64,000 nucleotides of DNA from Maribellus maritimus. Lineage in GTDB: Bacteria; Bacteroidota; Bacteroidia; Bacteroidales; Prolixibacteraceae. The notes beneath the pieces are model-generated. The model was not told the origin of the DNA, made no database searches, and saw nothing but the letters and a program-made list of their open reading frames with translations. The position numbers were made by a program, and so were the translations under genes. Each line of letters opens with the position of its first letter. Position 1 is the first letter of the stretch. Location: NCBI RefSeq assembly GCF_022267315.1, contig NZ_JAIKLE010000007.1, positions 1 through 64,000 of the forward strand, written 5' to 3'. This document shows positions 1 through 64,000 of the stretch, in pieces.

Positions 1-144
1 AATTTTTTACCCAAAGACTCACTTTTCCTGGTAAATATAAAAAGCGATCCCGGTGAAATAAAAAATGTTGCTGACCAATTTCCTGAAAAAGTAAAAGAGC
101 TAAAAGAGCAATACAGAAAGTGGAGTATTGAGAATAATCAGTAA
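1..144 (+). CDS. C-terminal end of a probable sulfatase (5' truncated by window)
   Basis: The reading frame is open from the first base and stops with TAA at 142-144, giving 47 residues. The tail contains SDPGEIKNVADQFPE followed by a lysine- and glutamate-rich helix ending in YRKW. This resembles the end of S1 family sulfatases, where a 'DPxExxNLA' segment precedes a final helix. The catalytic part lies upstream of the window, so the active site cannot be checked. A strong terminator follows at 233-274, so this gene closes an upstream transcription unit. The call rests only on C-terminal resemblance and the sulfatase-rich context. Confidence 0.65.
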   Translation, partial: NFLPKDSLFLVNIKSDPGEIKNVADQFPEKVKELKEQYRKWSIENNQ

Positions 145-232
145 ATCATAGTTAAGTCTGTCATCCTATTTTAGAATGACGCACCCCCGGTTGAAAAAAT
201 ATAGAATTATCAATAAATCTGATAAAATAATT

Positions 233-274
233 AAAGAATGGATGAAATAATATTTCATCCATTCTTTTCTTTTT
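233..274 (+). terminator. Rho-independent terminator closing the upstream unit
   Basis: A perfect 16-bp inverted repeat (233-248 with 252-267) has a 3-base loop and runs into a T-rich tract (265-274). It separates the truncated gene at the window edge from the rhamnoside cluster that starts at 316. The A-rich 5' arm also makes it plausible as a bidirectional element. Confidence 0.85.
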
Positions 275-315
275 ACAACCTTTGTACAATAGACCTATAA
301 CCAACATCTACAAAA

Positions 316-1716
316 ATGTACAAGAACAAAAAGTATCTGATTTTTTTAGCCGTAATTCTTTTATTTTTCCAATCATGCTCAGAAAAAAAACAAGTTCCTC
401 CGAATATCATTTTCATCCTTACCGATGATCAAAGATGGGATGCCCTTGGCTACGCCGGAAATGAAATCGTTCAAACGCCGGAAATGGATAATCTGGCAAG
501 TAACGGAATTTACTTCAAAAATGCTTTTGTTACGACACCTATTTGTGCCGCAAGCCGGGCAAGTATTTTTACTGGATTATATGAACGCACACACGGTTAC
601 ACTTTTCACCAGGGAAACATAAAAGATCCGTACATCAAAAATTCATACCCTGTTTTAATAAAGGAGGCAGGTTATTACACCGGCTTTTATGGAAAATTTG
701 GCGTTCAATACGACAGTATTGCTTCGTTGTTTGATGTTTCTGAAAGCTACGACCGCAACGGGAGATTTAAAGATTACCGCGGGTATTTCTACAAAACACT
801 TGGGAACGACACCCTACATTTAACACGTTACACGGGGCAACGCGCAATCGATTTTATAAATAGCGCGCCGCAAGATCGCCCGTTTTGTCTTTCACTGAGT
901 TTTAGCGCACCGCATGCCCACGATGCTGCGAAAGATCAATATTTTTGGCAGGAAACAGGCGACTCGTTGTATGCGAATATAACTATTCCGGCACCTACTT
1001 TAAGCGAAGACAAATATTTTGAAGAACAGCCTGAATATGTAAAAACAGGCGAAAACCGCACGCGCTGGCATTGGCGTTACGATACACCTGAAAAATACCA
1101 GCACAGTATGAAAGGCTACTATCGGATGATTTCCGGAGTGGATGCTGAGATTGGGAAAATCAGAAAAACGCTCGAAGAAAAGGGACTCGCTGACAATACG
1201 GTCATTCTTTTTATGGGCGACAACGGTTATTTTGAAGGAGAACGGCAATTGGCAGGAAAATGGTTGATGTACGACAACTCCCTTCGCGTGCCTATGATTA
1301 TTTATGATCCCAGAAACAACCATCACCAGGATATTGATGAAATGGCATTAAACATTGATATTCCGGCTACGATTCTTGACCTTGCAGGAGTGTCAATTCC
1401 TGAAAAATGGGAAGGAGAAAGTCTTACCGACTTTCTGTCTGGCCAAAATCCCCTGGCAAACAGAGAGTCATTCATCTGCGAGCATTTGTGGGATGTGGAT
1501 ATTATTGCTCCCAGCGAAGGAATCCGGACAAAAAAATGGAAGTATTTCCGTTACAGAAAAGATTTAGCGCACGAGGAATTATACGATCTGGAAAAGGACC
1601 CCAAAGAAACTACAAACCTGAAAGATTCTGTAACTTTTCAATCTGTTTTAGAGAACCTTAGAATAAAAACCGACAGTTTTACAACGGTACTTATTCAGGC
1701 AAAAGCTGACCAATAG
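316..1716 (+). CDS. S1 family sulfatase lipoprotein (CAASR active site)
   Basis: This exported sulfatase is predicted to hydrolyse a sulfate ester on a glycan. A hydrophobic signal ends in a lipobox with Cys21 (FFQSC), so it is probably a membrane-anchored lipoprotein. Asp37-Asp38 belongs to the N-terminal calcium site, and Cys77-A-A-S-Arg81 is the formylglycine motif with Ala instead of the commoner Pro at the third position. GDNG near residue 300 supplies the second metal-binding segment. The length of 466 aa is normal for the family. It is the first gene after a terminator and heads a same-strand run of rhamnosidases, so removal of sulfate from a rhamnose-containing glycan is a reasonable inference. 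The exact S1 subfamily cannot be assigned by eye. Confidence 0.93.
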
Positions 1717-1791
1717 AAAGGATCTCACACACTTAAAAACGATTAAAATAGAATATAAAAAACAATAAACTAACAACTTAACAAATACAAC

Positions 1792-3024
1792 ATGAATTTC
1801 ACGAAACGTTTCAAAATGGCTTCTGGCATTTTGTTGGCCGGAATAATCATTTCCTGTACACCCGCACCAAAAACTTCAACACAAGATGAAACTCCGGTAA
1901 ACGCTGAAAAAAGCGATTATTATGTAGCTGCCTATGTTTGGCCATCGTGCCACCACGATGAGCGTTTTGGCGACATGCTTTGGCCTGAAGGTTCAGGCGA
2001 ATGGGAAGTCATAAAAAAAGGCAATCCACGTTTTGACGGGCATTACCAACCGCGCTTACCACTGTGGGGTTACGAAATGGACAATGACCCGCAGGTTGTG
2101 GAAAAATGGATTGACCTTGCAGTTGATCATGGCGTAAATATTTTTGTTTACGACTGGTACTGGTTTGACGAAGGCCCCTTCCTGGAAAGTGCCTTAAATG
2201 ATGGATTTTTGAAAGCAAAGAACAATTCGAAAATGCAATTTTACATTATGTGGGCCAACCACGATGTAAAACACAACTACTGGAATGTGCACAAATTTAA
2301 AGACGACACTTCACTGCTGTGGGACGGAGCAGTAGATTGGGACAATTTCAAAATTATTGTTGATCGCGTTATCAATCAATATTTCAAACAACCCAACTAT
2401 TTTAAAATCGACGGTAAACCTGTGTTCTCCATATTCAGCATCGACAACTTGCTGCAAGGTTTCGGAGGAAGTTTGGAAGAAGCCCGGAAAGCGCTGGATT
2501 ATTTCAGAGAAGAAGTTAAAAGAGCAGGTTTTCCGGGTTTGCATATTCAATGGAATCAGGGCGGAGGTTCAATTATGTCGGAAGCTGCCGCTGAAAATTT
2601 TTCAAAGAGAGTAAACGAAATGGGATTCAATAGCGTGGCAATGTATAACATGGGGGGATTAAATGAAGACTATCTGGTGTATGGGAACAATGCCGTAAAA
2701 ATAAGGGAACAAATGGACGCTATTCTCGGCATTCCTTTGTTTCCCTGTGTTTCAATTGGTTGGGACGACACACCGCGTTTTCCGGCAAAAGGAATCAAAG
2801 ATGTCGTTCTCTACCACAACACGCCGGAAAGTTTCGCAGCGCTGTTATCCAAAGCAAAAAAATATGCAGACAGTCATCCCGAACAACCAAAAATAATTAC
2901 AGTTAATGCATGGAACGAATGGGTAGAAGGAAGTTATTTATTGCCCGATATGTTAAACGGATTTGGCTATTTGGAAGCTGTGAAAAAAGTAATTAAAGAA
3001 GACTACGATCCGTATTCAAAATAA
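1792..3024 (+). CDS. GH99-like / WbsX-type glycan-acting lipoprotein
   Basis: The 410-aa protein has a lipobox ending at Cys22 (IIISC), then a TIM-barrel-like domain. Recognisable features are the early YYVAAYVWPSCHHD segment, the aromatic VYDWYWFDEGP strand, and NAWNEWVEGSYLLPD near the C-terminus. This pattern matches the WbsX family ('GH99-like domain'), a group related to endo-acting GH99/GH71 enzymes. Many WbsX-named members were originally linked to polysaccharide biosynthesis. With a lipoprotein signal and a place between a sulfatase and a GH106 enzyme, a hydrolytic role outside the cytoplasm is more likely here. Substrate and catalytic residues are not established from sequence. The gap to the next gene is 39 bp, consistent with one operon. 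Confidence 0.8.
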   Translation: MNFTKRFKMASGILLAGIIISCTPAPKTSTQDETPVNAEKSDYYVAAYVWPSCHHDERFGDMLWPEGSGEWEVIKKGNPRFDGHYQPRLPLWGYEMDNDPQVVEKWIDLAVDHGVNIFVYDWYWFDEGPFLESALNDGFLKAKNNSKMQFYIMWANHDVKHNYWNVHKFKDDTSLLWDGAVDWDNFKIIVDRVINQYFKQPNYFKIDGKPVFSIFSIDNLLQGFGGSLEEARKALDYFREEVKRAGFPGLHIQWNQGGGSIMSEAAAENFSKRVNEMGFNSVAMYNMGGLNEDYLVYGNNAVKIREQMDAILGIPLFPCVSIGWDDTPRFPAKGIKDVVLYHNTPESFAALLSKAKKYADSHPEQPKIITVNAWNEWVEGSYLLPDMLNGFGYLEAVKKVIKEDYDPYSK

Positions 3025-3063
3025 AAATTTTAGAGTTTATTTCAACCGTTTAGACCTAAGCCA

Positions 3064-5901
3064 ATGAATAAAAAAAATAGAGGTTTAAGAAATCCATTTA
3101 AAATAACGGGCATTGTTGTTTTACTTTTTATTTTCAGTTGCACACAAAAAACGCAAGTGGAAGACGACACCTTGTTTGCAGGTTTCGTAAATCCACCGGC
3201 TGAAGCACGCCCCTTTGTCCGGTGGTGGTGGAACGGGAACTGTTTGGAAAAGGATGAAATCATCCGGCAGCTCGATATTTTGAAAAAGGCCGGTATAGGA
3301 GGTGTGGAAATCAACCCGATTGCCATGCCCGAAGAAGCGACGGACATTGGTGTAAAACCCATGACCTGGCTTAGTCCCGAATGGAATGACATGTTAAAAT
3401 TTGCCGCAGAACAGGCAAAAGAACGCGGAATGATTGCTGATTTGATTGTCGGGTCAGGCTGGCCTTTTGGAGGAGAATTCCTGTCGGAGAGTGAAACCAT
3501 GCAGCGGATGATTAAAAATACAATTCCCTGCTCCGGCGGGCAGCGACTCAACGAAACTTTAGAGGACTTGTACAAAAAAGCTGAAGAATCATTATCCCGA
3601 AGTCACGGGGAGGTTCGAAGTTATGAAATGGCTTTTATTCGTCTGATCCCTGTTGACATAAAAGATACTTCGGAAGAGATTGACCTTTTTAATGATAAAT
3701 ACTGGAAGACCGATCGGCTGGAAGTCACGATTCCTTCCGGAAAATTTAACATGGTTTACGGTATCCTTCAACGTGGTACCCGTGAAGTAATGCACGGCGC
3801 TCCGGGCGCAGCCGGTCCGGTTATGAACCACTACGAAAAGAAAATTACCCGCGCCTATTTAAGCAGGCTGGAAAAAATTAGTAAAGACACCGGCACTCCC
3901 CTATCCGAGTTGATTCGGGCGCTCTTCTGCGACAGCATTGAGTTAGACGGTTCCAACTGGACGAACAATTTTCAGGATATCTTTTTCGAAAACTATCACT
4001 ACGATCTTTCTCCCTGGCTGCCGTTTGTTTTTTACGATCCTTTTAAAGGATATGTGGAAGAAAATTATGATGCTGATTTTGCAGAACAATTAAAACGGGT
4101 GAGGTACGATTACAATAAATTGTTGGTAAAGGTTTTTCTGGAAAACTTCACACAGGAATTTCAAAATTTTTGTACGGAAGAAGGTGTACTCTGTCGCTAC
4201 CAGGCTTACGGAACGCCATTTTTGATGGGAATGATGGAGGGAAATATGATTGCTGATATTCCGGAAAGCAACAACTGGATTTATTCAACGGACATGGATG
4301 CCGATGCGTGGTACTGGAACCAGCAACACGGTTATATGATTTGGAATTTGTATGCTGCTTCAGGCGGACACCTCAAAGGTCGGAAAATAATTAGCAACGA
4401 AGCGATGACCAACACGAGTGGTGTTTTTAAAACTTCGCTGGAAGAAATAAAACAGCACGACGATATGAACTTTATAACCGGGATGAACCACTCGGTTTTA
4501 CATGGTTACAACTATTCGCCGCAAAAAGCTGGGTTCCCGGGCTGGATTCGATACGGTGCCTATTTTAATGAAAAAAATACATGGTGGCCGTTTTTCTCCA
4601 AATGGGTAGATTACAACGCACGTCTTTCCTTTGTTTTTCAGAATTCTCAAGCTGTAAAAGATATCGCCATACTCGCGCCGGCCGCTGATATCTGGGCAAA
4701 AAATGGTTTAACACGCGATCCCTTTCATACCCGCCCCTGGTATGTTTACCGGCTCTGGGAATCGTTGAGTCAGACGGGAGGTTCCTGCGATTATATTAGT
4801 CAGAAAATTATTCAGGAAGGAAAGACCGACGACGGCAAACTTTCGTATGGCCCGATGTCGTTTGAAACGATTTTTCTAAGTAGTATTGAATCGCTGGAAC
4901 CGGAAACAGCAACCGCTTTACTCGAGTTTGTAAAAAGTGGCGGAAAGTTAGTTGCCATCGATGGGCTGCCCTTCCGATCGCTTTCTTTTCAAAATGCAAC
5001 CCAAAACGATTCAATTGTAAAAGCTGTTTTTACTGAAATTAATGATAAATTTCCGGATCAACTTTATTCGTTTGCCAGCCCAAATACAGAGGAGGAGTTA
5101 CTTTCCTGGACGATTGAACTTCTGGAAAAGGCAAATATTCAAAAAGATGTAAACATTCAGCAGCCGGATAAAAATGTTTTTCAGATTCATAAAAAAACCG
5201 GAGAAAAAGACATCTGGTTTTTTACCAATATCAACCGGACGAAAACAGTTACTTTAAATACTGTTTTTCCAACATCTTCCAAAACTCCGTGGATATGGAA
5301 TCCTGAAAATGGTGAACGAAGGGTGTTCCCTTTCAATGAAGAGAAGAATGAATTAACAATTGAACTAAAACCATTGCAATCCTTGTTGCTGGTGTTCGAA
5401 CCCAAACTCAAAGGAAAACCAACTCCAACGGTTGAAGAAGGAACCCAAAAAGTTGCCTCAATAACAGGTCCCTGGCAGGCAACATTTGAACCTGTTAACG
5501 GGGAAACTTTTACCCGGAAATTAAATACGCTGTTTACGTTCGACACCCCGGACGACAGAAAACTAAACGACTTTGCCGGAACAGTTATTTATTCTACTTC
5601 TTTCAATTCGAACGACACTACTGGTTTTCTGGAACTCGGAAAAACAAACAAAGGAATCAGCGAAGTATTTCTGAATGGAGAAAGTGTTGGATTAAATTGG
5701 TACGGAAAGCCCGTATTTCAATTGGACGGCGTGTTAAAAAAAGGTGAAAATCAGCTGGAAATAAAATATACTACAGTGCTTGCCAATTATGTAATGAGTA
5801 TGAAAGATAGTCCAACGGCACAACGCTGGACCAGAAGATATCAAAAGATCCCCATCGGTTTGGCGGGAGAAGTCGTAATTTATTCGGAGAAAAAGCAATA
5901 G
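3064..5901 (+). CDS. GH106 alpha-L-rhamnosidase, lipoprotein
   Basis: The 945-aa protein has a signal ending in FIFSC (Cys26) and then the family-typical opening NPPAEARPFVRWWWNGN, followed by KKAGIGGVEINP. This is the start of the GH106 catalytic region, as in rhamnogalacturonan-active Bacteroides enzymes. A central barrel with the ISNEAMTNTSG segment (about residue 450) and a C-terminal jelly-roll galactose-binding-like domain (about residues 830-930, GISEVFLNGESVG) complete the architecture. The family releases alpha-linked L-rhamnose by inversion. It lies 17 bp before a GH78 gene, so two unrelated rhamnosidase families are probably co-transcribed. Activity on another 6-deoxysugar remains possible. 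Confidence 0.88.
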   Translation: MNKKNRGLRNPFKITGIVVLLFIFSCTQKTQVEDDTLFAGFVNPPAEARPFVRWWWNGNCLEKDEIIRQLDILKKAGIGGVEINPIAMPEEATDIGVKPMTWLSPEWNDMLKFAAEQAKERGMIADLIVGSGWPFGGEFLSESETMQRMIKNTIPCSGGQRLNETLEDLYKKAEESLSRSHGEVRSYEMAFIRLIPVDIKDTSEEIDLFNDKYWKTDRLEVTIPSGKFNMVYGILQRGTREVMHGAPGAAGPVMNHYEKKITRAYLSRLEKISKDTGTPLSELIRALFCDSIELDGSNWTNNFQDIFFENYHYDLSPWLPFVFYDPFKGYVEENYDADFAEQLKRVRYDYNKLLVKVFLENFTQEFQNFCTEEGVLCRYQAYGTPFLMGMMEGNMIADIPESNNWIYSTDMDADAWYWNQQHGYMIWNLYAASGGHLKGRKIISNEAMTNTSGVFKTSLEEIKQHDDMNFITGMNHSVLHGYNYSPQKAGFPGWIRYGAYFNEKNTWWPFFSKWVDYNARLSFVFQNSQAVKDIAILAPAADIWAKNGLTRDPFHTRPWYVYRLWESLSQTGGSCDYISQKIIQEGKTDDGKLSYGPMSFETIFLSSIESLEPETATALLEFVKSGGKLVAIDGLPFRSLSFQNATQNDSIVKAVFTEINDKFPDQLYSFASPNTEEELLSWTIELLEKANIQKDVNIQQPDKNVFQIHKKTGEKDIWFFTNINRTKTVTLNTVFPTSSKTPWIWNPENGERRVFPFNEEKNELTIELKPLQSLLLVFEPKLKGKPTPTVEEGTQKVASITGPWQATFEPVNGETFTRKLNTLFTFDTPDDRKLNDFAGTVIYSTSFNSNDTTGFLELGKTNKGISEVFLNGESVGLNWYGKPVFQLDGVLKKGENQLEIKYTTVLANYVMSMKDSPTAQRWTRRYQKIPIGLAGEVVIYSEKKQ

Positions 5902-5918
5902 AATTAACAGATTAAAAT

Positions 5919-8354
5919 ATGAAGGAGAAAGCAATTTTTGTAGTCGGTTTGTTTTTAACAGTAATTTCTGCTGTTTCGATTTTAGGATGCAGCCAGAAAA
6001 ACACTAAAACAACAGAAAGGGAAGATTGGTCGTCGGATGAAAAAGTGAGTTGGATTGGCGACAATAAACCGCAACCGGCCTTTGATTCATTGTTTTATGA
6101 GAATGATCCTTCTCCAATTTTCAGAAAAGAATTCAAGCTTGAAAAAACGATAAAATCTGCGCGTTTATTGATTACTGCAGCAGGTTATTACGAAGCGACA
6201 ATTAACGGGAAAAGAGTCGGGAAAAACCGGCTCGACCCGGCATGGACTGATTTTAGCAAACGCATTTATTACTCGGAATACGATGTCACGCAACTTCTCG
6301 CTCAAAAAGAGAATTGCCTCGGAGTAACGCTTGGAAATGGTTTTTACAATCCGCTGCCTCTGCGCATGTGGGGCAACCGCAACCTTAGGAAAACTTTGCC
6401 TGTTGGCAGACCAGTATTTACTGCAAAAATGATTATTGAATATGAGGATGGAAAAACAGATCAATTTGTTACTGATGAGTCCTGGAAATTTGCCTATGGC
6501 CCTATTCAAAAGAATAATGTTTACATCGGCGAAGTTTATGATGCCCGGAATGAAATACAAGGCTGGAATTCTCCCGGATTTGATGATGCAGAATGGCTTG
6601 ATGCGGTTATAAAAGAAGAACCTGGCGGCAAGCTTGAAAAAGCATTTTTCCCTCCGATTCAAATTACACAGCGATTAACTCCAACTAGTATTTATTCATC
6701 GTCGCCGGGAGTTTGTATTGCCGACATGGGCGTAAATTTTACCGGAACATTTCGGATGAGAATCAGCGGTGATACGGGTGATTCGATTGTTTTTCGTTTT
6801 GGCGAACGGATTTATCCCGACGGAAGTCTGAATCCGAAGACAACGGTTTGCGGACAAATTAAACGACCGGGAGTGGGTGGTCCGGGAGCGCCCGATGTGG
6901 CATGGCAAACCGATACTTACGTTATTGGCGAGAAAACCAAAGCCTGGTTTCAACCCGAATTTACGTTTCACACCTATCGTTATATCGAAATTTCCGGTTT
7001 AAAATCGAAGCCTGAACTAAGCGATATTGAAGGCTTGGCAATGAACACCAACGTTTCAGCAGAAAACAGTTTTTCCTGCTCAAATAAATTACTTAATTCT
7101 ATTCAGAAAGCCAGCGAGCGAACTTTTCTTGCCAATTTGCAAAGTGTTCAATCCGACTGCCCGGCGCGCGAAAAGTTCGGATATGGTGGAGATTTAAATG
7201 CCACCAGCGAGACTTTTATTTACAATTTCGATATGAATTCATTCTATCGGAAAACCATTTACGACTGGGTAGATGCAATAAACGATTCTGTTTTTATCGA
7301 CACAGCTCCGTTCGTGGGTATAAATTACTGCGGACTCAGCTGGGAATCGGCATTTCTGACAACACAATATTACCTTTTACTTTACTACAACAATGTGGAT
7401 TTGGTAAAGGAACTCTATGATTTTGATAAAAAATGGATGGAAAAAGTGGCCCGGATTCATCCAAATGGAATCGTTGACAGCGGGCTGTCCGATCACGAAT
7501 CGCTGGAACCGGTTCCGGTGGAATTGACAGGCACTTGTCATTATTTGTTTTGTGCGCAGATTATGCAACGTTTTGCTGCCTTAACCGGAAATTCAGCCGA
7601 TGAGAAAATGTATCAGGAACTGGAGCAGAAATTAAAAAAGAGTATCAAAGAAAGATTTTGGAACACTCCTGTTGAAGAGGGAATCAATAAACAAACGCTT
7701 TTTGCCAGTCTTCTTTATTTTGATGTTTTATCAGAGGAAGAAAATATTGCGGCTGCTGATTCATTACTTATTGCTATAAAAAAAGAGCCTGCAGGGCATT
7801 TTATTACCGGTATTTTTGGAACAAAATACATTCTGGAAGCGCTCTCCAAATATGTCTCGCCAAATCACGTTTTCGAAATTGTCAACAGCAAAAAGTACCC
7901 CGGCTGGGGATTTATGATTGACAAAGGCGCAACCACAATATGGGAAACATGGAAAGAAAGTGACAACACCTATTCCAATTGTCATCCGATGTTTGGAACG
8001 GTTTCCGAATGGTTTTATCGCTGGCTGGGCGGAATTGAACCCGATAAAGATTTTCCCGGGTTTAAGAAATTTAAACTTCATCCTTCGGTTCCGGAAAATC
8101 TGGACTCAGTAAAATGCAGCTACCAATCACCTTTCGGGAAAATTGTTTCCAACTGGAAAAAAGAAACGGATAAAACAATTTACAATTTCCGTATCCCCAA
8201 TGGTACAACAGCTTTTGTTAACCTGCCAACGAGTGGAAAGAGTGTTACAATTCAGAAAGAGGAGGATTCCGATTTTTCCTCAGCTGAAGTAAAAGGGTTA
8301 CAAACCGGAAAGTTTGACTTAACCGAAGGAAGCTATACTGTTGTAATCGATTAA
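5919..8354 (+). CDS. GH78 alpha-L-rhamnosidase, lipoprotein (short form)
   Basis: The 811-aa protein has a lipobox ending at Cys24 (SILGC). It begins directly with the GH78 N-terminal beta-sandwich (about residues 65-200, ATINGKRVGKNRLDPAWTDF) and lacks the extra fibronectin-like domain seen in the two following paralogues. The catalytic (alpha/alpha)6 region carries SDCPAREKFGYGGD, with Glu418 as the likely general acid, and TTIWETW, with Glu676 as the likely base by analogy with characterised GH78 enzymes. A small C-terminal beta domain follows. It is an exo-acting L-rhamnose-releasing enzyme in the same run as GH106. The 129-bp gap to the next GH78 gene is the largest in this part of the cluster and could hold a secondary promoter. 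Confidence 0.93.
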   Translation: MKEKAIFVVGLFLTVISAVSILGCSQKNTKTTEREDWSSDEKVSWIGDNKPQPAFDSLFYENDPSPIFRKEFKLEKTIKSARLLITAAGYYEATINGKRVGKNRLDPAWTDFSKRIYYSEYDVTQLLAQKENCLGVTLGNGFYNPLPLRMWGNRNLRKTLPVGRPVFTAKMIIEYEDGKTDQFVTDESWKFAYGPIQKNNVYIGEVYDARNEIQGWNSPGFDDAEWLDAVIKEEPGGKLEKAFFPPIQITQRLTPTSIYSSSPGVCIADMGVNFTGTFRMRISGDTGDSIVFRFGERIYPDGSLNPKTTVCGQIKRPGVGGPGAPDVAWQTDTYVIGEKTKAWFQPEFTFHTYRYIEISGLKSKPELSDIEGLAMNTNVSAENSFSCSNKLLNSIQKASERTFLANLQSVQSDCPAREKFGYGGDLNATSETFIYNFDMNSFYRKTIYDWVDAINDSVFIDTAPFVGINYCGLSWESAFLTTQYYLLLYYNNVDLVKELYDFDKKWMEKVARIHPNGIVDSGLSDHESLEPVPVELTGTCHYLFCAQIMQRFAALTGNSADEKMYQELEQKLKKSIKERFWNTPVEEGINKQTLFASLLYFDVLSEEENIAAADSLLIAIKKEPAGHFITGIFGTKYILEALSKYVSPNHVFEIVNSKKYPGWGFMIDKGATTIWETWKESDNTYSNCHPMFGTVSEWFYRWLGGIEPDKDFPGFKKFKLHPSVPENLDSVKCSYQSPFGKIVSNWKKETDKTIYNFRIPNGTTAFVNLPTSGKSVTIQKEEDSDFSSAEVKGLQTGKFDLTEGSYTVVID

Positions 8355-8483
8355 ACAACGGGATGCATGCAAGTGCAGGACGGGATGACAGAAAAAAAAT
8401 TGTTATTTGCTTTAATCTTGAAAAATAAGTAATAAGAATAAACCAACGGAATTCGCTTTCGTACGAAAATAAAATCATTTGAC

Positions 8484-11297
8484 ATGAAACGCTATAAAAA
8501 ATATCTAAAACTCCTTGCTCTCTTCGTTTTTGGAATCAGCATCATATTATTACAGTCATGCAATTCAACTCAGGATAAAAATACCAAAATTAAAAAGCTG
8601 AGTGTTGAATATCTTTCCAATCCACTGGGCGTAGATGTGGCACAACCACGTTTTTCCTGGCAACTTTGGTCATCTCAGCGTGACGTTTATCAGGTCGCTT
8701 ATCAACTTGTGGTAGGCGAGAGCATTGATGAAGTAAAAAACGGAAACGGAACGTTTTGGGACTCCGGAAAAACCACTTCAGAAGAAACTGTAAATCTTGA
8801 ATATGAAGGGAGTAAGCTACAGAGTAACACCACCTATTTTTGGCGTGTACAAGTGTGGCTCGATGATGAAACTTCGATATGGAGTGAACCTGCATTCTTC
8901 CAAACAGGTATTTTCAACGAGAATGAATGGCAGGCAAAGTGGATAACAACTCAGGAAAAAATAACGAATGCCAGTCCCCTTCTGCGAAAAGGATTTCAGA
9001 TTGAGAAAAAAATTAAACAGGCTATTGCCCATGTTACTGCAGCAGGATTCTACGAGTTTTTCCTTAACGGTGAGAAGGTAGGCGACCATGTATTGGATCC
9101 CGGAGTAACGGATTACAGGGAAACCGTTTTGTATTCTACCTACGATGTTACAACGCTGCTGAAGGAAGGCGGGAATGTAACCGGAGCAATGTTGGGGAAC
9201 GGCGCATGGAATTTGCTTAAAACAGAGGGCAGGTACAGTTGGGGAAGGGGAAATCCACTCGGAAGCCCCGCTTTTTTTATGCAATTGGTAATTTCCTATG
9301 AGGACGGAAGCGAGGAGGTTATCGTCTCTGATGAGACCTGGAAAACAGCCGACAGCCCCATAACATTTAACAATCTTTACGGTGGAGAAGATTATGATGC
9401 TACAAAAGAACTTCCCGGATGGTCGTCAAGTGGTTTTGATGATTCGGGCTGGGCAACAGTAGCTTTGAGTCAAGGGCCGGGAGGAAAATTAAAAGCACAA
9501 TTGACACCGCCCATCAAAGTCACCCAAACCCTCTCCGCGGTAAAACAAACCAATCCGCAACCTGGAGTTTATCTTTTTGATTTGGGACAAAATATAGCCG
9601 GCTGGTGGCGCCTCGAAATTGAAGGAGAACCCGGACAAGTCATCCGTATTCGCGGAGCCGAAACCCTGAATGACTCACTTTTCTCAACACCACTGCAAGA
9701 AGGCGATAAGCTAAGTACAAAAGAAAGATACCATGCTCAAACATGGACCGATTACACAATTAAAAGTAATAAAAGAGAAACCTATGAACCTCGCTTTTTT
9801 TACACCGGTTTTCGTTACATTGAAGTGACGGTAAACGACCAAAGGAATCCCAAATACCTGAATATAGAAGGAAGAGTCGTACGTTCGGCAAACGAAAGAA
9901 ACGGCACCTTTAAATCTTCCAATACCTTACTAAATCGTATTTACGAAGCCGGAGTATGGGCGCAAATGAGTAATATGCAAAGCTATCCGACCGATTGTCC
10001 GCATCGCGAAAAAGGAGCATATAACGGGGATGGTCAAGTGATTGCAGAAACTTCAATGCACGATTTCCATATGGCACCGTTTTATACCAAGTGGTTGAAC
10101 GATATGCGCGATTCGCAGGAAGAAAATGGCCGGATTCCAAATACTTCACCTGTATTGGTAGGTGGAATGGGCGGCGGCGTTGCCTGGGGAAGCGCTTACG
10201 TGCTCATCCCCTGGTGGATGAATCACTATTACCAGGATACACAAATTCTAAAAGAGCATTATCCGACCATGAAAAAGTATGTAAATTACCTCAGGGAACT
10301 GGGGTCAAAAGATGAAAACCCTTCGGAGCCATACATTATCGATAATTTCGACGGATACTGGTACTCACTTGGCGAATGGTGTGCTCCCGGAGAAAGTGAT
10401 TGTCCAAATCATCCCGTAGTTAACACATTTTATTATTATCAAAATTGTCTGCTACTTTCAAAAATTGCAGGTAAACTGGGACACGCCAAAGATCAAGAAT
10501 ATTACAAGGCATTGTCCGACACAGTAAAAAAGGAATTCAACCGGAAATTCTTTAATACAGAAACTGGACTGTACGGAACTGACTCAACATACCAAACCTA
10601 CCAATTACTGGCCTTGGCCGGTGATGTAGTACCGGAAGATTACAGGGAAAAAGTTTTCCAAACGATAATCGACGATATCAAAACAAGGAGCAACCATTTA
10701 AATACAGGAATCATCGGTACAAAATACTTGTGGCCTGTGTTGGTTGAAAACGGAGAAAACGAAACTGCTTATAAAATAGCTACACAAACTACTTATCCCA
10801 GTTTCGGCTACTGGATAAATAACGGAGCTACTACGCTGCTGGAATCGTGGGAAGGAGACAACTCGCACAACCATCAGATGTTTGGTTCAGTAACGGAATA
10901 TTTTTATAAATTTCTTGCTGGAATTCAGTCGCCAATGGAAGGTAAAACTGCAAACGGATACCGTAATATTTATGTAAAACCATTTATTCCCAATGAACTG
11001 GAAGCTGCGAATGCCTCGGTGGAAACCGTCGCAGGAGCTGTTGTTTCTGAATGGAAAAAAGAAAATGGCAACTTTATCCAGAATGTGACAATACCGGCAA
11101 ATACAACCGCAACTGTATCTCTTCCTGTTTCTCCGGATGCAGGAACTGTACTTTGGGAAGGCGACTCAAAAATATGGGTGAATAACCAATATATTGAAGG
11201 AACAACAGGCATTTATAATGTAGTAAAAAACAAAAATCATCTGGATATTGAAATCGGTTCCGGAATCTATCAGTTCAAAGTAGAAACCAAGGAATAA
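8484..11297 (+). CDS. GH78 alpha-L-rhamnosidase, lipoprotein (long form)
   Basis: The 937-aa protein has a lipobox ending at Cys26 (ILLQSC). An N-terminal Fn3-like domain (about residues 38-135, LSVEYLSNPLGVDVAQPRFSW) precedes the GH78 beta-sandwich (about 165-330) and the (alpha/alpha)6 catalytic domain. The motif TDCPHREKGAYNGDGQ places the likely acid at Glu509, and TTLLESWEGDNS places the likely base at Glu787. The GD pair after the REK motif is intact. It is predicted to remove terminal alpha-L-rhamnose at the cell surface or in the periplasm. The next gene starts 4 bp after the stop, which indicates tight co-expression. It differs from its two neighbours enough to suggest a different linkage or subsite preference rather than a recent duplicate. 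Confidence 0.93.
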   Translation: MKRYKKYLKLLALFVFGISIILLQSCNSTQDKNTKIKKLSVEYLSNPLGVDVAQPRFSWQLWSSQRDVYQVAYQLVVGESIDEVKNGNGTFWDSGKTTSEETVNLEYEGSKLQSNTTYFWRVQVWLDDETSIWSEPAFFQTGIFNENEWQAKWITTQEKITNASPLLRKGFQIEKKIKQAIAHVTAAGFYEFFLNGEKVGDHVLDPGVTDYRETVLYSTYDVTTLLKEGGNVTGAMLGNGAWNLLKTEGRYSWGRGNPLGSPAFFMQLVISYEDGSEEVIVSDETWKTADSPITFNNLYGGEDYDATKELPGWSSSGFDDSGWATVALSQGPGGKLKAQLTPPIKVTQTLSAVKQTNPQPGVYLFDLGQNIAGWWRLEIEGEPGQVIRIRGAETLNDSLFSTPLQEGDKLSTKERYHAQTWTDYTIKSNKRETYEPRFFYTGFRYIEVTVNDQRNPKYLNIEGRVVRSANERNGTFKSSNTLLNRIYEAGVWAQMSNMQSYPTDCPHREKGAYNGDGQVIAETSMHDFHMAPFYTKWLNDMRDSQEENGRIPNTSPVLVGGMGGGVAWGSAYVLIPWWMNHYYQDTQILKEHYPTMKKYVNYLRELGSKDENPSEPYIIDNFDGYWYSLGEWCAPGESDCPNHPVVNTFYYYQNCLLLSKIAGKLGHAKDQEYYKALSDTVKKEFNRKFFNTETGLYGTDSTYQTYQLLALAGDVVPEDYREKVFQTIIDDIKTRSNHLNTGIIGTKYLWPVLVENGENETAYKIATQTTYPSFGYWINNGATTLLESWEGDNSHNHQMFGSVTEYFYKFLAGIQSPMEGKTANGYRNIYVKPFIPNELEAANASVETVAGAVVSEWKKENGNFIQNVTIPANTTATVSLPVSPDAGTVLWEGDSKIWVNNQYIEGTTGIYNVVKNKNHLDIEIGSGIYQFKVETKE

Positions 11298-11301
11298 AAA
11301 C

Positions 11302-14094
11302 ATGAAAATAAAATATAGCTTTCTGGTGTCCGCTGTAGCAATTGTTTTAACGGTTTTAGCTTGCACGCAGAATCCTGAAGTAAACGTTGACCACCTGACA
11401 TGTAATTTCAGAAAACAGCCTTTGGGAGTTGATTCAGAAGCTCCATTACTGGGGTGGCAACTCGAGTCTTCAGGCAATAATTTGGTACAATCAGCTTACC
11501 GTATTATGGTGGCCGAAAATCTGAACGACCTGGAGAAGGAAAATGGTGTTGTTTGGGATTCCGGGAAAATGGAATCTGCTCGATCTATAAATATACCTTA
11601 CCTTGGACAGGAGCTTGAGCCGGGGAAACGTTACTATTGGAAGGTAAAAATCTGGAATGGGTTGGGGCTGGAATCTGCCTGGAGCAAAACCGCCTGGTGG
11701 CAAACCGGACTGTTTTCAGAAACAGATTGGCAGGGAGCCAAGTGGATTGCCTTTGAAAAAATCGATTCTTCCAAACGATTAGTGCCAGGCATTCACGGTT
11801 TTGGCGACCAATTGGGAAATTTGGCGGTAAAACGCCCTGTTGTTCCCCTGTTCAGAAAAACATTCGAAGTAAAAAAAGAACTGCAGTCGGCCACGCTTTT
11901 TATCTCCGGGCTCGGCCACTATGAAGCAACCGTGAACGGAGAAAAAGTGGGCAACGCTTTTTTGGCTCCCGGATGGACGGATTATGAGAAAACAATTCTG
12001 TACAATACTTACGATATCACCTCTCAGTTAAAAACCGGAGAAAATGTGCTGGGGGCATTAGTGGGAAACGGATTTTACAACATCAATCGGGAAAGGTACC
12101 GGAAGCTGGTTATTGCCTACGGATTTCCAAAAATGATCGGCTACCTTCATTTGACCTATAGTGATGGCACTTCTGACATAGTGGTTACGGATGAAAGTTG
12201 GAAAGTTATTCCGTCGCCAATTACGTATACCAGCATTTACGGAGGAGAAGATTACGATGCCGCAATGGAACAAACAGGATGGAAAAATCCGGGATTTGAT
12301 GATTCGGAATGGGACTCAGCACTACTTGCCCGGGAGCCGCAAGGTAAATTAGTGGCTGAAAATGATTATCCATTGATGGAAATGGAGACGTTTGAACCTC
12401 AAAAAATAATACCATTGGGAGATACAGCCTGGCTTTATGATTTTGGGCAGAATGCCTCGGGAATTGTTGAGCTAAAAGTAAAAGGCGGCGCAGGACAGGA
12501 AATAAAACTGTGGCCTTCCGAACTCATAAACTCTGATAAATCAGCCAATCAGCAAGCTTCGGGCCGACCTTACTATTTTTCCTATAAGTTGAATGGAATT
12601 GGGGATGAAACATGGAAACCAAAATTTACATATTACGGATTTCGGTATGTGCAGGTATCAGGAGCTGTTCCTGCGGGAGAGGACAATCCGAGGGAACTTC
12701 CGGAAATTAAGAAACTCAATTTCTTGCACACACGTAATTCTTCTCCTCAAAACGGAACTTTTGAATGCAGCAATGATTTACTGAACCGCACCCATACATT
12801 AATCGACTGGGCCATCCGAAGTAATTTCCAGAGTGTACTTTCTGATTGTCCACATCGCGAAAAGCTGGGCTGGCTGGAGCAAAGCTATTTAATGGGACAG
12901 GGGATTCATTTTCGCTATGACAATTACCATCTCTATCGCAAATTGGTTTTTGATATGATGGATGCTCAAACTGAGGAAGGATTGGTGCCCGATATCGCTC
13001 CTGAATATGTGGAATTTCAGGGTGGCTTTCGTGACTCACCGGAATGGGGAAGCGCAGCCGTTTTTCTGCCTTATCTTCTTTGGAAATGGTACGACGATAA
13101 ACAAATTATTGCGGATGCCTGGCCTATGATGATGCGTTACATCCAATACCTGAAAACTAAATCCGAAGGACATATTCTCGATTACGGACTGGGCGACTGG
13201 TTTGATTTGGGCCCCAGAAGACCGGGAGTTTCTCAGTTAACACCCGTTGCATTGACAGCAACAGCAACGTATTATTACGATGTGAAATTAATGGCTGAAA
13301 TGGCCGCATTAATGAGCAATCCGGAAAAGGAGAATTTGAATCAGTGGGCTGAAGAAGTACGTTCGGCTTTTAATCAAAAATTTTATATCCCTGAAACCAA
13401 AGTTTATTCCACCGGAAGTCAAACTGCCATGTCCATGCCTTTGTGCGCAGGGATTCCTGAAGAAGGTGAACGGCAGGCGGTTTTTGCCAATCTCGTGGAT
13501 TCTATCGTGGCAGGGAACAAAGCACTTACCGCAGGAGATGTCGGCTTTCATTACCTGGTAGAAGCATTAACAAGCGGAGGCGCTGCACAGCTCATGTATG
13601 AAATGATAAACCGTGATGATGTTCCCGGTTATGGATTTCAGCTAAAGAAAGGTGCAACTGCACTAACTGAATCGTGGCAGGCCCTGGAGGTCGTTTCCAA
13701 TAACCATCTGATGCTGGGACATGTGATGGAGTGGTTTTATGCCGGATTGGGCGGTATTGGTCAGTCTGAACATTCAACTGCTTACAAAGAGATTGTTATT
13801 CAACCTCAGGTGGTAAAAGATCTTTCCTTTGTAAAAGCCGGTTTTGAATCGCCATATGGTTTAATACGTTCAGAATGGGAGCAAAACGCCACGGGTTTAA
13901 AATTGGAAGTGGAAATTCCGCACAATACAAAAGCTACCATTTTGTTGCCAACGAATGAATTAAATTCAGTAAGAGTAAACGGGGAAAAACCAAAGGATGG
14001 CATCATCAGCAAGTTTAATAGAGAAGAAAGGCTTGCGCTTAGTGTGGGCTCAGGAAAATATCAGATGGTTATGGAACCCTTATTTTCAGAATAG
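11302..14094 (+). CDS. GH78 alpha-L-rhamnosidase, lipoprotein (GWLEQ clade)
   Basis: The 930-aa protein has a lipobox ending at Cys21 (TVLAC), an Fn3-like N-domain (about residues 30-135, CNFRKQPLGVDSEAPLLGWQ), a beta-sandwich domain and the helical catalytic domain. Its acid motif reads SDCPHREKLGWLEQSYLMGQ with Glu520. The usual GD that follows the motif in the previous paralogue is replaced by LEQ. TALTESWQ places the likely base at Glu790. I take this as a distinct GH78 clade rather than a damaged enzyme, because the acid and base positions and the C-terminal beta domain are intact. The isomerase-like gene begins 9 bp after the stop, so products of this enzyme and that protein are probably linked. 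Confidence 0.92.
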   Translation: MKIKYSFLVSAVAIVLTVLACTQNPEVNVDHLTCNFRKQPLGVDSEAPLLGWQLESSGNNLVQSAYRIMVAENLNDLEKENGVVWDSGKMESARSINIPYLGQELEPGKRYYWKVKIWNGLGLESAWSKTAWWQTGLFSETDWQGAKWIAFEKIDSSKRLVPGIHGFGDQLGNLAVKRPVVPLFRKTFEVKKELQSATLFISGLGHYEATVNGEKVGNAFLAPGWTDYEKTILYNTYDITSQLKTGENVLGALVGNGFYNINRERYRKLVIAYGFPKMIGYLHLTYSDGTSDIVVTDESWKVIPSPITYTSIYGGEDYDAAMEQTGWKNPGFDDSEWDSALLAREPQGKLVAENDYPLMEMETFEPQKIIPLGDTAWLYDFGQNASGIVELKVKGGAGQEIKLWPSELINSDKSANQQASGRPYYFSYKLNGIGDETWKPKFTYYGFRYVQVSGAVPAGEDNPRELPEIKKLNFLHTRNSSPQNGTFECSNDLLNRTHTLIDWAIRSNFQSVLSDCPHREKLGWLEQSYLMGQGIHFRYDNYHLYRKLVFDMMDAQTEEGLVPDIAPEYVEFQGGFRDSPEWGSAAVFLPYLLWKWYDDKQIIADAWPMMMRYIQYLKTKSEGHILDYGLGDWFDLGPRRPGVSQLTPVALTATATYYYDVKLMAEMAALMSNPEKENLNQWAEEVRSAFNQKFYIPETKVYSTGSQTAMSMPLCAGIPEEGERQAVFANLVDSIVAGNKALTAGDVGFHYLVEALTSGGAAQLMYEMINRDDVPGYGFQLKKGATALTESWQALEVVSNNHLMLGHVMEWFYAGLGGIGQSEHSTAYKEIVIQPQVVKDLSFVKAGFESPYGLIRSEWEQNATGLKLEVEIPHNTKATILLPTNELNSVRVNGEKPKDGIISKFNREERLALSVGSGKYQMVMEPLFSE

Positions 14095-14103
14095 GTTTAA
14101 CTT

Positions 14104-15543
14104 TTGAATGATAAGATGAAAGAAAAAAACAAAATAAAAATCGGTTTGTTTGGTGTTGGTCTCGACACCTACTGGAATCAGTTTGATGGATTACTGGATA
14201 ACCTGACCAGGTATCAAAAACAAATCAAACAAAAAACAGAAGAATCGGGTGTAGAAGTGGTGGACGCCGGAATGGTTGATAATCCGAAAAAAGCCGGAGA
14301 AGCTGCGCTGCTGCTAAAATCTGCCGATGTTGAAATGGTTTTTTTGTACATTTCAACCTATGCACTTTCGTCCACTGTATTACCGATAGCACAGCAGCTT
14401 AAAGTGCCATTTCTTCTCTTAAACCTGCAACCGGTTGCTCAACTTGATTATCAAAGTTTTAATAATCTGAATGACCGGGGTAAAATGACCGGTGTCTGGC
14501 TGGAACATTGCCAGGCTTGTTCGGTTCCCGAAATTGCCGGGGTTTTTAACCGCTCCGGAATTCGTTATGACATGGTTTCCGGATTTCTCTCCGATGAGAC
14601 TGCCTGGGAGGAAATAGCTGCCTGGACAGAAGCAGCACGTGTAGCAAAAACACTACGAACAAACCGGATGGGAATTCTGGGACATTATTACGGAGGGATG
14701 CTCGATGTGTATACCGACCTTACCCGCCAGAGCGCTACCTTTGGAACACATTTTGAAATGCTGGAAATGTGTGAACTAAAATCCTTTCGTGACAATGTCA
14801 ACCAAAAACAACTAAAAAATAAACTGAATGAATTTTCGGAGTCTTTTGATGTTTCTCCGGAATGTGAAGCATCTGAACTGGAGCGTGCAGCGCGCACGTC
14901 TGTGGCACTTGACAACTTGATACAAAAGCATGGCCTCAACTCGCTGGCGTATTACTATGAAGGTGAATCGGGAAACGAATACGAAAATATTGTAACATCA
15001 ATTATTGCAGGAAATACAATATTAACAGGAAGAAACATTCCGGTTGCAGGAGAATGTGAAGTAAAAAATGCCCATGCCATGAAAATAATGGCTGAACTGG
15101 GAGCCGGCGGGTCTTTTTCTGAATTCTATCTGATGGATTTCAACGACGATGTAATTTACCTTGGACACGACGGACCTGCCCACTTTGCCATAGCCGAAGG
15201 AAAGGTGAAGCTGGTTCCCTTACCCGTTTATCATGGAAAACCGGGGAAAGGGCTTTCCATTCAAATGACAGTAAAACACGGACCGGTGACTTTGTTATCG
15301 GTTGTGGACGGCAAAGATGAGGTTTTCCTGTTGGTTGCTGAAGGACAATCTGTTCCCGGGCCAACCTTAAAAATCGGAAACACAAACAGCCGCTACAAAT
15401 TTTCAGTGGGAGCAAAAAAATTCATTGAACAGTGGTCGAAAGCTGGTCCGGCCCATCATTGCGCCATAGGAACTGGCCATATCGGTAATAAAATAGAAAA
15501 ACTGGCACATGTTTTAAATATTAATGTTGTAACCATTTGTTAG
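14104..15543 (+). CDS. L-arabinose/L-fucose isomerase-family protein
   Basis: The 479-aa protein has no signal peptide and is therefore cytoplasmic. Its fold signature is that of the FucI/AraA sugar isomerase family. All four expected metal-ligand positions appear to be kept: Glu286 (YYYEGE), Glu340 (GGSFSEFY), His355 (YLGHDGPAH) and His451/452 (GPAHHCAIG). Family members interconvert aldoses and ketoses with a divalent metal. As the last gene of the rhamnosidase run it could process L-rhamnose or another deoxysugar, yet it is not RhaA-like. The true substrate is unknown. A second in-frame ATG at 14116 (MKEKNK) is an equally good start. The following 209 bp before the sigma gene hold a promoter and no other gene. 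Confidence 0.8.
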
Positions 15544-15701
15544 ATATTAAAATTATTATCGGCTCCTCAAATCCATAAAAATAACACAGCCATTCATTTT
15601 TGCCAGAAAAGGCATTCTTTTCGTCTTGCAAACAGGGAAACAAATACGAATCCTTTTTGGATATTTATAATACGACTGTGTTAAAACTAAATTTTAGCTT
15701 C

Positions 15702-15730
15702 TTTGAATTCCTTGTTTTTACTTAAGTTTG
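15702..15730 (+). promoter_or_regulatory. Bacteroidota-type primary sigma promoter for the first ECF gene
   Basis: TTTG (15702-15705) lies 17 bases upstream of TAAGTTTG (15723-15730), which matches the Bacteroides -7 element TAnnTTTG exactly. The spacing is slightly shorter than the usual 19-21. The start codon of the sigma gene is 22 bases further on. This suggests basal expression of the sigma factor from the housekeeping sigma. Confidence 0.55.
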
Positions 15731-15752
15731 TTTCCTTCGAGTAAACAGCGCA

Positions 15753-16364
15753 ATGGATCGTAAAAAACCGATAAGACATCTGAACGCGGAACAAAAAAGA
15801 CTGGAATCTTTTCAGGAGTTGTTCTTTAAATATCATGGCAGGCTTGTCCTCTTTGCGAAAAAATTTACCGATGATATAGAGGTTGCACAGGATTTAGTAC
15901 AGGATGCTTTTCTTAAACTGTGGGAAAAATCAGAAGATCTTTCATCTGTTGATTCCCCCAAAGCCTATCTATTCCAGGCGGTACGTAACAGTTGTATAAA
16001 TAACCAACGCCACTTGCACATAAAACACTCGGTAAAAGAAGAACTGATTTACAAATTAAATTCGATGGAAAGGGCATCTTATTTGAAATCAGATGATCCG
16101 CTAAGCAGTTTGTTTGAGAAAGAGATTGAGGAAAAAGTAGAAAAAATCATTCAATCTATGCCCGATAAATGTCGCCAGGTATTTTTATTAAGTCGCAGGG
16201 AACATTTCAAGAACAAACAAATTGCCCAAAAACTCAGCATATCTGAAAAAATGGTTGAGAAACATATTTCAAAAGCCCTTGCCCTTTTGCGGGCAGGACT
16301 TTCCAAACACCTTGGAATAGTACTTTTTGCCATAGTAAACGCCTCCCCTGCCCCTCCAACTTAG
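15753..16364 (+). CDS. ECF (FecI-like) RNA polymerase sigma factor
   Basis: The 203-aa protein shows sigma region 2 at about residues 22-65 (KFTDDIEVAQDLVQDAFLKLWEK) and region 4 at about 130-190 (MPDKCRQVFLLSR, then KQIAQKLSISEKMVEKHISKA). It has the size and layout of the Bacteroidota sigma-70 ECF factors paired with FecR regulators. The paired anti-sigma gene follows after 155 bp, then SusC with an STN signalling domain. The expected circuit is substrate at SusC, signal through FecR, release of this sigma, and transcription of susCD. A hairpin directly after the stop may uncouple its level from that of FecR. Confidence 0.93.
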   Translation: MDRKKPIRHLNAEQKRLESFQELFFKYHGRLVLFAKKFTDDIEVAQDLVQDAFLKLWEKSEDLSSVDSPKAYLFQAVRNSCINNQRHLHIKHSVKEELIYKLNSMERASYLKSDDPLSSLFEKEIEEKVEKIIQSMPDKCRQVFLLSRREHFKNKQIAQKLSISEKMVEKHISKALALLRAGLSKHLGIVLFAIVNASPAPPT

Positions 16365-16381
16365 GGGAATCAAAAAAAACA

Positions 16382-16408
16382 TTACAGGGCCTTTACCCTG
16401 TAAGTTTT
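16382..16408 (+). terminator. Hairpin between sigma and FecR genes
   Basis: An 8-bp perfect stem (TTACAGGG 16382-16389 with CCCTGTAA 16396-16403) and a 6-base loop are followed by GTTTTAG. A second small GC stem without a T tract follows (16412-16416 with 16421-16425). The T run is short, so this may be a partial terminator or attenuator rather than a full stop. Confidence 0.6.
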
Positions 16409-16519
16409 AGAAATCCCTGCACCCGGAGCGCCGGGCGTTATCCATTTGTAAATAAATTTTAAATACCGAGGTAGGGATGTATCTCTTTCAAGTGTCTTAC
16501 CTTCTGAAACGACATCTGA

Positions 16520-17533
16520 ATGGATACAAAAAAATCAATTAAAGCAACAATAATTGCTCGTTTAAACGGCAGCCTGCGTGAAGAAGAATTAAAAAAACTA
16601 AACGATTGGGTGGCGCAATCAGAAGAAAACACAAAATATTATGCCCGCGTCAAAGATCTGTGGGAAGCTTCCCAGCCCAATATTTCACAAATTGCAGAAA
16701 CGGAAAAAGAGTGGTCAAAATTCCTTTTAAACATCGGAAAGGGCCATCGGGAAAATATGTTCAACCTTTTAAGCAACTGGCAAATCGTATATCGTTTTGC
16801 TGCTATTCTTTTCATTGGGTTGGTGGTTGGAGTATTGGTCACAAAATTCAACTCAAAACATGAAACAGGATACGTTACTTCGATCGCGCCGGCAGGTTCG
16901 GTATCTCAAATGATACTCGCCGACAGCACGCTCGTTTATCTGAATGCCGGTTCTGAACTTCGATATTCTCCCGAAACAAACAACAAAAAAAGAGAGGTCT
17001 ATTTAACCGGAGAAGCATGGTTTCAGGTTGAAAAAAATAAACAAAAGCCATTTATAGTGCATACTCAATATTATGATGTGCAGGTAACCGGAACGCAATT
17101 TAATGTAAAATCATACCCTTCAGACTCTGAAGTAACCACAACCCTGGAAGAAGGACAGGTAGAAATAGGTTCATCTGAAAATTTCAAATTAACAAAGAAT
17201 ATAAGCTTACAACCCGGCGAACAAGTGGTACTTAATAAAAAGTCGAAAAAACTGTTTGTTCAAAATGTTGACACCCAGTTATTCACCTCGTGGAAAAACA
17301 ACAAGCTTATCTTCCTGAATATGAACTTAAAAGAACTTATTATTTTACTTGAACGAAGGTATGGCGTAGACATAGAGGTTTTTGATGACGATATTCTTAC
17401 TTATCACTATTCAGGAACAATCAAAAATGAATCGATACTGGATATTATGCAAATCATCCAGCATACATTACCCATAGAATTTAAAATTGAAAATCAAAAA
17501 ATAATAATTCATAAAAACAAACAGGAGGAATAA
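16520..17533 (+). CDS. FecR family anti-sigma factor
   Basis: The 337-aa protein has a cytoplasmic N-domain (residues 1-85) that would bind the sigma factor. One transmembrane helix follows at about residues 90-110 (AAILFIGLVVGVLVTKF). The periplasmic FecR domain (about 125-235) carries PAGSVSQMILADSTLVYLNAGS and LTGEAWFQVEK, and a C-terminal DUF4974/STN-like domain (about 265-335) ends the protein. This is the standard Bacteroidota trans-envelope regulator. Its periplasmic end should contact the STN domain of the SusC encoded 117 bp downstream. The gene has the same base composition as the upstream region, not that of the AT-rich block that begins inside susC. Confidence 0.93.
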   Translation: MDTKKSIKATIIARLNGSLREEELKKLNDWVAQSEENTKYYARVKDLWEASQPNISQIAETEKEWSKFLLNIGKGHRENMFNLLSNWQIVYRFAAILFIGLVVGVLVTKFNSKHETGYVTSIAPAGSVSQMILADSTLVYLNAGSELRYSPETNNKKREVYLTGEAWFQVEKNKQKPFIVHTQYYDVQVTGTQFNVKSYPSDSEVTTTLEEGQVEIGSSENFKLTKNISLQPGEQVVLNKKSKKLFVQNVDTQLFTSWKNNKLIFLNMNLKELIILLERRYGVDIEVFDDDILTYHYSGTIKNESILDIMQIIQHTLPIEFKIENQKIIIHKNKQEE

Positions 17534-17563
17534 AATGATTTAACCAAAGAACTAAATGAAAAA

Positions 17564-17604
17564 ACCGGCAAATGCTGTAACACTGCCGGCCCTTGATTTT
17601 TTTT
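17564..17604 (+). terminator. Terminator/attenuator between fecR and susC
   Basis: A 6-bp stem (CCGGCA 17564-17569 with TGCCGG 17583-17588) and a 13-base loop are followed a few bases later by an unbroken run of nine T (17596-17604). It sits between the anti-sigma gene and susC, so susC is probably transcribed from its own promoter in the remaining 46 bp. No clear TAnnTTTG site is visible there, which fits an ECF-dependent promoter. Confidence 0.65.
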
Positions 17605-17650
17605 TAAGGTGCTGTAACACCTAAAGTTAAAAACTAAAACATTCAAATTT

Positions 17651-20600
17651 ATGAAAAAAAATGATGAAAGCACTTTGCTTAATAGCAGAAGTGTGAAAAA
17701 GCTATTACTAACTATGAAACTAACATTTTTGTTATTACTAATCGGACTAATGCAGGTTTCGGCTTCTGTATATTCTCAAAGTACCCGTTTCTCTTTCGAT
17801 TTGTCAGATACAAAAGTGGTTGACGTATTAAAAGAGATTGAAAGCAAAAGTGAATTTCGGTTTTTCTATCAAAACGAACAAATTGATGTGGAACGGAAGG
17901 TCAACATCTCCGTTTCCGATAAAACAGTAGAAGAAATTCTGAATGAGCTGTTCAACGGATACAGTATAGAATACAAAATTTTCAGTGATAAATTAATATT
18001 ACTTGGGGCGGAAAAAGCTATAAATAATGCAGTTAAGGATGATTTAACTTCTCCACAAAAAACGGTATCAGGAACTGTAACTGATGAAGCAGGAATTCCA
18101 CTTCCGGGTGTAACCGTTGTGGTGAAGGGAACAACGCAGGGAACTGTGACAAATGTCGACGGTTATTATTCTCTCCCGAATGTTCCGGCAGAGGCAACAC
18201 TTCAGTTCTCATTTGTTGGAATGATAACCCAAGAAGTAGTTGTAGGTAACCAAAGCTCCATCAATATTCAAATGGAAACAGATGCCATTGGTATTGAAGA
18301 AGTGGTTGCTATAGGTTATGGAACAAGAAAAAAAGAAACATTAACTGGTGCAATTAGTACCATAGATAGTAAAACATTTGAAACTAGACCAATAACTTCC
18401 GCTATTAATGCTTTGCAAGGGACCACATCAGGACTTATAGTTACTAGAAACTCGGGGCAACCGGGCTCACAAGGTTTATCAATTCAATTGCGAGGTATGA
18501 GTTCAATAAATGGAGGAAATAGTCCGCTAGTACTTATTGATGGCCTTCAATCAAACCTTGAAACAATTAACCCAGATGATATAGAAAGTATTTCTGTATT
18601 AAAGGATGGCACTGCAGCCATCTATGGGAATCAAGCATCCAATGGTGTAATATTAGTAACAACAAAAAAAGGGATTAGAGGAATCCCAAAGATAACTTAC
18701 AATATGTCCTATGGTTTTAATTATCCCACCTACATTCCTGAAAAAACAACTATGAGACAGTTTATGGAAATGGTCAATGACGGCAGAATAAATGATGGAC
18801 AATCTGAATTGTTTGGAGAGATATTTTTTGATGCCTTGGGAACTGACCAAGTCCTAAACTTAAACCAGTCTGCTGATGGGGGAGCATTGAGAGATGATAG
18901 CTATTTGATTTTTAATCAACCTGAAAATGCATTTGTAAATGAATTTTTTGAAACGGGACAAAGACAATATCATAATCTAAGTGTGGAGGGAGGATGTGAT
19001 AATTCGATTTATAGGCTTTCTTTAGGCTTCTTGGATGAAAATGGTGTAATAAATTCCAAATATGATGATTATAAAAGATATAATATTCGTTTAAACAATA
19101 CATTTAATATAGGGAAAAAATTAGTGCTTGCGACGCAAAATTCCGTGGAATTGGGTGATGTTTCTGAAAATTCTCAATTAGATTTAGCTTATTCACATAT
19201 AATGAGCAATTGGACGATTATGCCAATGCGTAGGAGGCTTGATGGAGCATATTATACATTCAGAGGCTTTAATAATCCAAATGATTTATTATTGCAAGGC
19301 GGTGAAATTTCAACTAAAAATACTCGATTAATTTCTAGCTTTAAGCTTGATTATGACATTACAGAAGAATTAAAGCTAACTACAAATTTTGGAATTAATC
19401 ATCTGATTAATAAAGCACAAACAAAAATTCCAACAATTTATCTAGCAAATACCTGGAATACAGATCCTCCTGGTTTTAGAATAGTTCCGCAAACTAGTCC
19501 AAATAGAATAAACGAGTCTTTCGCTACTAATAATTATATGACCATGGATGCATATCTGAATTATGCAAAATTAATAAATGAAGAAAATAACGTTTCTTTA
19601 ACTGTAGGAGCATCACATGAACAACGAAAGTATAATTACAACTACGCGGAATCAAGAAATTTTCCAACTAATGAATTACTGTCATTAAGTCTTGGTGACC
19701 TTGATGAAGCGAGAGTAAATTCTAATGGATGGGCTTGGACTATACGTTCTTTGTTTGGAAGACTAAATTACGAATATAAAGAAAAATTAATTGCCGATGC
19801 GGTATTAAGGGCGGATGGTTCGTCAAGATTCACAAAAGAATATAGATGGGGTACATTTTGGGGAGCAATGTTAGCTTATCGACTTTCTGAAGATAATTTT
19901 ATTAAAAATTTAGATTTTTTTGATAATCTAAAGATTCGCGTATCATATGGTGAGACGGGTAATCAAGAAGGAATTGGCTATTATGATTATTTATCTTTAA
20001 TTAATGTAGGAAGCCCGATAATATTTGGCCCCCCCTCTAGTATGTGGGGCAACCAGACAGAAAATTCATATTTTGTTGAAAGTGGTGCAGTCAGCACTGA
20101 AAGAAGTTGGGAGACCTTAGCTACAACTAATTTGGGAATAGATATATCTATCTTGAATTCGAAACTAAATGCATCTTTCGATTATTATATCAAACAAAAT
20201 AAAAACATGTTGGTAGCAGTTGACCTGCCTACTGTACTTGGTATATCTCCTCCTGCATTAAATAAAGGACAAATGGAAACGAAAGGTTTCGAACTTGAAG
20301 TGAATTGGATAGACAAAATTGGTAATCTAAATTACTATATAAAGGGTACAATATTTAACGATAAAAATAAATTAACAAGTTTACAAGGATCAGAAGGAGT
20401 AAAACAAGAAGGTATTAATAATAGATTGGTTGGTTATTCAATTGGGACATATTTTGGGTGGAAATTTGATGGAATTATCCAAAATGAATCCGAACTTAAT
20501 GAATATGTTTCTAATGTAACATCAGGTATTCCCAGTGCAATTGAAGTCGGTGATGTGCGATATGTTGATGTTGATAATAACGGAAGATTAAGTGCATTAG

Positions 20601-21145
20601 GAAATCCAACAGAAGGAGACATTGGTGATTTAGTTGAGTTAGGAAATATAAGACCCCAATATAGTTTTAGTTTTAACTTTGGTGGGGATTATAAAGGATT
20701 TGATTTCAATGTTCTTTTTCAAGGAGTTGGTAAAAAAACTCTCTTTAAAACAGGTCACTGGTCTAGACCAATATTAAATTGGTTTAATCAGGGATTAAAA
20801 GCTTTTTATGGAGAAACCTGGACTCAAGAAAATGTAAACGCTAAATATCCGCGTTTGAGTGTTGATGCTGGAATTAATGATTATAATTATAGAATTTCAG
20901 AAAATAAAAAGATTAATGGTGCTTACGTCCGATTAAAAAATATTCAAATTGGATATAGCATACCAAAAGAATTATTATATAAAGTTAAAGTAGACAATTT
21001 AAGATTATATATCAGCGGAGAAGATCTTTTTGAATTCCAATCTCAAGAATCCCGTGATTTTGGATTTGACCCTGAACTAGGTGCCCAAGGATTTAACTAT
21101 CCTTTTATACGAACGTTCTCACTTGGAACTCAAATTACCTTTTAA
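17651..21145 (+). CDS. susC: SusC/RagA TonB-dependent transporter with STN domain (apparently chimeric)
   Basis: The 1164-aa outer-membrane protein has a signal peptide ending near SVYSQ (residue 43). It then has an STN signalling domain (about 45-118), a carboxypeptidase-regulatory-like domain (about 138-210, GTVTDEAGIPLPGV), the TonB-box/plug junction EEVVAIGYG (216-224), a plug (about 225-340) and a 22-strand barrel ending in aromatic residues. It imports oligosaccharides with its SusD lid and energy from TonB. The domain order and length are normal, and no frameshift is seen. Base composition changes inside the gene: 18121-18180 is 29/60 GC, whereas 19021-19080 is 15/60. The change falls near the plug junction, so the signalling half and the transport half may have different origins. 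The start at 17651 keeps the complete signal peptide. Confidence 0.95.
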   Translation: MKKNDESTLLNSRSVKKLLLTMKLTFLLLLIGLMQVSASVYSQSTRFSFDLSDTKVVDVLKEIESKSEFRFFYQNEQIDVERKVNISVSDKTVEEILNELFNGYSIEYKIFSDKLILLGAEKAINNAVKDDLTSPQKTVSGTVTDEAGIPLPGVTVVVKGTTQGTVTNVDGYYSLPNVPAEATLQFSFVGMITQEVVVGNQSSINIQMETDAIGIEEVVAIGYGTRKKETLTGAISTIDSKTFETRPITSAINALQGTTSGLIVTRNSGQPGSQGLSIQLRGMSSINGGNSPLVLIDGLQSNLETINPDDIESISVLKDGTAAIYGNQASNGVILVTTKKGIRGIPKITYNMSYGFNYPTYIPEKTTMRQFMEMVNDGRINDGQSELFGEIFFDALGTDQVLNLNQSADGGALRDDSYLIFNQPENAFVNEFFETGQRQYHNLSVEGGCDNSIYRLSLGFLDENGVINSKYDDYKRYNIRLNNTFNIGKKLVLATQNSVELGDVSENSQLDLAYSHIMSNWTIMPMRRRLDGAYYTFRGFNNPNDLLLQGGEISTKNTRLISSFKLDYDITEELKLTTNFGINHLINKAQTKIPTIYLANTWNTDPPGFRIVPQTSPNRINESFATNNYMTMDAYLNYAKLINEENNVSLTVGASHEQRKYNYNYAESRNFPTNELLSLSLGDLDEARVNSNGWAWTIRSLFGRLNYEYKEKLIADAVLRADGSSRFTKEYRWGTFWGAMLAYRLSEDNFIKNLDFFDNLKIRVSYGETGNQEGIGYYDYLSLINVGSPIIFGPPSSMWGNQTENSYFVESGAVSTERSWETLATTNLGIDISILNSKLNASFDYYIKQNKNMLVAVDLPTVLGISPPALNKGQMETKGFELEVNWIDKIGNLNYYIKGTIFNDKNKLTSLQGSEGVKQEGINNRLVGYSIGTYFGWKFDGIIQNESELNEYVSNVTSGIPSAIEVGDVRYVDVDNNGRLSALGNPTEGDIGDLVELGNIRPQYSFSFNFGGDYKGFDFNVLFQGVGKKTLFKTGHWSRPILNWFNQGLKAFYGETWTQENVNAKYPRLSVDAGINDYNYRISENKKINGAYVRLKNIQIGYSIPKELLYKVKVDNLRLYISGEDLFEFQSQESRDFGFDPELGAQGFNYPFIRTFSLGTQITF

Positions 21146-21164
21146 TTAAAAATATGCAATTATT

Positions 21165-22811
21165 ATGAAAAATTTAATATATATTTTATTCGCTCCTATA
21201 TTGTTTCTAGGATGTCAAGATTTTGATCTCACTCCTGAACATCAATTGTCTGATGGAAGTTTATGGGATAAATCTGAACACTATAAAGCAGGTGTCAATA
21301 TACTTTATCCTAGCATCGGATCTCATTCTGATGCAACTGATAATGATTCTGATTTTTCTTATGCCCTTGGGCCTAATAACATTAGTAATGGCTCAAGAGA
21401 TGTTCCAGCATCAAGTAATTTTTATAATAATTCTTACAGAGATATTCGCCGATGCAATTTTATTATCGATAGAGCAATAGAAAATGGATTTGAAAGTGAT
21501 CGTTATGTGGCTGAAGCTCGATGGTTTAGAGCGCTTTTCTATTTTCGGTTAGTTGAAGCTTATGGTGACATTCCTTTTTACACAAAAACTTTGGATCCCT
21601 CTTCTGAAGAATTATTTGATACTAGAACACCAAGAAAAGAAGTTGTCGATTTCATTTTACAAGAATTAAAGGAAGTATCTGAATTACTGCCAGAACAAAG
21701 TCAACTTGATAATTCTGAGCTTGGTCGAATCACAAAAGGTGCTGCAAATGCACTAAGAGCAAGAGTCGCTTTATTTGAAGGAACTTGGATCAAATATCAT
21801 GGAACACCAGGCGATGCAAATGAAAGATTCGATCAAGCAATAACTGCATCAAAAGCTGTTATAGATAGTAAAGAATATTCGTTGTTCAGTTATGAATCAA
21901 ATCCGGAACAGTCCTACAGGTATTTTTTCATGGAGGTAGGAAATGACTCAAAAGAGCAAATAGTTGCACGGAGATATGATCTAAATAATTACCATGGCTT
22001 TAGTTTACAAGTGTATGAAGGATTTAACTCTTCAACGAGAAAATTGGCTGATTTATATTTGTGCAAAGATGGTCTCCCAATTAATAAGTCCCCTCTTTAT
22101 GAAGGCCGTCAATTAATGATTTCAGAATATGAGAATAGGGATTCAAGGATGACTATGACAATAATTCCACCTGGATATTATGCCATTGACAGATTAGATC
22201 AAGAAGGTACGGGACAGGATTTTCCAGAATTCTTGAGAGAACAAACACTTTATACAACCTATAAGTTCCTGACTGAATTTTATGTTGATCAAACTGGACA
22301 CAGGGGAGTGTTCTACTATCATATGCTACGATATGCGGAAGTACTTTTAATATATGCAGAGGCATTGTATGAGAAAAATGATGGCATTACGGATGCCCAA
22401 TTAGGAGAATCTATTAATATTGTTAGGGCAAGGGCAGGGATGCCTAACTTAACTAATGATTTTATCTCTCAAAATGGATTAGATATAAAAACTGAAATCA
22501 GGAGGGAAAGAAGTATAGAGCTTGCACATGAAGGTTTTAGAAGAAGCGATTTACGAAGATGGAAAACTGCGGAAATTGAAATGCCGATGGCCATAAGAGG
22601 AGTTCAATTCAAAAATACTGAATATGAGACTGCAATACTTGAAGACGGAACATTACGATACCCGTATACTCCATCTCTTGATAATGATGGGAATATAATA
22701 GTTGAACCAGAGGATCAGAGATCTTTCAAAATAGAAAGAGATTACTTAGAACCTATTCCTTCAGAAGAATTACTAAAAAATCCTAATCTGGCACAAAATC
22801 CTAACTGGTAG
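21165..22811 (+). CDS. susD: SusD/RagB outer-membrane glycan-binding lipoprotein
   Basis: The 548-aa lipoprotein has a lipobox ending at Cys17 (ILFLGC), followed by the helical TPR-like SusD fold. Typical segments are ARWFRALFYFRLVEAYGDIPF, MLRYAEVLLIYAEAL, IRRERSIELAHEGFRRSDLRRW, and the C-terminal PIPSEELLKNPNLAQNPNW. SusD binds the glycan at the cell surface and closes over the SusC barrel. It begins 19 bp after susC, has the same AT-rich composition as the susC barrel half, and is followed by a hairpin at 22824. Pairing with the upstream SusC is therefore firm. Substrate specificity cannot be read from the sequence. Confidence 0.95.
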   Translation: MKNLIYILFAPILFLGCQDFDLTPEHQLSDGSLWDKSEHYKAGVNILYPSIGSHSDATDNDSDFSYALGPNNISNGSRDVPASSNFYNNSYRDIRRCNFIIDRAIENGFESDRYVAEARWFRALFYFRLVEAYGDIPFYTKTLDPSSEELFDTRTPRKEVVDFILQELKEVSELLPEQSQLDNSELGRITKGAANALRARVALFEGTWIKYHGTPGDANERFDQAITASKAVIDSKEYSLFSYESNPEQSYRYFFMEVGNDSKEQIVARRYDLNNYHGFSLQVYEGFNSSTRKLADLYLCKDGLPINKSPLYEGRQLMISEYENRDSRMTMTIIPPGYYAIDRLDQEGTGQDFPEFLREQTLYTTYKFLTEFYVDQTGHRGVFYYHMLRYAEVLLIYAEALYEKNDGITDAQLGESINIVRARAGMPNLTNDFISQNGLDIKTEIRRERSIELAHEGFRRSDLRRWKTAEIEMPMAIRGVQFKNTEYETAILEDGTLRYPYTPSLDNDGNIIVEPEDQRSFKIERDYLEPIPSEELLKNPNLAQNPNW

Positions 22812-22823
22812 ATTTTAAATTTA

Positions 22824-22845
22824 GGGAAGGATTAAAATCCTTCCC
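22824..22845 (+). terminator. Hairpin after the first susD
   Basis: A 9-bp perfect stem (GGGAAGGAT 22824-22832 with ATCCTTCCC 22837-22845) has a 4-base loop and only a short CTTT after it. It lies between susD and the next gene, 17 bases before that start codon. It may limit read-through or protect the susCD message from 3' decay. Confidence 0.55.
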
Positions 22846-22861
22846 CTTTAGAAATAAAAAT

Positions 22862-23839
22862 ATGAAGAAAATTCTATTTTCCATAAGTATCTTATTTGCT
22901 TATTTTAAAATATATGGGGTAGATGAAATCAATAAAATATTTACTCAAGAAACCGAAAATAACGTAATAACAATTTTATCAACTGATTTATCAATTGATA
23001 GAGATCCAGATGATTGGTTCGATCTTTTTTTGTTTTTACAACTTAATGAAATTAATGCTTCAGGAATTATTTTAGATAATTATGCCACAAATGAAGTTGA
23101 AAAATATGCAAACGAGTTTTTAGCTATTTTAAAAAAAGAGAATATACCAATTTTGAAAGGAGTCCAAAGCAAACTTAAAATTTTAAATGATACGGTTCAA
23201 GCATCTAAATATCATGATGGAGCAGAATTCATAATTGAAACTATGCGTAAAACATCTTGTAAAGTCCGGTTGATTGCGGTTGGAAGTTTGCGCAATGAGG
23301 CTTTGGCATTTAGTAAAGATTCTATATTATTTATGGAAAAGATTGAGAATGTTTATTTTATTGGTGGAAACTGGGATTATTTAAATGAAATGAATATAGG
23401 TTTAGACCATATTGCTGGTGATATTATTCTTAACTCACCAATTCCAATTATTTGGATACCTGCAGTTTGGAGCAATAGAATTTTATTTCCTGGCGAATAT
23501 GAAAATCAACTTTACTTATTTAAAGATTCAGTTTCAATATTTCTTAGTGATATTTTAAAAAAATGGCGAATCTACCGCGGTGAAAAATTTCTAAAACAAA
23601 CAGATCAATTTCCTCTAGGGAAGAATCTTTGGAGCTTTCCCGCATTATTACATGCTTCTGGGAATTTATCCGAGAATATGATTTTTCATAATGGTACTAT
23701 TTCAATGAGTATTGAAAAGGAAAAAATAAATTTCAAAAGGCAATCTGAAGGGAAGGACAAAATGCTTGTTGAAAGAAATTCAAATGTAATCATAGAATGG
23801 TTCTGGAATCTATATCGAAATTCGATTCTTATAAAATAG
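22862..23839 (+). CDS. Divergent nucleoside hydrolase-like exported protein
   Basis: The 325-aa protein has a hydrophobic N-terminal export signal. An aspartate cluster, STDLSIDRDPDDWFD (residues 40-54), sits where inosine-uridine hydrolases carry the calcium-binding DxDxxxDD motif. LRIVAVGS-like and PIIWIPAVWSN-like segments (seen here as VRLIAVGSLRN and IPIIWIPAVWSN) fit the same Rossmann-like fold. The normal family cleaves N-glycosidic bonds of nucleosides with calcium. The aspartates are rearranged relative to the classical motif, so catalysis is uncertain. The protein lacks the downstream histidine context I would expect in a standard member. It is AT-rich like its neighbours and belongs to the cassette following susD. 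A different glycosidic substrate is possible. Confidence 0.65.
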   Translation: MKKILFSISILFAYFKIYGVDEINKIFTQETENNVITILSTDLSIDRDPDDWFDLFLFLQLNEINASGIILDNYATNEVEKYANEFLAILKKENIPILKGVQSKLKILNDTVQASKYHDGAEFIIETMRKTSCKVRLIAVGSLRNEALAFSKDSILFMEKIENVYFIGGNWDYLNEMNIGLDHIAGDIILNSPIPIIWIPAVWSNRILFPGEYENQLYLFKDSVSIFLSDILKKWRIYRGEKFLKQTDQFPLGKNLWSFPALLHASGNLSENMIFHNGTISMSIEKEKINFKRQSEGKDKMLVERNSNVIIEWFWNLYRNSILIK

Positions 23840-23929
23840 TATAAATGTGAAATTAATGATATTCAAATGCATAGGTATTTTGTCATTCTCACGTGAAGGG
23901 GAATATATTTATTTTAAAATCAGAACATT

Positions 23930-25555
23930 ATGAAAAAAGAATATCAATGGTCATCTTTCAAACACCTCTCCTTTGGAAAGGATCGGCGAGGCTTTTATGT
24001 TTTTCTAACATTTGCTCTTTTAATGATTTCATGTCACCCAAAGTCGGAAGAAAAGCAAAACCCCAATTTTGTTTTCATCTTAGCCGATGATTACGGTTAT
24101 CACGATTTAAGTATTTCAGGTAGTAAATTTTACGAAACACCCAATATTGACAGGATTGCAGCTGAAGGAATGATTTTTACCGATGGATATGCAACTTGTC
24201 AGGTTTGCAGTCCGTCGCGTGCGAGTATCATGTCGGGGAAATTTCCTGCCCGGCACGGAATTACCGACTGGATTGGAGCTGCAACCGGAGAAGACTGGAG
24301 AAAACAGGGACGGCAGAACCAGTTGCTTCCACCGGAATACGAACACAGTCTTTCATTGAATTACACAACTTTACCCGAGGCAATGAAAGAGGCAGGATAT
24401 AAAACTTTTTTTGCCGGGAAGTGGCATTTGGGAAGCAAAGGTTCGTGGCCCGAAGATCATGGTTTCAACATTAACAAAGGAGGTTGGGACGTTGGCAGCC
24501 CAAAAGGCGGTTATTTTGCTCCGTGGGAAAACCCGAATCTTCCCAGCGGGCCCAATGGTGAAAATCTTTCCATGCGGCTGGCCAAAGAAACCGTTCAGTT
24601 TCTGAAAGAAAATAAAGACACAGCTTTTTTTGCTTATCTGGCATTTTATGCCGTGCATGGCCCCATTCAAACAACACGGGAAAAATGGACAAAATACCGT
24701 GAAAAAGCAGAGGAACTCGGAATTGCTGAAACGGGTTATAAGATGGGTCATTTTTTCCCCATCCGTCAGGTGCAGGACAACCCTGTTTATGCCGGACTGG
24801 TTGAAGCGATGGACGATGCTGTCGGTGAAGTTTTAAAAGCGTTGGATGAGCTTGGACTGGCAGAAAACACCGTGGTTATTTTTACTTCGGATAATGGAGG
24901 AGTGGCTGCAGGTGATTCATATTCTACATCGAATTTACCGCTGCGTGCCGGTAAGGGTTATCAGTTTGAAGGTGGAATTCGCGAGCCCTATTTTATAAAA
25001 GTTCCGGGATTGGGCAACGGACAAAAAAACAGTACTCCGGTTACCGGAACCGATTTTTATCCAACTATTCTTGAACTGGCAGGAGCATTGTTAAAACCTG
25101 CTGAACACAGTGATGGCGTGAGCCTCGTTCCACTTTTAAAAGGGGGGACGATTCCGGAAAGGCCACTTATCTGGCATTATCCGCATTACGGAAATCAGGG
25201 TGGCGAACCTTCCTCTATTATTCGTTTGGGCGATTGGAAACTGATTCATTATTATGAAGATGGCCGCGAAGAATTGTACAACTTGAAAAACGATGTGGAA
25301 GAAACTACCGATTTAGCTGCCGAACATAAAGGAATTGTAAGTGAGCTCAATGAAAAATTGTTTAATTATCTGGATGAAGTGGGAGCAAAATTTCCGGTAA
25401 AAGATCCGGAATACGATCCAAAAAAAGAAAAAGACTATTTACAGAATGTAATTAACAAACGCTGGCCCCAACTTGAAAAGCAACGTCTTGATTACCTTTC
25501 AAAAGATTATGATCCGGGAAATGACTGGTGGGGAAGTAAAATTACAAACGATTAA
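23930..25555 (+). CDS. S1 family sulfatase lipoprotein (CSPSR)
   Basis: The 541-aa protein has a long N-terminus before a hydrophobic segment and a lipobox ending at Cys35 (LMISC). The key features are LADDYGYHD (51-59), Cys93-S-P-S-Arg97, GKWHLG (about 160), and TSDNGG for the second half of the metal site. It would cleave a glycan sulfate ester. Its composition (30/60 GC at 24781-24840) differs sharply from the AT-rich genes on both sides, so it has a separate history from the cassette it sits in. A second ATG-like start inside the first 36 residues cannot be excluded, but the lipobox supports the long form or one close to it. The next gene starts 9 bp after its stop. Confidence 0.93.
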   Translation: MKKEYQWSSFKHLSFGKDRRGFYVFLTFALLMISCHPKSEEKQNPNFVFILADDYGYHDLSISGSKFYETPNIDRIAAEGMIFTDGYATCQVCSPSRASIMSGKFPARHGITDWIGAATGEDWRKQGRQNQLLPPEYEHSLSLNYTTLPEAMKEAGYKTFFAGKWHLGSKGSWPEDHGFNINKGGWDVGSPKGGYFAPWENPNLPSGPNGENLSMRLAKETVQFLKENKDTAFFAYLAFYAVHGPIQTTREKWTKYREKAEELGIAETGYKMGHFFPIRQVQDNPVYAGLVEAMDDAVGEVLKALDELGLAENTVVIFTSDNGGVAAGDSYSTSNLPLRAGKGYQFEGGIREPYFIKVPGLGNGQKNSTPVTGTDFYPTILELAGALLKPAEHSDGVSLVPLLKGGTIPERPLIWHYPHYGNQGGEPSSIIRLGDWKLIHYYEDGREELYNLKNDVEETTDLAAEHKGIVSELNEKLFNYLDEVGAKFPVKDPEYDPKKEKDYLQNVINKRWPQLEKQRLDYLSKDYDPGNDWWGSKITND

Positions 25556-25564
25556 TAGATATAA

Positions 25565-26959
25565 ATGAGTCATAAAATAATTTTTTCAATTTTATCCCTG
25601 ATTTTTTTAGTTAGGGTTTCTGTTGCCAAAGAGATATCTTCTCAAAAGCCAAACATCATTATTATATTGGCCGATGATTTGGGGTATGGTGATTTAAAAT
25701 GCTATGGTAATAAAAATAATATAACTCCTAACATAGATCAGATGGCAGAAGACGGGATTCGTTTCACAGATTTTTATATGGCATCTTCTGTATGTACTCC
25801 GTCAAGAGCTGCTTTGTTAACTGGTTGTTATCCTGAACGGATTGGGCTAAATAATGTTCTTTTTCCTAATTCAATGCCTCTTGGACAAAAAAATGGTATG
25901 GCAATTGGATTAAATCCAACAGAAATAACCATTGCAGAATTACTAAAATCAAAAGATTATAAAACAGCTTGCATAGGTAAATGGCATCTGGGTGATATCC
26001 CTGAGTTCATGCCTCTCAACCAAGGGTTTGATGAATATTTCGGATTACCTTATAGTAATGATATGATTCCAGGTAATACTCGATATGAATTTGAACCTAT
26101 TCCTTTATATGATGGCACTAAAGTTATTGAAACTAATCCTGACCAAGATTATCTCACTATGCGTTATACAGAAAAAGCGAAAGAATTTATTAAAAGAAAC
26201 AAAAACAATTCTTTTTTTCTCTATTTAGCTCATAATATGCCTCATCGTCCATGTCATGCATCATACAAATATGCTCAAAAATGGTTTTCTAATGAAAAGC
26301 TATCTGAAATTAATGGAGAAGGCAAAGAAACACGTGATTTTCTATATCCTGCAACAATAGAAGAACTAGATTGGAGTGTGGGAGAGATATTAATTACATT
26401 AAAAGAATTTAACATTGATTCTAATACATTAATAATATTTACTTCAGATAACGGTCCTGCCGTTGGAAGTGCAGGACCGTTAAAGGGAGGAAAGGGATCA
26501 ATATATGAAGGTGGTTTACGTGTACCATGCATTATGCAATGGAATAACATGATCCCAAAAGGAACATTGTGCCAAGAATTGACCTCTTGTATTGACATTT
26601 TTCCAACACTTGCTTATATAGCCGAAAGTAATGTACCAGATGACAGAGACATTGATGGAATAAACATAATAGATTATTTTTTAGGAGGTAAAAAAAATAA
26701 TCTACGTAATACTTTTTTTTATCTAAAACAAGGTCACGGAATCCAAGCAATCAGGTATAAAAGCTGGAAATTATTTATTGGAGAAAATCTCCAGTTATAC
26801 AATTTAAGAAATGATATTGGAGAAAAAAATAACCTTGTAGGAGAATATCCAGAATTAGAAAAATATCTAACTGAACAAATTTATAAATTCAACAAAAAAC
26901 TATCTGAGAATAATAGAACACTAGGACAAATTCCAATTAAAGAGGAGGGGAACAATTAA
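25565..26959 (+). CDS. S1 family sulfatase, secreted (CTPSR)
   Basis: The 464-aa protein has a signal peptide probably cleaved near VSVAKE (residue 21), with no lipobox cysteine. LADDLGYGD (35-43), Cys77-T-P-S-Arg81, GKWHLGD (about 140) and TSDNGPAVG define a complete S1 active site. The sequence resembles the arylsulfatase A/galactose-sulfatase-like branch by its GKGSIYEGGLRVP segment, but I do not assign a substrate. It is AT-rich (14/60 GC at 26161-26220), unlike the sulfatase just upstream, and is followed 12 bp later by the GH43/GH117-type gene. The ending IKEEGNN is short and shows no extra domain. Confidence 0.93.
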   Translation: MSHKIIFSILSLIFLVRVSVAKEISSQKPNIIIILADDLGYGDLKCYGNKNNITPNIDQMAEDGIRFTDFYMASSVCTPSRAALLTGCYPERIGLNNVLFPNSMPLGQKNGMAIGLNPTEITIAELLKSKDYKTACIGKWHLGDIPEFMPLNQGFDEYFGLPYSNDMIPGNTRYEFEPIPLYDGTKVIETNPDQDYLTMRYTEKAKEFIKRNKNNSFFLYLAHNMPHRPCHASYKYAQKWFSNEKLSEINGEGKETRDFLYPATIEELDWSVGEILITLKEFNIDSNTLIIFTSDNGPAVGSAGPLKGGKGSIYEGGLRVPCIMQWNNMIPKGTLCQELTSCIDIFPTLAYIAESNVPDDRDIDGINIIDYFLGGKKNNLRNTFFYLKQGHGIQAIRYKSWKLFIGENLQLYNLRNDIGEKNNLVGEYPELEKYLTEQIYKFNKKLSENNRTLGQIPIKEEGNN

Positions 26960-26971
26960 TTTATTGATATT

Positions 26972-28024
26972 ATGAAAAAATCATTTTATGTTATTTATAT
27001 TTTATTTATTTGCCTGATACTATTTTTTTTACTGTTTGGTTTTAAATCGATTTCAAAAAATAAATTGATACGGGGGAATGGGAAACAAACAGTTTTAAAA
27101 GACAGCATTTATTTTAAATATGAAAAAATATCAGGTATTGGATATACAGAAGGTATTTCACGACGTGATCCTAGTGATATAATTAAAGTAGGAGATCTAT
27201 ATTATATTTGGTATACAAAGATAACTGCTAATTCTTGTTTATATCCTAGTGGTTACTGTGGTACAATATGGTACGCTACTTCACCTGATGGATACTCTTG
27301 GATTGAAAAAGGAGAGGCTCTTAGTGTTGGGGAAAATTCGGAATTTGATAGTCATGCTGTTTTTACTCCAAATATTTTAAAGTATAAAGATAAGTATTAC
27401 TTATATTATACTGGAGTAAAACCTACACCTGAGAATCCATTTAACGAATTCGAAAATAACTCTGATACAGATATTACGGCTATTGGCGTTGCAGTGTCAG
27501 ATAGTCCAGATGGACCGTTTGTAAGAATAAATCGTGAGCCTATTCTTATGTTTAGTAATATTACTATGGATTTTGACAGTTATAGAGTTGACGATGCATC
27601 TTTGTTGGTTAGAGATAAAAAGATTTGGCTGTATTATAAAGGCAGGTCAAGAATTTATGGAAAAGAGGGGCCTAAATTTACAAAAATGGGAGTTGCACTT
27701 TCTAACCATCCAGAAGGCCCCTTTTACAAGCAGAAAAAACCATTACTTGACGGCAGTCATGAAGTACTTATATGGAATCAGGATGGAGGTATAGCTGCAC
27801 TTGCATCAATTAGCAGCTCTATACAATTTGCTCCAAATGGATTTAATTTTTCATCTGCGCAGAATAATCTCAAACAAATTCCGCAGGCACCGGGATTATA
27901 TCGTCCATCTTTAACAGAACATTTTATAGATACCATACCTGGTTGGGGAATTTCTCATATGATGGAGAAAAACGATATTTACTTGATAAGGTTTAATATA
28001 GTTTCCAATAATGAAACTAACTAA
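26972..28024 (+). CDS. GH43/GH117-type five-bladed beta-propeller glycosidase
   Basis: The 350-aa protein has an N-terminal hydrophobic helix (residues 4-25) that may anchor or export it. The propeller starts with SRRDPSDIIKVGDLYYIWYT and contains FTPNILKYKDKYYLYYTG and YRVDDASLLVRDKKIWLYYKG. The repeated 'D-P-S / D-A-S-x-x-V-x-D' acid motifs are those of clan GH-B/F propellers. The RRDPS segment and the overall spacing resemble GH117 and its GH43-like relatives, some of which remove 3,6-anhydro-L-galactose from red-algal oligosaccharides. Anhydrogalactosidase activity is therefore only one possibility. It sits between a sulfatase and a nucleoside hydrolase in the AT-rich block with 12-bp gaps, which indicates one operon. 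Confidence 0.75.
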   Translation: MKKSFYVIYILFICLILFFLLFGFKSISKNKLIRGNGKQTVLKDSIYFKYEKISGIGYTEGISRRDPSDIIKVGDLYYIWYTKITANSCLYPSGYCGTIWYATSPDGYSWIEKGEALSVGENSEFDSHAVFTPNILKYKDKYYLYYTGVKPTPENPFNEFENNSDTDITAIGVAVSDSPDGPFVRINREPILMFSNITMDFDSYRVDDASLLVRDKKIWLYYKGRSRIYGKEGPKFTKMGVALSNHPEGPFYKQKKPLLDGSHEVLIWNQDGGIAALASISSSIQFAPNGFNFSSAQNNLKQIPQAPGLYRPSLTEHFIDTIPGWGISHMMEKNDIYLIRFNIVSNNETN

Positions 28025-28036
28025 ATTTTAATTCAC

Positions 28037-29062
28037 ATGAAGAATCATAAATTCTCAAATAGTGAGAATCAATTTTGGTTAATAATTTTATTTTGTTTAT
28101 GTATAGTATCAAAAATACATTCACAAGAACCTGTTAAAATAATTTTTGATACAGATATGGCTAGTGATTGTGATGATGCTGGTGCACTTGCAGTTTTGAA
28201 TGCTTTAGCAGATCTTGGAGAAGCTGAAATATTAGCAGTTGTAACAAACAGGAAGGATGCCGCCAATTCATCTGCTGCCGCGGTTAGTGTAATTAATACT
28301 TATTATGGCAGACCTGATATACCTATAGGAACAGACAAAGATGGAATTTATAAAATGGGTAATTCGAGTTCTTTTACACTCCAATTAAAAAATGAGTTTC
28401 CGAATAATGCGGATTACGATAATGAGATGCCTGACGCACTTGATATATACAGGAAAATCCTTTCCTTGCAGCCTGATTCTTCTGTTGTTATTTGTAGTGT
28501 TGGTGCATTAAGTAACTTGGAAGACTTAGTTCGGTCCAAAACTGATGAATATAGTAGCTTAGATGGATTGGAACTCATTCGTAAGAAGGTAAAAAAGACA
28601 ATTATAATGGGTGGAGGATTTCCTCGCACTCAGCTACCTGAAACAAATATCCGGCTTGACCCATCCGCTGCGGTTACTGTAACAAATGAATGGCCTGGTG
28701 AAATCATATGGCAAGGAGTTGAAGTAGGTTGGGCAATTTATACTGGCATGAAGTTAAAACAAACCAGTCCTAGAAATCCTGTCCGTCGTGCTTTTGAATT
28801 ACGACCTTTCAGAGGGCAACCAGCAATTAATCAGGGCAAACCAAGTCATGATCAAGCCGCGATTTTAATTTCGGTAAAAGATATAGACAGTATTTATTGG
28901 TCTGTTTCTCCTTATGGACAAGTAGTTATTGATTCTGAAGGCAATACAGAATGGATGCAAAATAATAGTAAAAAACACAGATTTGTTTCAATTAAATCAC
29001 ACCCATGTTATTTGGCAAATATTATAGAAGATTTAATGTCTCAACCTCCTCATAATTATTAA
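28037..29062 (+). CDS. Exported nucleoside hydrolase family protein
   Basis: The 341-aa protein has an N-terminal signal peptide ending near KIHSQ (residue 30). IIFDTDMASDCDDAGAL (36-52) is the calcium-binding motif of a nucleoside-hydrolase subgroup common in Bacteroidota. VVICSVGALSNLEDL and TIIMGGGFP support the same fold. A classical member would hydrolyse the N-ribosyl bond of nucleosides. Export and placement among sulfatases imply an extracytoplasmic substrate. Together with the divergent relative at 22862 and the nucleoside-permease-type transporter at 34147 it forms an unusual theme for a polysaccharide locus. The true substrate may be a nucleoside or an unrelated glycoside. Confidence 0.8.
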   Translation: MKNHKFSNSENQFWLIILFCLCIVSKIHSQEPVKIIFDTDMASDCDDAGALAVLNALADLGEAEILAVVTNRKDAANSSAAAVSVINTYYGRPDIPIGTDKDGIYKMGNSSSFTLQLKNEFPNNADYDNEMPDALDIYRKILSLQPDSSVVICSVGALSNLEDLVRSKTDEYSSLDGLELIRKKVKKTIIMGGGFPRTQLPETNIRLDPSAAVTVTNEWPGEIIWQGVEVGWAIYTGMKLKQTSPRNPVRRAFELRPFRGQPAINQGKPSHDQAAILISVKDIDSIYWSVSPYGQVVIDSEGNTEWMQNNSKKHRFVSIKSHPCYLANIIEDLMSQPPHNY

Positions 29063-29070
29063 TAAAATCT

Positions 29071-30732
29071 ATGCTTAATTTATTATCTGACAACAACATT
29101 TTCAACTTGAAATCAATTATATCAAAAATTTGCTTAGCAACTTTGGCACTAATAGGTTTTAGTTTTAATGAAAACAGCGATGAATCTGATCAAAGACCTA
29201 ATATTCTTGTTATCATTTGTGATGATTTGAATGACAGTGTAGAAGGAATGGGTGGACATCCTCAGGCAATTACTCCAAACATTGACAGGCTTATGTCGGA
29301 AGCGGTTATTTTTCAGAATGCTCATTGTAACGCACCTCTTTGTGGACCTTCACGTGCCTCACTATGGACAGGAATATATCCTCATAAAAGTGGAATAATT
29401 GGTTATAATCAGAATAAATATACATGGAGAGATAGTCCTGTTTTAAAAAACGCGGTTACAATATTTGAACACTTTTCATTAAATGGATATGGAGTTTATA
29501 CAACAGGAAAAATATTTCATAATAATCAGCATACCGCTAAATTGATTCAAACTCTAAATGGTTCTGGTTCATTTCAAAATAACAGTTCTTTTGGACCTTC
29601 ACCATGGAATGGATTAGTAGAGATTCCTCATGTGCCTCATCCTTCAATGAAATTACCTTGGGGCTTAAATTATTTTGAAACAGTCGCCCCACTGTCGGAT
29701 GTACCAAATGTATTGCCTGTACCACACAAGGGAATTCCTGGCTATAGTGGTTGGAGACTAAATGGGAAACCATTTTATTACAACAACAAAGATGATAGAG
29801 ATGAAATGCCAGATGAAATTAGTGCAGAATGGGCAATTAAGCAACTTCAGAAAGAACATGAAAAACCATTCTTTTTAACTGTAGGATTCGTTAGACCTCA
29901 TTGTCCATGGGTAGTTCCTGATGATTTTTTTAACATGTTTGATCCTGATACTTTAGTATCTCCCCCATATTTATTAAATGATACAAAAGATTGTGGTCTA
30001 TTATCTCCTGACCGTTATGAAATGCATGATGAATGGACAAACCGATTTTTTCGGTTAAATAAAGCTTATGATAATGGTGAAGGTTGGAAAATGTGGTTAC
30101 GAGGATATCTTGCATCAGTTACATTTGTCGATGCTCAAATTGGAAAAATACTTGATGCATTAAAAACAAGTATTTATAAAAATAATACAATAGTCGTATT
30201 AATTGCTGATAATGGATTTCATATGGGTGAAAAAGATCTACTCCGAAAAAATACGGTTTGGGAGGAAAGTACACGCATCCCATTCATCATTAAACTTCCT
30301 AATAATGAAGCAAATTCTAGCAAACAATGTCTCCATCCAGTTTCGTTAATAGATTTATATCCAACTTTGATTGATTTATGTGAATTACCCAAAGAACCTA
30401 ACCAGAATATAAATCAAAAAAAATTGGATGGAAATAGTCTACTCCCACTTTTAGATGATCCCGAAATCGATATATGGGGTGGGCCAGAAATAGCTTTAAC
30501 GGTAGTAACAGGAATGAGTGACGTAAAAGTTGGAGAATTACCTCCTGTAAACGAACAACACTATTCAGCTCGTTCCCAGGAATTTAGATATATTCTTTGG
30601 GCTGATGGATTTGAAGAATTATATGATCATCGAAAAGATCCGTACGAATGGTATAATTTGTCTGACAATCCAAACTATTCTCAAATAAAAACAAGGTTAA
30701 ACAAACAAATGAAAGAGCTGCTATTAAGGTAA
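29071..30732 (+). CDS. S1 sulfatase, iduronate-2-sulfatase-like
   Basis: The 553-aa protein has a hydrophobic N-terminal segment (about residues 15-32). It has DDLNDSVEGMGGHPQAITPNI (51-71), Cys91-G-P-S-Arg95, GKIFHN (about 147-152), FVRPHCPWVVP and ADNGFHMGEKD. The DDLN opening, CGPSR, GKIFH and VRPHCP set is characteristic of the iduronate-2-sulfatase-like branch of S1. Such enzymes often attack 2-O-sulfated uronic acid or related sugars, although marine members act on other residues. It is the last gene of the AT-rich cassette. The start ATG at 29071 is 8 bp after the preceding stop. The susD fragment begins 38 bp beyond its stop. Confidence 0.92.
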   Translation: MLNLLSDNNIFNLKSIISKICLATLALIGFSFNENSDESDQRPNILVIICDDLNDSVEGMGGHPQAITPNIDRLMSEAVIFQNAHCNAPLCGPSRASLWTGIYPHKSGIIGYNQNKYTWRDSPVLKNAVTIFEHFSLNGYGVYTTGKIFHNNQHTAKLIQTLNGSGSFQNNSSFGPSPWNGLVEIPHVPHPSMKLPWGLNYFETVAPLSDVPNVLPVPHKGIPGYSGWRLNGKPFYYNNKDDRDEMPDEISAEWAIKQLQKEHEKPFFLTVGFVRPHCPWVVPDDFFNMFDPDTLVSPPYLLNDTKDCGLLSPDRYEMHDEWTNRFFRLNKAYDNGEGWKMWLRGYLASVTFVDAQIGKILDALKTSIYKNNTIVVLIADNGFHMGEKDLLRKNTVWEESTRIPFIIKLPNNEANSSKQCLHPVSLIDLYPTLIDLCELPKEPNQNINQKKLDGNSLLPLLDDPEIDIWGGPEIALTVVTGMSDVKVGELPPVNEQHYSARSQEFRYILWADGFEELYDHRKDPYEWYNLSDNPNYSQIKTRLNKQMKELLLR

Positions 30733-30770
30733 TATTCTAATAACTTTGTAAATCAAAACTTTTTGGATGA

Positions 30771-30914
30771 ATTAGAACGCTGGACAGAACTTATCTTCCC
30801 GAAGATGTTTCATGGCACGGTCCGAGAACGATAGAATCTACCTCAACTTCGATAGTACATTTTATACCCGAATCAGAAATCATATTAAATCCTGCACTGG
30901 TGCAGAATCCTTAA
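30771..30914 (+). pseudogene. Remnant of a susD gene (C-terminal end only)
   Basis: An open frame of 47 codons runs from just after an in-frame TGA (30768-30770) to TAA at 30912-30914. It ends with FIPESEIILNPALVQNP. SusD proteins typically end with '(P)IPxSEIxxNPxLxQNP', so this is a clear SusD-type tail. The intact SusD at 21165 ends differently (PIPSEELLKNPNLAQNPNW), so the remnant is not a duplicate of it. There is no start codon or upstream SusD domain; the preceding DNA is the AT-rich sulfatase. A canonical terminator follows 12 bp later, as would suit the end of a former susCD unit. I infer the rest of this susD was lost when the cassette arrived. Confidence 0.72.
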
Positions 30915-30926
30915 CCAACTGAAGAT

Positions 30927-30963
30927 GGGGAGCAGACTGATATGCCTGCTCCCCTATTTTTTT
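30927..30963 (+). terminator. Strong Rho-independent terminator after the susD remnant
   Basis: A 9-bp perfect GC-rich stem (GGGGAGCAG 30927-30935 with CTGCTCCCC 30946-30954), a 10-base loop and TATTTTTTT make a textbook terminator. It now ends transcription of the AT-rich cassette, although it probably belonged to the lost susD gene. Confidence 0.9.
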
Positions 30964-30981
30964 GAAAAAGATTTATGACCT

Positions 30982-31013
30982 GTGCAAACGACTTCTCATT
31001 CGTCTTAAATAAA
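30982..31013 (+). promoter_or_regulatory. Promoter-like element shared with 32409-32440 (copy 1)
   Basis: This 32-base stretch matches the one at 32409-32440 at 24 of 32 positions without a gap. It contains the identical core ATTCGTCTTA at 30998-31007, and both copies start with GTG 19 bases before CGTC. CGTC is a common -10 core of ECF sigma promoters in other bacteria. It lies 20 bases after the terminator's T run and 26 bases (from CGTC) before the start codon at 31027, an ideal promoter position. Dependence on one of the two local sigma factors is an inference. Confidence 0.5.
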
Positions 31014-31026
31014 AAGGTATAACAAA

Positions 31027-32256
31027 ATGAAAAAAAGTACAATCCTTATTATTGGGTGTTTGATTTCTTTTACCCTCACGGCGCAGGATACAGGAGAGCC
31101 TCTTCCGGTCTGGCAAGAAGGAGAGATGGAGATTCATCATATTTTTACCGGCGGTGGCGAGTCGGTCTTTTGTATTTTCCCTGATGGAACAACTTTACTT
31201 ATTGATGCCGGGGATATTGGTCCACATATTGATCCCCGCCAAACAAAAACATCTCCCAACGACAGTAAACAACCAGGAGAATGGCTTGCCCGATATATTA
31301 CAAATCGAATTGATTTTAAAAACAATAAAAAAATCGATTACGCATTTTTGACCCATTTCCATGCTGACCACATGGGAGGAGTGTACGAAAACTCGGAAAA
31401 AACCAGAAACGGAGGAGATTATTATTTAAGCGGAATTACAGAAGTATATGAACATGCGCCTTTTTCTAAAATAATCGACCGGGATTGGCCTTCCTACCAC
31501 TACCCCAATCCAAACAAAACAAACGCGATTGATAATTATAAAAAATTCCTTGAATGGAACAATAAAAACAATAAGCTGACCGCAGAAAATTTTATCCCTG
31601 GAACAAATAAACAATTTGTCCTTGTTAATTCGCCTGAAAAATATCCAGGGTTTGAGATTAGAAATATCGTCTCCAACGGCGAAGTTTGGACGGGAAAGGG
31701 AGAAAAGACAAAACAAGTGTTTCCTAAAGGAGAAGCGGTTAGCGAAAACAAACGCAGTTGCGGAATTAAAATCTCTTACGGAGATTTTGACTATTTTAAT
31801 GGCGGAGACCTCGCCGGTCACCTGTCATTTGGAATGGAAGACTGGAAGGATATAGAGACCCCGGTAGGCAAAGCACTGGGTATTGTTGAAGTATGTGAAG
31901 CAAATCATCATGCATGGATTGATGCAATGAACGAAAACTTTCTGAACAGTGTAAAACCTCAAATTATTGTCATGCAAATCAACCACATAACTCACTTCAA
32001 TTTATCGACAATGAATAGGATGGCAAATAAAAAATTAAATCCAAATTTGAAACATATAATACCAACCAACATCCCTGAAATATCAAGAGCATACATTGGC
32101 GTTGATCAACTAAAAAAAGTTACAGGAGACGGTGGTCATGTTGTAATAAAAGTCATGCCCGAAGGTAAACAATATTTTGTTTGCCTGTTAACAACAAAAG
32201 ATGAGTCGTACAAGATAAAATCGATATTAGGACCATATAAATGCAATAAAAAGTAA
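31027..32256 (+). CDS. Exported metallo-beta-lactamase-fold hydrolase
   Basis: The 409-aa protein has a signal peptide ending near TLTAQ (residue 20) and a metallo-beta-lactamase core. It carries LLIDAGD (58-63), the zinc motif His110-F-His112-A-Asp114-His115, and a later Asp in YFNGGDLAGH. Spacing and the NHITHF segment near the end resemble the ComEC/Rec2-associated MBL domain more than antibiotic-type lactamases. Periplasmic location and position between sulfatases suggest a role in glycan or lactone processing, but no reaction can be assigned. It is not similar to the alkylsulfatase type of MBL sulfatase. It is the first gene after the terminator at 30927 and has its own candidate promoter. 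Confidence 0.8.
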   Translation: MKKSTILIIGCLISFTLTAQDTGEPLPVWQEGEMEIHHIFTGGGESVFCIFPDGTTLLIDAGDIGPHIDPRQTKTSPNDSKQPGEWLARYITNRIDFKNNKKIDYAFLTHFHADHMGGVYENSEKTRNGGDYYLSGITEVYEHAPFSKIIDRDWPSYHYPNPNKTNAIDNYKKFLEWNNKNNKLTAENFIPGTNKQFVLVNSPEKYPGFEIRNIVSNGEVWTGKGEKTKQVFPKGEAVSENKRSCGIKISYGDFDYFNGGDLAGHLSFGMEDWKDIETPVGKALGIVEVCEANHHAWIDAMNENFLNSVKPQIIVMQINHITHFNLSTMNRMANKKLNPNLKHIIPTNIPEISRAYIGVDQLKKVTGDGGHVVIKVMPEGKQYFVCLLTTKDESYKIKSILGPYKCNKK

Positions 32257-32257
32257 C

Positions 32258-32392
32258 ATGGCGAAAGAATATACTAATTTTTCAAAAAAATTGATTACCG
32301 TATTTTCTCTCCAAACATTCACTCAACAAACTGAGAAGAAACAATTTAATGAAAATTTTCAGGCAATTGTGTTAAAATTTCTTCCAAAATAA
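32258..32392 (+). CDS. Small hypothetical ORF (44 aa)
   Basis: An ATG one base after the previous stop opens 44 codons beginning MAKEYTNFSKKL and ending AIVLKFLPK. I recognise no domain, signal or motif, and there is no clear ribosome-binding site. It may be chance coding, a relic tail, or a translationally coupled peptide. The rest of the 301-bp gap to the next start holds only the promoter-like element at 32409-32440. Confidence 0.2.
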   Translation: MAKEYTNFSKKLITVFSLQTFTQQTEKKQFNENFQAIVLKFLPK

Positions 32393-32408
32393 ACTCTTTT
32401 TCAAACTA

Positions 32409-32440
32409 GTGTAAAACAAGTTTTATTCGTCTTATATAAA
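32409..32440 (+). promoter_or_regulatory. Promoter-like element shared with 30982-31013 (copy 2)
   Basis: This is the second copy of the 32-base motif, with the identical core ATTCGTCTTA at 32425-32434. It lies about 118 bases before the sulfatase start at 32558, much further than copy 1 is from its gene. If used, it would give a long leader; otherwise it may be left from a deleted gene, since the bases after it also resemble the spacing that precedes the start codon in copy 1. Confidence 0.42.
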
Positions 32441-32557
32441 GAAGGGAGTACAATAATAAATTCATTTTTTTCAGATTTTAAATTGATACTTTCATTATAT
32501 TTCGCATGCGTAAATAGTATTTGCCATTTTAATACAACCTAAAACAATTTGACCTTT

Positions 32558-34141
32558 ATGAGAAATTATGTTTTTTCATTCTTTTTCTTACTTATTCTGG
32601 TAAGTGCAGGATGTACACAAAAAAAAGAAACTCCTCCGCGGCAACCCAACATTTTATTTGCTATTGCCGATGACGCTTCGTGGAAGCATTTTGGCGCCTA
32701 CGGCTGCGATTGGGTAAAAACTCCGGCTTTTGATCGGGTGGCCGGCAGTGGAATCTTATTTACCAATGCTTACACCCCCAATGCCAAATGCGCACCGTCG
32801 AGAGCCTGTATCTTAACAGGGCGAAACAGCTGGCAGCTGGAAGAAGCCTGTAATCACTCCCCTCATTTCCCGGCCAAGTTCAAAACCTATGCTGAAGCGC
32901 TGGGAGAAAACGGCTATTTTGTTGGAAGCGTTGCCAAAGGATGGGCTCCGGGCGATCCGGGTGAAATCAACGGAAAAAAACGTGAACTCACGGGCCCAAA
33001 ATTTGATGAATATACAACTACGCCTCCAACCAATGCAATCAATAAAAACGATTATGCCCGTAACTTTGAAGCTTTTCTCGAAGCCAAACCCGACGAAAAA
33101 CCTTTCTGCTTTTGGTATGGAAGCACAGAGCCTCATCGTGCTTATGAATTTGAATCAGGGATAAACAAAGGAGGAAAGAATACCAGAGAAATTGATGAAG
33201 TTCCTGCGTTTTGGCCCGATGTGGATACTGTGCGGAAAGACCTGCTCGACTATGCTTTTGAAATAGAATATTTTGACAGCCACCTTCAAAAAATGATTGA
33301 AAAACTGGAAGAAGCCGGTGAACTGGAAAATACAATTATTGTTGTAACCGCTGACAACGGAATGCCATTTCCCCGGATAAAGGGACAGGTTTATGAATAT
33401 TCAAACCATCTGCCGCTGGCCATTATGTGGCCAAACGGAATAAAAAACCCCGGCAGGGTAGTCGATGATTTTGTAAACTTTATCGATTTTGCCCCCACTT
33501 ATTTTGAAGTGGCCGGTATTAACCCGGAACAGGCAGGAATGCAAGCCATCAGCGGGAATAGTCTTACGGATATATTTTATTCAGAAAAAGAAGGCAAAGT
33601 AAATCCGGACCGCAATTTTGTTTTGGTAGGAAAAGAACGCCATGATGTAGGCCGCCCCAACGACGAAGGTTACCCGGTGCGAGGTATTTTAACCGATGGA
33701 TTTTTATACCTCCATAACTTTAAACCCGACCGCTGGCCTCTGGGAAACCCGGAAACAGGGTATCTGAACTGTGATGGCAGCCCGACAAAAACCTACCTTC
33801 TGGATACCCGCCGGAAAAAAGGAGTTATGGAATACTGGCAACTCAATTTTGGAAAACGTGTGGAAGAGGAATTGTATAACATTACAGAAGATCCGTTTTG
33901 TATGAATAACCTGGCAAAAGACGAAAATTATTCAGAAGTAAAAACACGCTTAGAGGATGAAATGAAACAAAAACTTACCCAACAGAACGATCCTAGAATT
34001 TTAGGAAACGGAGATATTTTTGATAATTATGAATATTCGGGAGCAGTAAAAAATTACTATAACCGGTATATAAGCGGAGAAAATGTTCCGGCAGGATGGG
34101 TGAATAAAACAGATTATGATTCAGATCTTTTAGAGAAATAA
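32558..34141 (+). CDS. S1 sulfatase lipoprotein, N-sulfoglucosamine-sulfohydrolase-like (CAPSR)
   Basis: I start this at ATG 32558 rather than the in-frame TTG nine bases earlier, giving 527 aa with a lipobox ending at Cys19 (LVSAGC). [21 protein letters not shown], Cys78-A-P-S-Arg82, [11 protein letters not shown] and [10 protein letters not shown] place it in the sulfamidase-like (SGSH) branch of S1. Bacterial members of that branch act on varied O- or N-sulfated sugars, so heparan is not implied. The C-terminal part carries the usual [16 protein letters not shown] tail and then a longer basic end. The transporter gene begins 5 bp after its stop, which suggests joint transcription. Confidence 0.92.
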
Positions 34142-34146
34142 AAATT

Positions 34147-35349
34147 ATGGTTAGAATAAAACTTTCGGTAATGATGCTGCTCCAGTACATGATGTACGCA
34201 GTTTGGTGGGTACCACTGGCAGCATATTTAACAAACCTTGGTGTCGACAGCACTCAAAAAGCACTCATTTTAAGCTCAATGGCTTTTGGATGTATTTTAT
34301 CTCCGGTAGTTGGAATGGTTGCCGACAAATTTATAGCTAGTCAGAAAGTATTGGCCGGGTTAAACTTAATAAACGCAATAATGCTGTTAGGTGCAGCAAC
34401 AACAAATAATCCGAATCTGTTATTTATTTTTCTGCTGATTGCGATGTTAGGTTATATGCCTTCCTGGGGGATTACCAGTTCAATTTCCATGGCACATCTT
34501 TCTTCCGAAGAATTTCCAAAAGTAAGGGTATTTGGCTCGATAGGATGGGTTGCCTCCGGAATTTTCAGTATAATTTTTATCCGCTTTTTAAACATCGACT
34601 TCGACGGGACACATATTCCTTTTTATTGTGGCGCGGGAGTAAGTTTTATCGCGGTTTTGCTTAATCTTACTTTGCCAGACACTCCTCCTCCGGCAAAAGG
34701 AGAAAAAGTATCGATGATAGAAATATTCGGATTGGGTACAATTCAAATGATGAAAGAAAAAAACTTTGCCGTTTTTATTTTATTTTCATTTCTTTCCATG
34801 ATTCCTTTTGCAATGTACTATTCCTTCTTTTCTGAATTTCTGTTACACATCAACACCAAATATATTTCGGTTACAATGAACTGGGGGGTACTGGCAGAAA
34901 TGGGATTTTTGCTCCTGGTGCCCCCGGCAATAAAAAAATTCGGGTTACGCAAAGTAATGGTATTTGGGTTAATTGCGCTCTGTATCCGATACCTTGCTTT
35001 TTACATGGGCGGCGTTGTAAACCTAAGCTGGATGTTTTACATCGGAATCCTGGTTCACGGATTGATATTTGGCTTCTTTTATGTTGCCGGCCAAATTTAT
35101 ATCGACAAAAAAGCTCCTTCTCAACTAAAATCTCAGGCGCAGGGTTTTATTTTCCTGGTCACTTACGGAGTAGGACTGTTGGTCGGGAATCTGATTTGCA
35201 GCAGAATTATTGAGCATTATAAAACAGCAGCAGATTATAACTGGGATGCGATCTGGGGCATTATTTCCATAATGTCGGTTGTATTATTGGTTGGATTTAT
35301 AATCTTTTTCAAAAACAAAAAAAATTTTCTAAACGTAATCAATGAGTAA
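34147..35349 (+). CDS. MFS transporter of the nucleoside:H+ symporter (NupG/XapB-like) type
   Basis: The 400-aa inner-membrane protein has about 12 hydrophobic helices. It opens with LQYMMYAVWWVPLAAYLTNL and contains GYMPSWGITSSISMAHLSSE and FGSIGWVASGIF, typical of the nucleoside:proton symporter family. In E. coli this family imports nucleosides, but many Bacteroidota homologues in polysaccharide loci probably carry other small sugars or glycosides. The gene is placed between two sulfatases, 5 bp after one and 10 bp before the next. It is the only inner-membrane transporter in the window, so it is the best candidate for moving the final monomers into the cytoplasm. Link to the two exported nucleoside hydrolases is suggestive only. 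Confidence 0.85.
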   Translation: MVRIKLSVMMLLQYMMYAVWWVPLAAYLTNLGVDSTQKALILSSMAFGCILSPVVGMVADKFIASQKVLAGLNLINAIMLLGAATTNNPNLLFIFLLIAMLGYMPSWGITSSISMAHLSSEEFPKVRVFGSIGWVASGIFSIIFIRFLNIDFDGTHIPFYCGAGVSFIAVLLNLTLPDTPPPAKGEKVSMIEIFGLGTIQMMKEKNFAVFILFSFLSMIPFAMYYSFFSEFLLHINTKYISVTMNWGVLAEMGFLLLVPPAIKKFGLRKVMVFGLIALCIRYLAFYMGGVVNLSWMFYIGILVHGLIFGFFYVAGQIYIDKKAPSQLKSQAQGFIFLVTYGVGLLVGNLICSRIIEHYKTAADYNWDAIWGIISIMSVVLLVGFIIFFKNKKNFLNVINE

Positions 35350-35359
35350 ATCTTAAGTT

Positions 35360-37255
35360 ATGAAACGGACCGGAACGCTGTTTTTTGTTTTTATATTTAT
35401 TGGTTTTTTCTCCTTTGCGCAGAAAAAACCCAATATTCTTTGGATAACCATTGAAGACTCATCTCCACAATTTTTTGGATGTTATGGAAATAAAGATGCG
35501 AGTACACCGGTGATAGACAAACTGGCAGAGGAAGGTATCCGTTTTACCAATGCCTTTTCAACCGGAACTGTTTGTTCTCCAAGCCGCTCAACAATTATTA
35601 CCGGCGTTAGAACATTTAAATTGGGAACAGGAAACCACCGGAGTAATTATAGCATTCCTGAATATATTCACGGATTTCCTTACTATCTTCAAAAGCAAGG
35701 CTATTATGTAACAAACAATGCCAAAACCGACTATAACGTGGGAAATGTTAAAACGTTTACGAAAGAAGCCTGGAATGAAAGTTCGAATAAAGCCGGTTGG
35801 TGGGACAGAAAACCCGGGCAGCCGTTTTTTGCAGTTTTTAACTACAACGATTCACACCAATCAAGAACCATGACAAATACTTACCAATGGTACAGGGAGA
35901 ATGTGTGGGAACAGCTCCCTGCTAAAGACCGGATTGGTGACAACGAATTTGATATGCCCCCGTTTTACCTCGACAGTCCGGAAATGCGAAAACAATTTGC
36001 GCGTGTTTACAATTCGATAAAACTTACGGATAACAAGATTGGCGATTTGCTCGAACGACTTGAAAAAGACAATTTGCGCGACAGCACAATTATTTTCTTT
36101 TACGCCGACCATGGCGAAGGAATGCCTCGCGGAAAAACCAACGGAATCAATTATGGGTATCGTGTACCTTTTGTAATCTGGTTTCCCGAAATGTACAAAG
36201 AACTTTCTCCGTGGGGAACACAAGTTGTGTCAGACGAGCTTATCAACTTTGAGGATTTGGCACCAACACTTATCAACCTTGCCGGAGGTGAAATACCGGA
36301 TTATCTTGAAGGCCGGATTCTTATTGGCAAAAGTCGGTCGAAACCTGTTGACCACCTTATTCTTTCTGCCGACCGTTCAGATAACGGAATCGATATGGTA
36401 CGCAGTATTACTGATGGGAGGTTTGTGTATTCGCGCAACTATTTGCCTTTTATGCCTGAAGCACGTTACATCCGCTACATGGAAATAGGTGAGATAAAGC
36501 AGCAGATGCGCAACGACCTAAAAGCCGGCTTGTTAAACCCGCTACAGAAAAGTCTTTTTGAAGATCGTCCCGCTGAATTTTTATTTGATATAGAAAACGA
36601 CATCTGGGAGACCAAAAATCTTGTAAATGACCCGAAATACAGTAGTGTACTGGAAAAAATGCGCAAGTTGCTAGATGAGGAAGTGATTAAAGGACGTGAT
36701 GTGATGTTTTTACCCGAATATGAAATCGAAAAAATATCTGAAGAAAAAAATGCTTATGAATTCAGGTTAAATGATGAGGAATATCCAATTAGCGAAATCT
36801 ATAACGCGGCTTCACTTTCGGGTAAAAGAGACAAAAAAACGGCAAAGCAGCAGGTTAAACTGTTAAACAGCTCCAATAAAATTGTACGTTATTGGGCCAT
36901 AACCGGTCTTCGCTCACAACATCCGGAAACGCTTGAAAAATACAGGAATAAAATCATTAAAGCAATGGATGATACTTATCTTCCGGTAGCAATAAATGCT
37001 GCTGCAATTGCTGACAAAGATTTTGATTTAAAGGAAGCGGAGGAAAAGTTGAAAGATTTTTGCAAAAATGACAACATGAATCTTGCTCTTTCTGCCATTA
37101 ATCAACTGTTGTATACCGACGATAAACACCGATTTGTTAGCACAATAAAACAAGTACATGAAATGCCGGAGCGTAACTATAACGTAAAAGCCGCCTGTAT
37201 GGATTTTCTGGGAAGTCTGGGACTGGTTCCCAACAATCCTGACTATAGAGAATAG
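35360..37255 (+). CDS. S1 sulfatase with C-terminal HEAT-like repeat extension
   Basis: The 631-aa protein has a signal peptide ending near FSFAQ (residue 21). WITIEDSSPQFFGCYGNKD uses Glu-Asp instead of the usual Asp-Asp in the first metal segment. The catalytic Cys72-S-P-S-Arg76 follows, and YADHGEGMPRGK supplies Asp-His in the second. From about residue 480 to 631 the sequence changes to helical pairs (KQQVKLLNSSNKIVRYWAITG, YLPVAINAAAIADKDF, NLALSAINQLLYTDD) that look like HEAT/armadillo repeats. Sulfatases of this type are about 470-500 aa, so the extension is an added module, perhaps for protein or glycan contact. It converges with the hydroxyproline operon, with only 22 bp between the stops and no obvious terminator. 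Confidence 0.88.
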   Translation: MKRTGTLFFVFIFIGFFSFAQKKPNILWITIEDSSPQFFGCYGNKDASTPVIDKLAEEGIRFTNAFSTGTVCSPSRSTIITGVRTFKLGTGNHRSNYSIPEYIHGFPYYLQKQGYYVTNNAKTDYNVGNVKTFTKEAWNESSNKAGWWDRKPGQPFFAVFNYNDSHQSRTMTNTYQWYRENVWEQLPAKDRIGDNEFDMPPFYLDSPEMRKQFARVYNSIKLTDNKIGDLLERLEKDNLRDSTIIFFYADHGEGMPRGKTNGINYGYRVPFVIWFPEMYKELSPWGTQVVSDELINFEDLAPTLINLAGGEIPDYLEGRILIGKSRSKPVDHLILSADRSDNGIDMVRSITDGRFVYSRNYLPFMPEARYIRYMEIGEIKQQMRNDLKAGLLNPLQKSLFEDRPAEFLFDIENDIWETKNLVNDPKYSSVLEKMRKLLDEEVIKGRDVMFLPEYEIEKISEEKNAYEFRLNDEEYPISEIYNAASLSGKRDKKTAKQQVKLLNSSNKIVRYWAITGLRSQHPETLEKYRNKIIKAMDDTYLPVAINAAAIADKDFDLKEAEEKLKDFCKNDNMNLALSAINQLLYTDDKHRFVSTIKQVHEMPERNYNVKAACMDFLGSLGLVPNNPDYRE

Positions 37256-37277
37256 AAAGCGAAAAACAGTTATAAAG

Positions 37278-38519
37278 TTATCGTCCGATTCTAAAAGCTT
37301 TAAGATCGAGGCTTGTTCTTTCACCGGAAATTAATTCGCTGAGGAGCAAGCCTGTTACGGGTCCCAAGGTTACTCCCATCATAGAGTGCCCTGTACCAAC
37401 ATAAATATTTTGAAACTTTGGAACACGTCCAATATAAGGCAATCCATCAAAGGAACAGGGCCGGTGTCCTTGCCAGATATACTTTTCCATTACTTCAACC
37501 TGCTTCTCAGAAGGATAAAATTCGCCTATTGATTTAATAATTTTTTCTACACGTCTTTTGTTTATCTTATAATCCTTGTATCCCACTTCCATTCCTCCTC
37601 CAAACCGAACAGCCCCGTTTCCAAGGGGAGTAACTGCCACATTCACATCGGAAAGTAAGGCAGGATAATGAACGGGGGAAGACGGGTTTACCACAAAACT
37701 GTAACCTTTCCCGGGCTGAACATCTATTTTTGTGTGTAGCTGATTTAACAACTCCCTGCTCCACATCCCGGCTGCTATTACCAATTCATCAAAATCAAAA
37801 TCTTCGTTTTCTGTTTCTATCCTGACCGCCTTATTTGACTCGATTTCTATCTTCTTTACCTCACAATTTGGTTTGAAAACAACTCCTTTCTCCTGCAGTG
37901 TATGTTTTAATACATTCATTAAAACATTCGGGTTTAGATGATTATCGGAATGATAAAGAAAGCCGCCGGCGACATTTGGTTTGGCATCAGGCTCCAGTTG
38001 GAGAATATCTGTCGACGATAACTCATCCACTTTTAAACCTGCATCTCGTGCGATTTCTGCTTCCTCCCGCAAATCTGCTCCGGTTCTCCCTGACTGATAC
38101 AACATCAGCAAACCGTTCTTCCAAAGCGGAAAATCCAATTCACCCGAAGTTTTAATTTCAGAAAACAAATCTTTACTGAGCAAACTTAATTCCTTCAAAA
38201 TATGAATTGAATTTAGAACATGCCGCTCATTGGCCACCGATACAAATTTTAGATACCATCGGATTAAACCCTTTTCAGGCGCAAAACGAAATCCCACAGC
38301 AGAAGAGGAATTGAAAAGATTTTTGACGCCTTTTCTCAACATTCCCGGTGAAGCCAGCGGAACGACGTGGCTTGGGACAATAAGTCCGGCATTTCCGTAA
38401 GAACATCCACCGGAAAAATCTCCTTTGTCGATTACTGTAACCTCCGCACCTTTTTTTGCAAGAAACCAGGCGGTAAACAAACCGATAACGCCTCCGCCAA
38501 CCACTACTACTTTACTCAT
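37278..38519 (-). CDS. FAD-dependent D-amino-acid dehydrogenase, probable cis-4-hydroxy-D-proline oxidase
   Basis: I start the gene at ATG complement(38517-38519), which gives 413 aa beginning MSKVVVVGGGVIGLFTAW, the FAD-binding GxGxxG fold. The longer upstream frame overlaps the preceding gene and adds a non-homologous leader. GHRPCSFDGLPYIGR and VGTGHSMMGVTLGP near the end are DadA-family signatures. In the hydroxyproline pathway this enzyme oxidises cis-4-hydroxy-D-proline to 1-pyrroline-4-hydroxy-2-carboxylate. It is the last of four tightly packed genes, 19 bp after the epimerase, and the neighbours support this role strongly. Broad D-amino-acid activity is the alternative. Confidence 0.88.
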   Translation of the reverse strand: MSKVVVVGGGVIGLFTAWFLAKKGAEVTVIDKGDFSGGCSYGNAGLIVPSHVVPLASPGMLRKGVKNLFNSSSAVGFRFAPEKGLIRWYLKFVSVANERHVLNSIHILKELSLLSKDLFSEIKTSGELDFPLWKNGLLMLYQSGRTGADLREEAEIARDAGLKVDELSSTDILQLEPDAKPNVAGGFLYHSDNHLNPNVLMNVLKHTLQEKGVVFKPNCEVKKIEIESNKAVRIETENEDFDFDELVIAAGMWSRELLNQLHTKIDVQPGKGYSFVVNPSSPVHYPALLSDVNVAVTPLGNGAVRFGGGMEVGYKDYKINKRRVEKIIKSIGEFYPSEKQVEVMEKYIWQGHRPCSFDGLPYIGRVPKFQNIYVGTGHSMMGVTLGPVTGLLLSELISGERTSLDLKAFRIGR

Positions 38520-38538
38520 TCTTTTAGAAAACAAAGAT

Positions 38539-39543
38539 TTACATGACCTGAAAACCGTGGGCATAGGGATCATCTTCATCGTCGATAAAGATATTGTTAA
38601 AGCCGGTAATTTTAGCCCACCCCTCAATGCTTGGAACGATTGCATCAAATTCGCCAACTTTTGTCCGGTTCTCCACTTTGCCTAAAAACTGGCTACCTAT
38701 AATACTTTCATGAAGAAATTTATCTCCTTCTTTAAGTTTACCTCGTGCAAACAACTGAGCCATTCTTGCTGAAGTGCCCGTGCCACAAGGCGATCGATCG
38801 ATAGCTTTATCGCCATAGAAAACAGCATTCCGTCCGTCGGCATTTTCAGAAAGAGTAGCGCCTGTCCACTCAATATGACTAACACCTTGGATCTCCCGGT
38901 TTTCAGGATGCTCAAATGTGTATTTTTCGTTTATCAGTTTTCTTAGCGGGCGGCTAAATGAAATCAGCTCATCGGCGGAATAATGTTCCAATCCTTTAAA
39001 ATTTTTCTGCGGATCTATGATTGCATAAAAGTTTCCGCCATAAGCTACATCAAACTGCAATTCCCCAAGGTGTGGCGAATCTATTTCCAAATCTTTTCCC
39101 GCAATAAAGGATGGAACGTTTGTAAGTTTTACTGAACTCACTTTTTTACCGTTCATTTTGTACTCGACTTTTATTAAACCAGCCGGCACCTCCACCATCA
39201 GTTCACCAGGATTTTTAGGGGTAACCAAGCCCTGTTCAATAGCAACGGTAACTGTGCCAATTGTTCCATGTCCGCACATCGGTAAACAACCGCTGGTTTC
39301 AATAAACAGAATCCCCATGTCGTTTGCCGGGTTCGACGGGGGAAAAATAATACTTCCCGACATCATATCGTGACCGCGTGGTTCAAACATCAATCCATGG
39401 CGAATCCAGTCAAACTCTTTCATAAAATGAAGACGCCTTTCAAACATATTTTCCCCTTTCAAAACCGGTCCTCCGCCTGCTACCACCCGAACAGGATTTC
39501 CGCAGGTATGCGCATCGACACAAAAGAAAGTCTTGGCTGCCAT
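38539..39543 (-). CDS. 4-hydroxyproline 2-epimerase (proline racemase superfamily)
   Basis: The 334-aa cytoplasmic enzyme has both catalytic cysteines of the family: Cys90 in LPMCGHGTIG and Cys253 in RSPCGTGTSA. Members with Cys at both positions are racemases or epimerases, while 3-hydroxyproline dehydratases have Thr in place of the second Cys. It should convert trans-4-hydroxy-L-proline to cis-4-hydroxy-D-proline by two-base proton exchange. It lies 2 bp after the aldehyde dehydrogenase and 19 bp before the D-amino-acid dehydrogenase on the minus strand, completing the pathway. Proline racemase is the main alternative, but the operon makes it less likely. Confidence 0.92.
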   Translation of the reverse strand: MAAKTFFCVDAHTCGNPVRVVAGGGPVLKGENMFERRLHFMKEFDWIRHGLMFEPRGHDMMSGSIIFPPSNPANDMGILFIETSGCLPMCGHGTIGTVTVAIEQGLVTPKNPGELMVEVPAGLIKVEYKMNGKKVSSVKLTNVPSFIAGKDLEIDSPHLGELQFDVAYGGNFYAIIDPQKNFKGLEHYSADELISFSRPLRKLINEKYTFEHPENREIQGVSHIEWTGATLSENADGRNAVFYGDKAIDRSPCGTGTSARMAQLFARGKLKEGDKFLHESIIGSQFLGKVENRTKVGEFDAIVPSIEGWAKITGFNNIFIDDEDDPYAHGFQVM

Positions 39544-39545
39544 TT

Positions 39546-41135
39546 TTATCTTTTTACCGGTTCTTTACTCAACTCTCCATCCACTCTTCGCCATATTCCC
39601 AGTGGATTTGTATCTTTTAGCTCATCGGGCAAATATTCGTCAGGAGCATCCTGAAATGAAACAGGACGAACAAAACGTTTGACGGCATCAACTCCTACTG
39701 AGGTAAAACGCCCATCGGTTGAGGCAGGATACGGGCCTCCGTGTTGCATGGCATATCCCACCTCTACTCCGGTAGGAACTCCGTTAAATATCAACCTCCC
39801 AACTACTTCCTGAATGGTTGTAATAGAAGATTTATAATTCTGCACGTCTTCAGAAGTGCAAAAAACAGAAGCCGTTAACTGACCGGAAAATGAATCGACC
39901 ACCTTTAACAGCTCATCTTCGCCATCGCATTCTATTAACAAAGAAAACGGGCCAAAAATTTCATCGGCCAATGCCGGGTTAGCAACAAAATCTCTTCCTT
40001 TCACTGTTGCCACAACCGGTTGTCCCTTCATTTCCGCCACTTCGTTCTCCGACTCAGCAAGTTTATCCACAACCCTGTTATCAAAAAACTCCTTTGTTTT
40101 CTGTTCAAAACTGACACTTATATTTTTGTGCAACATCGTTTCCGGCAGCAACTTCTGAATGTTGACAACAAGTTCTCTTTTGAAGGCCTCTGTTTCTGCG
40201 CCTTTTAATGCTATCAGCACACCGGGATTTGTACAAAACTGCCCTGCACCAAGATTTATGGATGATGCGATAGTTGCTGAAAGTTCTTTTACATTTTCCT
40301 CTATTTTTGCAGGTAGAAGTAAAACCGGGTTTACACTTCCCATTTCCGCAAAAACAGGAATGGGGTCTTCGCGTTTTTGTGCAAGGTTGTACAAGCTTTT
40401 TCCTCCTGCAAACGAACCTGTAAAGGCTACCGATTTTACTTTTGAATGTAAAACCAAACCTTGTCCTACAGAAAAATCAGATGCATTCAGAGAAGAAAAA
40501 ACTCCGTCGGGCATATTGCTTTTGTGCGCAGCCCGAACAATTGCGCCTGCAACCATTTCGTTGGTTCCCGCATGATAAGGATGAGTTTTTACAATCACCG
40601 GATTTCCCGCTGCCAGAGCAGAAGCCGTGTCGCCACCAGCCGTAGAAAAAGCAAGCGGAAAATTACTGGCTGTAAAAACCACAACCGGGCCAACCGGTCG
40701 TAACATCTTCCGAATATCAGCACGTGGAAGCGGCTTTCTATCGGGTAGTGCAGGATCAATTGTTGCTTCCACCCAGTAACCGTCTTCCAAAACGTTGGCA
40801 AACATGCGCAACTGATTTACTGTACGACCTCGTTCACCAGTGATTCTTCCTTCCGGCAAACCGGTTTCCGCACAGGCACGCCGGATTAAGTTATCTCCCA
40901 GAAGTTCGATTTCTTCCGCTATCAAACGTAAAAAGTCGGCACGTTCCTTTCCGCTTTTATTCTTGTACTCTGCATATGCCGATGCTGATTTATTAACGGC
41001 TTCTTCCAATTCCCCGGCAGTTGCCTGAACAAAAAGCTCGGGCATTTCTTCAAGCGTAAGCGGGCTAAAGGTTTGAAATGTTGTTGAACCCTGCGAAGAT
41101 AAATTAAAACCTATTATATTTTTTCCGTGTATCAT
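39546..41135 (-). CDS. 2-oxoglutarate semialdehyde (2,5-dioxovalerate) dehydrogenase
   Basis: The 529-aa aldehyde dehydrogenase has catalytic Cys301 (GAGQFCTNPG) and general base Glu264 (VFAEMGSVNP). The opening MIHGKNIIGF and the FTASNFPLAFSTAGGDTASAL segment are typical of the alpha-ketoglutarate semialdehyde dehydrogenase branch. It would oxidise 2-oxoglutarate semialdehyde to 2-oxoglutarate with NAD(P), the last step of hydroxyproline breakdown, and feed the TCA cycle. It lies 10 bp after the DapA-like gene and 2 bp before the epimerase. The same enzyme branch also ends pentose and glucarate pathways, but no gene for those routes is present here. Confidence 0.9.
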   Translation of the reverse strand: MIHGKNIIGFNLSSQGSTTFQTFSPLTLEEMPELFVQATAGELEEAVNKSASAYAEYKNKSGKERADFLRLIAEEIELLGDNLIRRACAETGLPEGRITGERGRTVNQLRMFANVLEDGYWVEATIDPALPDRKPLPRADIRKMLRPVGPVVVFTASNFPLAFSTAGGDTASALAAGNPVIVKTHPYHAGTNEMVAGAIVRAAHKSNMPDGVFSSLNASDFSVGQGLVLHSKVKSVAFTGSFAGGKSLYNLAQKREDPIPVFAEMGSVNPVLLLPAKIEENVKELSATIASSINLGAGQFCTNPGVLIALKGAETEAFKRELVVNIQKLLPETMLHKNISVSFEQKTKEFFDNRVVDKLAESENEVAEMKGQPVVATVKGRDFVANPALADEIFGPFSLLIECDGEDELLKVVDSFSGQLTASVFCTSEDVQNYKSSITTIQEVVGRLIFNGVPTGVEVGYAMQHGGPYPASTDGRFTSVGVDAVKRFVRPVSFQDAPDEYLPDELKDTNPLGIWRRVDGELSKEPVKR

Positions 41136-41145
41136 ATGTAACTGT

Positions 41146-42060
41146 TTAGAGGTTCAGGTAATCAGGTAATTCAGGACGAGTTTCCAAAGCTGCATTTAAA
41201 ATTGACAAAACACGCTCACGCTCCTCTCCTTCCAATGGCAAACGTGGTGCACGGACATTTTCATTTCCCAATCCGGTAAGACGCTCCGCCAATTTGATAT
41301 TCTGAACCAATTTTGTTGATACATCGAGTTCCAAAACCGGCAGGAACCAGCTATAAATTTTGAGTGCTTCGTCAATTTTTCCTGCTTTGATTAGGCGGTA
41401 AATGGCCACAGTTTCTTTTGGAAAGGCACAAACCAAACCGGCTACCCAACCGTCAGCCCCCATCAAAAGGCTTTCCATACCCAAGGTATCAACTCCGGTT
41501 AAAACCGCAAAACGATCGCCAAAAGCATTTTTCATACGCGTTACATTCGAAATATCGCGCGTTGACTCTTTCACAGCCTGAATGGTTGGCAAATCTTCCA
41601 ACTGCCTGAAAATTTCAGGAGATAACCATATTTTATAATCTACCGGATTATTGTACAAAATAATGGGCAATTCAGTTGCTGTTGCCACTTCACGCAAAAA
41701 AGTTACTGTTTCCCGTTCATCGGAAGTGTAGCGCATTGGCGGAAGCAACATTAATCCATCTGCTCCAAAATCTCGTGCTTTTAACGCTGCATCAACAGCA
41801 AATTTTGTCGACTGTTCGGCGATATTCATCAATACCGGAATCCTGTTTTTTGATGCACTTTTCGTATGTTTCAACAAGGCATCTTTTTCATCCTGCAACA
41901 AAGTGCTGGCTTCTCCCAGCGATCCCCCGAGGATAATGCCATCTACTCCGGCTTCAATTTGAGCTTCAAGATTTACATCAAATGCTTCAAAATCCAACTC
42001 ATCAGCCGATGTAAACTTTGTTGTAATTGCGGGAAATATTCCCTTCCATTCAAAATTCAT
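41146..42060 (-). CDS. DapA-family enzyme, probable 1-pyrroline-4-hydroxy-2-carboxylate deaminase
   Basis: The 304-aa TIM-barrel protein has the Schiff-base lysine Lys164 (IQAVKESTRD), Tyr136 (ILYNNPVDY) and the GGSLGEAS phosphate/carboxylate loop of the dihydrodipicolinate synthase superfamily. In hydroxyproline operons this relative deaminates 1-pyrroline-4-hydroxy-2-carboxylate to 2-oxoglutarate semialdehyde. It is the first gene of the minus-strand operon and is divergent from the AraC gene. True DapA or sialate/keto-deoxy-sugar aldolase activity would not explain the three genes that follow. The leader to 42113 has a TAnnTTTG element. Confidence 0.88.
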   Translation of the reverse strand: MNFEWKGIFPAITTKFTSADELDFEAFDVNLEAQIEAGVDGIILGGSLGEASTLLQDEKDALLKHTKSASKNRIPVLMNIAEQSTKFAVDAALKARDFGADGLMLLPPMRYTSDERETVTFLREVATATELPIILYNNPVDYKIWLSPEIFRQLEDLPTIQAVKESTRDISNVTRMKNAFGDRFAVLTGVDTLGMESLLMGADGWVAGLVCAFPKETVAIYRLIKAGKIDEALKIYSWFLPVLELDVSTKLVQNIKLAERLTGLGNENVRAPRLPLEGEERERVLSILNAALETRPELPDYLNL

Positions 42061-42105
42061 GTTGTCTTATTTTATTTATTAAATATTTAATCATCTTTTA
42101 TTCTT

Positions 42106-42113
42106 CAAAAATA
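42106..42113 (-). promoter_or_regulatory. Candidate -7 element for the hydroxyproline operon
   Basis: On the minus strand TATTTTTG matches the Bacteroidota TAnnTTTG element and lies 46 bases before the DapA-like start codon. No clean TTTG was seen at the expected -33 distance. The AraC regulator probably binds in this divergent interval (42061-42240), which is very AT-rich, but no obvious operator repeat was found. Confidence 0.4.
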
Positions 42114-42240
42114 AAATAAAGCTGTAACACGAACTGTTTTGATATTATCATGAACCAATACTATCTTATCTATGTTTTATCAAACAAACCATTATTCGGG
42201 AATATTACATATTATTCAAGCTTACTTTAAAAAAAACGGT

Positions 42241-43122
42241 ATGAAAATCCTGCCTTTTAAAATTGCAAAACCCGCCGATCAATCCATTTGGATTCAAAAT
42301 GACCTGCTCCCCCACCTCTATGATATTTTGCACCAGCACAACGAATTCCAGATTACACTTATAAAAGAAAGTACCGGTAATGTGATTGCCGGCAACCAGT
42401 TTATTGCGTTTCAACCCGGTGATATTTTTGTTTTTGGTTCGGGCTTACCACATGCCCTTCGAAACGATCCGGAATATTACCACGAAGAAAATGGCCTAAC
42501 GGCACAGGCTTTATCCATATATTTTGAAAGTGAAGTTTTTGGCAACGCATTCTGGAACCTCCCTGAAACTAAAATGATAAAAGAATACATGCAAAAAGCC
42601 AGGCGCGGACTTTTTTACCCTGGTTCTTTTCATCCAAAAGAAGCGGAAATTATTGAAAAGGTTTCAAAAGAAAACCAAATAAACAGGTTACTTCTCACAT
42701 TGCAGCTGGTAACCCTTCTTTCCAAATCAAATCATGGGCAGATTCTTGCAACCGAAGGGATGTATAATAACCTGAATGAAACCGATGAAAAACGTCTCGA
42801 TGCTGTTTTCCGGTTTACCTTAAATGAATTTTACAGGCCAATTAGCCTGGAGGAGGTTGCCGGAGTTTCAAACATGACAGTAAATTCGTTTTGCCGCTAC
42901 TTCAAAACACGAACACGAAAAACTTACATCGACTTTTTAACAGAGTATCGAATTGGGCAGGCTTGTAAGTTGTTGCAACAGGAAGAATTTAATATTTCAG
43001 ATATTTGCTACCGTGTCGGTTTTGGAAACCTGTCGAATTTTAACCGGAAGTTTAAAGAGATAAACGGATGTACTCCAAAACAATTCAGAAAAAGACAAAT
43101 GCTTCAAAACCTTACAAATTAA
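42241..43122 (+). CDS. AraC-family transcriptional regulator
   Basis: I start at ATG 42241 (MKILPFKIAKPADQSIW), giving 293 aa, because homologues of this type begin there; an in-frame ATG at 42172 would add 23 unrelated residues. An N-terminal cupin (about residues 1-100, LPHLYDILHQHNEFQITLI) would sense a small ligand. The two helix-turn-helix motifs occupy about residues 190-290 (SLEEVAGVSNMTVNSFCRYF and ISDICYRVGFGNLSNFNRKF). It is divergent from the hydroxyproline operon, so control of that operon in response to hydroxyproline or a pathway intermediate is the natural inference. It may also affect the GH20 gene 64 bp downstream. Confidence 0.92.
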   Translation: MKILPFKIAKPADQSIWIQNDLLPHLYDILHQHNEFQITLIKESTGNVIAGNQFIAFQPGDIFVFGSGLPHALRNDPEYYHEENGLTAQALSIYFESEVFGNAFWNLPETKMIKEYMQKARRGLFYPGSFHPKEAEIIEKVSKENQINRLLLTLQLVTLLSKSNHGQILATEGMYNNLNETDEKRLDAVFRFTLNEFYRPISLEEVAGVSNMTVNSFCRYFKTRTRKTYIDFLTEYRIGQACKLLQQEEFNISDICYRVGFGNLSNFNRKFKEINGCTPKQFRKRQMLQNLTN

Positions 43123-43186
43123 TTGTGATTCTTAAAATCAAATCCATAATTTTATCGCTCAAACAAAAGTAAAACAATCTTCTTTT

Positions 43187-44731
43187 ATGAAAAACAAATT
43201 TGGCTTTGCAGGAATTTTAGCACTGGTAATTCTTCAAATCGGATGTACACAACAACCTTCCACCGATCTTTCCGAAACCGCTTTTATTCCAAAGCCGGTT
43301 AGTGTTGATGTTACCGGAAATTCTTTTGAATTGAAAGAATCATCTGTTATTTATTATGAAGAAAGTGTAGAAGGACTTCAAACGGTAGCTGAATACCTTG
43401 CCTTGGAAATCAAACGGACTTCCGGCGTAAATTTAAAGGTGGAGTCAACAAATGCAACACCTAAAAAAGGAGTATATTTTACTGTTGCAAACGAAGATTC
43501 AGAATTAGATACCGAGGGCTACGAGCTAAATATTGGCAAAAAACTGATTGCAATAAAAGCCAAAACAGTTGCGGGATGCTTTTATGGCGTTCAGACCTTG
43601 TTACAAACTATTCCGGAGAAACTGTATGCTGAAGATCCGATAGAATTTGCAACGGGTATCATTCGCGATTTCCCTGAGTTCGGATACCGTGGAGCGATGC
43701 TGGATGTTTCACGTCATTTTTTTAATGTTGAAGAGGTTAAACAATTTATTGATTTTCTGGCCATGTATAAAATGAATATACTGCATTTGCATTTGTCAGA
43801 CGACCAGGGATGGAGAATTGAAATAAAGTCGTGGCCAAAATTAACAGAAATAGGCGGAAGTACAGAAGTTGGTGGCGGAACCGGTGGCTTTTACACCCAG
43901 GAACAATATACTGAACTAGTAAAATATGCACAGGAAAGGCAAATTACAATCATCCCCGAAATTGACATGCCGGGACACACCAATGCTGCACTGGCTTCTT
44001 ATGCCGAATTAAATTGCGATGGAAAAGCCCGGGAATTATACACCGGAACAGAAGTTGGGTTCAGTACATTTTGTACGGACAAAGAAATAACCTACCAATT
44101 TATTGATGATGTAATTCGGGAGCTGGCCGCTTTAACACCGGGACCGTACATTCATATTGGCGGCGATGAGTCGCATGTTACAGCCCACGATGATTATGTT
44201 TATTTTGTAAACAGGGTTCAGCCAATTGTATTAAAATACGGCAAAAAAGTAATTGGTTGGGACGAAATTGCCAATGCTGAACTGGTTGACGATGCCACGG
44301 TTCAGTTTTGGGCCGACGTGGAAAACACTACAACGGGAGTTGAAAAAGGTGCCAGGGTAATCATGTCGCCGGCAGCGCGGGCCTACCTCGATATGCAGTA
44401 CGATTCCACAACTCACCTCGGGTTACACTGGGCGGGTTATATTGAAGTTGATCATGGGTATACATGGAATCCGGCAACACTGGTACCCGGAGTTACCAAA
44501 GAAAACATCATCGGAATTGAAGCCCCTCTTTGGTCGGAAACAGTTACAAATATAGATGAAGTGGAATTCCTGGTTTTTCCACGCCTGCCGGGCTATGCAG
44601 AAATTGGCTGGACAGCTCCTGAAAAACGAGACTGGAACGAATACAAAATGCGTCTGGCAAAACATGGAAAAAGATTTGAAGACCTGGGAATCGATTTTTA
44701 TAAGTCAAACCAAGTTCCGTGGGAAGAATAA
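43187..44731 (+). CDS. GH20 beta-N-acetylhexosaminidase lipoprotein
   Basis: The 514-aa protein has a lipobox ending at Cys20 (ILQIGC). An N-terminal GH20b domain occupies about residues 30-160. The catalytic barrel has HLHLSDDQGWRIEIKSWPKL (200-219), EIDMPGHTNAA (258-268) and the Asp327-Glu328 pair in HIGGDESH. Asp327 orients the acetamido group and Glu328 is the acid/base in the substrate-assisted retaining mechanism. It removes terminal beta-linked GlcNAc or GalNAc from glycans or glycoproteins. It is the only hexosaminidase in the window and lies next to the AraC/hydroxyproline genes rather than in a susCD run, which hints at glycoprotein use. A terminator follows at 44761. Confidence 0.94.
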   Translation: MKNKFGFAGILALVILQIGCTQQPSTDLSETAFIPKPVSVDVTGNSFELKESSVIYYEESVEGLQTVAEYLALEIKRTSGVNLKVESTNATPKKGVYFTVANEDSELDTEGYELNIGKKLIAIKAKTVAGCFYGVQTLLQTIPEKLYAEDPIEFATGIIRDFPEFGYRGAMLDVSRHFFNVEEVKQFIDFLAMYKMNILHLHLSDDQGWRIEIKSWPKLTEIGGSTEVGGGTGGFYTQEQYTELVKYAQERQITIIPEIDMPGHTNAALASYAELNCDGKARELYTGTEVGFSTFCTDKEITYQFIDDVIRELAALTPGPYIHIGGDESHVTAHDDYVYFVNRVQPIVLKYGKKVIGWDEIANAELVDDATVQFWADVENTTTGVEKGARVIMSPAARAYLDMQYDSTTHLGLHWAGYIEVDHGYTWNPATLVPGVTKENIIGIEAPLWSETVTNIDEVEFLVFPRLPGYAEIGWTAPEKRDWNEYKMRLAKHGKRFEDLGIDFYKSNQVPWEE

Positions 44732-44760
44732 GAAATTTTTAGCATACAGAATAAATCAGC

Positions 44761-44794
44761 AAAACGGGTTCCGGAAAATATAGCCCGTTTTTTT
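44761..44794. terminator. Bidirectional terminator between GH20 and the BNR gene
   Basis: An 8-bp stem (AAAACGGG 44761-44768 with CCCGTTTT 44784-44791) has a 15-base loop and T run on the plus side. On the minus strand the A-rich 5' arm supplies a short T run. It lies between convergent stops and slightly overlaps the end of the minus-strand gene. Confidence 0.7.
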
Positions 44795-45854
44795 AATTGA
44801 ATTCAACACGGGCAATTCTTCCCTCTGCACCGGCAACAAAACCAGCTAATTTTCCCGGTACGGCGCGAAACGTATAATAATTGGTTTTAACAAGAAAACT
44901 CCAGTTCTTTCCCCCGTCAACTGAAAGATCGCAGCCGGTTTTGCCAATAGCGAAAAAGAAATTTTCTTTCTCATCAGCAACAAACTGCACGCAAGAGCGG
45001 TATTCTTCAGGCATTTTTTCAGCGGAAATCCAGTTCTTTCCCCCGTCGGTTGTGTAAGCAGCAATCTGTTTATTTTGCTCTGGCTTGTCATATGTACCGC
45101 CAATAACAACTCCTTCCCTCTCATTTTTAAAACTAATCGAAAAAATTCCGGACGACGGTTTTCCCTGAATCACTGGTGTTTTTACAAGCTCCCAGTTTTC
45201 GCCAAAATCTTCCGAATAAAAAACGCGGGCAGCTGCTCCTCCCGTTGCAATCCATGCTTTCCCGGAGGATAAAAATTCAATACAGGTATTTGATGCGGCA
45301 AAATGAGCTTCTCCATCCACTACAGCCGGAAGGTTCTCTATCTTTCTCCAGTTTTTCCCTCCATCTGTCGTTTTTATCAGCAAGGGCTTTCCATCAATCT
45401 GGTCGCTTACTGCCAGCCCTGTGTCACTGTCGGAAAATTTCACGCTATCGAAAAAAGCGCCTTGTGCAGCATTTTTATACACCACCTTCCAGCTTTCTCC
45501 TCCGTCTTCGGTTAAAAAACCAAAATCGGGTCCGGCAACTCCAAAAACCAAAGCCTTGTTTTTATCCCACGCATGAATACTTCTGAAGTCATTCGCTGTT
45601 TGCCCGGGAACCTTCACGTCAATCCAATTCTTGCCTCCGTCAGTTGACCGCAAAACGGTTCCGCCCGAACCACTCGCCCAAATCACGTTTTCATCCACAA
45701 CAAACAACCCGCGAATACTCGCATCGGAATTTGTCTGCAATTCCACAAATTCAAGATTGAGGTTTGTCAATGTTTCATTTTTTTTCTGCCCAACAGCTGA
45801 AGTGAAAATATTCAGTGTCCAAACTAAAATAATTACGGGAAGTAAATGACTCAT
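44793..45854 (-). CDS. Exported BNR/Ycf48-like beta-propeller protein
   Basis: The 353-aa protein has a signal peptide ending near TSAVGQ (residue 23). At least six degenerate BNR-like blades carry variants of S/T-x-D-G-G-K-N-W (STDGGKNW, TEDGGESW, TTDGGKNW, SEDFGENW, TTDGGKNW and SVDGGKNW). The fold is that of Ycf48/HCF136 and sialidase-like propellers, but the catalytic arginine triad and Asp-box plus Tyr/Glu set of a sialidase are not evident. The family is common in Bacteroidota with unknown function, perhaps glycan or protein binding. It is convergent with GH20 and divergent from the second sigma gene, so it is probably transcribed alone. Confidence 0.82.
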   Translation of the reverse strand: MSHLLPVIILVWTLNIFTSAVGQKKNETLTNLNLEFVELQTNSDASIRGLFVVDENVIWASGSGGTVLRSTDGGKNWIDVKVPGQTANDFRSIHAWDKNKALVFGVAGPDFGFLTEDGGESWKVVYKNAAQGAFFDSVKFSDSDTGLAVSDQIDGKPLLIKTTDGGKNWRKIENLPAVVDGEAHFAASNTCIEFLSSGKAWIATGGAAARVFYSEDFGENWELVKTPVIQGKPSSGIFSISFKNEREGVVIGGTYDKPEQNKQIAAYTTDGGKNWISAEKMPEEYRSCVQFVADEKENFFFAIGKTGCDLSVDGGKNWSFLVKTNYYTFRAVPGKLAGFVAGAEGRIARVEFN

Positions 45855-45949
45855 ATTTTTATTGTTTTTTACGAGTACAAATCTAACTTTTATTCATGTT
45901 ATTGTTGATCTATTAACTTTCTTCTCAAAAATTTGGGTTCTTTTTTTCA

Positions 45950-45957
45950 TATTTTTG
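45950..45957 (+). promoter_or_regulatory. Candidate -7 element for the second ECF sigma gene
   Basis: TATTTTTG matches TAnnTTTG and lies 19 bases before the start codon at 45977, implying a very short leader. A TTTG at 45932-45935 is only 14 bases upstream, shorter than the usual spacing. Confidence 0.45.
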
Positions 45958-45976
45958 TCTACAACTACAACCGGCT

Positions 45977-46570
45977 ATGCGTAAAGTAACGGAAATTAAT
46001 AAAGTTATAAATGAACTTCGTAAAGGTAAAACTCCCGCCTACGAGAAATTATTTAAACTTTACTATCCCCGATTATTTAAATATGCGCATCATTTTCTGG
46101 ATGATTCTTTTGTTACTGAAGATCTCATACAAGAAGTGTTTATTGAAGTATGGAACAAAAGAAAATTATTTATCAGCGAAAAGCAGTTTACCTCCTATCT
46201 TTTCAAAATGGTTAGAAATAAATGCCTGAACATATTAAAACGAAAAGTAATAGAAGAAAAATATTTAAGTTCTCAGGCACAATTAAAATCAGAGGAGTTA
46301 TATCACATAAGTTTTGGCATCGAAGACGATTTTGATTCCATGGAAAAGAATTTGTCTCAAATTATTGAAGATGTTATCACTCAAATGCCTGACCGTTGCA
46401 GTGAAGCCTTTCACTTAAAATGGATTGAGGGTAAAAAAATACGGGAGATTTCAGAAATCATGAATATTTCGACAACTATGGTCGATAAGCATCTGGCTAA
46501 AGGACTTGAAATTGCACGGAAAAAATTTATTCCGCCATTGTTGCTGTTATACATTTGCACAAAAAGGTAA
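45977..46570 (+). CDS. ECF (FecI-like) RNA polymerase sigma factor
   Basis: The 197-aa protein has region 2 at about residues 20-65 (HHFLDDSFVTEDLIQEVFIE) and region 4 at about 135-185 (MPDRCSEAFHLKWIEGKKIR, then ISTTMVDKHLAKG). It differs in sequence from the sigma at 15753, so the two systems should not simply cross-talk. FecR follows after 147 bp, and SusC with an STN domain after that. It should turn on the second susCD pair and possibly the sulfatases downstream. It starts a new transcription unit divergent from the BNR gene. Confidence 0.92.
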   Translation: MRKVTEINKVINELRKGKTPAYEKLFKLYYPRLFKYAHHFLDDSFVTEDLIQEVFIEVWNKRKLFISEKQFTSYLFKMVRNKCLNILKRKVIEEKYLSSQAQLKSEELYHISFGIEDDFDSMEKNLSQIIEDVITQMPDRCSEAFHLKWIEGKKIREISEIMNISTTMVDKHLAKGLEIARKKFIPPLLLLYICTKR

Positions 46571-46717
46571 AAATTATACGCCAACCTGACTTAAAGCGAC
46601 AAAAAGCAAAAATGAAATCTCCGACATCCCCACTTTCCCACTTCTCAAAAAATATAATTCTTAAGGTTGGTAAAATTGAAACTGGATTGTCTATTCTTTA
46701 AAACCACGCAAAAGAGC

Positions 46718-47695
46718 ATGAGCAACGAAAAAATAAAAGAGTTAATTCAAAATTTTTTGGAAGGAAAACTTTCGGAAGAAAAAGAGGAGTTTCTGCTTTC
46801 CTGGGTAAAGGAGAGCGAAACAAACAAAAATCTTTTTCTTTCGGAGCAGGAGAATATACAAAATGATTTACTCTCTTCAACTGATCGCCGCCTGGAAATG
46901 AGATGGCGCTCGTTATTGAAAAAAATTCAAAACACAGAAAAACATCAAAGAGGAAAAATAAAACTACGAAGAACTGCGTCTGTGGCTGCAGCATTTATTT
47001 TTGGGGTTTTGTTCACTTTTTGGGCAACTGAAACCCGCGACGTAACATCAGTATTGGTTACTCAAAACATCTCAACTCCCCTGGGAGCAAAAACAAATTT
47101 TGAACTACCTGATGGTTCTGTGGTTTGGCTCAACTCGGGTTCCAAACTTTCCTACCCTTCAGAATTTGGAGAAATTCGTTCAGTAAAACTCACAGGTGAA
47201 GCGTTTTTTGATGTCAAAAAAGACAAAAAACATTTTGTCATTTCAACAGAATATGGCAACGTAGAAGTTCAGGGTACATCGTTTAATGTAAAAGCTTTCA
47301 AAAATGAAGTTTTTGAGACGACGCTTGTTTCGGGAATTGTAAGCATTACCGAAAAAAATACAAAAAAACGGGTTACTCTGCATCCCGGACAACAAGCCGA
47401 TATTTTGGAATCAAAAATTAGTGTAAAAAATGTCGATACTGAACTTTACACTTCGTGGAAAGAGGGAAAACTTATCTTCAGGGAAGAATATTTGCCCTCA
47501 GCAGTTAAACGACTTGAAAGATGGTACAATGTTACGATTGAACTGGACGACGATCCCCGGTTATCAAAAATATGGTATTCAGGAACACTTGAAATGGAGT
47601 CTTTCAGCGAAGTATTGGAATTACTAAAGGTTACTGCTCCGATATCGTATTATTACAATGAAAAAACCCGTACAATACGGATATTTTATGATTAG
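46718..47695 (+). CDS. FecR family anti-sigma factor
   Basis: I start at ATG 46718 (MSNEKIKELIQNFLEGK), giving 325 aa; an in-frame TTG 51 bases upstream would add a non-conserved leader. The cytoplasmic N-domain precedes one transmembrane helix at about residues 85-105 (SVAAAFIFGVLFTFWAT). The periplasmic FecR domain has STPLGAKTNFELPDGSVVWL and LTGEAFFDVKKD, and a C-terminal DUF4974 domain follows (about 250-322). It should hold the adjacent sigma factor until the STN domain of the SusC at 47919 signals substrate. The 223 bp to susC contain no gene; AAGAGG near 47828 and CCTCTT near 47868 could pair only across a long loop. Confidence 0.92.
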   Translation: MSNEKIKELIQNFLEGKLSEEKEEFLLSWVKESETNKNLFLSEQENIQNDLLSSTDRRLEMRWRSLLKKIQNTEKHQRGKIKLRRTASVAAAFIFGVLFTFWATETRDVTSVLVTQNISTPLGAKTNFELPDGSVVWLNSGSKLSYPSEFGEIRSVKLTGEAFFDVKKDKKHFVISTEYGNVEVQGTSFNVKAFKNEVFETTLVSGIVSITEKNTKKRVTLHPGQQADILESKISVKNVDTELYTSWKEGKLIFREEYLPSAVKRLERWYNVTIELDDDPRLSKIWYSGTLEMESFSEVLELLKVTAPISYYYNEKTRTIRIFYD

Positions 47696-47918
47696 ATAAT
47701 TTTTAACGCTTAAACGAAATGCCTATGTGAACACTCATTAAATCTGAATCCTTATGATTTCAAGAGAATAAAATCATTTTTTACTCTTAAAAATTGAGGA
47801 TTCGCCTTTAAGCTATTTATAAAAAAAAAGAGGCAAAACCACTGTCCGCCAAGTCATGTGATATTCACCTCTTAAGAATTTTGATTTAACACAAATAATT
47901 AAACCAAAAAACAAAATT

Positions 47919-50900
47919 ATGAAAAAAATTCGGTTATGCCCGGGTAACATGCCTGTGGCATATAAAATGCTAATGAAAATGAAACTAACAGTCTTCTTAA
48001 TTCTAATTACATTTTTAGGCAGTATCGCTTCAGAAAGCTATTCGCAGTCAACTAAGCTTACCTTAAATATGAGGAATTCAACTGTGAAAGAAATTCTTGG
48101 CCAAATTGAGGATCAAAGTGAATTTCGTTTCTTTTACAGCGATAGGGTGGATGTTGACAGAGTTACATCAATCTCTCAAAAGAACAAAAAAATCTTCGAG
48201 ATTCTGGATGAATTATTTGATAATACCAGTGTTACCTACGAAGTAAGAGGCCGGCAAATAGCGCTTTCCAAAGACTCTGAAGAAATCGCCAATTTCTCTT
48301 TTCTACAGAGTCAGCAACAGCCAAATACAGTTACAGGAATAGTAACTGATTCTAATAATCAACCACTACCTGGAGTGACTGTAGTATTAAAAGGTACCAC
48401 GCAAGGGGCAGTGACAGATGTAAAAGGAAAATATACGCTAGAAAATGTTTCCGGTGATGCTGTTCTTGTTTTTTCATTTGTTGGTATGAAATTACAGGAA
48501 ATTCCGATAAGTAACCAGACGCAAATCAACGTTACGTTAGAAGAAGATGTAATAGGTTTAGAAGAGGTTGTTGCCATCGGTTATGGTTCAGTAAAAAAAA
48601 GTGATTTGACAGGTTCCGTTTCCAGAGTGTCCAGTGAAACAATAACAGAGCGCCAGGGGGTATCTTTAGTTCAATCTTTACAGGGTTCAACTGCAGGATT
48701 GAATGTAGGACAAGTTAATCAGGCTGGAGAGAATCCAAATATCTCTATTCGAGGAAGGACATCAATATCTGGTAGTCAGAACCCATTAATTGTTGTAGAT
48801 GGTGTAATTTTTCGTGGTAGTATGGTAGATATTAACCCAAACGATATCGAATCAATTGATATATTGAAAGATGCGAGTTCAACAGCAATTTATGGCTCTC
48901 AGGCGACAAATGGTGTCGTAATTATCACAACAAAAGTTGGAGAAAAAAGTACTAAACCAACCATTACTTATTCAGGCAGGTACACTTTTGAAACACCATC
49001 TGTAGAATTCGTTCCAGAAACTCCTGAGCAACATATTCAAAGGATTATTGCAGGACACTTTTTTAATAGTCGTACCGAAGAATCAGGGTATCTCGAATCA
49101 AATCCAAATTGGGAAGTAGGAAGTTTGATGCGCGATGCGGAACAATTAAGGGCAATTGAGAACAATTTGACTTTTGATTGGTATGATTATGTTACGAGAG
49201 ATAAAATGCACACTCAAAACCACAACATCTCACTTCAGCAGCGGACAGCAAGTTCTGGGTATTTTGTATCGATTGGATACACCGACCAGGTCGGGTATAT
49301 GCTTAACGAAGATTACAGCCGTTGGAATGCCCGTATCAACCTCGACAACCAAATTACCGATTGGTTTAAAATGGGAATACAATCTTTTATGACACTCAGC
49401 GATTATTCAGGACAGGACTTGCCTCTTGGAAACCGTTATCGAGATGACTGGTTTGATCCACCTTACTATGAGGATGGCGTTACACTTAATCCTTTTCCAC
49501 ATGCTGTAGGTGTCAGTACAAACTCGATTTACCTTGCAAATGCCGATGATTACAATAAACGGTATAATATGTTCGGAAATATATATGCTTCTATAAAACT
49601 TCCTTTTATAGAAGGGTTGACATTTAAACCCAACTTTAACATAAACTACATAACACTTAGTCAATACTGGTTTCGTGATTATGCAAACAGTTTTATAGGA
49701 GAAGGTCAAAAATATGAAGAACGTCGGACTGAAATGACCAACGACAATATATTGAATTATGAGCATTCTTTTGATGATACTCACGCAATAAATGCCACAT
49801 TTGTTTTTGGAACTGAACAACGAATGGCTACCTCTACACAGGCTAATGCAGCTGGATTCGCATCAAAGGAATTAGGGTACGACAAACTGGAAGCAGGGGA
49901 CGCTACTTTACAGTCAGTTAACACAGGCGCTTGGGAGGAAGCTTCACTTTATACTATGGGTAGACTTTTTTATGGATACAAAAAGAAATATCTTTTTACC
50001 GGAACCATCAGGCGTGATGGTTTTTCTGGCTTCTCAACCCAAAATAAATTCGGGACATTCCCCTCTGCTTCGTTTGCATGGGTTATATCCGAAGAATCGT
50101 TTATGGAAAAATTAACATGGCTTGACAATTTGAAAATCCGGGCTTCGTATGGAAGTAATGGAAACCGTACTATTGGGCGTTACCAAACTTTGGCAAGAGT
50201 TAACGGCAATTTTAATTACATCGACGGTGGTCAAACACCAGTATATACTCAGGGAATCACTGAGTTAGCAAGTCCAAATTTAAAATGGGAAACCACCACC
50301 GGATTAAATCTGGGGTTGGATTTTTCGGTATTGGGCCAGCGTCTTTGGGGGACTGTTGAATATTATAATAATAACACCAAGAATTTGCTTTATGATGTTG
50401 ATATACCGGGTATCTCCCGTTTTGAAACTTTTCCTGATAATTTAGGAAAAATTCATAATTATGGTTTTGAAGTAACTCTATCTTCCATAAATGTAGAGCA
50501 CAATGATTTTAGATGGAATAGCTCTTTAGTTTTTTCACTAAATCGCGATGAACTCGTTGAGTTATTAGGATACGATAATGATGGCGATGGTGTTGAAGAC
50601 GATCTTGTTTCCGAAGGACTATTTATCGGAGAGTCGCTGAATGCCATTTACGATTATTACACAACAGGAGAACTTTGGCAGTTCGATGATTATTATGCTG
50701 GGGCAATACCAGTCACGGCTGATTTGGGTTCTTATAAAATACTGGATTATGATGAAAGTGGGATAATTGACCCATTGGATAAACATATCCTTGGAACTTC
50801 TGATCCATTATTCCGAATCGCTATTGACAACAGTTTTATTTATAAAAACTGGAAGTTGTCGTTTTTTATTAATTCTGTTTGGGGTAACGATAAATTTTAT

Positions 50901-51290
50901 CTGGGAAAAGATGATATGATGTCATTTAATAGCCTGAATGGAACAATGTTCGATAACACAAACTTCCCGGCCAATAGTGATTTGTGGACACCTGAGAATC
51001 AGGATGCCCGTTACCAACGTATGGGCGTTAGTTATTCTAGTGGACTTGGGGCTGGCAGATATATTCCGCGAAGCTTTGTTCGCCTGCAGGACGTTAATCT
51101 TTCATATACTTTCAAAGAGTCGCTATTGACCAAGATTAACCTACAGGATTTACGACTATTTTTCAATGGAAAGAATTTACTTACGTTCACCAATTGGAAC
51201 GGTTGGGACCCTGAAACCGGAGAAAAAATAAGTATGGGAGGAAGGCCTGTTTTAAAAGGGTATACTTTCGGATTAGAAGTTAAATTTTAA
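47919..51290 (+). CDS. susC: SusC/RagA TonB-dependent transporter with STN domain
   Basis: The 1123-aa outer-membrane protein has a signal peptide ending near SESYSQ (residue 43). It then has an STN domain (about 45-118), a carboxypeptidase-regulatory-like domain (about 138-210, GIVTDSNNQPLPGV), EEVVAIGYG (215-223), a plug (about 225-345) and the barrel. It imports glycan fragments with the SusD encoded 16 bp downstream, and it signals through the STN domain to FecR. Unlike the first susC, base composition looks even along the gene, which makes it a useful internal control for the chimera proposed there. The two proteins are alike in the N-terminal domains and diverge strongly in the barrel, so they handle different substrates. 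Confidence 0.95.
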   Translation: MKKIRLCPGNMPVAYKMLMKMKLTVFLILITFLGSIASESYSQSTKLTLNMRNSTVKEILGQIEDQSEFRFFYSDRVDVDRVTSISQKNKKIFEILDELFDNTSVTYEVRGRQIALSKDSEEIANFSFLQSQQQPNTVTGIVTDSNNQPLPGVTVVLKGTTQGAVTDVKGKYTLENVSGDAVLVFSFVGMKLQEIPISNQTQINVTLEEDVIGLEEVVAIGYGSVKKSDLTGSVSRVSSETITERQGVSLVQSLQGSTAGLNVGQVNQAGENPNISIRGRTSISGSQNPLIVVDGVIFRGSMVDINPNDIESIDILKDASSTAIYGSQATNGVVIITTKVGEKSTKPTITYSGRYTFETPSVEFVPETPEQHIQRIIAGHFFNSRTEESGYLESNPNWEVGSLMRDAEQLRAIENNLTFDWYDYVTRDKMHTQNHNISLQQRTASSGYFVSIGYTDQVGYMLNEDYSRWNARINLDNQITDWFKMGIQSFMTLSDYSGQDLPLGNRYRDDWFDPPYYEDGVTLNPFPHAVGVSTNSIYLANADDYNKRYNMFGNIYASIKLPFIEGLTFKPNFNINYITLSQYWFRDYANSFIGEGQKYEERRTEMTNDNILNYEHSFDDTHAINATFVFGTEQRMATSTQANAAGFASKELGYDKLEAGDATLQSVNTGAWEEASLYTMGRLFYGYKKKYLFTGTIRRDGFSGFSTQNKFGTFPSASFAWVISEESFMEKLTWLDNLKIRASYGSNGNRTIGRYQTLARVNGNFNYIDGGQTPVYTQGITELASPNLKWETTTGLNLGLDFSVLGQRLWGTVEYYNNNTKNLLYDVDIPGISRFETFPDNLGKIHNYGFEVTLSSINVEHNDFRWNSSLVFSLNRDELVELLGYDNDGDGVEDDLVSEGLFIGESLNAIYDYYTTGELWQFDDYYAGAIPVTADLGSYKILDYDESGIIDPLDKHILGTSDPLFRIAIDNSFIYKNWKLSFFINSVWGNDKFYLGKDDMMSFNSLNGTMFDNTNFPANSDLWTPENQDARYQRMGVSYSSGLGAGRYIPRSFVRLQDVNLSYTFKESLLTKINLQDLRLFFNGKNLLTFTNWNGWDPETGEKISMGGRPVLKGYTFGLEVKF

Positions 51291-51306
51291 CTTAAAAAGT
51301 AGAAAA

Positions 51307-53055
51307 ATGAAAATGAAAATAAAAATAAAAATTGCGAATATTTTGATGAAATCCCGCACTTTGCTACTTGCTTTGCTTTTTACTTTGTCTTACTCGTGCA
51401 ATAAAGACGAATTTTTAAAAGAAGAACCACTTGATTTTTATGCGCCTGAGAATTCATATATCACCTATGAAAATTTTGAAGCATCGTTGTTCAACTTATA
51501 CCAGGTATTTCGGAGCAACTTTTTTCAAACGAGAGATGCTTTTCGTCCCCCACGTGTATCAATGACATGTACCGATATGGTGACGTACGACCAGAATACA
51601 GCAGATTTTCCTAATTTGTTAACCCCGCACAGCAACTGGGTCTATACGGCGTTTTGGAAACCTTGTTACCAGATAATTTTTGATGCAAATGTAATTATTG
51701 GTCGTTCTGATGCTGAGATTTCTGAATTAACTGAAGAACAAAAAGTACTTGTACAGGCGGAAGCAAAGTTCTTTAGAGGATACTGCTATAAAATGTTGGC
51801 GGATATCCATGGCGGAGTGCCCATAACTTTGGAAGAAACAACTGAGCCAAAACGGGACTTCGTAAGAGCATCGCGAGACGAAGTGTACCAGCAAAGTGTG
51901 GATGATTTGAAATTTGCGGCTGCAAACCTTCTGGCGATAACTGAAACCGATGATGCACGAGTAAGTAATTTAGCAGCTTACCATGCATTAGCTGAGGCAT
52001 ATCTTTGCCTGAAAGATTATGATAATGCTATCGCAGCAGCTAGCGTTACTATTGATGCTCCGGAAACCGCGCTTATGACAGAGCGTTTTGGATCGCGGGT
52101 TAACGACGAACCTGTGCCTGGAGTACCGTGGGCTAATGGAGGTGATGTATATTGGGATCTTTTTAGAAAAGATAATCAAAACAGGTCATCAGGAAATACC
52201 GAATCGTTGTGGACTATTCAATTTGCCCGTAACGTCCCAGGGGGATATGATGATGTGTCTCTTAATAACGGAGGCTATCGCTGGGAAACCTGTTCTGGAC
52301 CTCGCACCTGGCGAATTAAAATTGACGGGAATGCATTTTTACCTACTGCCAATACCTACTATGGTGGACGTGGTGCGGGACAAATGAAACCAAGTCTATA
52401 TTTTTACAATAAAATCTGGAATGACAGTGGTTGGGATCAGGATATGCGTAATGCAGATCATAACATAGTTCGTGATCTCATGGTAAACGACCCAAACTCA
52501 CCTCATTATGGACAATGGATACTCAAAGATAATTTGGTAGAATTCAAAACAGCAGATGATACTTGTCGCGATTATTTTCACATTGTTGCCAAAATTATGA
52601 GTATGGGTGACCATCCGGCTGAGGTTTGGCTGGAGGACCAAACAGTCCCCGGAAGTATTACAATGGAAGGAGGCCCTTCCAATACAACTTACGCCAACAT
52701 TTACCAGATCAGACTGGCTGAAACCTATTTGGTTAGAGCCGAAGCATATCTGGGCAAAGGAGATAAGGCTAATGCAGCCAAAGATATTAATGTCGTGAGA
52801 AGCAGGGCACAGGCACCTGAAGTAGCTGCTGAAGACGTTGATATTGACTATATTCTTGACGAAAGAGCTCGTGAGTTAGCTTTTGAAGAAAACAGGTTAC
52901 AAACTCTATGCAGACTTGGTAAATTAGTGGAACGGAACAGGCTTTACAATACACTTTTTGATCTCTACGACCATCAAAATCTATGGCCCATTCCATACAG
53001 TGAAATTCAAAAAAATACCGAGGCTGAGTTAACTCAGAATCCAGGTTACAATTAA
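51307..53055 (+). CDS. susD: SusD/RagB outer-membrane glycan-binding lipoprotein
   Basis: The 582-aa lipoprotein has a basic leader and a lipobox ending at Cys31 (TLSYSC). The SusD fold is shown by VQAEAKFFRGYCYKMLADIH, IRLAETYLVRAEAYLGKGD, ILDERARELAFEENRLQTL, and the closing LWPIPYSEIQKNTEAELTQNPGYN. It binds the glycan at the surface over its SusC partner. It starts 16 bp after susC and is followed by a perfect 13-bp hairpin at 53068. The leader MKMKIKIKI is unusually long, and an internal Met at residue 14 is a possible alternative start. Confidence 0.95.
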   Translation: MKMKIKIKIANILMKSRTLLLALLFTLSYSCNKDEFLKEEPLDFYAPENSYITYENFEASLFNLYQVFRSNFFQTRDAFRPPRVSMTCTDMVTYDQNTADFPNLLTPHSNWVYTAFWKPCYQIIFDANVIIGRSDAEISELTEEQKVLVQAEAKFFRGYCYKMLADIHGGVPITLEETTEPKRDFVRASRDEVYQQSVDDLKFAAANLLAITETDDARVSNLAAYHALAEAYLCLKDYDNAIAAASVTIDAPETALMTERFGSRVNDEPVPGVPWANGGDVYWDLFRKDNQNRSSGNTESLWTIQFARNVPGGYDDVSLNNGGYRWETCSGPRTWRIKIDGNAFLPTANTYYGGRGAGQMKPSLYFYNKIWNDSGWDQDMRNADHNIVRDLMVNDPNSPHYGQWILKDNLVEFKTADDTCRDYFHIVAKIMSMGDHPAEVWLEDQTVPGSITMEGGPSNTTYANIYQIRLAETYLVRAEAYLGKGDKANAAKDINVVRSRAQAPEVAAEDVDIDYILDERARELAFEENRLQTLCRLGKLVERNRLYNTLFDLYDHQNLWPIPYSEIQKNTEAELTQNPGYN

Positions 53056-53067
53056 AATTTTCAAACA

Positions 53068-53098
53068 GGCAATTATGGTTGGGAAAACCATAATTGCC
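53068..53098 (+). terminator. Hairpin after the second susD
   Basis: A 13-bp perfect inverted repeat (53068-53080 with 53086-53098) has a 5-base loop. The tract after it (GTTGTAATATTTTT) is only loosely T-rich, so it may act as an attenuator or a 3' stabiliser of the susCD message. The sulfatase at 53125 starts 27 bases later. Confidence 0.65.
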
Positions 53099-53124
53099 GT
53101 TGTAATATTTTTAATTTCAAACAT

Positions 53125-54480
53125 ATGGGTAATATACACTGTTTAGTGGTATTTATTATAATACAACTCTTTTATATTCCTTTTGAAACAGGAAATAAAC
53201 ATAACTCTCCAAAAAATCAAAAGCCAAATATTGTTTTAATAATGGCTGATGACATGGGCTATGAGACTTTGGGTGTAAATGGCAGCGTCGAATATTCTAC
53301 TCCTGTACTGGATCGTATTGCAAAAAAAGGAACTCGTTTTACGCAGTGCTATTCCCAGCCTTTATGTACTCCTTCAAGAGTAAAGATAATGACGGGGAAA
53401 CATAATTTCAGGAACTATGAATATTTTGGATACTTAAATGAAAATGAAAAAACTTTTGGTCATTTAATGCAGGAAGCAGGATATAAAACCTGCATTGTTG
53501 GAAAGTGGCAGTTAAATGGAATTGTTTTTAAAATTCCTGGTTATGATGATTTAACCCGGCCCGGCAAAATGGGATTTGAAGAATTCGCTCTTTGGCAGGT
53601 TACCGACAACAATGGGTCGAGATATGCAAATCCGTATATTAATACCAATGGAGTTGCTAAATTTTATGGAATCGATAAATATGGTCCGGACATTTTTTCT
53701 GATTATGCGGTGGATTTTATAAAAAGAAATAAAAATAATCCTTTCTTTTTATATTATCCGATGGTTTTGGTTCACAGCCCTTTTGTTCCAACTCCTGATT
53801 CACCTGAATGGCTTGATAAAACGTTGAGAGATAAAAACGATACTTCATTTTTTGCTGACATGATGAACTATACCGATAAAATTGTCGGTAAAATTGAAGA
53901 GGCGTTACAAGATAACAATGTGTATGAAAATACTTTATTCATTTTTACCGCAGATAACGGAACGCACTTTACCATTTATTCCAATACAAAAGACCGAGTT
54001 GTAAAAGGCGCCAAGGGAAATACCATTACAGATGGAACACACGTACCTTTAATTGCTCACTGGCCCAAATACAATGAAAATAGTTCAGTATGTTCAAATT
54101 TGATCTCTTTTGCTGATTTTATGCCCACTTTTGCCGATTTGCTGGATAACAGCGTTGAAACAGATGGTAACTCGTTTTTGCCTGCAATAAGTTCAAAAGA
54201 TCCACAAAAAGAGCAAGATAAGATATTGATATATTACGATCCAATGTGGAATAGCAGGGTAAATAAGTACCGGGGATATTTTGCACAAACTACCGGTTAT
54301 AAATTATACAATAGCGGAAAGTTTTATAATATAAAAAACGATATTCTTGAAGAGAATCCTTTAATTTATGATAATTTGTCTGGTAAAGAGAAAAATATAT
54401 ACAATGAACTAAAAAAGGAGTTGAAAAAAGTAACCCATTGGAATCCCGATGGCGGAGCCAAACCAAATCCTGTAGAATAA
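53125..54480 (+). CDS. S1 family sulfatase (CTPSR; His of GKWHL motif replaced)
   Basis: The 451-aa protein has a hydrophobic N-terminal signal (about residues 6-19) without a clear lipobox. MADDMGYETLG (40-50), Cys81-T-P-S-Arg85 and TADNGTHF give the nucleophile and metal segments. The usual GKWHLG reads GKWQLNG, so the histidine that normally helps bind the sulfate is Gln; the lysine is kept. This may alter substrate orientation, or another residue may take its place. It is the first of six sulfatases after the second susCD pair, 27 bases after the hairpin. Length is slightly short for the family. Confidence 0.9.
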   Translation: MGNIHCLVVFIIIQLFYIPFETGNKHNSPKNQKPNIVLIMADDMGYETLGVNGSVEYSTPVLDRIAKKGTRFTQCYSQPLCTPSRVKIMTGKHNFRNYEYFGYLNENEKTFGHLMQEAGYKTCIVGKWQLNGIVFKIPGYDDLTRPGKMGFEEFALWQVTDNNGSRYANPYINTNGVAKFYGIDKYGPDIFSDYAVDFIKRNKNNPFFLYYPMVLVHSPFVPTPDSPEWLDKTLRDKNDTSFFADMMNYTDKIVGKIEEALQDNNVYENTLFIFTADNGTHFTIYSNTKDRVVKGAKGNTITDGTHVPLIAHWPKYNENSSVCSNLISFADFMPTFADLLDNSVETDGNSFLPAISSKDPQKEQDKILIYYDPMWNSRVNKYRGYFAQTTGYKLYNSGKFYNIKNDILEENPLIYDNLSGKEKNIYNELKKELKKVTHWNPDGGAKPNPVE

Positions 54481-54529
54481 GATTATTCTTTTGTGATACA
54501 GGAACATTTCAAACTTAAAACCAAAGAAA

Positions 54530-55963
54530 ATGAACAAACAAATATTGATAGTAATTATTCTAATTTCGTTTTTTCAAAATGCTTTAGCAATAAATAGTGA
54601 CGGTAAAAATAAATCCAACTTAAACATATTGTTTATTCTTACAGACGATATGGGATATGCGGATTTAGGCTGCTATGGCGGAGTTTCCAACACGCCCAAT
54701 TTAGATAATCTTGCTGAAAAAGGCATTCTGTTTACAAATTTTTATGCTGCTGCTCCCAATTGTTCTCCGTCGCGGGCCGGTTTAATGACAGGTCGTTCTC
54801 CTTCGCGTGTTGGAATGTACAACTACCGCCCGCCAAAACATCCGATGCATTTAAGAGATTCTGAGATTACCATTGCCGAAATACTCAAAGAAGAACATTA
54901 TCAAACCGCTCATTTTGGGAAATGGCATCTCGGATGTTTGCCCCAGGATTCTTTATTAAATCACCCGCAACCGATTGACCAGGGCTTTGATTATTCCCTG
55001 GGTACAGAAAATAATGCTGTCCCGTCGCATCTCAACCCCGTAAATTTTGTTAGAAACGGAAAGGAAATTGGTGAAGTTCAAGGTTACTCTTGTCAAATTG
55101 TTGCCGATGAAGCAATATCGTGGTTGAAAAACAGATATAAAAAGGAATCTCCGTTTTTTATGTATGTAGCTTTTCATGAACCTCATATGAAAGTTGCTTC
55201 TCCTCCTGAGTTGGTGAAAAAATACAGTACTTACCCTCCGAAGGATGCTGAATACCTTGCAAATGTTGAAAACATGGATTTGGCCGCTGGTAGATTATTG
55301 GCCTATCTTGAGGAAAATAATCTGACCGAAAACACATTGATTTTTTTTAGTTCAGACAATGGTTCTTACCGGAGCGCTTCAAATGGAAACCTCAGAGCCG
55401 TTAAAAGTTATCTTTATGACGGCGGAATTCGCGTGCCCGGTATAATAAGCTGTCCGGCAATATTCCAGAAGAATAAGGTTGTTGACGAATCAGCAGGCTT
55501 CGTAGACATGCTGCCAACAATATGCGAGATTGTAGGGAAAGATGTTCCAAAAGACAGAGTTATAGACGGAACAAGTATCCTTAACCTTCTGGAAGGAAAA
55601 GATTTTGACCGGAAAAACAATCTGTTTTGGTTCTTTTACAGAACAACTCCTGAAATAGCCATGAGGATAGATAATTATATGATTATGGGTAAGGATAATG
55701 ATTCGATAAAAAGGGCACATTCATTTTCAAAGCCTGATATGGATTATATCAATATTATGGCAGTAAAAGAATTTGAATTATATGATTTGGGTGAAGATAT
55801 TGGAGAGCAAAAAAATATAATCAATAGTTGTCCGGAAGCCGGGATTTACAAACAAAAGATTAAAGATAAACTCACGGAGATTCAAAAAAGTGGATATAAA
55901 TGGAAATCTCTTCCACCGCCAAATGAAAACAGAAAATACAAGACAGACTGGGTAGAATACTAG
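54530..55963 (+). CDS. S1 family sulfatase, secreted (CSPSR)
   Basis: The 477-aa protein has a signal peptide ending near QNALA (residue 20). LTDDMGYADLGCYGG (37-51), Cys78-S-P-S-Arg82, GKWHLG (about 132-137), SSDNGSYRS and GGIRVPGI describe a complete active site of the arylsulfatase-A-like branch. It should desulfate an exported oligosaccharide. It is 49 bp after the previous sulfatase and ends before a strong terminator at 56095, so transcription from the second susCD system probably stops here. The next four sulfatases would then form a separate unit. Confidence 0.93.
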   Translation: MNKQILIVIILISFFQNALAINSDGKNKSNLNILFILTDDMGYADLGCYGGVSNTPNLDNLAEKGILFTNFYAAAPNCSPSRAGLMTGRSPSRVGMYNYRPPKHPMHLRDSEITIAEILKEEHYQTAHFGKWHLGCLPQDSLLNHPQPIDQGFDYSLGTENNAVPSHLNPVNFVRNGKEIGEVQGYSCQIVADEAISWLKNRYKKESPFFMYVAFHEPHMKVASPPELVKKYSTYPPKDAEYLANVENMDLAAGRLLAYLEENNLTENTLIFFSSDNGSYRSASNGNLRAVKSYLYDGGIRVPGIISCPAIFQKNKVVDESAGFVDMLPTICEIVGKDVPKDRVIDGTSILNLLEGKDFDRKNNLFWFFYRTTPEIAMRIDNYMIMGKDNDSIKRAHSFSKPDMDYINIMAVKEFELYDLGEDIGEQKNIINSCPEAGIYKQKIKDKLTEIQKSGYKWKSLPPPNENRKYKTDWVEY

Positions 55964-56094
55964 CCAATAGCTTTAAGCCATTATAGAAAAATGAGAAATA
56001 AAAAAAATGAAATATATAAAATCAACAAAGTCTATTGCAGCAATTTGTCAAAACTTTAAAATGTTTATGATAGTCAAGTTTAGTTAATGTTACA

Positions 56095-56130
56095 GATAGC
56101 TTTCAGACAAGCTGAAAGCTATCCCTTTTT
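56095..56130 (+). terminator. Strong Rho-independent terminator
   Basis: A 12-bp perfect stem (56095-56106 with 56112-56123), a 5-base loop and CCTTTTT form a clear terminator. It divides the second susCD operon with its two sulfatases from the four-sulfatase run that begins at 56177. The rest of the gap 55964-56176 shows no gene. Confidence 0.88.
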
Positions 56131-56176
56131 AAATATTGTATTAATTTTACGATAATCAACTTTTAAGATAGAAACT

Positions 56177-57796
56177 ATGCACCGAAATTATCAAATCCGA
56201 ATTGTCTTTTTACTGGCTATTTGCAGCGTGTTAATTATTTCCTGTTCTCCCCAACAGGAAGAAACCAGGCAGCCGCCAAATATTATCTACATCATGAGTG
56301 ACGACCATGCCTACCAGGCAATCAGCGCATATGGTTATGGATTAAACGAAACACCAAATATCGACAGACTCGCAAACGAAGGAGCAATTTTCACCAGGGC
56401 TTGTGTTACCAACTCCATTTGTGCTCCCAGCAGGGCGGTCATGTTAACCGGAAAACACAGCTTTGTAAATGGTAAAGTAGACAATGTTCAGCCTTTTAAC
56501 TGGGATCAGCCAAATTTCCCAAAATTACTGCAGGCAGCCGGGTACCAAACCGCTATGATTGGTAAAATTCATTTGGATGGCAGCCCACAGGGATTTGATT
56601 ATTCAATGGTGTTACGGGGGCAAGGCAATTATTACAATCCCGAGTTTATGGTTAACGGGAGCGGGAAATGGGAACGGATTGAAGGATATTGTACCGACAT
56701 CATTACCGACAGTTTGCTGAACTGGCTGCAATACAAAAGAGATCCAGATAAACCGTTCTGCGCCTTATACCACCAGAAAGCTCCGCACCGTAACTGGAAA
56801 CCGGCTCAGGAATATCTTGCCCTGTACGACGATAAAACATTTGACCCTCCATCCAACTACTTCGATGATTATAAAAACAGGGGAACTGCAGCAAAAGAGC
56901 AGGAGATGAAAGTTGACGGTCATGCGCAATGGGGTCAAGATTTCAAAATGATTGTTGACCCCAATGGCGACAGTACAGGATTTATGAATCAACTAAAACG
57001 TTTCAACCAGGAACAGATGGATGACTGGCTGGCGGCATATACTCCAAAAAATGAAGCGATGAAAGCACAAAAGCTTTCAGAAAAAGAAGTTGCGCTTTGG
57101 AAATTTAACCGTTATATCAAAGATTACCTGCGCTGCATCCAATCGGTTGACGACGGTGTGGGCGAATTGCTTGATTATCTTGATGAATCAGGATTAGCTG
57201 AAAATACAATCGTGGTCTACACTTCCGACCAGGGATTTTATCTTGGTGAACATGGTTGGTTTGATAAACGGTTTATGTATGAAGAATCGTTCAAAACACC
57301 ACTTCTAGTAAGGTACCCGAAAGAGATTAAACCCAACACAAAAGTTACCAAATTGGTTCAGAACCTCGACTTTGCTCCTACCTTTCTTGATTATGCAGGT
57401 GTTGGCATCCCGGAAGAAATGCAGGGAGAATCTTTCCGCAAACTGGTAAGCGGAGAAACAGATGAGTGGCGCGATGCTGTTTATTACACCTACTACGAAT
57501 ATCCGTCGGTTCACATGGTAAAACGTCATTATGGTGTTGCAACTGAACGTTATAAACTGATGCATTTTTACTATGATATTGACGAATGGGAAATGTATGA
57601 TCTGGAAAAGGACCCGACCGAAATGCATAACATTTATGACGACCCGGCCTATGCAGACGTTCAAAAAATGATGCACGAAAAACTAACAGAATTGCGTAAA
57701 TATTATGGCGACAGTGAGGAGATGGATCAAAAATATCTCAAGGAATATCTCGATGTAATGGAACAAAGAAGACAAGCAAGAGAGGCACGTCAGTAA
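56177..57796 (+). CDS. S1 sulfatase lipoprotein, paralogue A of a local triplet (CAPSR)
   Basis: The 539-aa protein has a lipobox ending at Cys23 (VLIISC). MSDDHAYQAISAYGYG (40-55), Cys82-A-P-S-Arg86, GKIHLDG, YHQKAPHRNW and TSDQGFYLGEHGWFDKR are its key segments. The second metal segment uses Asp-Gln instead of Asp-Asn. DDHAYQAIS with SDQGFYLGEHGWF is typical of a GlcNAc-6-sulfatase-like branch of S1, though substrate is not certain. It is closely similar to the gene at 57927 and more distantly to that at 61093, for example in HMVKRHYGVAT and HFYYDIDEWE. The unit is led by this gene after the terminator at 56095. Confidence 0.92.
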   Translation: MHRNYQIRIVFLLAICSVLIISCSPQQEETRQPPNIIYIMSDDHAYQAISAYGYGLNETPNIDRLANEGAIFTRACVTNSICAPSRAVMLTGKHSFVNGKVDNVQPFNWDQPNFPKLLQAAGYQTAMIGKIHLDGSPQGFDYSMVLRGQGNYYNPEFMVNGSGKWERIEGYCTDIITDSLLNWLQYKRDPDKPFCALYHQKAPHRNWKPAQEYLALYDDKTFDPPSNYFDDYKNRGTAAKEQEMKVDGHAQWGQDFKMIVDPNGDSTGFMNQLKRFNQEQMDDWLAAYTPKNEAMKAQKLSEKEVALWKFNRYIKDYLRCIQSVDDGVGELLDYLDESGLAENTIVVYTSDQGFYLGEHGWFDKRFMYEESFKTPLLVRYPKEIKPNTKVTKLVQNLDFAPTFLDYAGVGIPEEMQGESFRKLVSGETDEWRDAVYYTYYEYPSVHMVKRHYGVATERYKLMHFYYDIDEWEMYDLEKDPTEMHNIYDDPAYADVQKMMHEKLTELRKYYGDSEEMDQKYLKEYLDVMEQRRQAREARQ

Positions 57797-57926
57797 CGGT
57801 AAGTGGAGTGAGTTTTCACACTGTATATTGCACAAAGCTTAAGTGTATTCTTAAAACTTTTAATTAAAAAATCACCCGGGAGAAAAAAATATAATCTAAA
57901 AAACGGTCAAATCATCCACAACAAAA

Positions 57927-59564
57927 ATGAAAAATCATAAAATGAAGCGAAATCTATTAAAATCACTTTTCATTATCGCAGTTATAACAGGAATTTTTGC
58001 TTGTACTTCTACTCTTCAAAAAGAGGAGCAAAAACCCAATATCATCTATATAATGAGCGACGATCACGGCTACCAGGCAATTAGTGCATATGGTTTTGGT
58101 ATTAATCAAACGCCGAATATAGATCGGATCGCCGAGGGGGGGGCTATTTTTACCCGGGCATGTGTCACCAATTCGCTTTGTGCACCAAGCCGGGCTGTTT
58201 TACTCACCGGAAAACACAGTTTTAAAAATGGTAAAGTAGATAACGTACAAGCCTTTAACTGGGATCAACCCAATTTCCCCAAAATACTTCAGGCCAATGG
58301 TTACCAGACAGCGATGATTGGGAAAATCCATCTGGATGGAATTCCGCAGGGGTTTGATTTTTCGATGGTACTTCCGGGACAAGGAAATTACTACAATCCT
58401 GATTTCCTCATTGAAGGCGAAAAAGTGCAAAAAAAAGGGTACGTTACAGAGATTATTACAGAAACAGCCCTCAACTGGTTAAAAAACAAACGTGATCCGA
58501 ATAAACCATTTTGTCTGCTGTACCATCAAAAGGCCCCTCATCGTGAATGGATGCCCGCCGAAAAATACTATAAACAATACACCAAAATGGAGTTTGAAGA
58601 ACCAGCCACTCTTTTTGATGATTTTGAAGGAAGAGGAACAGCAGCAAAAGAAGCTGAAATGAATATTTTGAAACATCAGAATTGGGCAGGCGATTCAAAA
58701 CTTTATCCTGAGGTAATGGACGAGCTTGGGATAGAAGAAACCTCAAACTGGGGAGTAAATGCTTTTAATAACAACACAGGCAGAATGGATGAAACCCAAA
58801 AAGCTGCCTGGGACGCTGTTTATCAACCTATAAATGAAGAATTCAAAAGAATCTATCCATCAATAAAATCAGACAATAAAGAACTAATGCACTGGAGATA
58901 CGAGCGTTATATGCAGGATTATTTAGCTTGTATTGCATCGGTTGACGAAGGAGTTGGAGAATTGCTCGATTATCTGGATGAAGCAGGACTGGCTGACAAT
59001 ACCATTGTTGTTTACACTTCCGACCAGGGATTTTACCTCGGAGAGCACGGCTGGTTTGATAAACGTTTTATGTACAAAGAGTCTTTCAGAACACCGTTGC
59101 TCATACGATATCCCAAAGAAATTAAGCCGGGAACAAAAATTGACAAGTTGGTTCAAAACCTCGACTTTGCTCCCACATTTCTTGATTATGCAGGATTGGA
59201 AACTCCCACTGAAATGCAGGGAGAGTCTTTCCGCGGCCTGGTAGGTGGCAAAACAGAACAATTCCGCGATTTTGCTTATTACACCTATTATGAATACCCG
59301 TCTATTCACATGGTAAAAAGACACTACGGCGTGGCTACCGACAGGTATAAACTCATCCACTTTTATTATGATATTGATGAATGGGAATTATACGATTTGG
59401 AAGAAGATCCGATGGAAATGAAAAATGTATACGACGATCCGGCGTATGCCGACGTTCGGGAAATGATGCATGAAAAACTCAACACTGCCAGAGAAAATTA
59501 CGGAGACAGTGATGCTAACGATCAAAAATATCTGAAAGCTTACCTCGATGTTCAGGCACAATGA
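57927..59564 (+). CDS. S1 sulfatase lipoprotein, paralogue B of a local triplet (CAPSR)
   Basis: The 545-aa protein has a lipobox ending at Cys26 (GIFAC). It keeps MSDDHGYQAISAYGFG (43-58), Cys85-A-P-S-Arg89, GKIHLDG, YHQKAPHREW and TSDQGFYLGEHGWFDKR. The close match to its upstream neighbour along the whole length indicates a tandem duplication; the middle section (about residues 240-300, around LYPEVMDELG) differs most and may alter specificity. A run of eight G (58136-58143) encodes part of AEGGAIF, a possible slippage site. The gap from paralogue A is 130 bp. The next sulfatase starts 9 bp after the stop. Confidence 0.92.
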   Translation: MKNHKMKRNLLKSLFIIAVITGIFACTSTLQKEEQKPNIIYIMSDDHGYQAISAYGFGINQTPNIDRIAEGGAIFTRACVTNSLCAPSRAVLLTGKHSFKNGKVDNVQAFNWDQPNFPKILQANGYQTAMIGKIHLDGIPQGFDFSMVLPGQGNYYNPDFLIEGEKVQKKGYVTEIITETALNWLKNKRDPNKPFCLLYHQKAPHREWMPAEKYYKQYTKMEFEEPATLFDDFEGRGTAAKEAEMNILKHQNWAGDSKLYPEVMDELGIEETSNWGVNAFNNNTGRMDETQKAAWDAVYQPINEEFKRIYPSIKSDNKELMHWRYERYMQDYLACIASVDEGVGELLDYLDEAGLADNTIVVYTSDQGFYLGEHGWFDKRFMYKESFRTPLLIRYPKEIKPGTKIDKLVQNLDFAPTFLDYAGLETPTEMQGESFRGLVGGKTEQFRDFAYYTYYEYPSIHMVKRHYGVATDRYKLIHFYYDIDEWELYDLEEDPMEMKNVYDDPAYADVREMMHEKLNTARENYGDSDANDQKYLKAYLDVQAQ

Positions 59565-59573
59565 TAAAATAAA

Positions 59574-61091
59574 ATGAATTTACTTAGTACTTCCATATCA
59601 AAAATAAATTCCCAGAGCAGGTACTTGTTTCTTTTGTGTTGGTTTATACTGCCAAATTTTTCAAATGCCCAACCCAATATTTTGCTTATATTCTCCGATG
59701 ATCTGAACACACGAATAGGTCCATATATGGATGTTAACAAACATACCCCAAACCTTGACCGACTGGCAAGTGAAGGCGTTATGTTTACCAGAGCCTATTG
59801 CCAATACCCTCTTTGCGGACCGTCAAGAGCATCGATTATGAGTGGTTTATACCCGGCAAGCAACGGCGTTTTGGTAAATGACGACAAACCTGGTAGCTAC
59901 AAAAAAATAAACCCGGCTTTAAAAGACCATCCTTCAATGGCCGGATTTTTCCGGGAACAGGGGTATTTCACGGCACGCGTATCAAAAATATTTCATATGG
60001 GAGTACCCGGTGGAATTGAACGCGGAGAACCGGGAGGCGACGATCCCACCTCATGGGATTACGCTTTTAACGTGATGGGACCGGAAACCCTGAGCCCAGG
60101 TAAACTGGAGTTGCTTTCACCCAAAAGCCTCCATTACGGAGGCAACTTTGCACGAATGATTTTACCCGATTCACTACGTTTTTACCAAACCGACTATATC
60201 GCCGCCAACCAGGCTATTGCCATCCTCGAAAGTCGTGCGAAAAAGCCGGCAGAAGGCGCAACAAACAAAAAAAAGATAAAACCGGATGCTCCTTTTTTCC
60301 TTTCCGTTGGATTTGTAAGACCTCACGTTCCGCTTATTTCAACTGAGAGTTGTTTTGCCCATTATCCCGACGAAGAGTCGGTTCTGCCACCGGTTGTGGT
60401 TAGCGATGATGTACCGGAACAGGCACTTCGGAGACAAAACGAAAAAATCTGGGGTATGAATGAAGTTCAGAAAAAGAAAACCATAAGTTCATACATGGCC
60501 AGTGTTCGGTTTATGGATCAACAGGTAGGGCGGCTTTTGAACACGCTTGACCAACTGGATTTACGCAAAAACACCATCGTTATTTTCCTTTCCGATCATG
60601 GTTACAACTTAGGCGAACACGATTGCTGGTCCAAAACCAGTTTATGGGAAGGGACCGTCAGGGTGCCATTGATTATTTCAGTTCCGGAAACAGAGGATAA
60701 TTACAGGGGGGAGTTTCAATCCATTGTTGAACTTATTGATCTTTATCCAACATTGGTTGATCTCTGCGGATACACAAAAGAAGCCCCTGATATTTTGCAG
60801 GGGCAAAGCCTTGCTGACGTCATAAAAAATGGCGAGCAAGCGGATAAAAAAACTGAAGCATTTACGGTAACCGACCGAGGCGAATCAGGAACTTTAGTTT
60901 TTGGCGACTACAGATACACGCGTTGGGGAGCTGAAGTTGGAGCAGATAATGAAGAATTGTACAATCACATGTCAGACCCGGAAGAACATAAAAATCTGGT
61001 AAATAATGCCTCTGCAAAAAACGACCTGGAAACAATGAGAAAAAGATTTGATAAGGCCAAAGAGAAATCGACAAAAACACTAACTCAATAA
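59574..61091 (+). CDS. S1 sulfatase, iduronate-2-sulfatase-like (CGPSR)
   Basis: The 505-aa protein has a signal peptide ending near FSNAQ (residue 33). SDDLNTRIGPYMDVNKHTPN (41-60), Cys81-G-P-S-Arg85, SKIFHMG, GFVRPHVPL and LSDHGYNLGEHDCWSK belong to the iduronate-2-sulfatase-like branch, as in the gene at 29071. The Gly before the conserved Lys of GKIFH is Ser here. A lysine-rich insert (near residue 225, KKPAEGATNKKK) is unusual. It interrupts the run of three related sulfatases and has 9-bp and 1-bp gaps to its neighbours, so all four are likely one message. Confidence 0.92.
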   Translation: MNLLSTSISKINSQSRYLFLLCWFILPNFSNAQPNILLIFSDDLNTRIGPYMDVNKHTPNLDRLASEGVMFTRAYCQYPLCGPSRASIMSGLYPASNGVLVNDDKPGSYKKINPALKDHPSMAGFFREQGYFTARVSKIFHMGVPGGIERGEPGGDDPTSWDYAFNVMGPETLSPGKLELLSPKSLHYGGNFARMILPDSLRFYQTDYIAANQAIAILESRAKKPAEGATNKKKIKPDAPFFLSVGFVRPHVPLISTESCFAHYPDEESVLPPVVVSDDVPEQALRRQNEKIWGMNEVQKKKTISSYMASVRFMDQQVGRLLNTLDQLDLRKNTIVIFLSDHGYNLGEHDCWSKTSLWEGTVRVPLIISVPETEDNYRGEFQSIVELIDLYPTLVDLCGYTKEAPDILQGQSLADVIKNGEQADKKTEAFTVTDRGESGTLVFGDYRYTRWGAEVGADNEELYNHMSDPEEHKNLVNNASAKNDLETMRKRFDKAKEKSTKTLTQ

Positions 61092-61092
61092 A

Positions 61093-62697
61093 ATGAAACC
61101 AACAAAATTAACCTTGAGATTTCTGTTGATACTGTTTTCTGTTACTGTACAGTCAGGCTGTGACTCAGACTCTGACGAGAAGCAGAAACAAAGACCCAAC
61201 ATTATTTTTATCATGGCCGATGATCATGCCTACCAGGCCATAAGCGCTTATGGTGGAGATTTGGCTGAAATTGCACCAACACCTAACATCGATCGTTTGG
61301 CCGAAGCAGGTATGCGTTTTAACCACTGCCTGGTTACCAACTCCATTTGCGGACCTTCGCGTGCCACAATCCTCTCCGGAAAGTATAGCCATGAGAACGG
61401 TTTTATTGATAACACGATGGGATCCAGGTTTGATTTTAGCCAACAATCCTATGCCAAGGTTCTTCAAAAAGCAGGTTACAAAACTGCAGTAATTGGTAAA
61501 CTCCATTTGGGAGGCACACCTACAGGTTTCGATTATTTTGATATTCTTCCCGGACAGGGAAGTTATTACAATCCCACATTTATCAACCAGGATGGCCAGT
61601 ACAATATGGAAGGTTATACCACTGAGATTATTACAGACAAAACCATCCGATGGCTCAGCGGTGTAAAAGATTCAACAGAGCCTTTTATGGTGATGATGTG
61701 GCACAAAGCCCCGCACCGGGCATGGGACCCCGGCCCCAACGAACTGGGGATGTACGAGGATGTAACTTTCCCCGAACCGGCAACGCTTTTTGACGACTAT
61801 TCAGGAGACCGGGAGGCTGCAGCCCAAAACAATATGACCATTGCTCATACCATGACCCTTAAGCGGGACCTGAAAATGACAAACCAGCCACGCCGGGGCT
61901 TAAACGAAGAACAGCTAAAACATTGGAATGCAATGTACGGGCCTATTTATGAAGAATTCAAAAAAACAAATCCAACAGGTAAAGATTTGGTGCGCTTTAA
62001 ATACCAGCGCTACATGAGAGATTATCTGGCATGTATATCAGCCGTTGATAAAAGTGTCGGTAAACTACTGGACTATTTAAAGGAAACCGGTCTGGATAAA
62101 AATACAATAGTAGTTTACAGTTCCGACCAGGGTTTTTACCTGGGTGAACACGGATGGTTTGACAAACGCTGGATGTACAAAGAATCACTCAGAACGCCAT
62201 TATTAATTCGCTGGCCAGGCGTTGTAGACCCCGGAACCATAAACAACGACCTTGTGTCCAACCTCGATTTTGGAGAGACCTTTATAGATATTGCCGGAGC
62301 TGATGCCCCTCAGGAAATGCAGGGACGAAGCATACTGCCCATTTTAAAGGGAAAAACACCTGCTGATTGGAGAAAAGCACACTATTATCATTATTACGAA
62401 CATCCGTCAGAACACAATGTAATGCGTCATTACGGAATTACCACCGACAAGTATAAACTTATTCACTTCTATTATGATATTGATGACTGGGAACTGTACG
62501 ATTTGGAAAAGGACCCGATGGAAATGAAAAATGTTTATGATGACGCCGCTTACAATAACATAAAGAAAGAACTTCACGATCAGTTGGAAAAATTGAGAGA
62601 AAAATATAATGACAGTGATACTTCAAACCAGCATTTTATAGAAGAATATAAGGAGAAAGTAAAAGCGAATCCAGGAATTGAATACTGGAAACGATAG
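61093..62697 (+). CDS. S1 sulfatase lipoprotein, paralogue C of a local triplet (CGPSR)
   Basis: The 534-aa protein has a lipobox ending at Cys23 (VQSGC). MADDHAYQAISAYGGD (41-56), Cys86-G-P-S-Arg90, GKLHLGG, WHKAPHRAW and SSDQGFYLGEHGWFDKR mark it as a member of the same branch as the genes at 56177 and 57927. It is more diverged, with CGPSR instead of CAPSR and a different C-terminal tail, so it is an older duplicate or an independent acquisition. It starts one base after the preceding stop, which suggests translational coupling. It is the last gene of the run, and the ankyrin gene follows after 101 bp. Confidence 0.92.
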   Translation: MKPTKLTLRFLLILFSVTVQSGCDSDSDEKQKQRPNIIFIMADDHAYQAISAYGGDLAEIAPTPNIDRLAEAGMRFNHCLVTNSICGPSRATILSGKYSHENGFIDNTMGSRFDFSQQSYAKVLQKAGYKTAVIGKLHLGGTPTGFDYFDILPGQGSYYNPTFINQDGQYNMEGYTTEIITDKTIRWLSGVKDSTEPFMVMMWHKAPHRAWDPGPNELGMYEDVTFPEPATLFDDYSGDREAAAQNNMTIAHTMTLKRDLKMTNQPRRGLNEEQLKHWNAMYGPIYEEFKKTNPTGKDLVRFKYQRYMRDYLACISAVDKSVGKLLDYLKETGLDKNTIVVYSSDQGFYLGEHGWFDKRWMYKESLRTPLLIRWPGVVDPGTINNDLVSNLDFGETFIDIAGADAPQEMQGRSILPILKGKTPADWRKAHYYHYYEHPSEHNVMRHYGITTDKYKLIHFYYDIDDWELYDLEKDPMEMKNVYDDAAYNNIKKELHDQLEKLREKYNDSDTSNQHFIEEYKEKVKANPGIEYWKR

Positions 62698-62798
62698 CTT
62701 CAAAAAACAAATTTGAACCAAAGCCCTTCATAGGCTAGAAAGAAAATTAATTTGATTAGTTTTGGCTAAAATATTAAAACATCAACTCTAATCTGAAA

Positions 62799-63428
62799 AT
62801 GACTAAAAACAAAAATTCTGCAAATATTTTATCAATAAATACTTTTTTGATTCTGATAACTGTCTTTCTATTTGCTTGTTCCGGAGAGAAAAAAGAAAAA
62901 AACAGCCAACCCTCGCCTTCAGAAAAACAACAACAAATAACGCAAAAGCAAACTGAATCAACACTTACAATATTGCCTTCTGCAAGCAACGGTGACCTGG
63001 AAAAAGTAAAAGAATTTCTTGAAAAAGGTGCTGATGTTAATGAAAAGGACGGAGATGGCCGCACAGCGCTCATGTACGCATCTTTCAATGGCTACAAGCA
63101 GATTGTTGAAGAGCTTTTAAAATACAATGCAGATGTTAACTTAACAGATATAAACGGGCGTTCAGCATTGATGTTTGCTGCTTCAGGGCCTTTCCCTGAA
63201 ACGGTAAAGATTCTCCTCGAGAAAGATGCAGAACCTAATATTCAGGACAAAGTGGAACATTTCACGGCTTTTATGTTTTCAGCAGCCGAAGGACAACTTG
63301 AAAACATTAAAATTCTTTTAGAGTATGGTGCAAACCCAAACCTAAAGGATGTTGACGGAGAAGATGCGCTGATGTTCGCTCAAAATAATGGCCACACCAA
63401 GGTAGTTGACTATTTAAAAAGTCTTTAA
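62799..63428 (+). CDS. Ankyrin-repeat lipoprotein
   Basis: The 209-aa protein has a lipobox ending at Cys27 (FLFAC) and a polar linker (residues 28-57). Four to five ankyrin repeats follow (about 58-85, 87-118, 120-150, 154-184 and 187-209), marked by ALMYASFNGYKQIVEELL and ALMFAASGPFPETVKILL. Ankyrin repeats mediate protein contact, and an exported lipid-anchored form could serve as a scaffold or inhibitor at the periplasmic face. No enzyme domain is present. Whether it belongs to the sulfatase operon is unclear. Confidence 0.88.
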   Translation: MTKNKNSANILSINTFLILITVFLFACSGEKKEKNSQPSPSEKQQQITQKQTESTLTILPSASNGDLEKVKEFLEKGADVNEKDGDGRTALMYASFNGYKQIVEELLKYNADVNLTDINGRSALMFAASGPFPETVKILLEKDAEPNIQDKVEHFTAFMFSAAEGQLENIKILLEYGANPNLKDVDGEDALMFAQNNGHTKVVDYLKSL

Positions 63429-63448
63429 AAGATTATTTCCATATTACA

Positions 63449-63491
63449 GAATGAAGAGATTTTTTTGTAATACAAGGATTTCTCTTCATTC
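63449..63491 (+). terminator. Hairpin after the ankyrin gene
   Basis: An 11-bp stem (63449-63459 with 63481-63491) encloses a 21-base loop that can form a smaller inner stem. No T run follows, so termination is uncertain. The remaining interval to 63706 shows no gene but holds the promoter candidate at 63626. Confidence 0.4.
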
Positions 63492-63625
63492 CTCATCATG
63501 CCTTATTGACAGAAATACCTGACTAATTACCTCTTTACCATAGAATTTCAACCAATTAAAACAAAATATTCTAACAGATAATTTTAATCTTATCCCGGAA
63601 AAATTATTTGGAATAATTCTATTTT

Positions 63626-63633
63626 AAATTTGT
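63626..63633 (+). promoter_or_regulatory. Candidate -7 element for the URO-D family gene
   Basis: TAAATTTG matches TAnnTTTG exactly and lies 73 bases before the start codon. A TTTG at 63608-63611 is 14 bases upstream, shorter than the usual distance. Confidence 0.35.
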
Positions 63634-63706
63634 CATCCAACGAAACGAAATTTGATATAAATTGGCTTTGGAAGTGTAAACTAATTTAAATAAAACTAAA
63701 CATGAT

Positions 63707-64000
63707 ATGGATTCAAGGCAACAATTTTTAAAAGCTGTAAATCATCAGCAACCCGACAGAATCGTAATTGATCTGGGATCGTCAGGGGTAACCGGTATTC
63801 ATGTGCAAACCATTTCTCGTTTACGAAGGCATTTTGGTCTTCAGCGAAAACCTATCCGGGTAATTGAACCGTTTCAAATGCTCGGTGAAGTTGGTTGGGA
63901 ACTTATCGATTCCATCGGCATTGATGTAGTTGGAGCCTGGGGTAAAAACAGCATGTTTGGCTTTTATAACCATGCACCTTACAAAGAATGGAAAACGCCG
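63707..64000 (+). CDS. Uroporphyrinogen decarboxylase (URO-D) family protein, 3' truncated by window
   Basis: The ATG at 63707 opens 98 codons that reach the window edge. The start MDSRQQFLKAVNHQQPDRI is the typical N-terminus of URO-D/MtaA-like proteins, and IEPFQMLGEVGWELIDSIGI agrees. This branch includes cobamide-dependent methyltransferase partners and many proteins of unknown role rather than haem enzymes. The ATG at 63702 is out of frame and soon meets a stop. The catalytic region is outside the window, so function cannot be refined. Confidence 0.75.
   Translation, partial: MDSRQQFLKAVNHQQPDRIVIDLGSSGVTGIHVQTISRLRRHFGLQRKPIRVIEPFQMLGEVGWELIDSIGIDVVGAWGKNSMFGFYNHAPYKEWKTP

Follow-up and report, generated by a model that had tools for sequence, protein, structure and literature searches.

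The susC gene at 17651-21145 of the window (the whole 64,000-nucleotide stretch of DNA analyzed here) is a chimera that joins a resident signalling half to a foreign plug and beta-barrel. Comparison with G031, a complete genome of the same genus that serves as the reference for breakpoint mapping, indicates that this in-frame chimera very probably arose through cassette replacement, with the resident sigma-FecR-SusC(STN+NTE) module staying in place. PUL regulation has to fit the imported glycan, and PULs turn over fast. If this reading is correct, a joint inside susC would bring the incoming transporter and enzymes immediately under the control of a sensor circuit already in place, and bacteria could in this way connect an established sensor to a food source they did not use before.

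The replaced block and its joints

The window lies on contig C179 (240 kb) of a draft genome (G000; 201 contigs, 3.71% estimated contamination). The gene product matches TIGR04056 (SusC/RagA TonB-linked outer-membrane protein) over residues 137-1164 with 829.2 bits, against a cut-off of 368.25, and a susD partner (PF07980, PF14322) follows directly downstream. By domain content (PF07660, PF04773, PF16344, TIGR02985) it is an STN-type SusC wired to an ECF sigma factor and FecR. Pfam places STN at residues 70-119 and CarbopepD_reg_2/NTE at residues 139-219, the reverse of the order stated in a passage of PMC7782687, from which the name Ton box is also taken.

The window and G031 are collinear on either side of the replaced block (Table 1). 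SusC residues 1-133 are 100% identical between the two genomes; at the nucleotide level, positions 1-660 of susC are 99% identical and the remainder 41%. Identity breaks down inside the Ton box, between EEVVA and IGYG, with the exact run ending at 18310, and the comparison with this syntenic relative thus locates the crossover in the tract where an earlier note on this DNA had placed it. An exact 20-nt tract (18290-18309) is common to the window, G031 and the donor-type locus G061:C36, and the reading frame is unbroken across the joint. Downstream, the window carries a 12.5-kb AT-rich cassette encoding plug, barrel, SusD, three sulfatases, a GH43-like protein and two nucleoside-hydrolase-like proteins, in place of the G031-type plug, barrel and most of susD. 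The G031 barrel is unrelated to that of the window, and no close relative of the window barrel was found in G031. Collinearity returns at 30774, where the identity run begins with an in-frame susD remnant (RTLDRTYL...ALVQNP and stop); since this remnant is of the G031 type, it marks the window allele as derived.

Table 1. Features of the two exchanged loci in the window
Feature	Coordinates	Strand	Basis
ECF sigma factor (TIGR02985), resident signalling half	15753..16364	+	profile match; 96% to G031
FecR anti-sigma factor (FecR + FecR_C), resident signalling half	16520..17533	+	Pfam; 98% to G031
SusC resident half: signal, STN, CarbopepD_reg_2/NTE	17651..18289	+	Pfam; G031 match
Junction tract in Ton box (GIEEVVA...)	18290..18310	+	sequence comparison
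SusC foreign half: plug (residues 228-333) and beta-barrel	18311..21145	+	66% to G061:C36; barrel 21% to G031
SusD of foreign cassette	21165..22811	+	PF07980 + PF14322; 68% to G061:C36, 27% to G031 susD
IU_nuc_hydro-domain protein, cassette	22862..23839	+	Pfam
Sulfatase, cassette	23930..25555	+	
Sulfatase, cassette	25565..26959	+	
GH43-like protein, cassette	26972..28024	+	53% relative adjoins G061 susCD
IU_nuc_hydro-domain protein, cassette	28037..29062	+	
Sulfatase, final cassette gene	29071..30732	+	
susD scar, G031-type: last 46 of 491 codons and stop, rest missing	30774..30914	+	identity run
FecR upstream of second swapped susC	46667..47695	+	collinear with G031
Common N-part (signal, STN) of second swapped susC	47919..48340	+	G031 comparison
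Second replaced block	48341..56077	+	G031 collinearity back at 56078

Ton-box DNA is among the most conserved tracts of susC: across 67 SusCs of this genome its consensus frequency is 0.79-0.80, and the mean for the whole gene is 0.51. The tract is at the same time the flexible segment that connects NTE to the plug. The left crossover may have been a homologous exchange in this DNA. Foreign DNA of G061-related ancestry, carrying plug, barrel, SusD and six accessory genes, very probably replaced the G031-type plug, barrel and most of susD; its right end fell within the 3' portion of the resident susD and left the 46-codon scar. No common tract was found left of 30774, so the right junction may be illegitimate rather than homologous. 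The STN/FecR/sigma pathway would now report occupancy of the new barrel and the PUL would be driven by a new glycan, with old signalling reading a new substrate.

Two other accounts of the breakpoint were discarded. A break at the STN/NTE boundary, suggested by the G061 protein (71% identical in NTE, 29% in STN), does not apply to the window, where comparison with G031 sets the crossover in the Ton box. Microhomology as the entire cause was rejected on the distribution of the longest words common to pairs of the genome's own SusCs. These lay at homologous positions in 722 of 1200 sampled pairs, with 37% of the 722 between nt 320 and 740 and roughly one in five at nt 900-1080; the latter cluster is free of clear breaks, and homology alone therefore does not place them. 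At other SusC loci, breaks near STN/NTE do occur.

Origins of the two halves and alternative readings

The chimera that the earlier note proposed is borne out by the different nearest homologues of its two halves: the N-part is closest to G031 (100%), and the barrel to G061:C36 in another genus (66%; SusD 68%). The latter barrel lies behind a different sigma/FecR/STN, its N-part being 33% identical to that of the window and its sigma factor and FecR scoring only 57 and 114 bits. Separate phylogenies of the halves conflict, as the same note had anticipated. In the plug+barrel tree, constraining the window to group with G031 costs 208.8 lnL (AU p about 1e-108); in the N tree, constraining these two to group with G061_C36 yields an AU p of 4e-4. 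Across 15 orthologous loci, sigma factor, FecR and N-part co-vary (rho 0.34-0.58), as do plug, barrel and SusD (rho 0.64-0.80), while the signalling and transport sets are uncorrelated (rho -0.32 to 0.02). Barrel identity at these loci is 16-34% in 103 of 105 pairs, and the barrels of the 13 other loci are at most 28% identical to that of the window or of G031, which argues that replacement at this socket is frequent.

No donor above 66% was found in 149 relatives or in a sample of 393 genomes of the order (E<=1e-230), and a tblastn search of plasmids with the barrel gave 157 records, every one below 60% identity. A FecR search of genome contigs yielded three relatives; in L376, a Bacteroidales MAG (FecR 53%), a socket-like N-part (60% over 95 residues) accompanies a barrel of 28.5% identity.

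Among the alternatives, the one that survives best, though improbable, holds that the G031 allele is derived and that each lineage lost a different part of a tandem susCD ancestor through recombination between neighbouring susC genes. A comparable fusion exists elsewhere, G031 g51 consisting of the N-part of one SusC on contig C138 of the window's genome fused to the remainder of its neighbour; at the present locus, however, the scheme requires two independent deletions, one of them sparing just the end of susD, and it must contend with the frequent replacement indicated by the 13 divergent barrels. We consider it very unlikely that the assembly fused two SusC loci at a conserved repeat. The longest exact word over the joint shared with any of the 78 other SusC loci of the genome is 22 nt (six positions, 18289-18313), the contig is collinear with the complete G031 on both sides, the frame is intact and the same swap pattern is present on other contigs, even if the draft status, the estimated contamination and the many repeated SusC N-parts would favour such an error. 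Less probable still is invertase-driven, site-specific shuffling of the kind that passages of PMC11852207 and PMC5729914 describe as varying SusC/SusD expression in B. fragilis: no recombinase-type Pfam match turned up in the window's 38 ORFs that reach 200 aa, the Ton-box tract is single copy in the window (up to 3 mismatches, either strand), no inverted repeat was found at the joints, and 13 of the 15 discordant genes described below have no barrel counterpart above 65% among the G031 SusCs examined. Finally, the notion that the barrel merely evolves far faster than the signalling half, with no recombination, has a negligible chance of being right, for although paralogues differ more in their barrels than in NTE and plug, and the 5' part is more alike than the rest in a dozen or so of the 44 G000/G031 pairs that match over their full length (steps at nt 137-1121), such pairs hold 69-99% along the gene (two short 5' ends excepted) whereas the window falls from 99% to 41% at one point, its downstream gene content differs, and it has both the susD scar and a 66% barrel relative in another genus.

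Recurrence and relation to known systems

Swapping of this kind is not confined to this gene. In counts that refer to a single strain pair (G000 and G031), 58 of the 79 SusCs of the window's genome have an N-part in common with a G031 locus, and 14 of these 58 (one weak) carry another barrel; one further SusC (107) matches G031 in its C-part alone. STN is present in 14 of the 15 discordant genes; of the 44 full-length orthologues, 24 have one (Fisher p 0.011). Clear breaks begin at nt 322-686, and none lies within the barrel; in the other clear loci the fall starts mostly at nt 322-515, and only 3 of 13 drop directly at the Ton box. One such locus is the susC at 47919, which is 92% identical to G031 g0 over nt 1-419, then 65%, then 44%, and whose block holds the rest of the gene (47919-51290), susD (51307-53055) and two sulfatases. 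Full swaps coexist with cases in which the N-part changes more slowly or allelic replacement is of a milder kind; pair 84/g53, for instance, goes from 96% to 73% at nt 629.

We put at about even the chances that sigma-FecR-SusC(STN/NTE) is a stable socket, and that the STN/NTE linker and the Ton box are general in-frame joints for swapping cartridges of plug, barrel, SusD and enzymes within and between genera. Roughly a quarter of the loci with a shared signalling half differ in this manner between two near strains, and glycan regulation would then evolve by changing the receptor read by an unchanged pathway, a process distinct from whole-locus transfer and shufflons. The origin of new glycan responses would become testable and conflicting SusC trees would be explained; substrates should then not be assigned from STN/sigma/FecR similarity, and the joints would offer natural fusion points for glycan-sensor engineering in Bacteroidota.

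Parts of this pattern have counterparts in the literature. Passages of PMC8845570 report whole PULs exchanged between core-gene nodes in Bacteroides ovatus/xylanisolvens, with homologous recombination proposed and a mobile-element signature mostly absent. The outcome is similar, differing SusCD/enzyme sets between the same neighbours, but the boundaries there are flanking core genes, whereas the left boundary in the window lies inside susC and the signalling half is kept. The B. fragilis shufflon Tsr0667, as presented in parts of PMC11852207 and PMC5729914, likewise varies SusC/SusD through recombination near the 5' side; its mechanism is a site-specific inversion behind one promoter, at repeats that overlap the start codon of susC, while the joints seen here lie at STN/NTE and the Ton box, no invertase or inverted repeats were found, and the alternative barrel is mostly missing from the other genome. 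RagA of Porphyromonas gingivalis, a SusC-family protein with four allele types and suggested horizontal transfer, also has a highly conserved N-terminus including NTE (PMC11817032, in part); ragAB, unlike the window, represents alleles of one locus, and the passages of that paper used here contain neither sigma/FecR coupling nor a mapped crossover. In FoxA/FoxR, another TonB-dependent transducer with STN/anti-sigma/ECF sigma signalling, a flexible TonB-box loop joins the N-terminal signalling domain to the plug, and the signalling domain contacts the anti-sigma C-terminal domain (portions of PMC11637429); these are siderophore receptors, and barrel exchange does not figure in those portions. 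Among the titles and abstract openings listed in searches of the open-licence PMC literature, some of them dominated by unrelated papers on susceptibility, and in the passages cited here, no description of Ton-box-anchored SusC barrel exchange was found.

Base composition

The earlier note had read the two halves from base composition. Its counts (29/60 GC at 18121-18180, 15/60 at 19021-19080) are exact and the drop is real: GC goes from 0.368 (nt 1-660) to 0.329 (rest), the largest drop among the genome's 67 SusC genes that are 3200 nt or longer (by GC3 it ranks fourth), and no other barrel of the set has so low a GC. A general N-to-C gradient, which could have accounted for the drop, is absent: averaged over the 67 genes, GC rises slightly, by 0.015, from the N-part to the rest. 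The proposed control, the susC at 47919, shows no drop (rank 33) and is itself swapped. That state, the genome-wide recurrence, the susD remnant and the extent of the exchange (a 12.5-kb cassette as opposed to the barrel alone) go beyond what the note had described.

Composition does not, however, delimit the halves. The stretch after the joint was described as AT-rich through susD, but the visible fall comes near 18.9-19.0 kb and so trails the true junction by about 0.6 kb, since plug GC is around 0.36-0.38; AT-rich stretches (0.29-0.33) also occur at the 3' end of fecR and in the signal-peptide region. The cassette has a GC of 0.342, versus 0.411 and 0.399 in its flanks, and its AT-richness is uneven, with 0.432 in the sulfatase at 23930-25555. 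GC was therefore dropped as a delimiter of the joint, the more so as the mean N-to-C drop is no stronger in swapped genes (-0.014, n=13) than in the others (-0.016, n=54). It is the comparative evidence, and not composition, that is decisive for the chimera. The barrels of swapped SusCs are nevertheless more AT-rich than the others (0.375 versus 0.396; Mann-Whitney p 0.0013).

A chimeric SusC joined at the Ton box

The SusC studied here is a chimera, in which a front half (N-part: signal, STN and NTE) belonging to a resident sigma/FecR signalling module (the socket) is joined to the plug and barrel (C-part) of a foreign block (the cassette); the genes run in the order ECF sigma, fecR, susC, susD. 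Searching sigma, FecR and SusC residues 1-133 against 149 related genomes identified G031, a complete single-contig genome of the same genus, with 96%, 98% and 100% identity and no barrel match at E<=1e-180. An earlier note, arguing from GC content, had placed a crossover at the EEVVAIGYG tract, and the exact DNA identity with G031 confirms this position: it runs through 18310 (GGTATTGAAGAAGTGGTTGCT) and gives way to 30-45% beyond it. The DNA at the joint codes GIEEVVA within GIEEVVAIGYG (residues 214-224), which, aligned by eye, appears to correspond to the Ton box of Bt1763 (DEVVVTG), a segment that PMC7782687 places downstream of the NTE and calls flexibly unstructured. The same 20 nt (18290-18309) occur at the joint in the donor-type gene of G061 (another genus of the same family) and in the recipient-type G031 gene, and few stretches of the 67 own SusCs are as well conserved (0.79-0.80 versus a gene mean of 0.51).

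Locations of the chimeric gene, the cassette and the insertion in the orthologous locus
Feature	Coordinates	Content	Basis
SusC/RagA protein	17651-21145	STN, CarbopepD_reg_2 (NTE) and plug domains	profile match (TIGR04056, 829 bits)
Cassette	18311-30773	plug, barrel, SusD, two IU_nuc_hydro proteins, three sulfatases, GH43-like protein	
IS4-family transposase gene	L217:13003-14430 (G031)	insertion separating sigma from fecR at the orthologous locus	NF033590, 333 bits

The GC counts behind the original claim were correct on recount. Among the 67 own SusCs that reach 3200 nt, the window gene has the largest N-to-C GC drop and the most AT-rich barrel, and the drop is absent from the susC at 47919, which had been proposed as a control. 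GC is a blunt marker of the joint, because the fecR end and the signal region are AT-rich too and the visible fall lags the real joint by about 0.6 kb.

Separate phylogenies of the two halves, the proposed check, disagree. In the N tree (31 rows, 134 columns) the window and G031 are identical, followed by G056 and G070 in path distance, and constraining the window, G031 and the G061 contig C36 locus to group together gave p 4e-4. The plug+barrel tree (927 columns, quick search, LG+G4, with a treekit long-branch warning that included G031_g7 joined with G014) groups the window with G061:C36 with full support; forcing the window with G031 cost 208.8 lnL (AU p 1.4e-108).

Origin of the cassette and proposed mechanism

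The closest barrel, in G061:C36, is 66% identical, its SusD 68% and its GH43-like gene 53%; its signalling side is dissimilar (N-part 33%; sigma and FecR just 57 and 114 bits). A scan of 393 genomes sampled from the order turned up no further barrel at E<=1e-230. A window-type socket exists in G061 on a separate contig, C8, where the SusC has a 28% barrel.

Aligning 102 kb of the own contig with 100 kb of G031 yielded five collinear pieces (90-97% identity). Two blocks of own DNA lack a partner, each starting inside a susC (the 17651 and 47919 genes), and the remaining two interruptions are additional G031 DNA, namely the transposase gene and 452 nt near window 63645. Rhamnosidase and sulfatase genes flanking the replaced block are common to both genomes. 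The G031 equivalent of the cassette spans about 4 kb, with a different barrel and a different susD. Identity resumes at 30774, within this susD, of which the window retains just the last 46 of 491 codons and the stop; the scar therefore indicates that the window allele derived from a G031-type locus. Right of this joint, the first 1.6 kb or so (30774-32374) matches G031 at 99.8%, compared with 95.5% over the entire collinear piece, and could reflect recent transfer of the flank along with the event. Within the cassette, nucleoside-hydrolase-domain proteins at 22862-23839 and 28037-29062 sit among the sulfatase and GH43-like genes.

The chimera may have formed when an incoming, related susC crossed over with the resident gene in the Ton-box DNA, selection favouring fusions in which STN still matches FecR and the plug still matches barrel and SusD. 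The lack of breaks in conserved DNA inside the plug (nt 900-1080) would then follow, because selection keeps the plug matched to barrel and SusD. In related receptors, according to PMC7782687 and PMC11637429, the STN contacts the anti-sigma factor, and the TonB box sits in a flexible linker; on this reasoning, the resident sigma/FecR would now respond to whatever the new barrel binds. The nearest precedents are whole-PUL exchange through recombination between core genes (PMC8845570), a SusC/SusD shufflon and RagA alleles sharing a conserved N-terminus (PMC11817032). Searches of open PMC papers showed us no account of a susC barrel swap at the Ton box with retention of sigma/FecR signalling.

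One socket with many barrels

We compared 15 loci, comprising the window, G031 and 13 chosen among the highest sigma and FecR matches. G061:C13 (stop in the sigma match) was excluded, and so were loci, G032, G004 and G061:C8 among them, whose N-parts score similarly but whose FecR scores are lower. N-parts are 35-100% identical and 103 of 105 barrel pairs 16-34%, the exceptions being G056/G070 (95%) and G047/G052 (82%). With the two close pairs removed, G070 entered without sigma, G022 without susD and neighbour genes assigned by size and position, pairwise identities intercorrelate within sigma/FecR/N (rho 0.34-0.58) and within plug/barrel/SusD (rho 0.64-0.80), versus -0.32 to 0.02 between the sets, with the NTE intermediate. 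The sigma match by the G070 socket (G070:C8:43166-43720) has six stops and the adjoining FecR match one; C33 holds a better match to sigma, and the sigma of this socket is possibly unlinked.

Recurrent swaps in a comparison of two genomes

Exchange behind a shared N-part recurs across the genome. We set 79 own SusCs with a length of 700 aa or more (short and weak TonB-like matches of this genome left out) against 81 from the G031 loci retrieved. Of the 79, 44 are full-length orthologues, 20 without a counterpart within SusC were left uncounted and 15 match by one half: 14 on the N-part side (gene 197 weakly, 63% over nt 1-742) and gene 107, whose C-part alone matches G031 gene g51, the N-part of which belongs to own gene 13. 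A different barrel thus lies behind a shared N-part in 14/58.

With 197 set aside and 13 and 107 merged into a single locus, 13 clear loci with 14 breakpoints remain. In all, identity first drops from its higher level at nt 322-686 (374 is least clear, with 77% before the break). Three reach barrel level in one step at the Ton box (window 660, L061 686, L075 659); the others begin to fall at nt 322-515, and in six of these a segment of intermediate identity (65-80%) comes next. Under a model of uniform breaks the value for this placement is about 3e-14, the interval having been picked after seeing the data. In about 12 of the 44 full-length pairs, too, similarity is higher in the 5' part than in the remainder, which speaks against an all-or-none picture; one, 84/g53 (L068 1491-4940), drops at nt 629, adjoining the Ton box, from 96% identity to 73%, and is perhaps a milder, allelic barrel replacement.

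STN-type genes make up 14/15 of the one-half matches versus 24/44 of the full-length orthologues (p 0.011). Eleven of the 15 barrels have no counterpart over half their length among G031 SusCs, two have partial ones (63-65%) and two have close ones: 295 (98% to g18, its N-part matching g42) and 107 (92% to g51). Collinearity with the partner locus is regained downstream, after SusD or further genes, in five of nine own regions (43, 361, 120, 373, 25); within the DNA compared, it does not return in 47 (a 179-nt piece only), 269, 270 and 295/g42, and the DNA downstream of 295 tracks g18 instead (98.7%).

The proposed control, the second susC of the window (block 47919-56077), is itself swapped relative to G031: it is shared to about nt 419 and paralogue-level thereafter, and a different SusD and two sulfatases follow, up to 56078. 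The SusC at L107 1805-5437 (G000:C169:6804-10436; G000 is the genome of the window) resembles g42 in its N-part (90%) and g18 in its barrel and downstream DNA (96-100%), with an NTE 70% identical to both; it is a two-parent, perhaps three-part, mosaic. Two neighbours on G000:C138 (L054 8808-12248 and L073 2001-5426) correspond to the single gene g51 (L279), which matches the first in its N-part and the second in the rest, as expected of fusion by deletion, or the reverse. Finally, L072 3889-7380 is 69% identical to g58 over nt 191-675 (STN-NTE), against 98% over nt 1-190 and 92% over nt 676-1259, possibly a replacement of the signalling segment alone.
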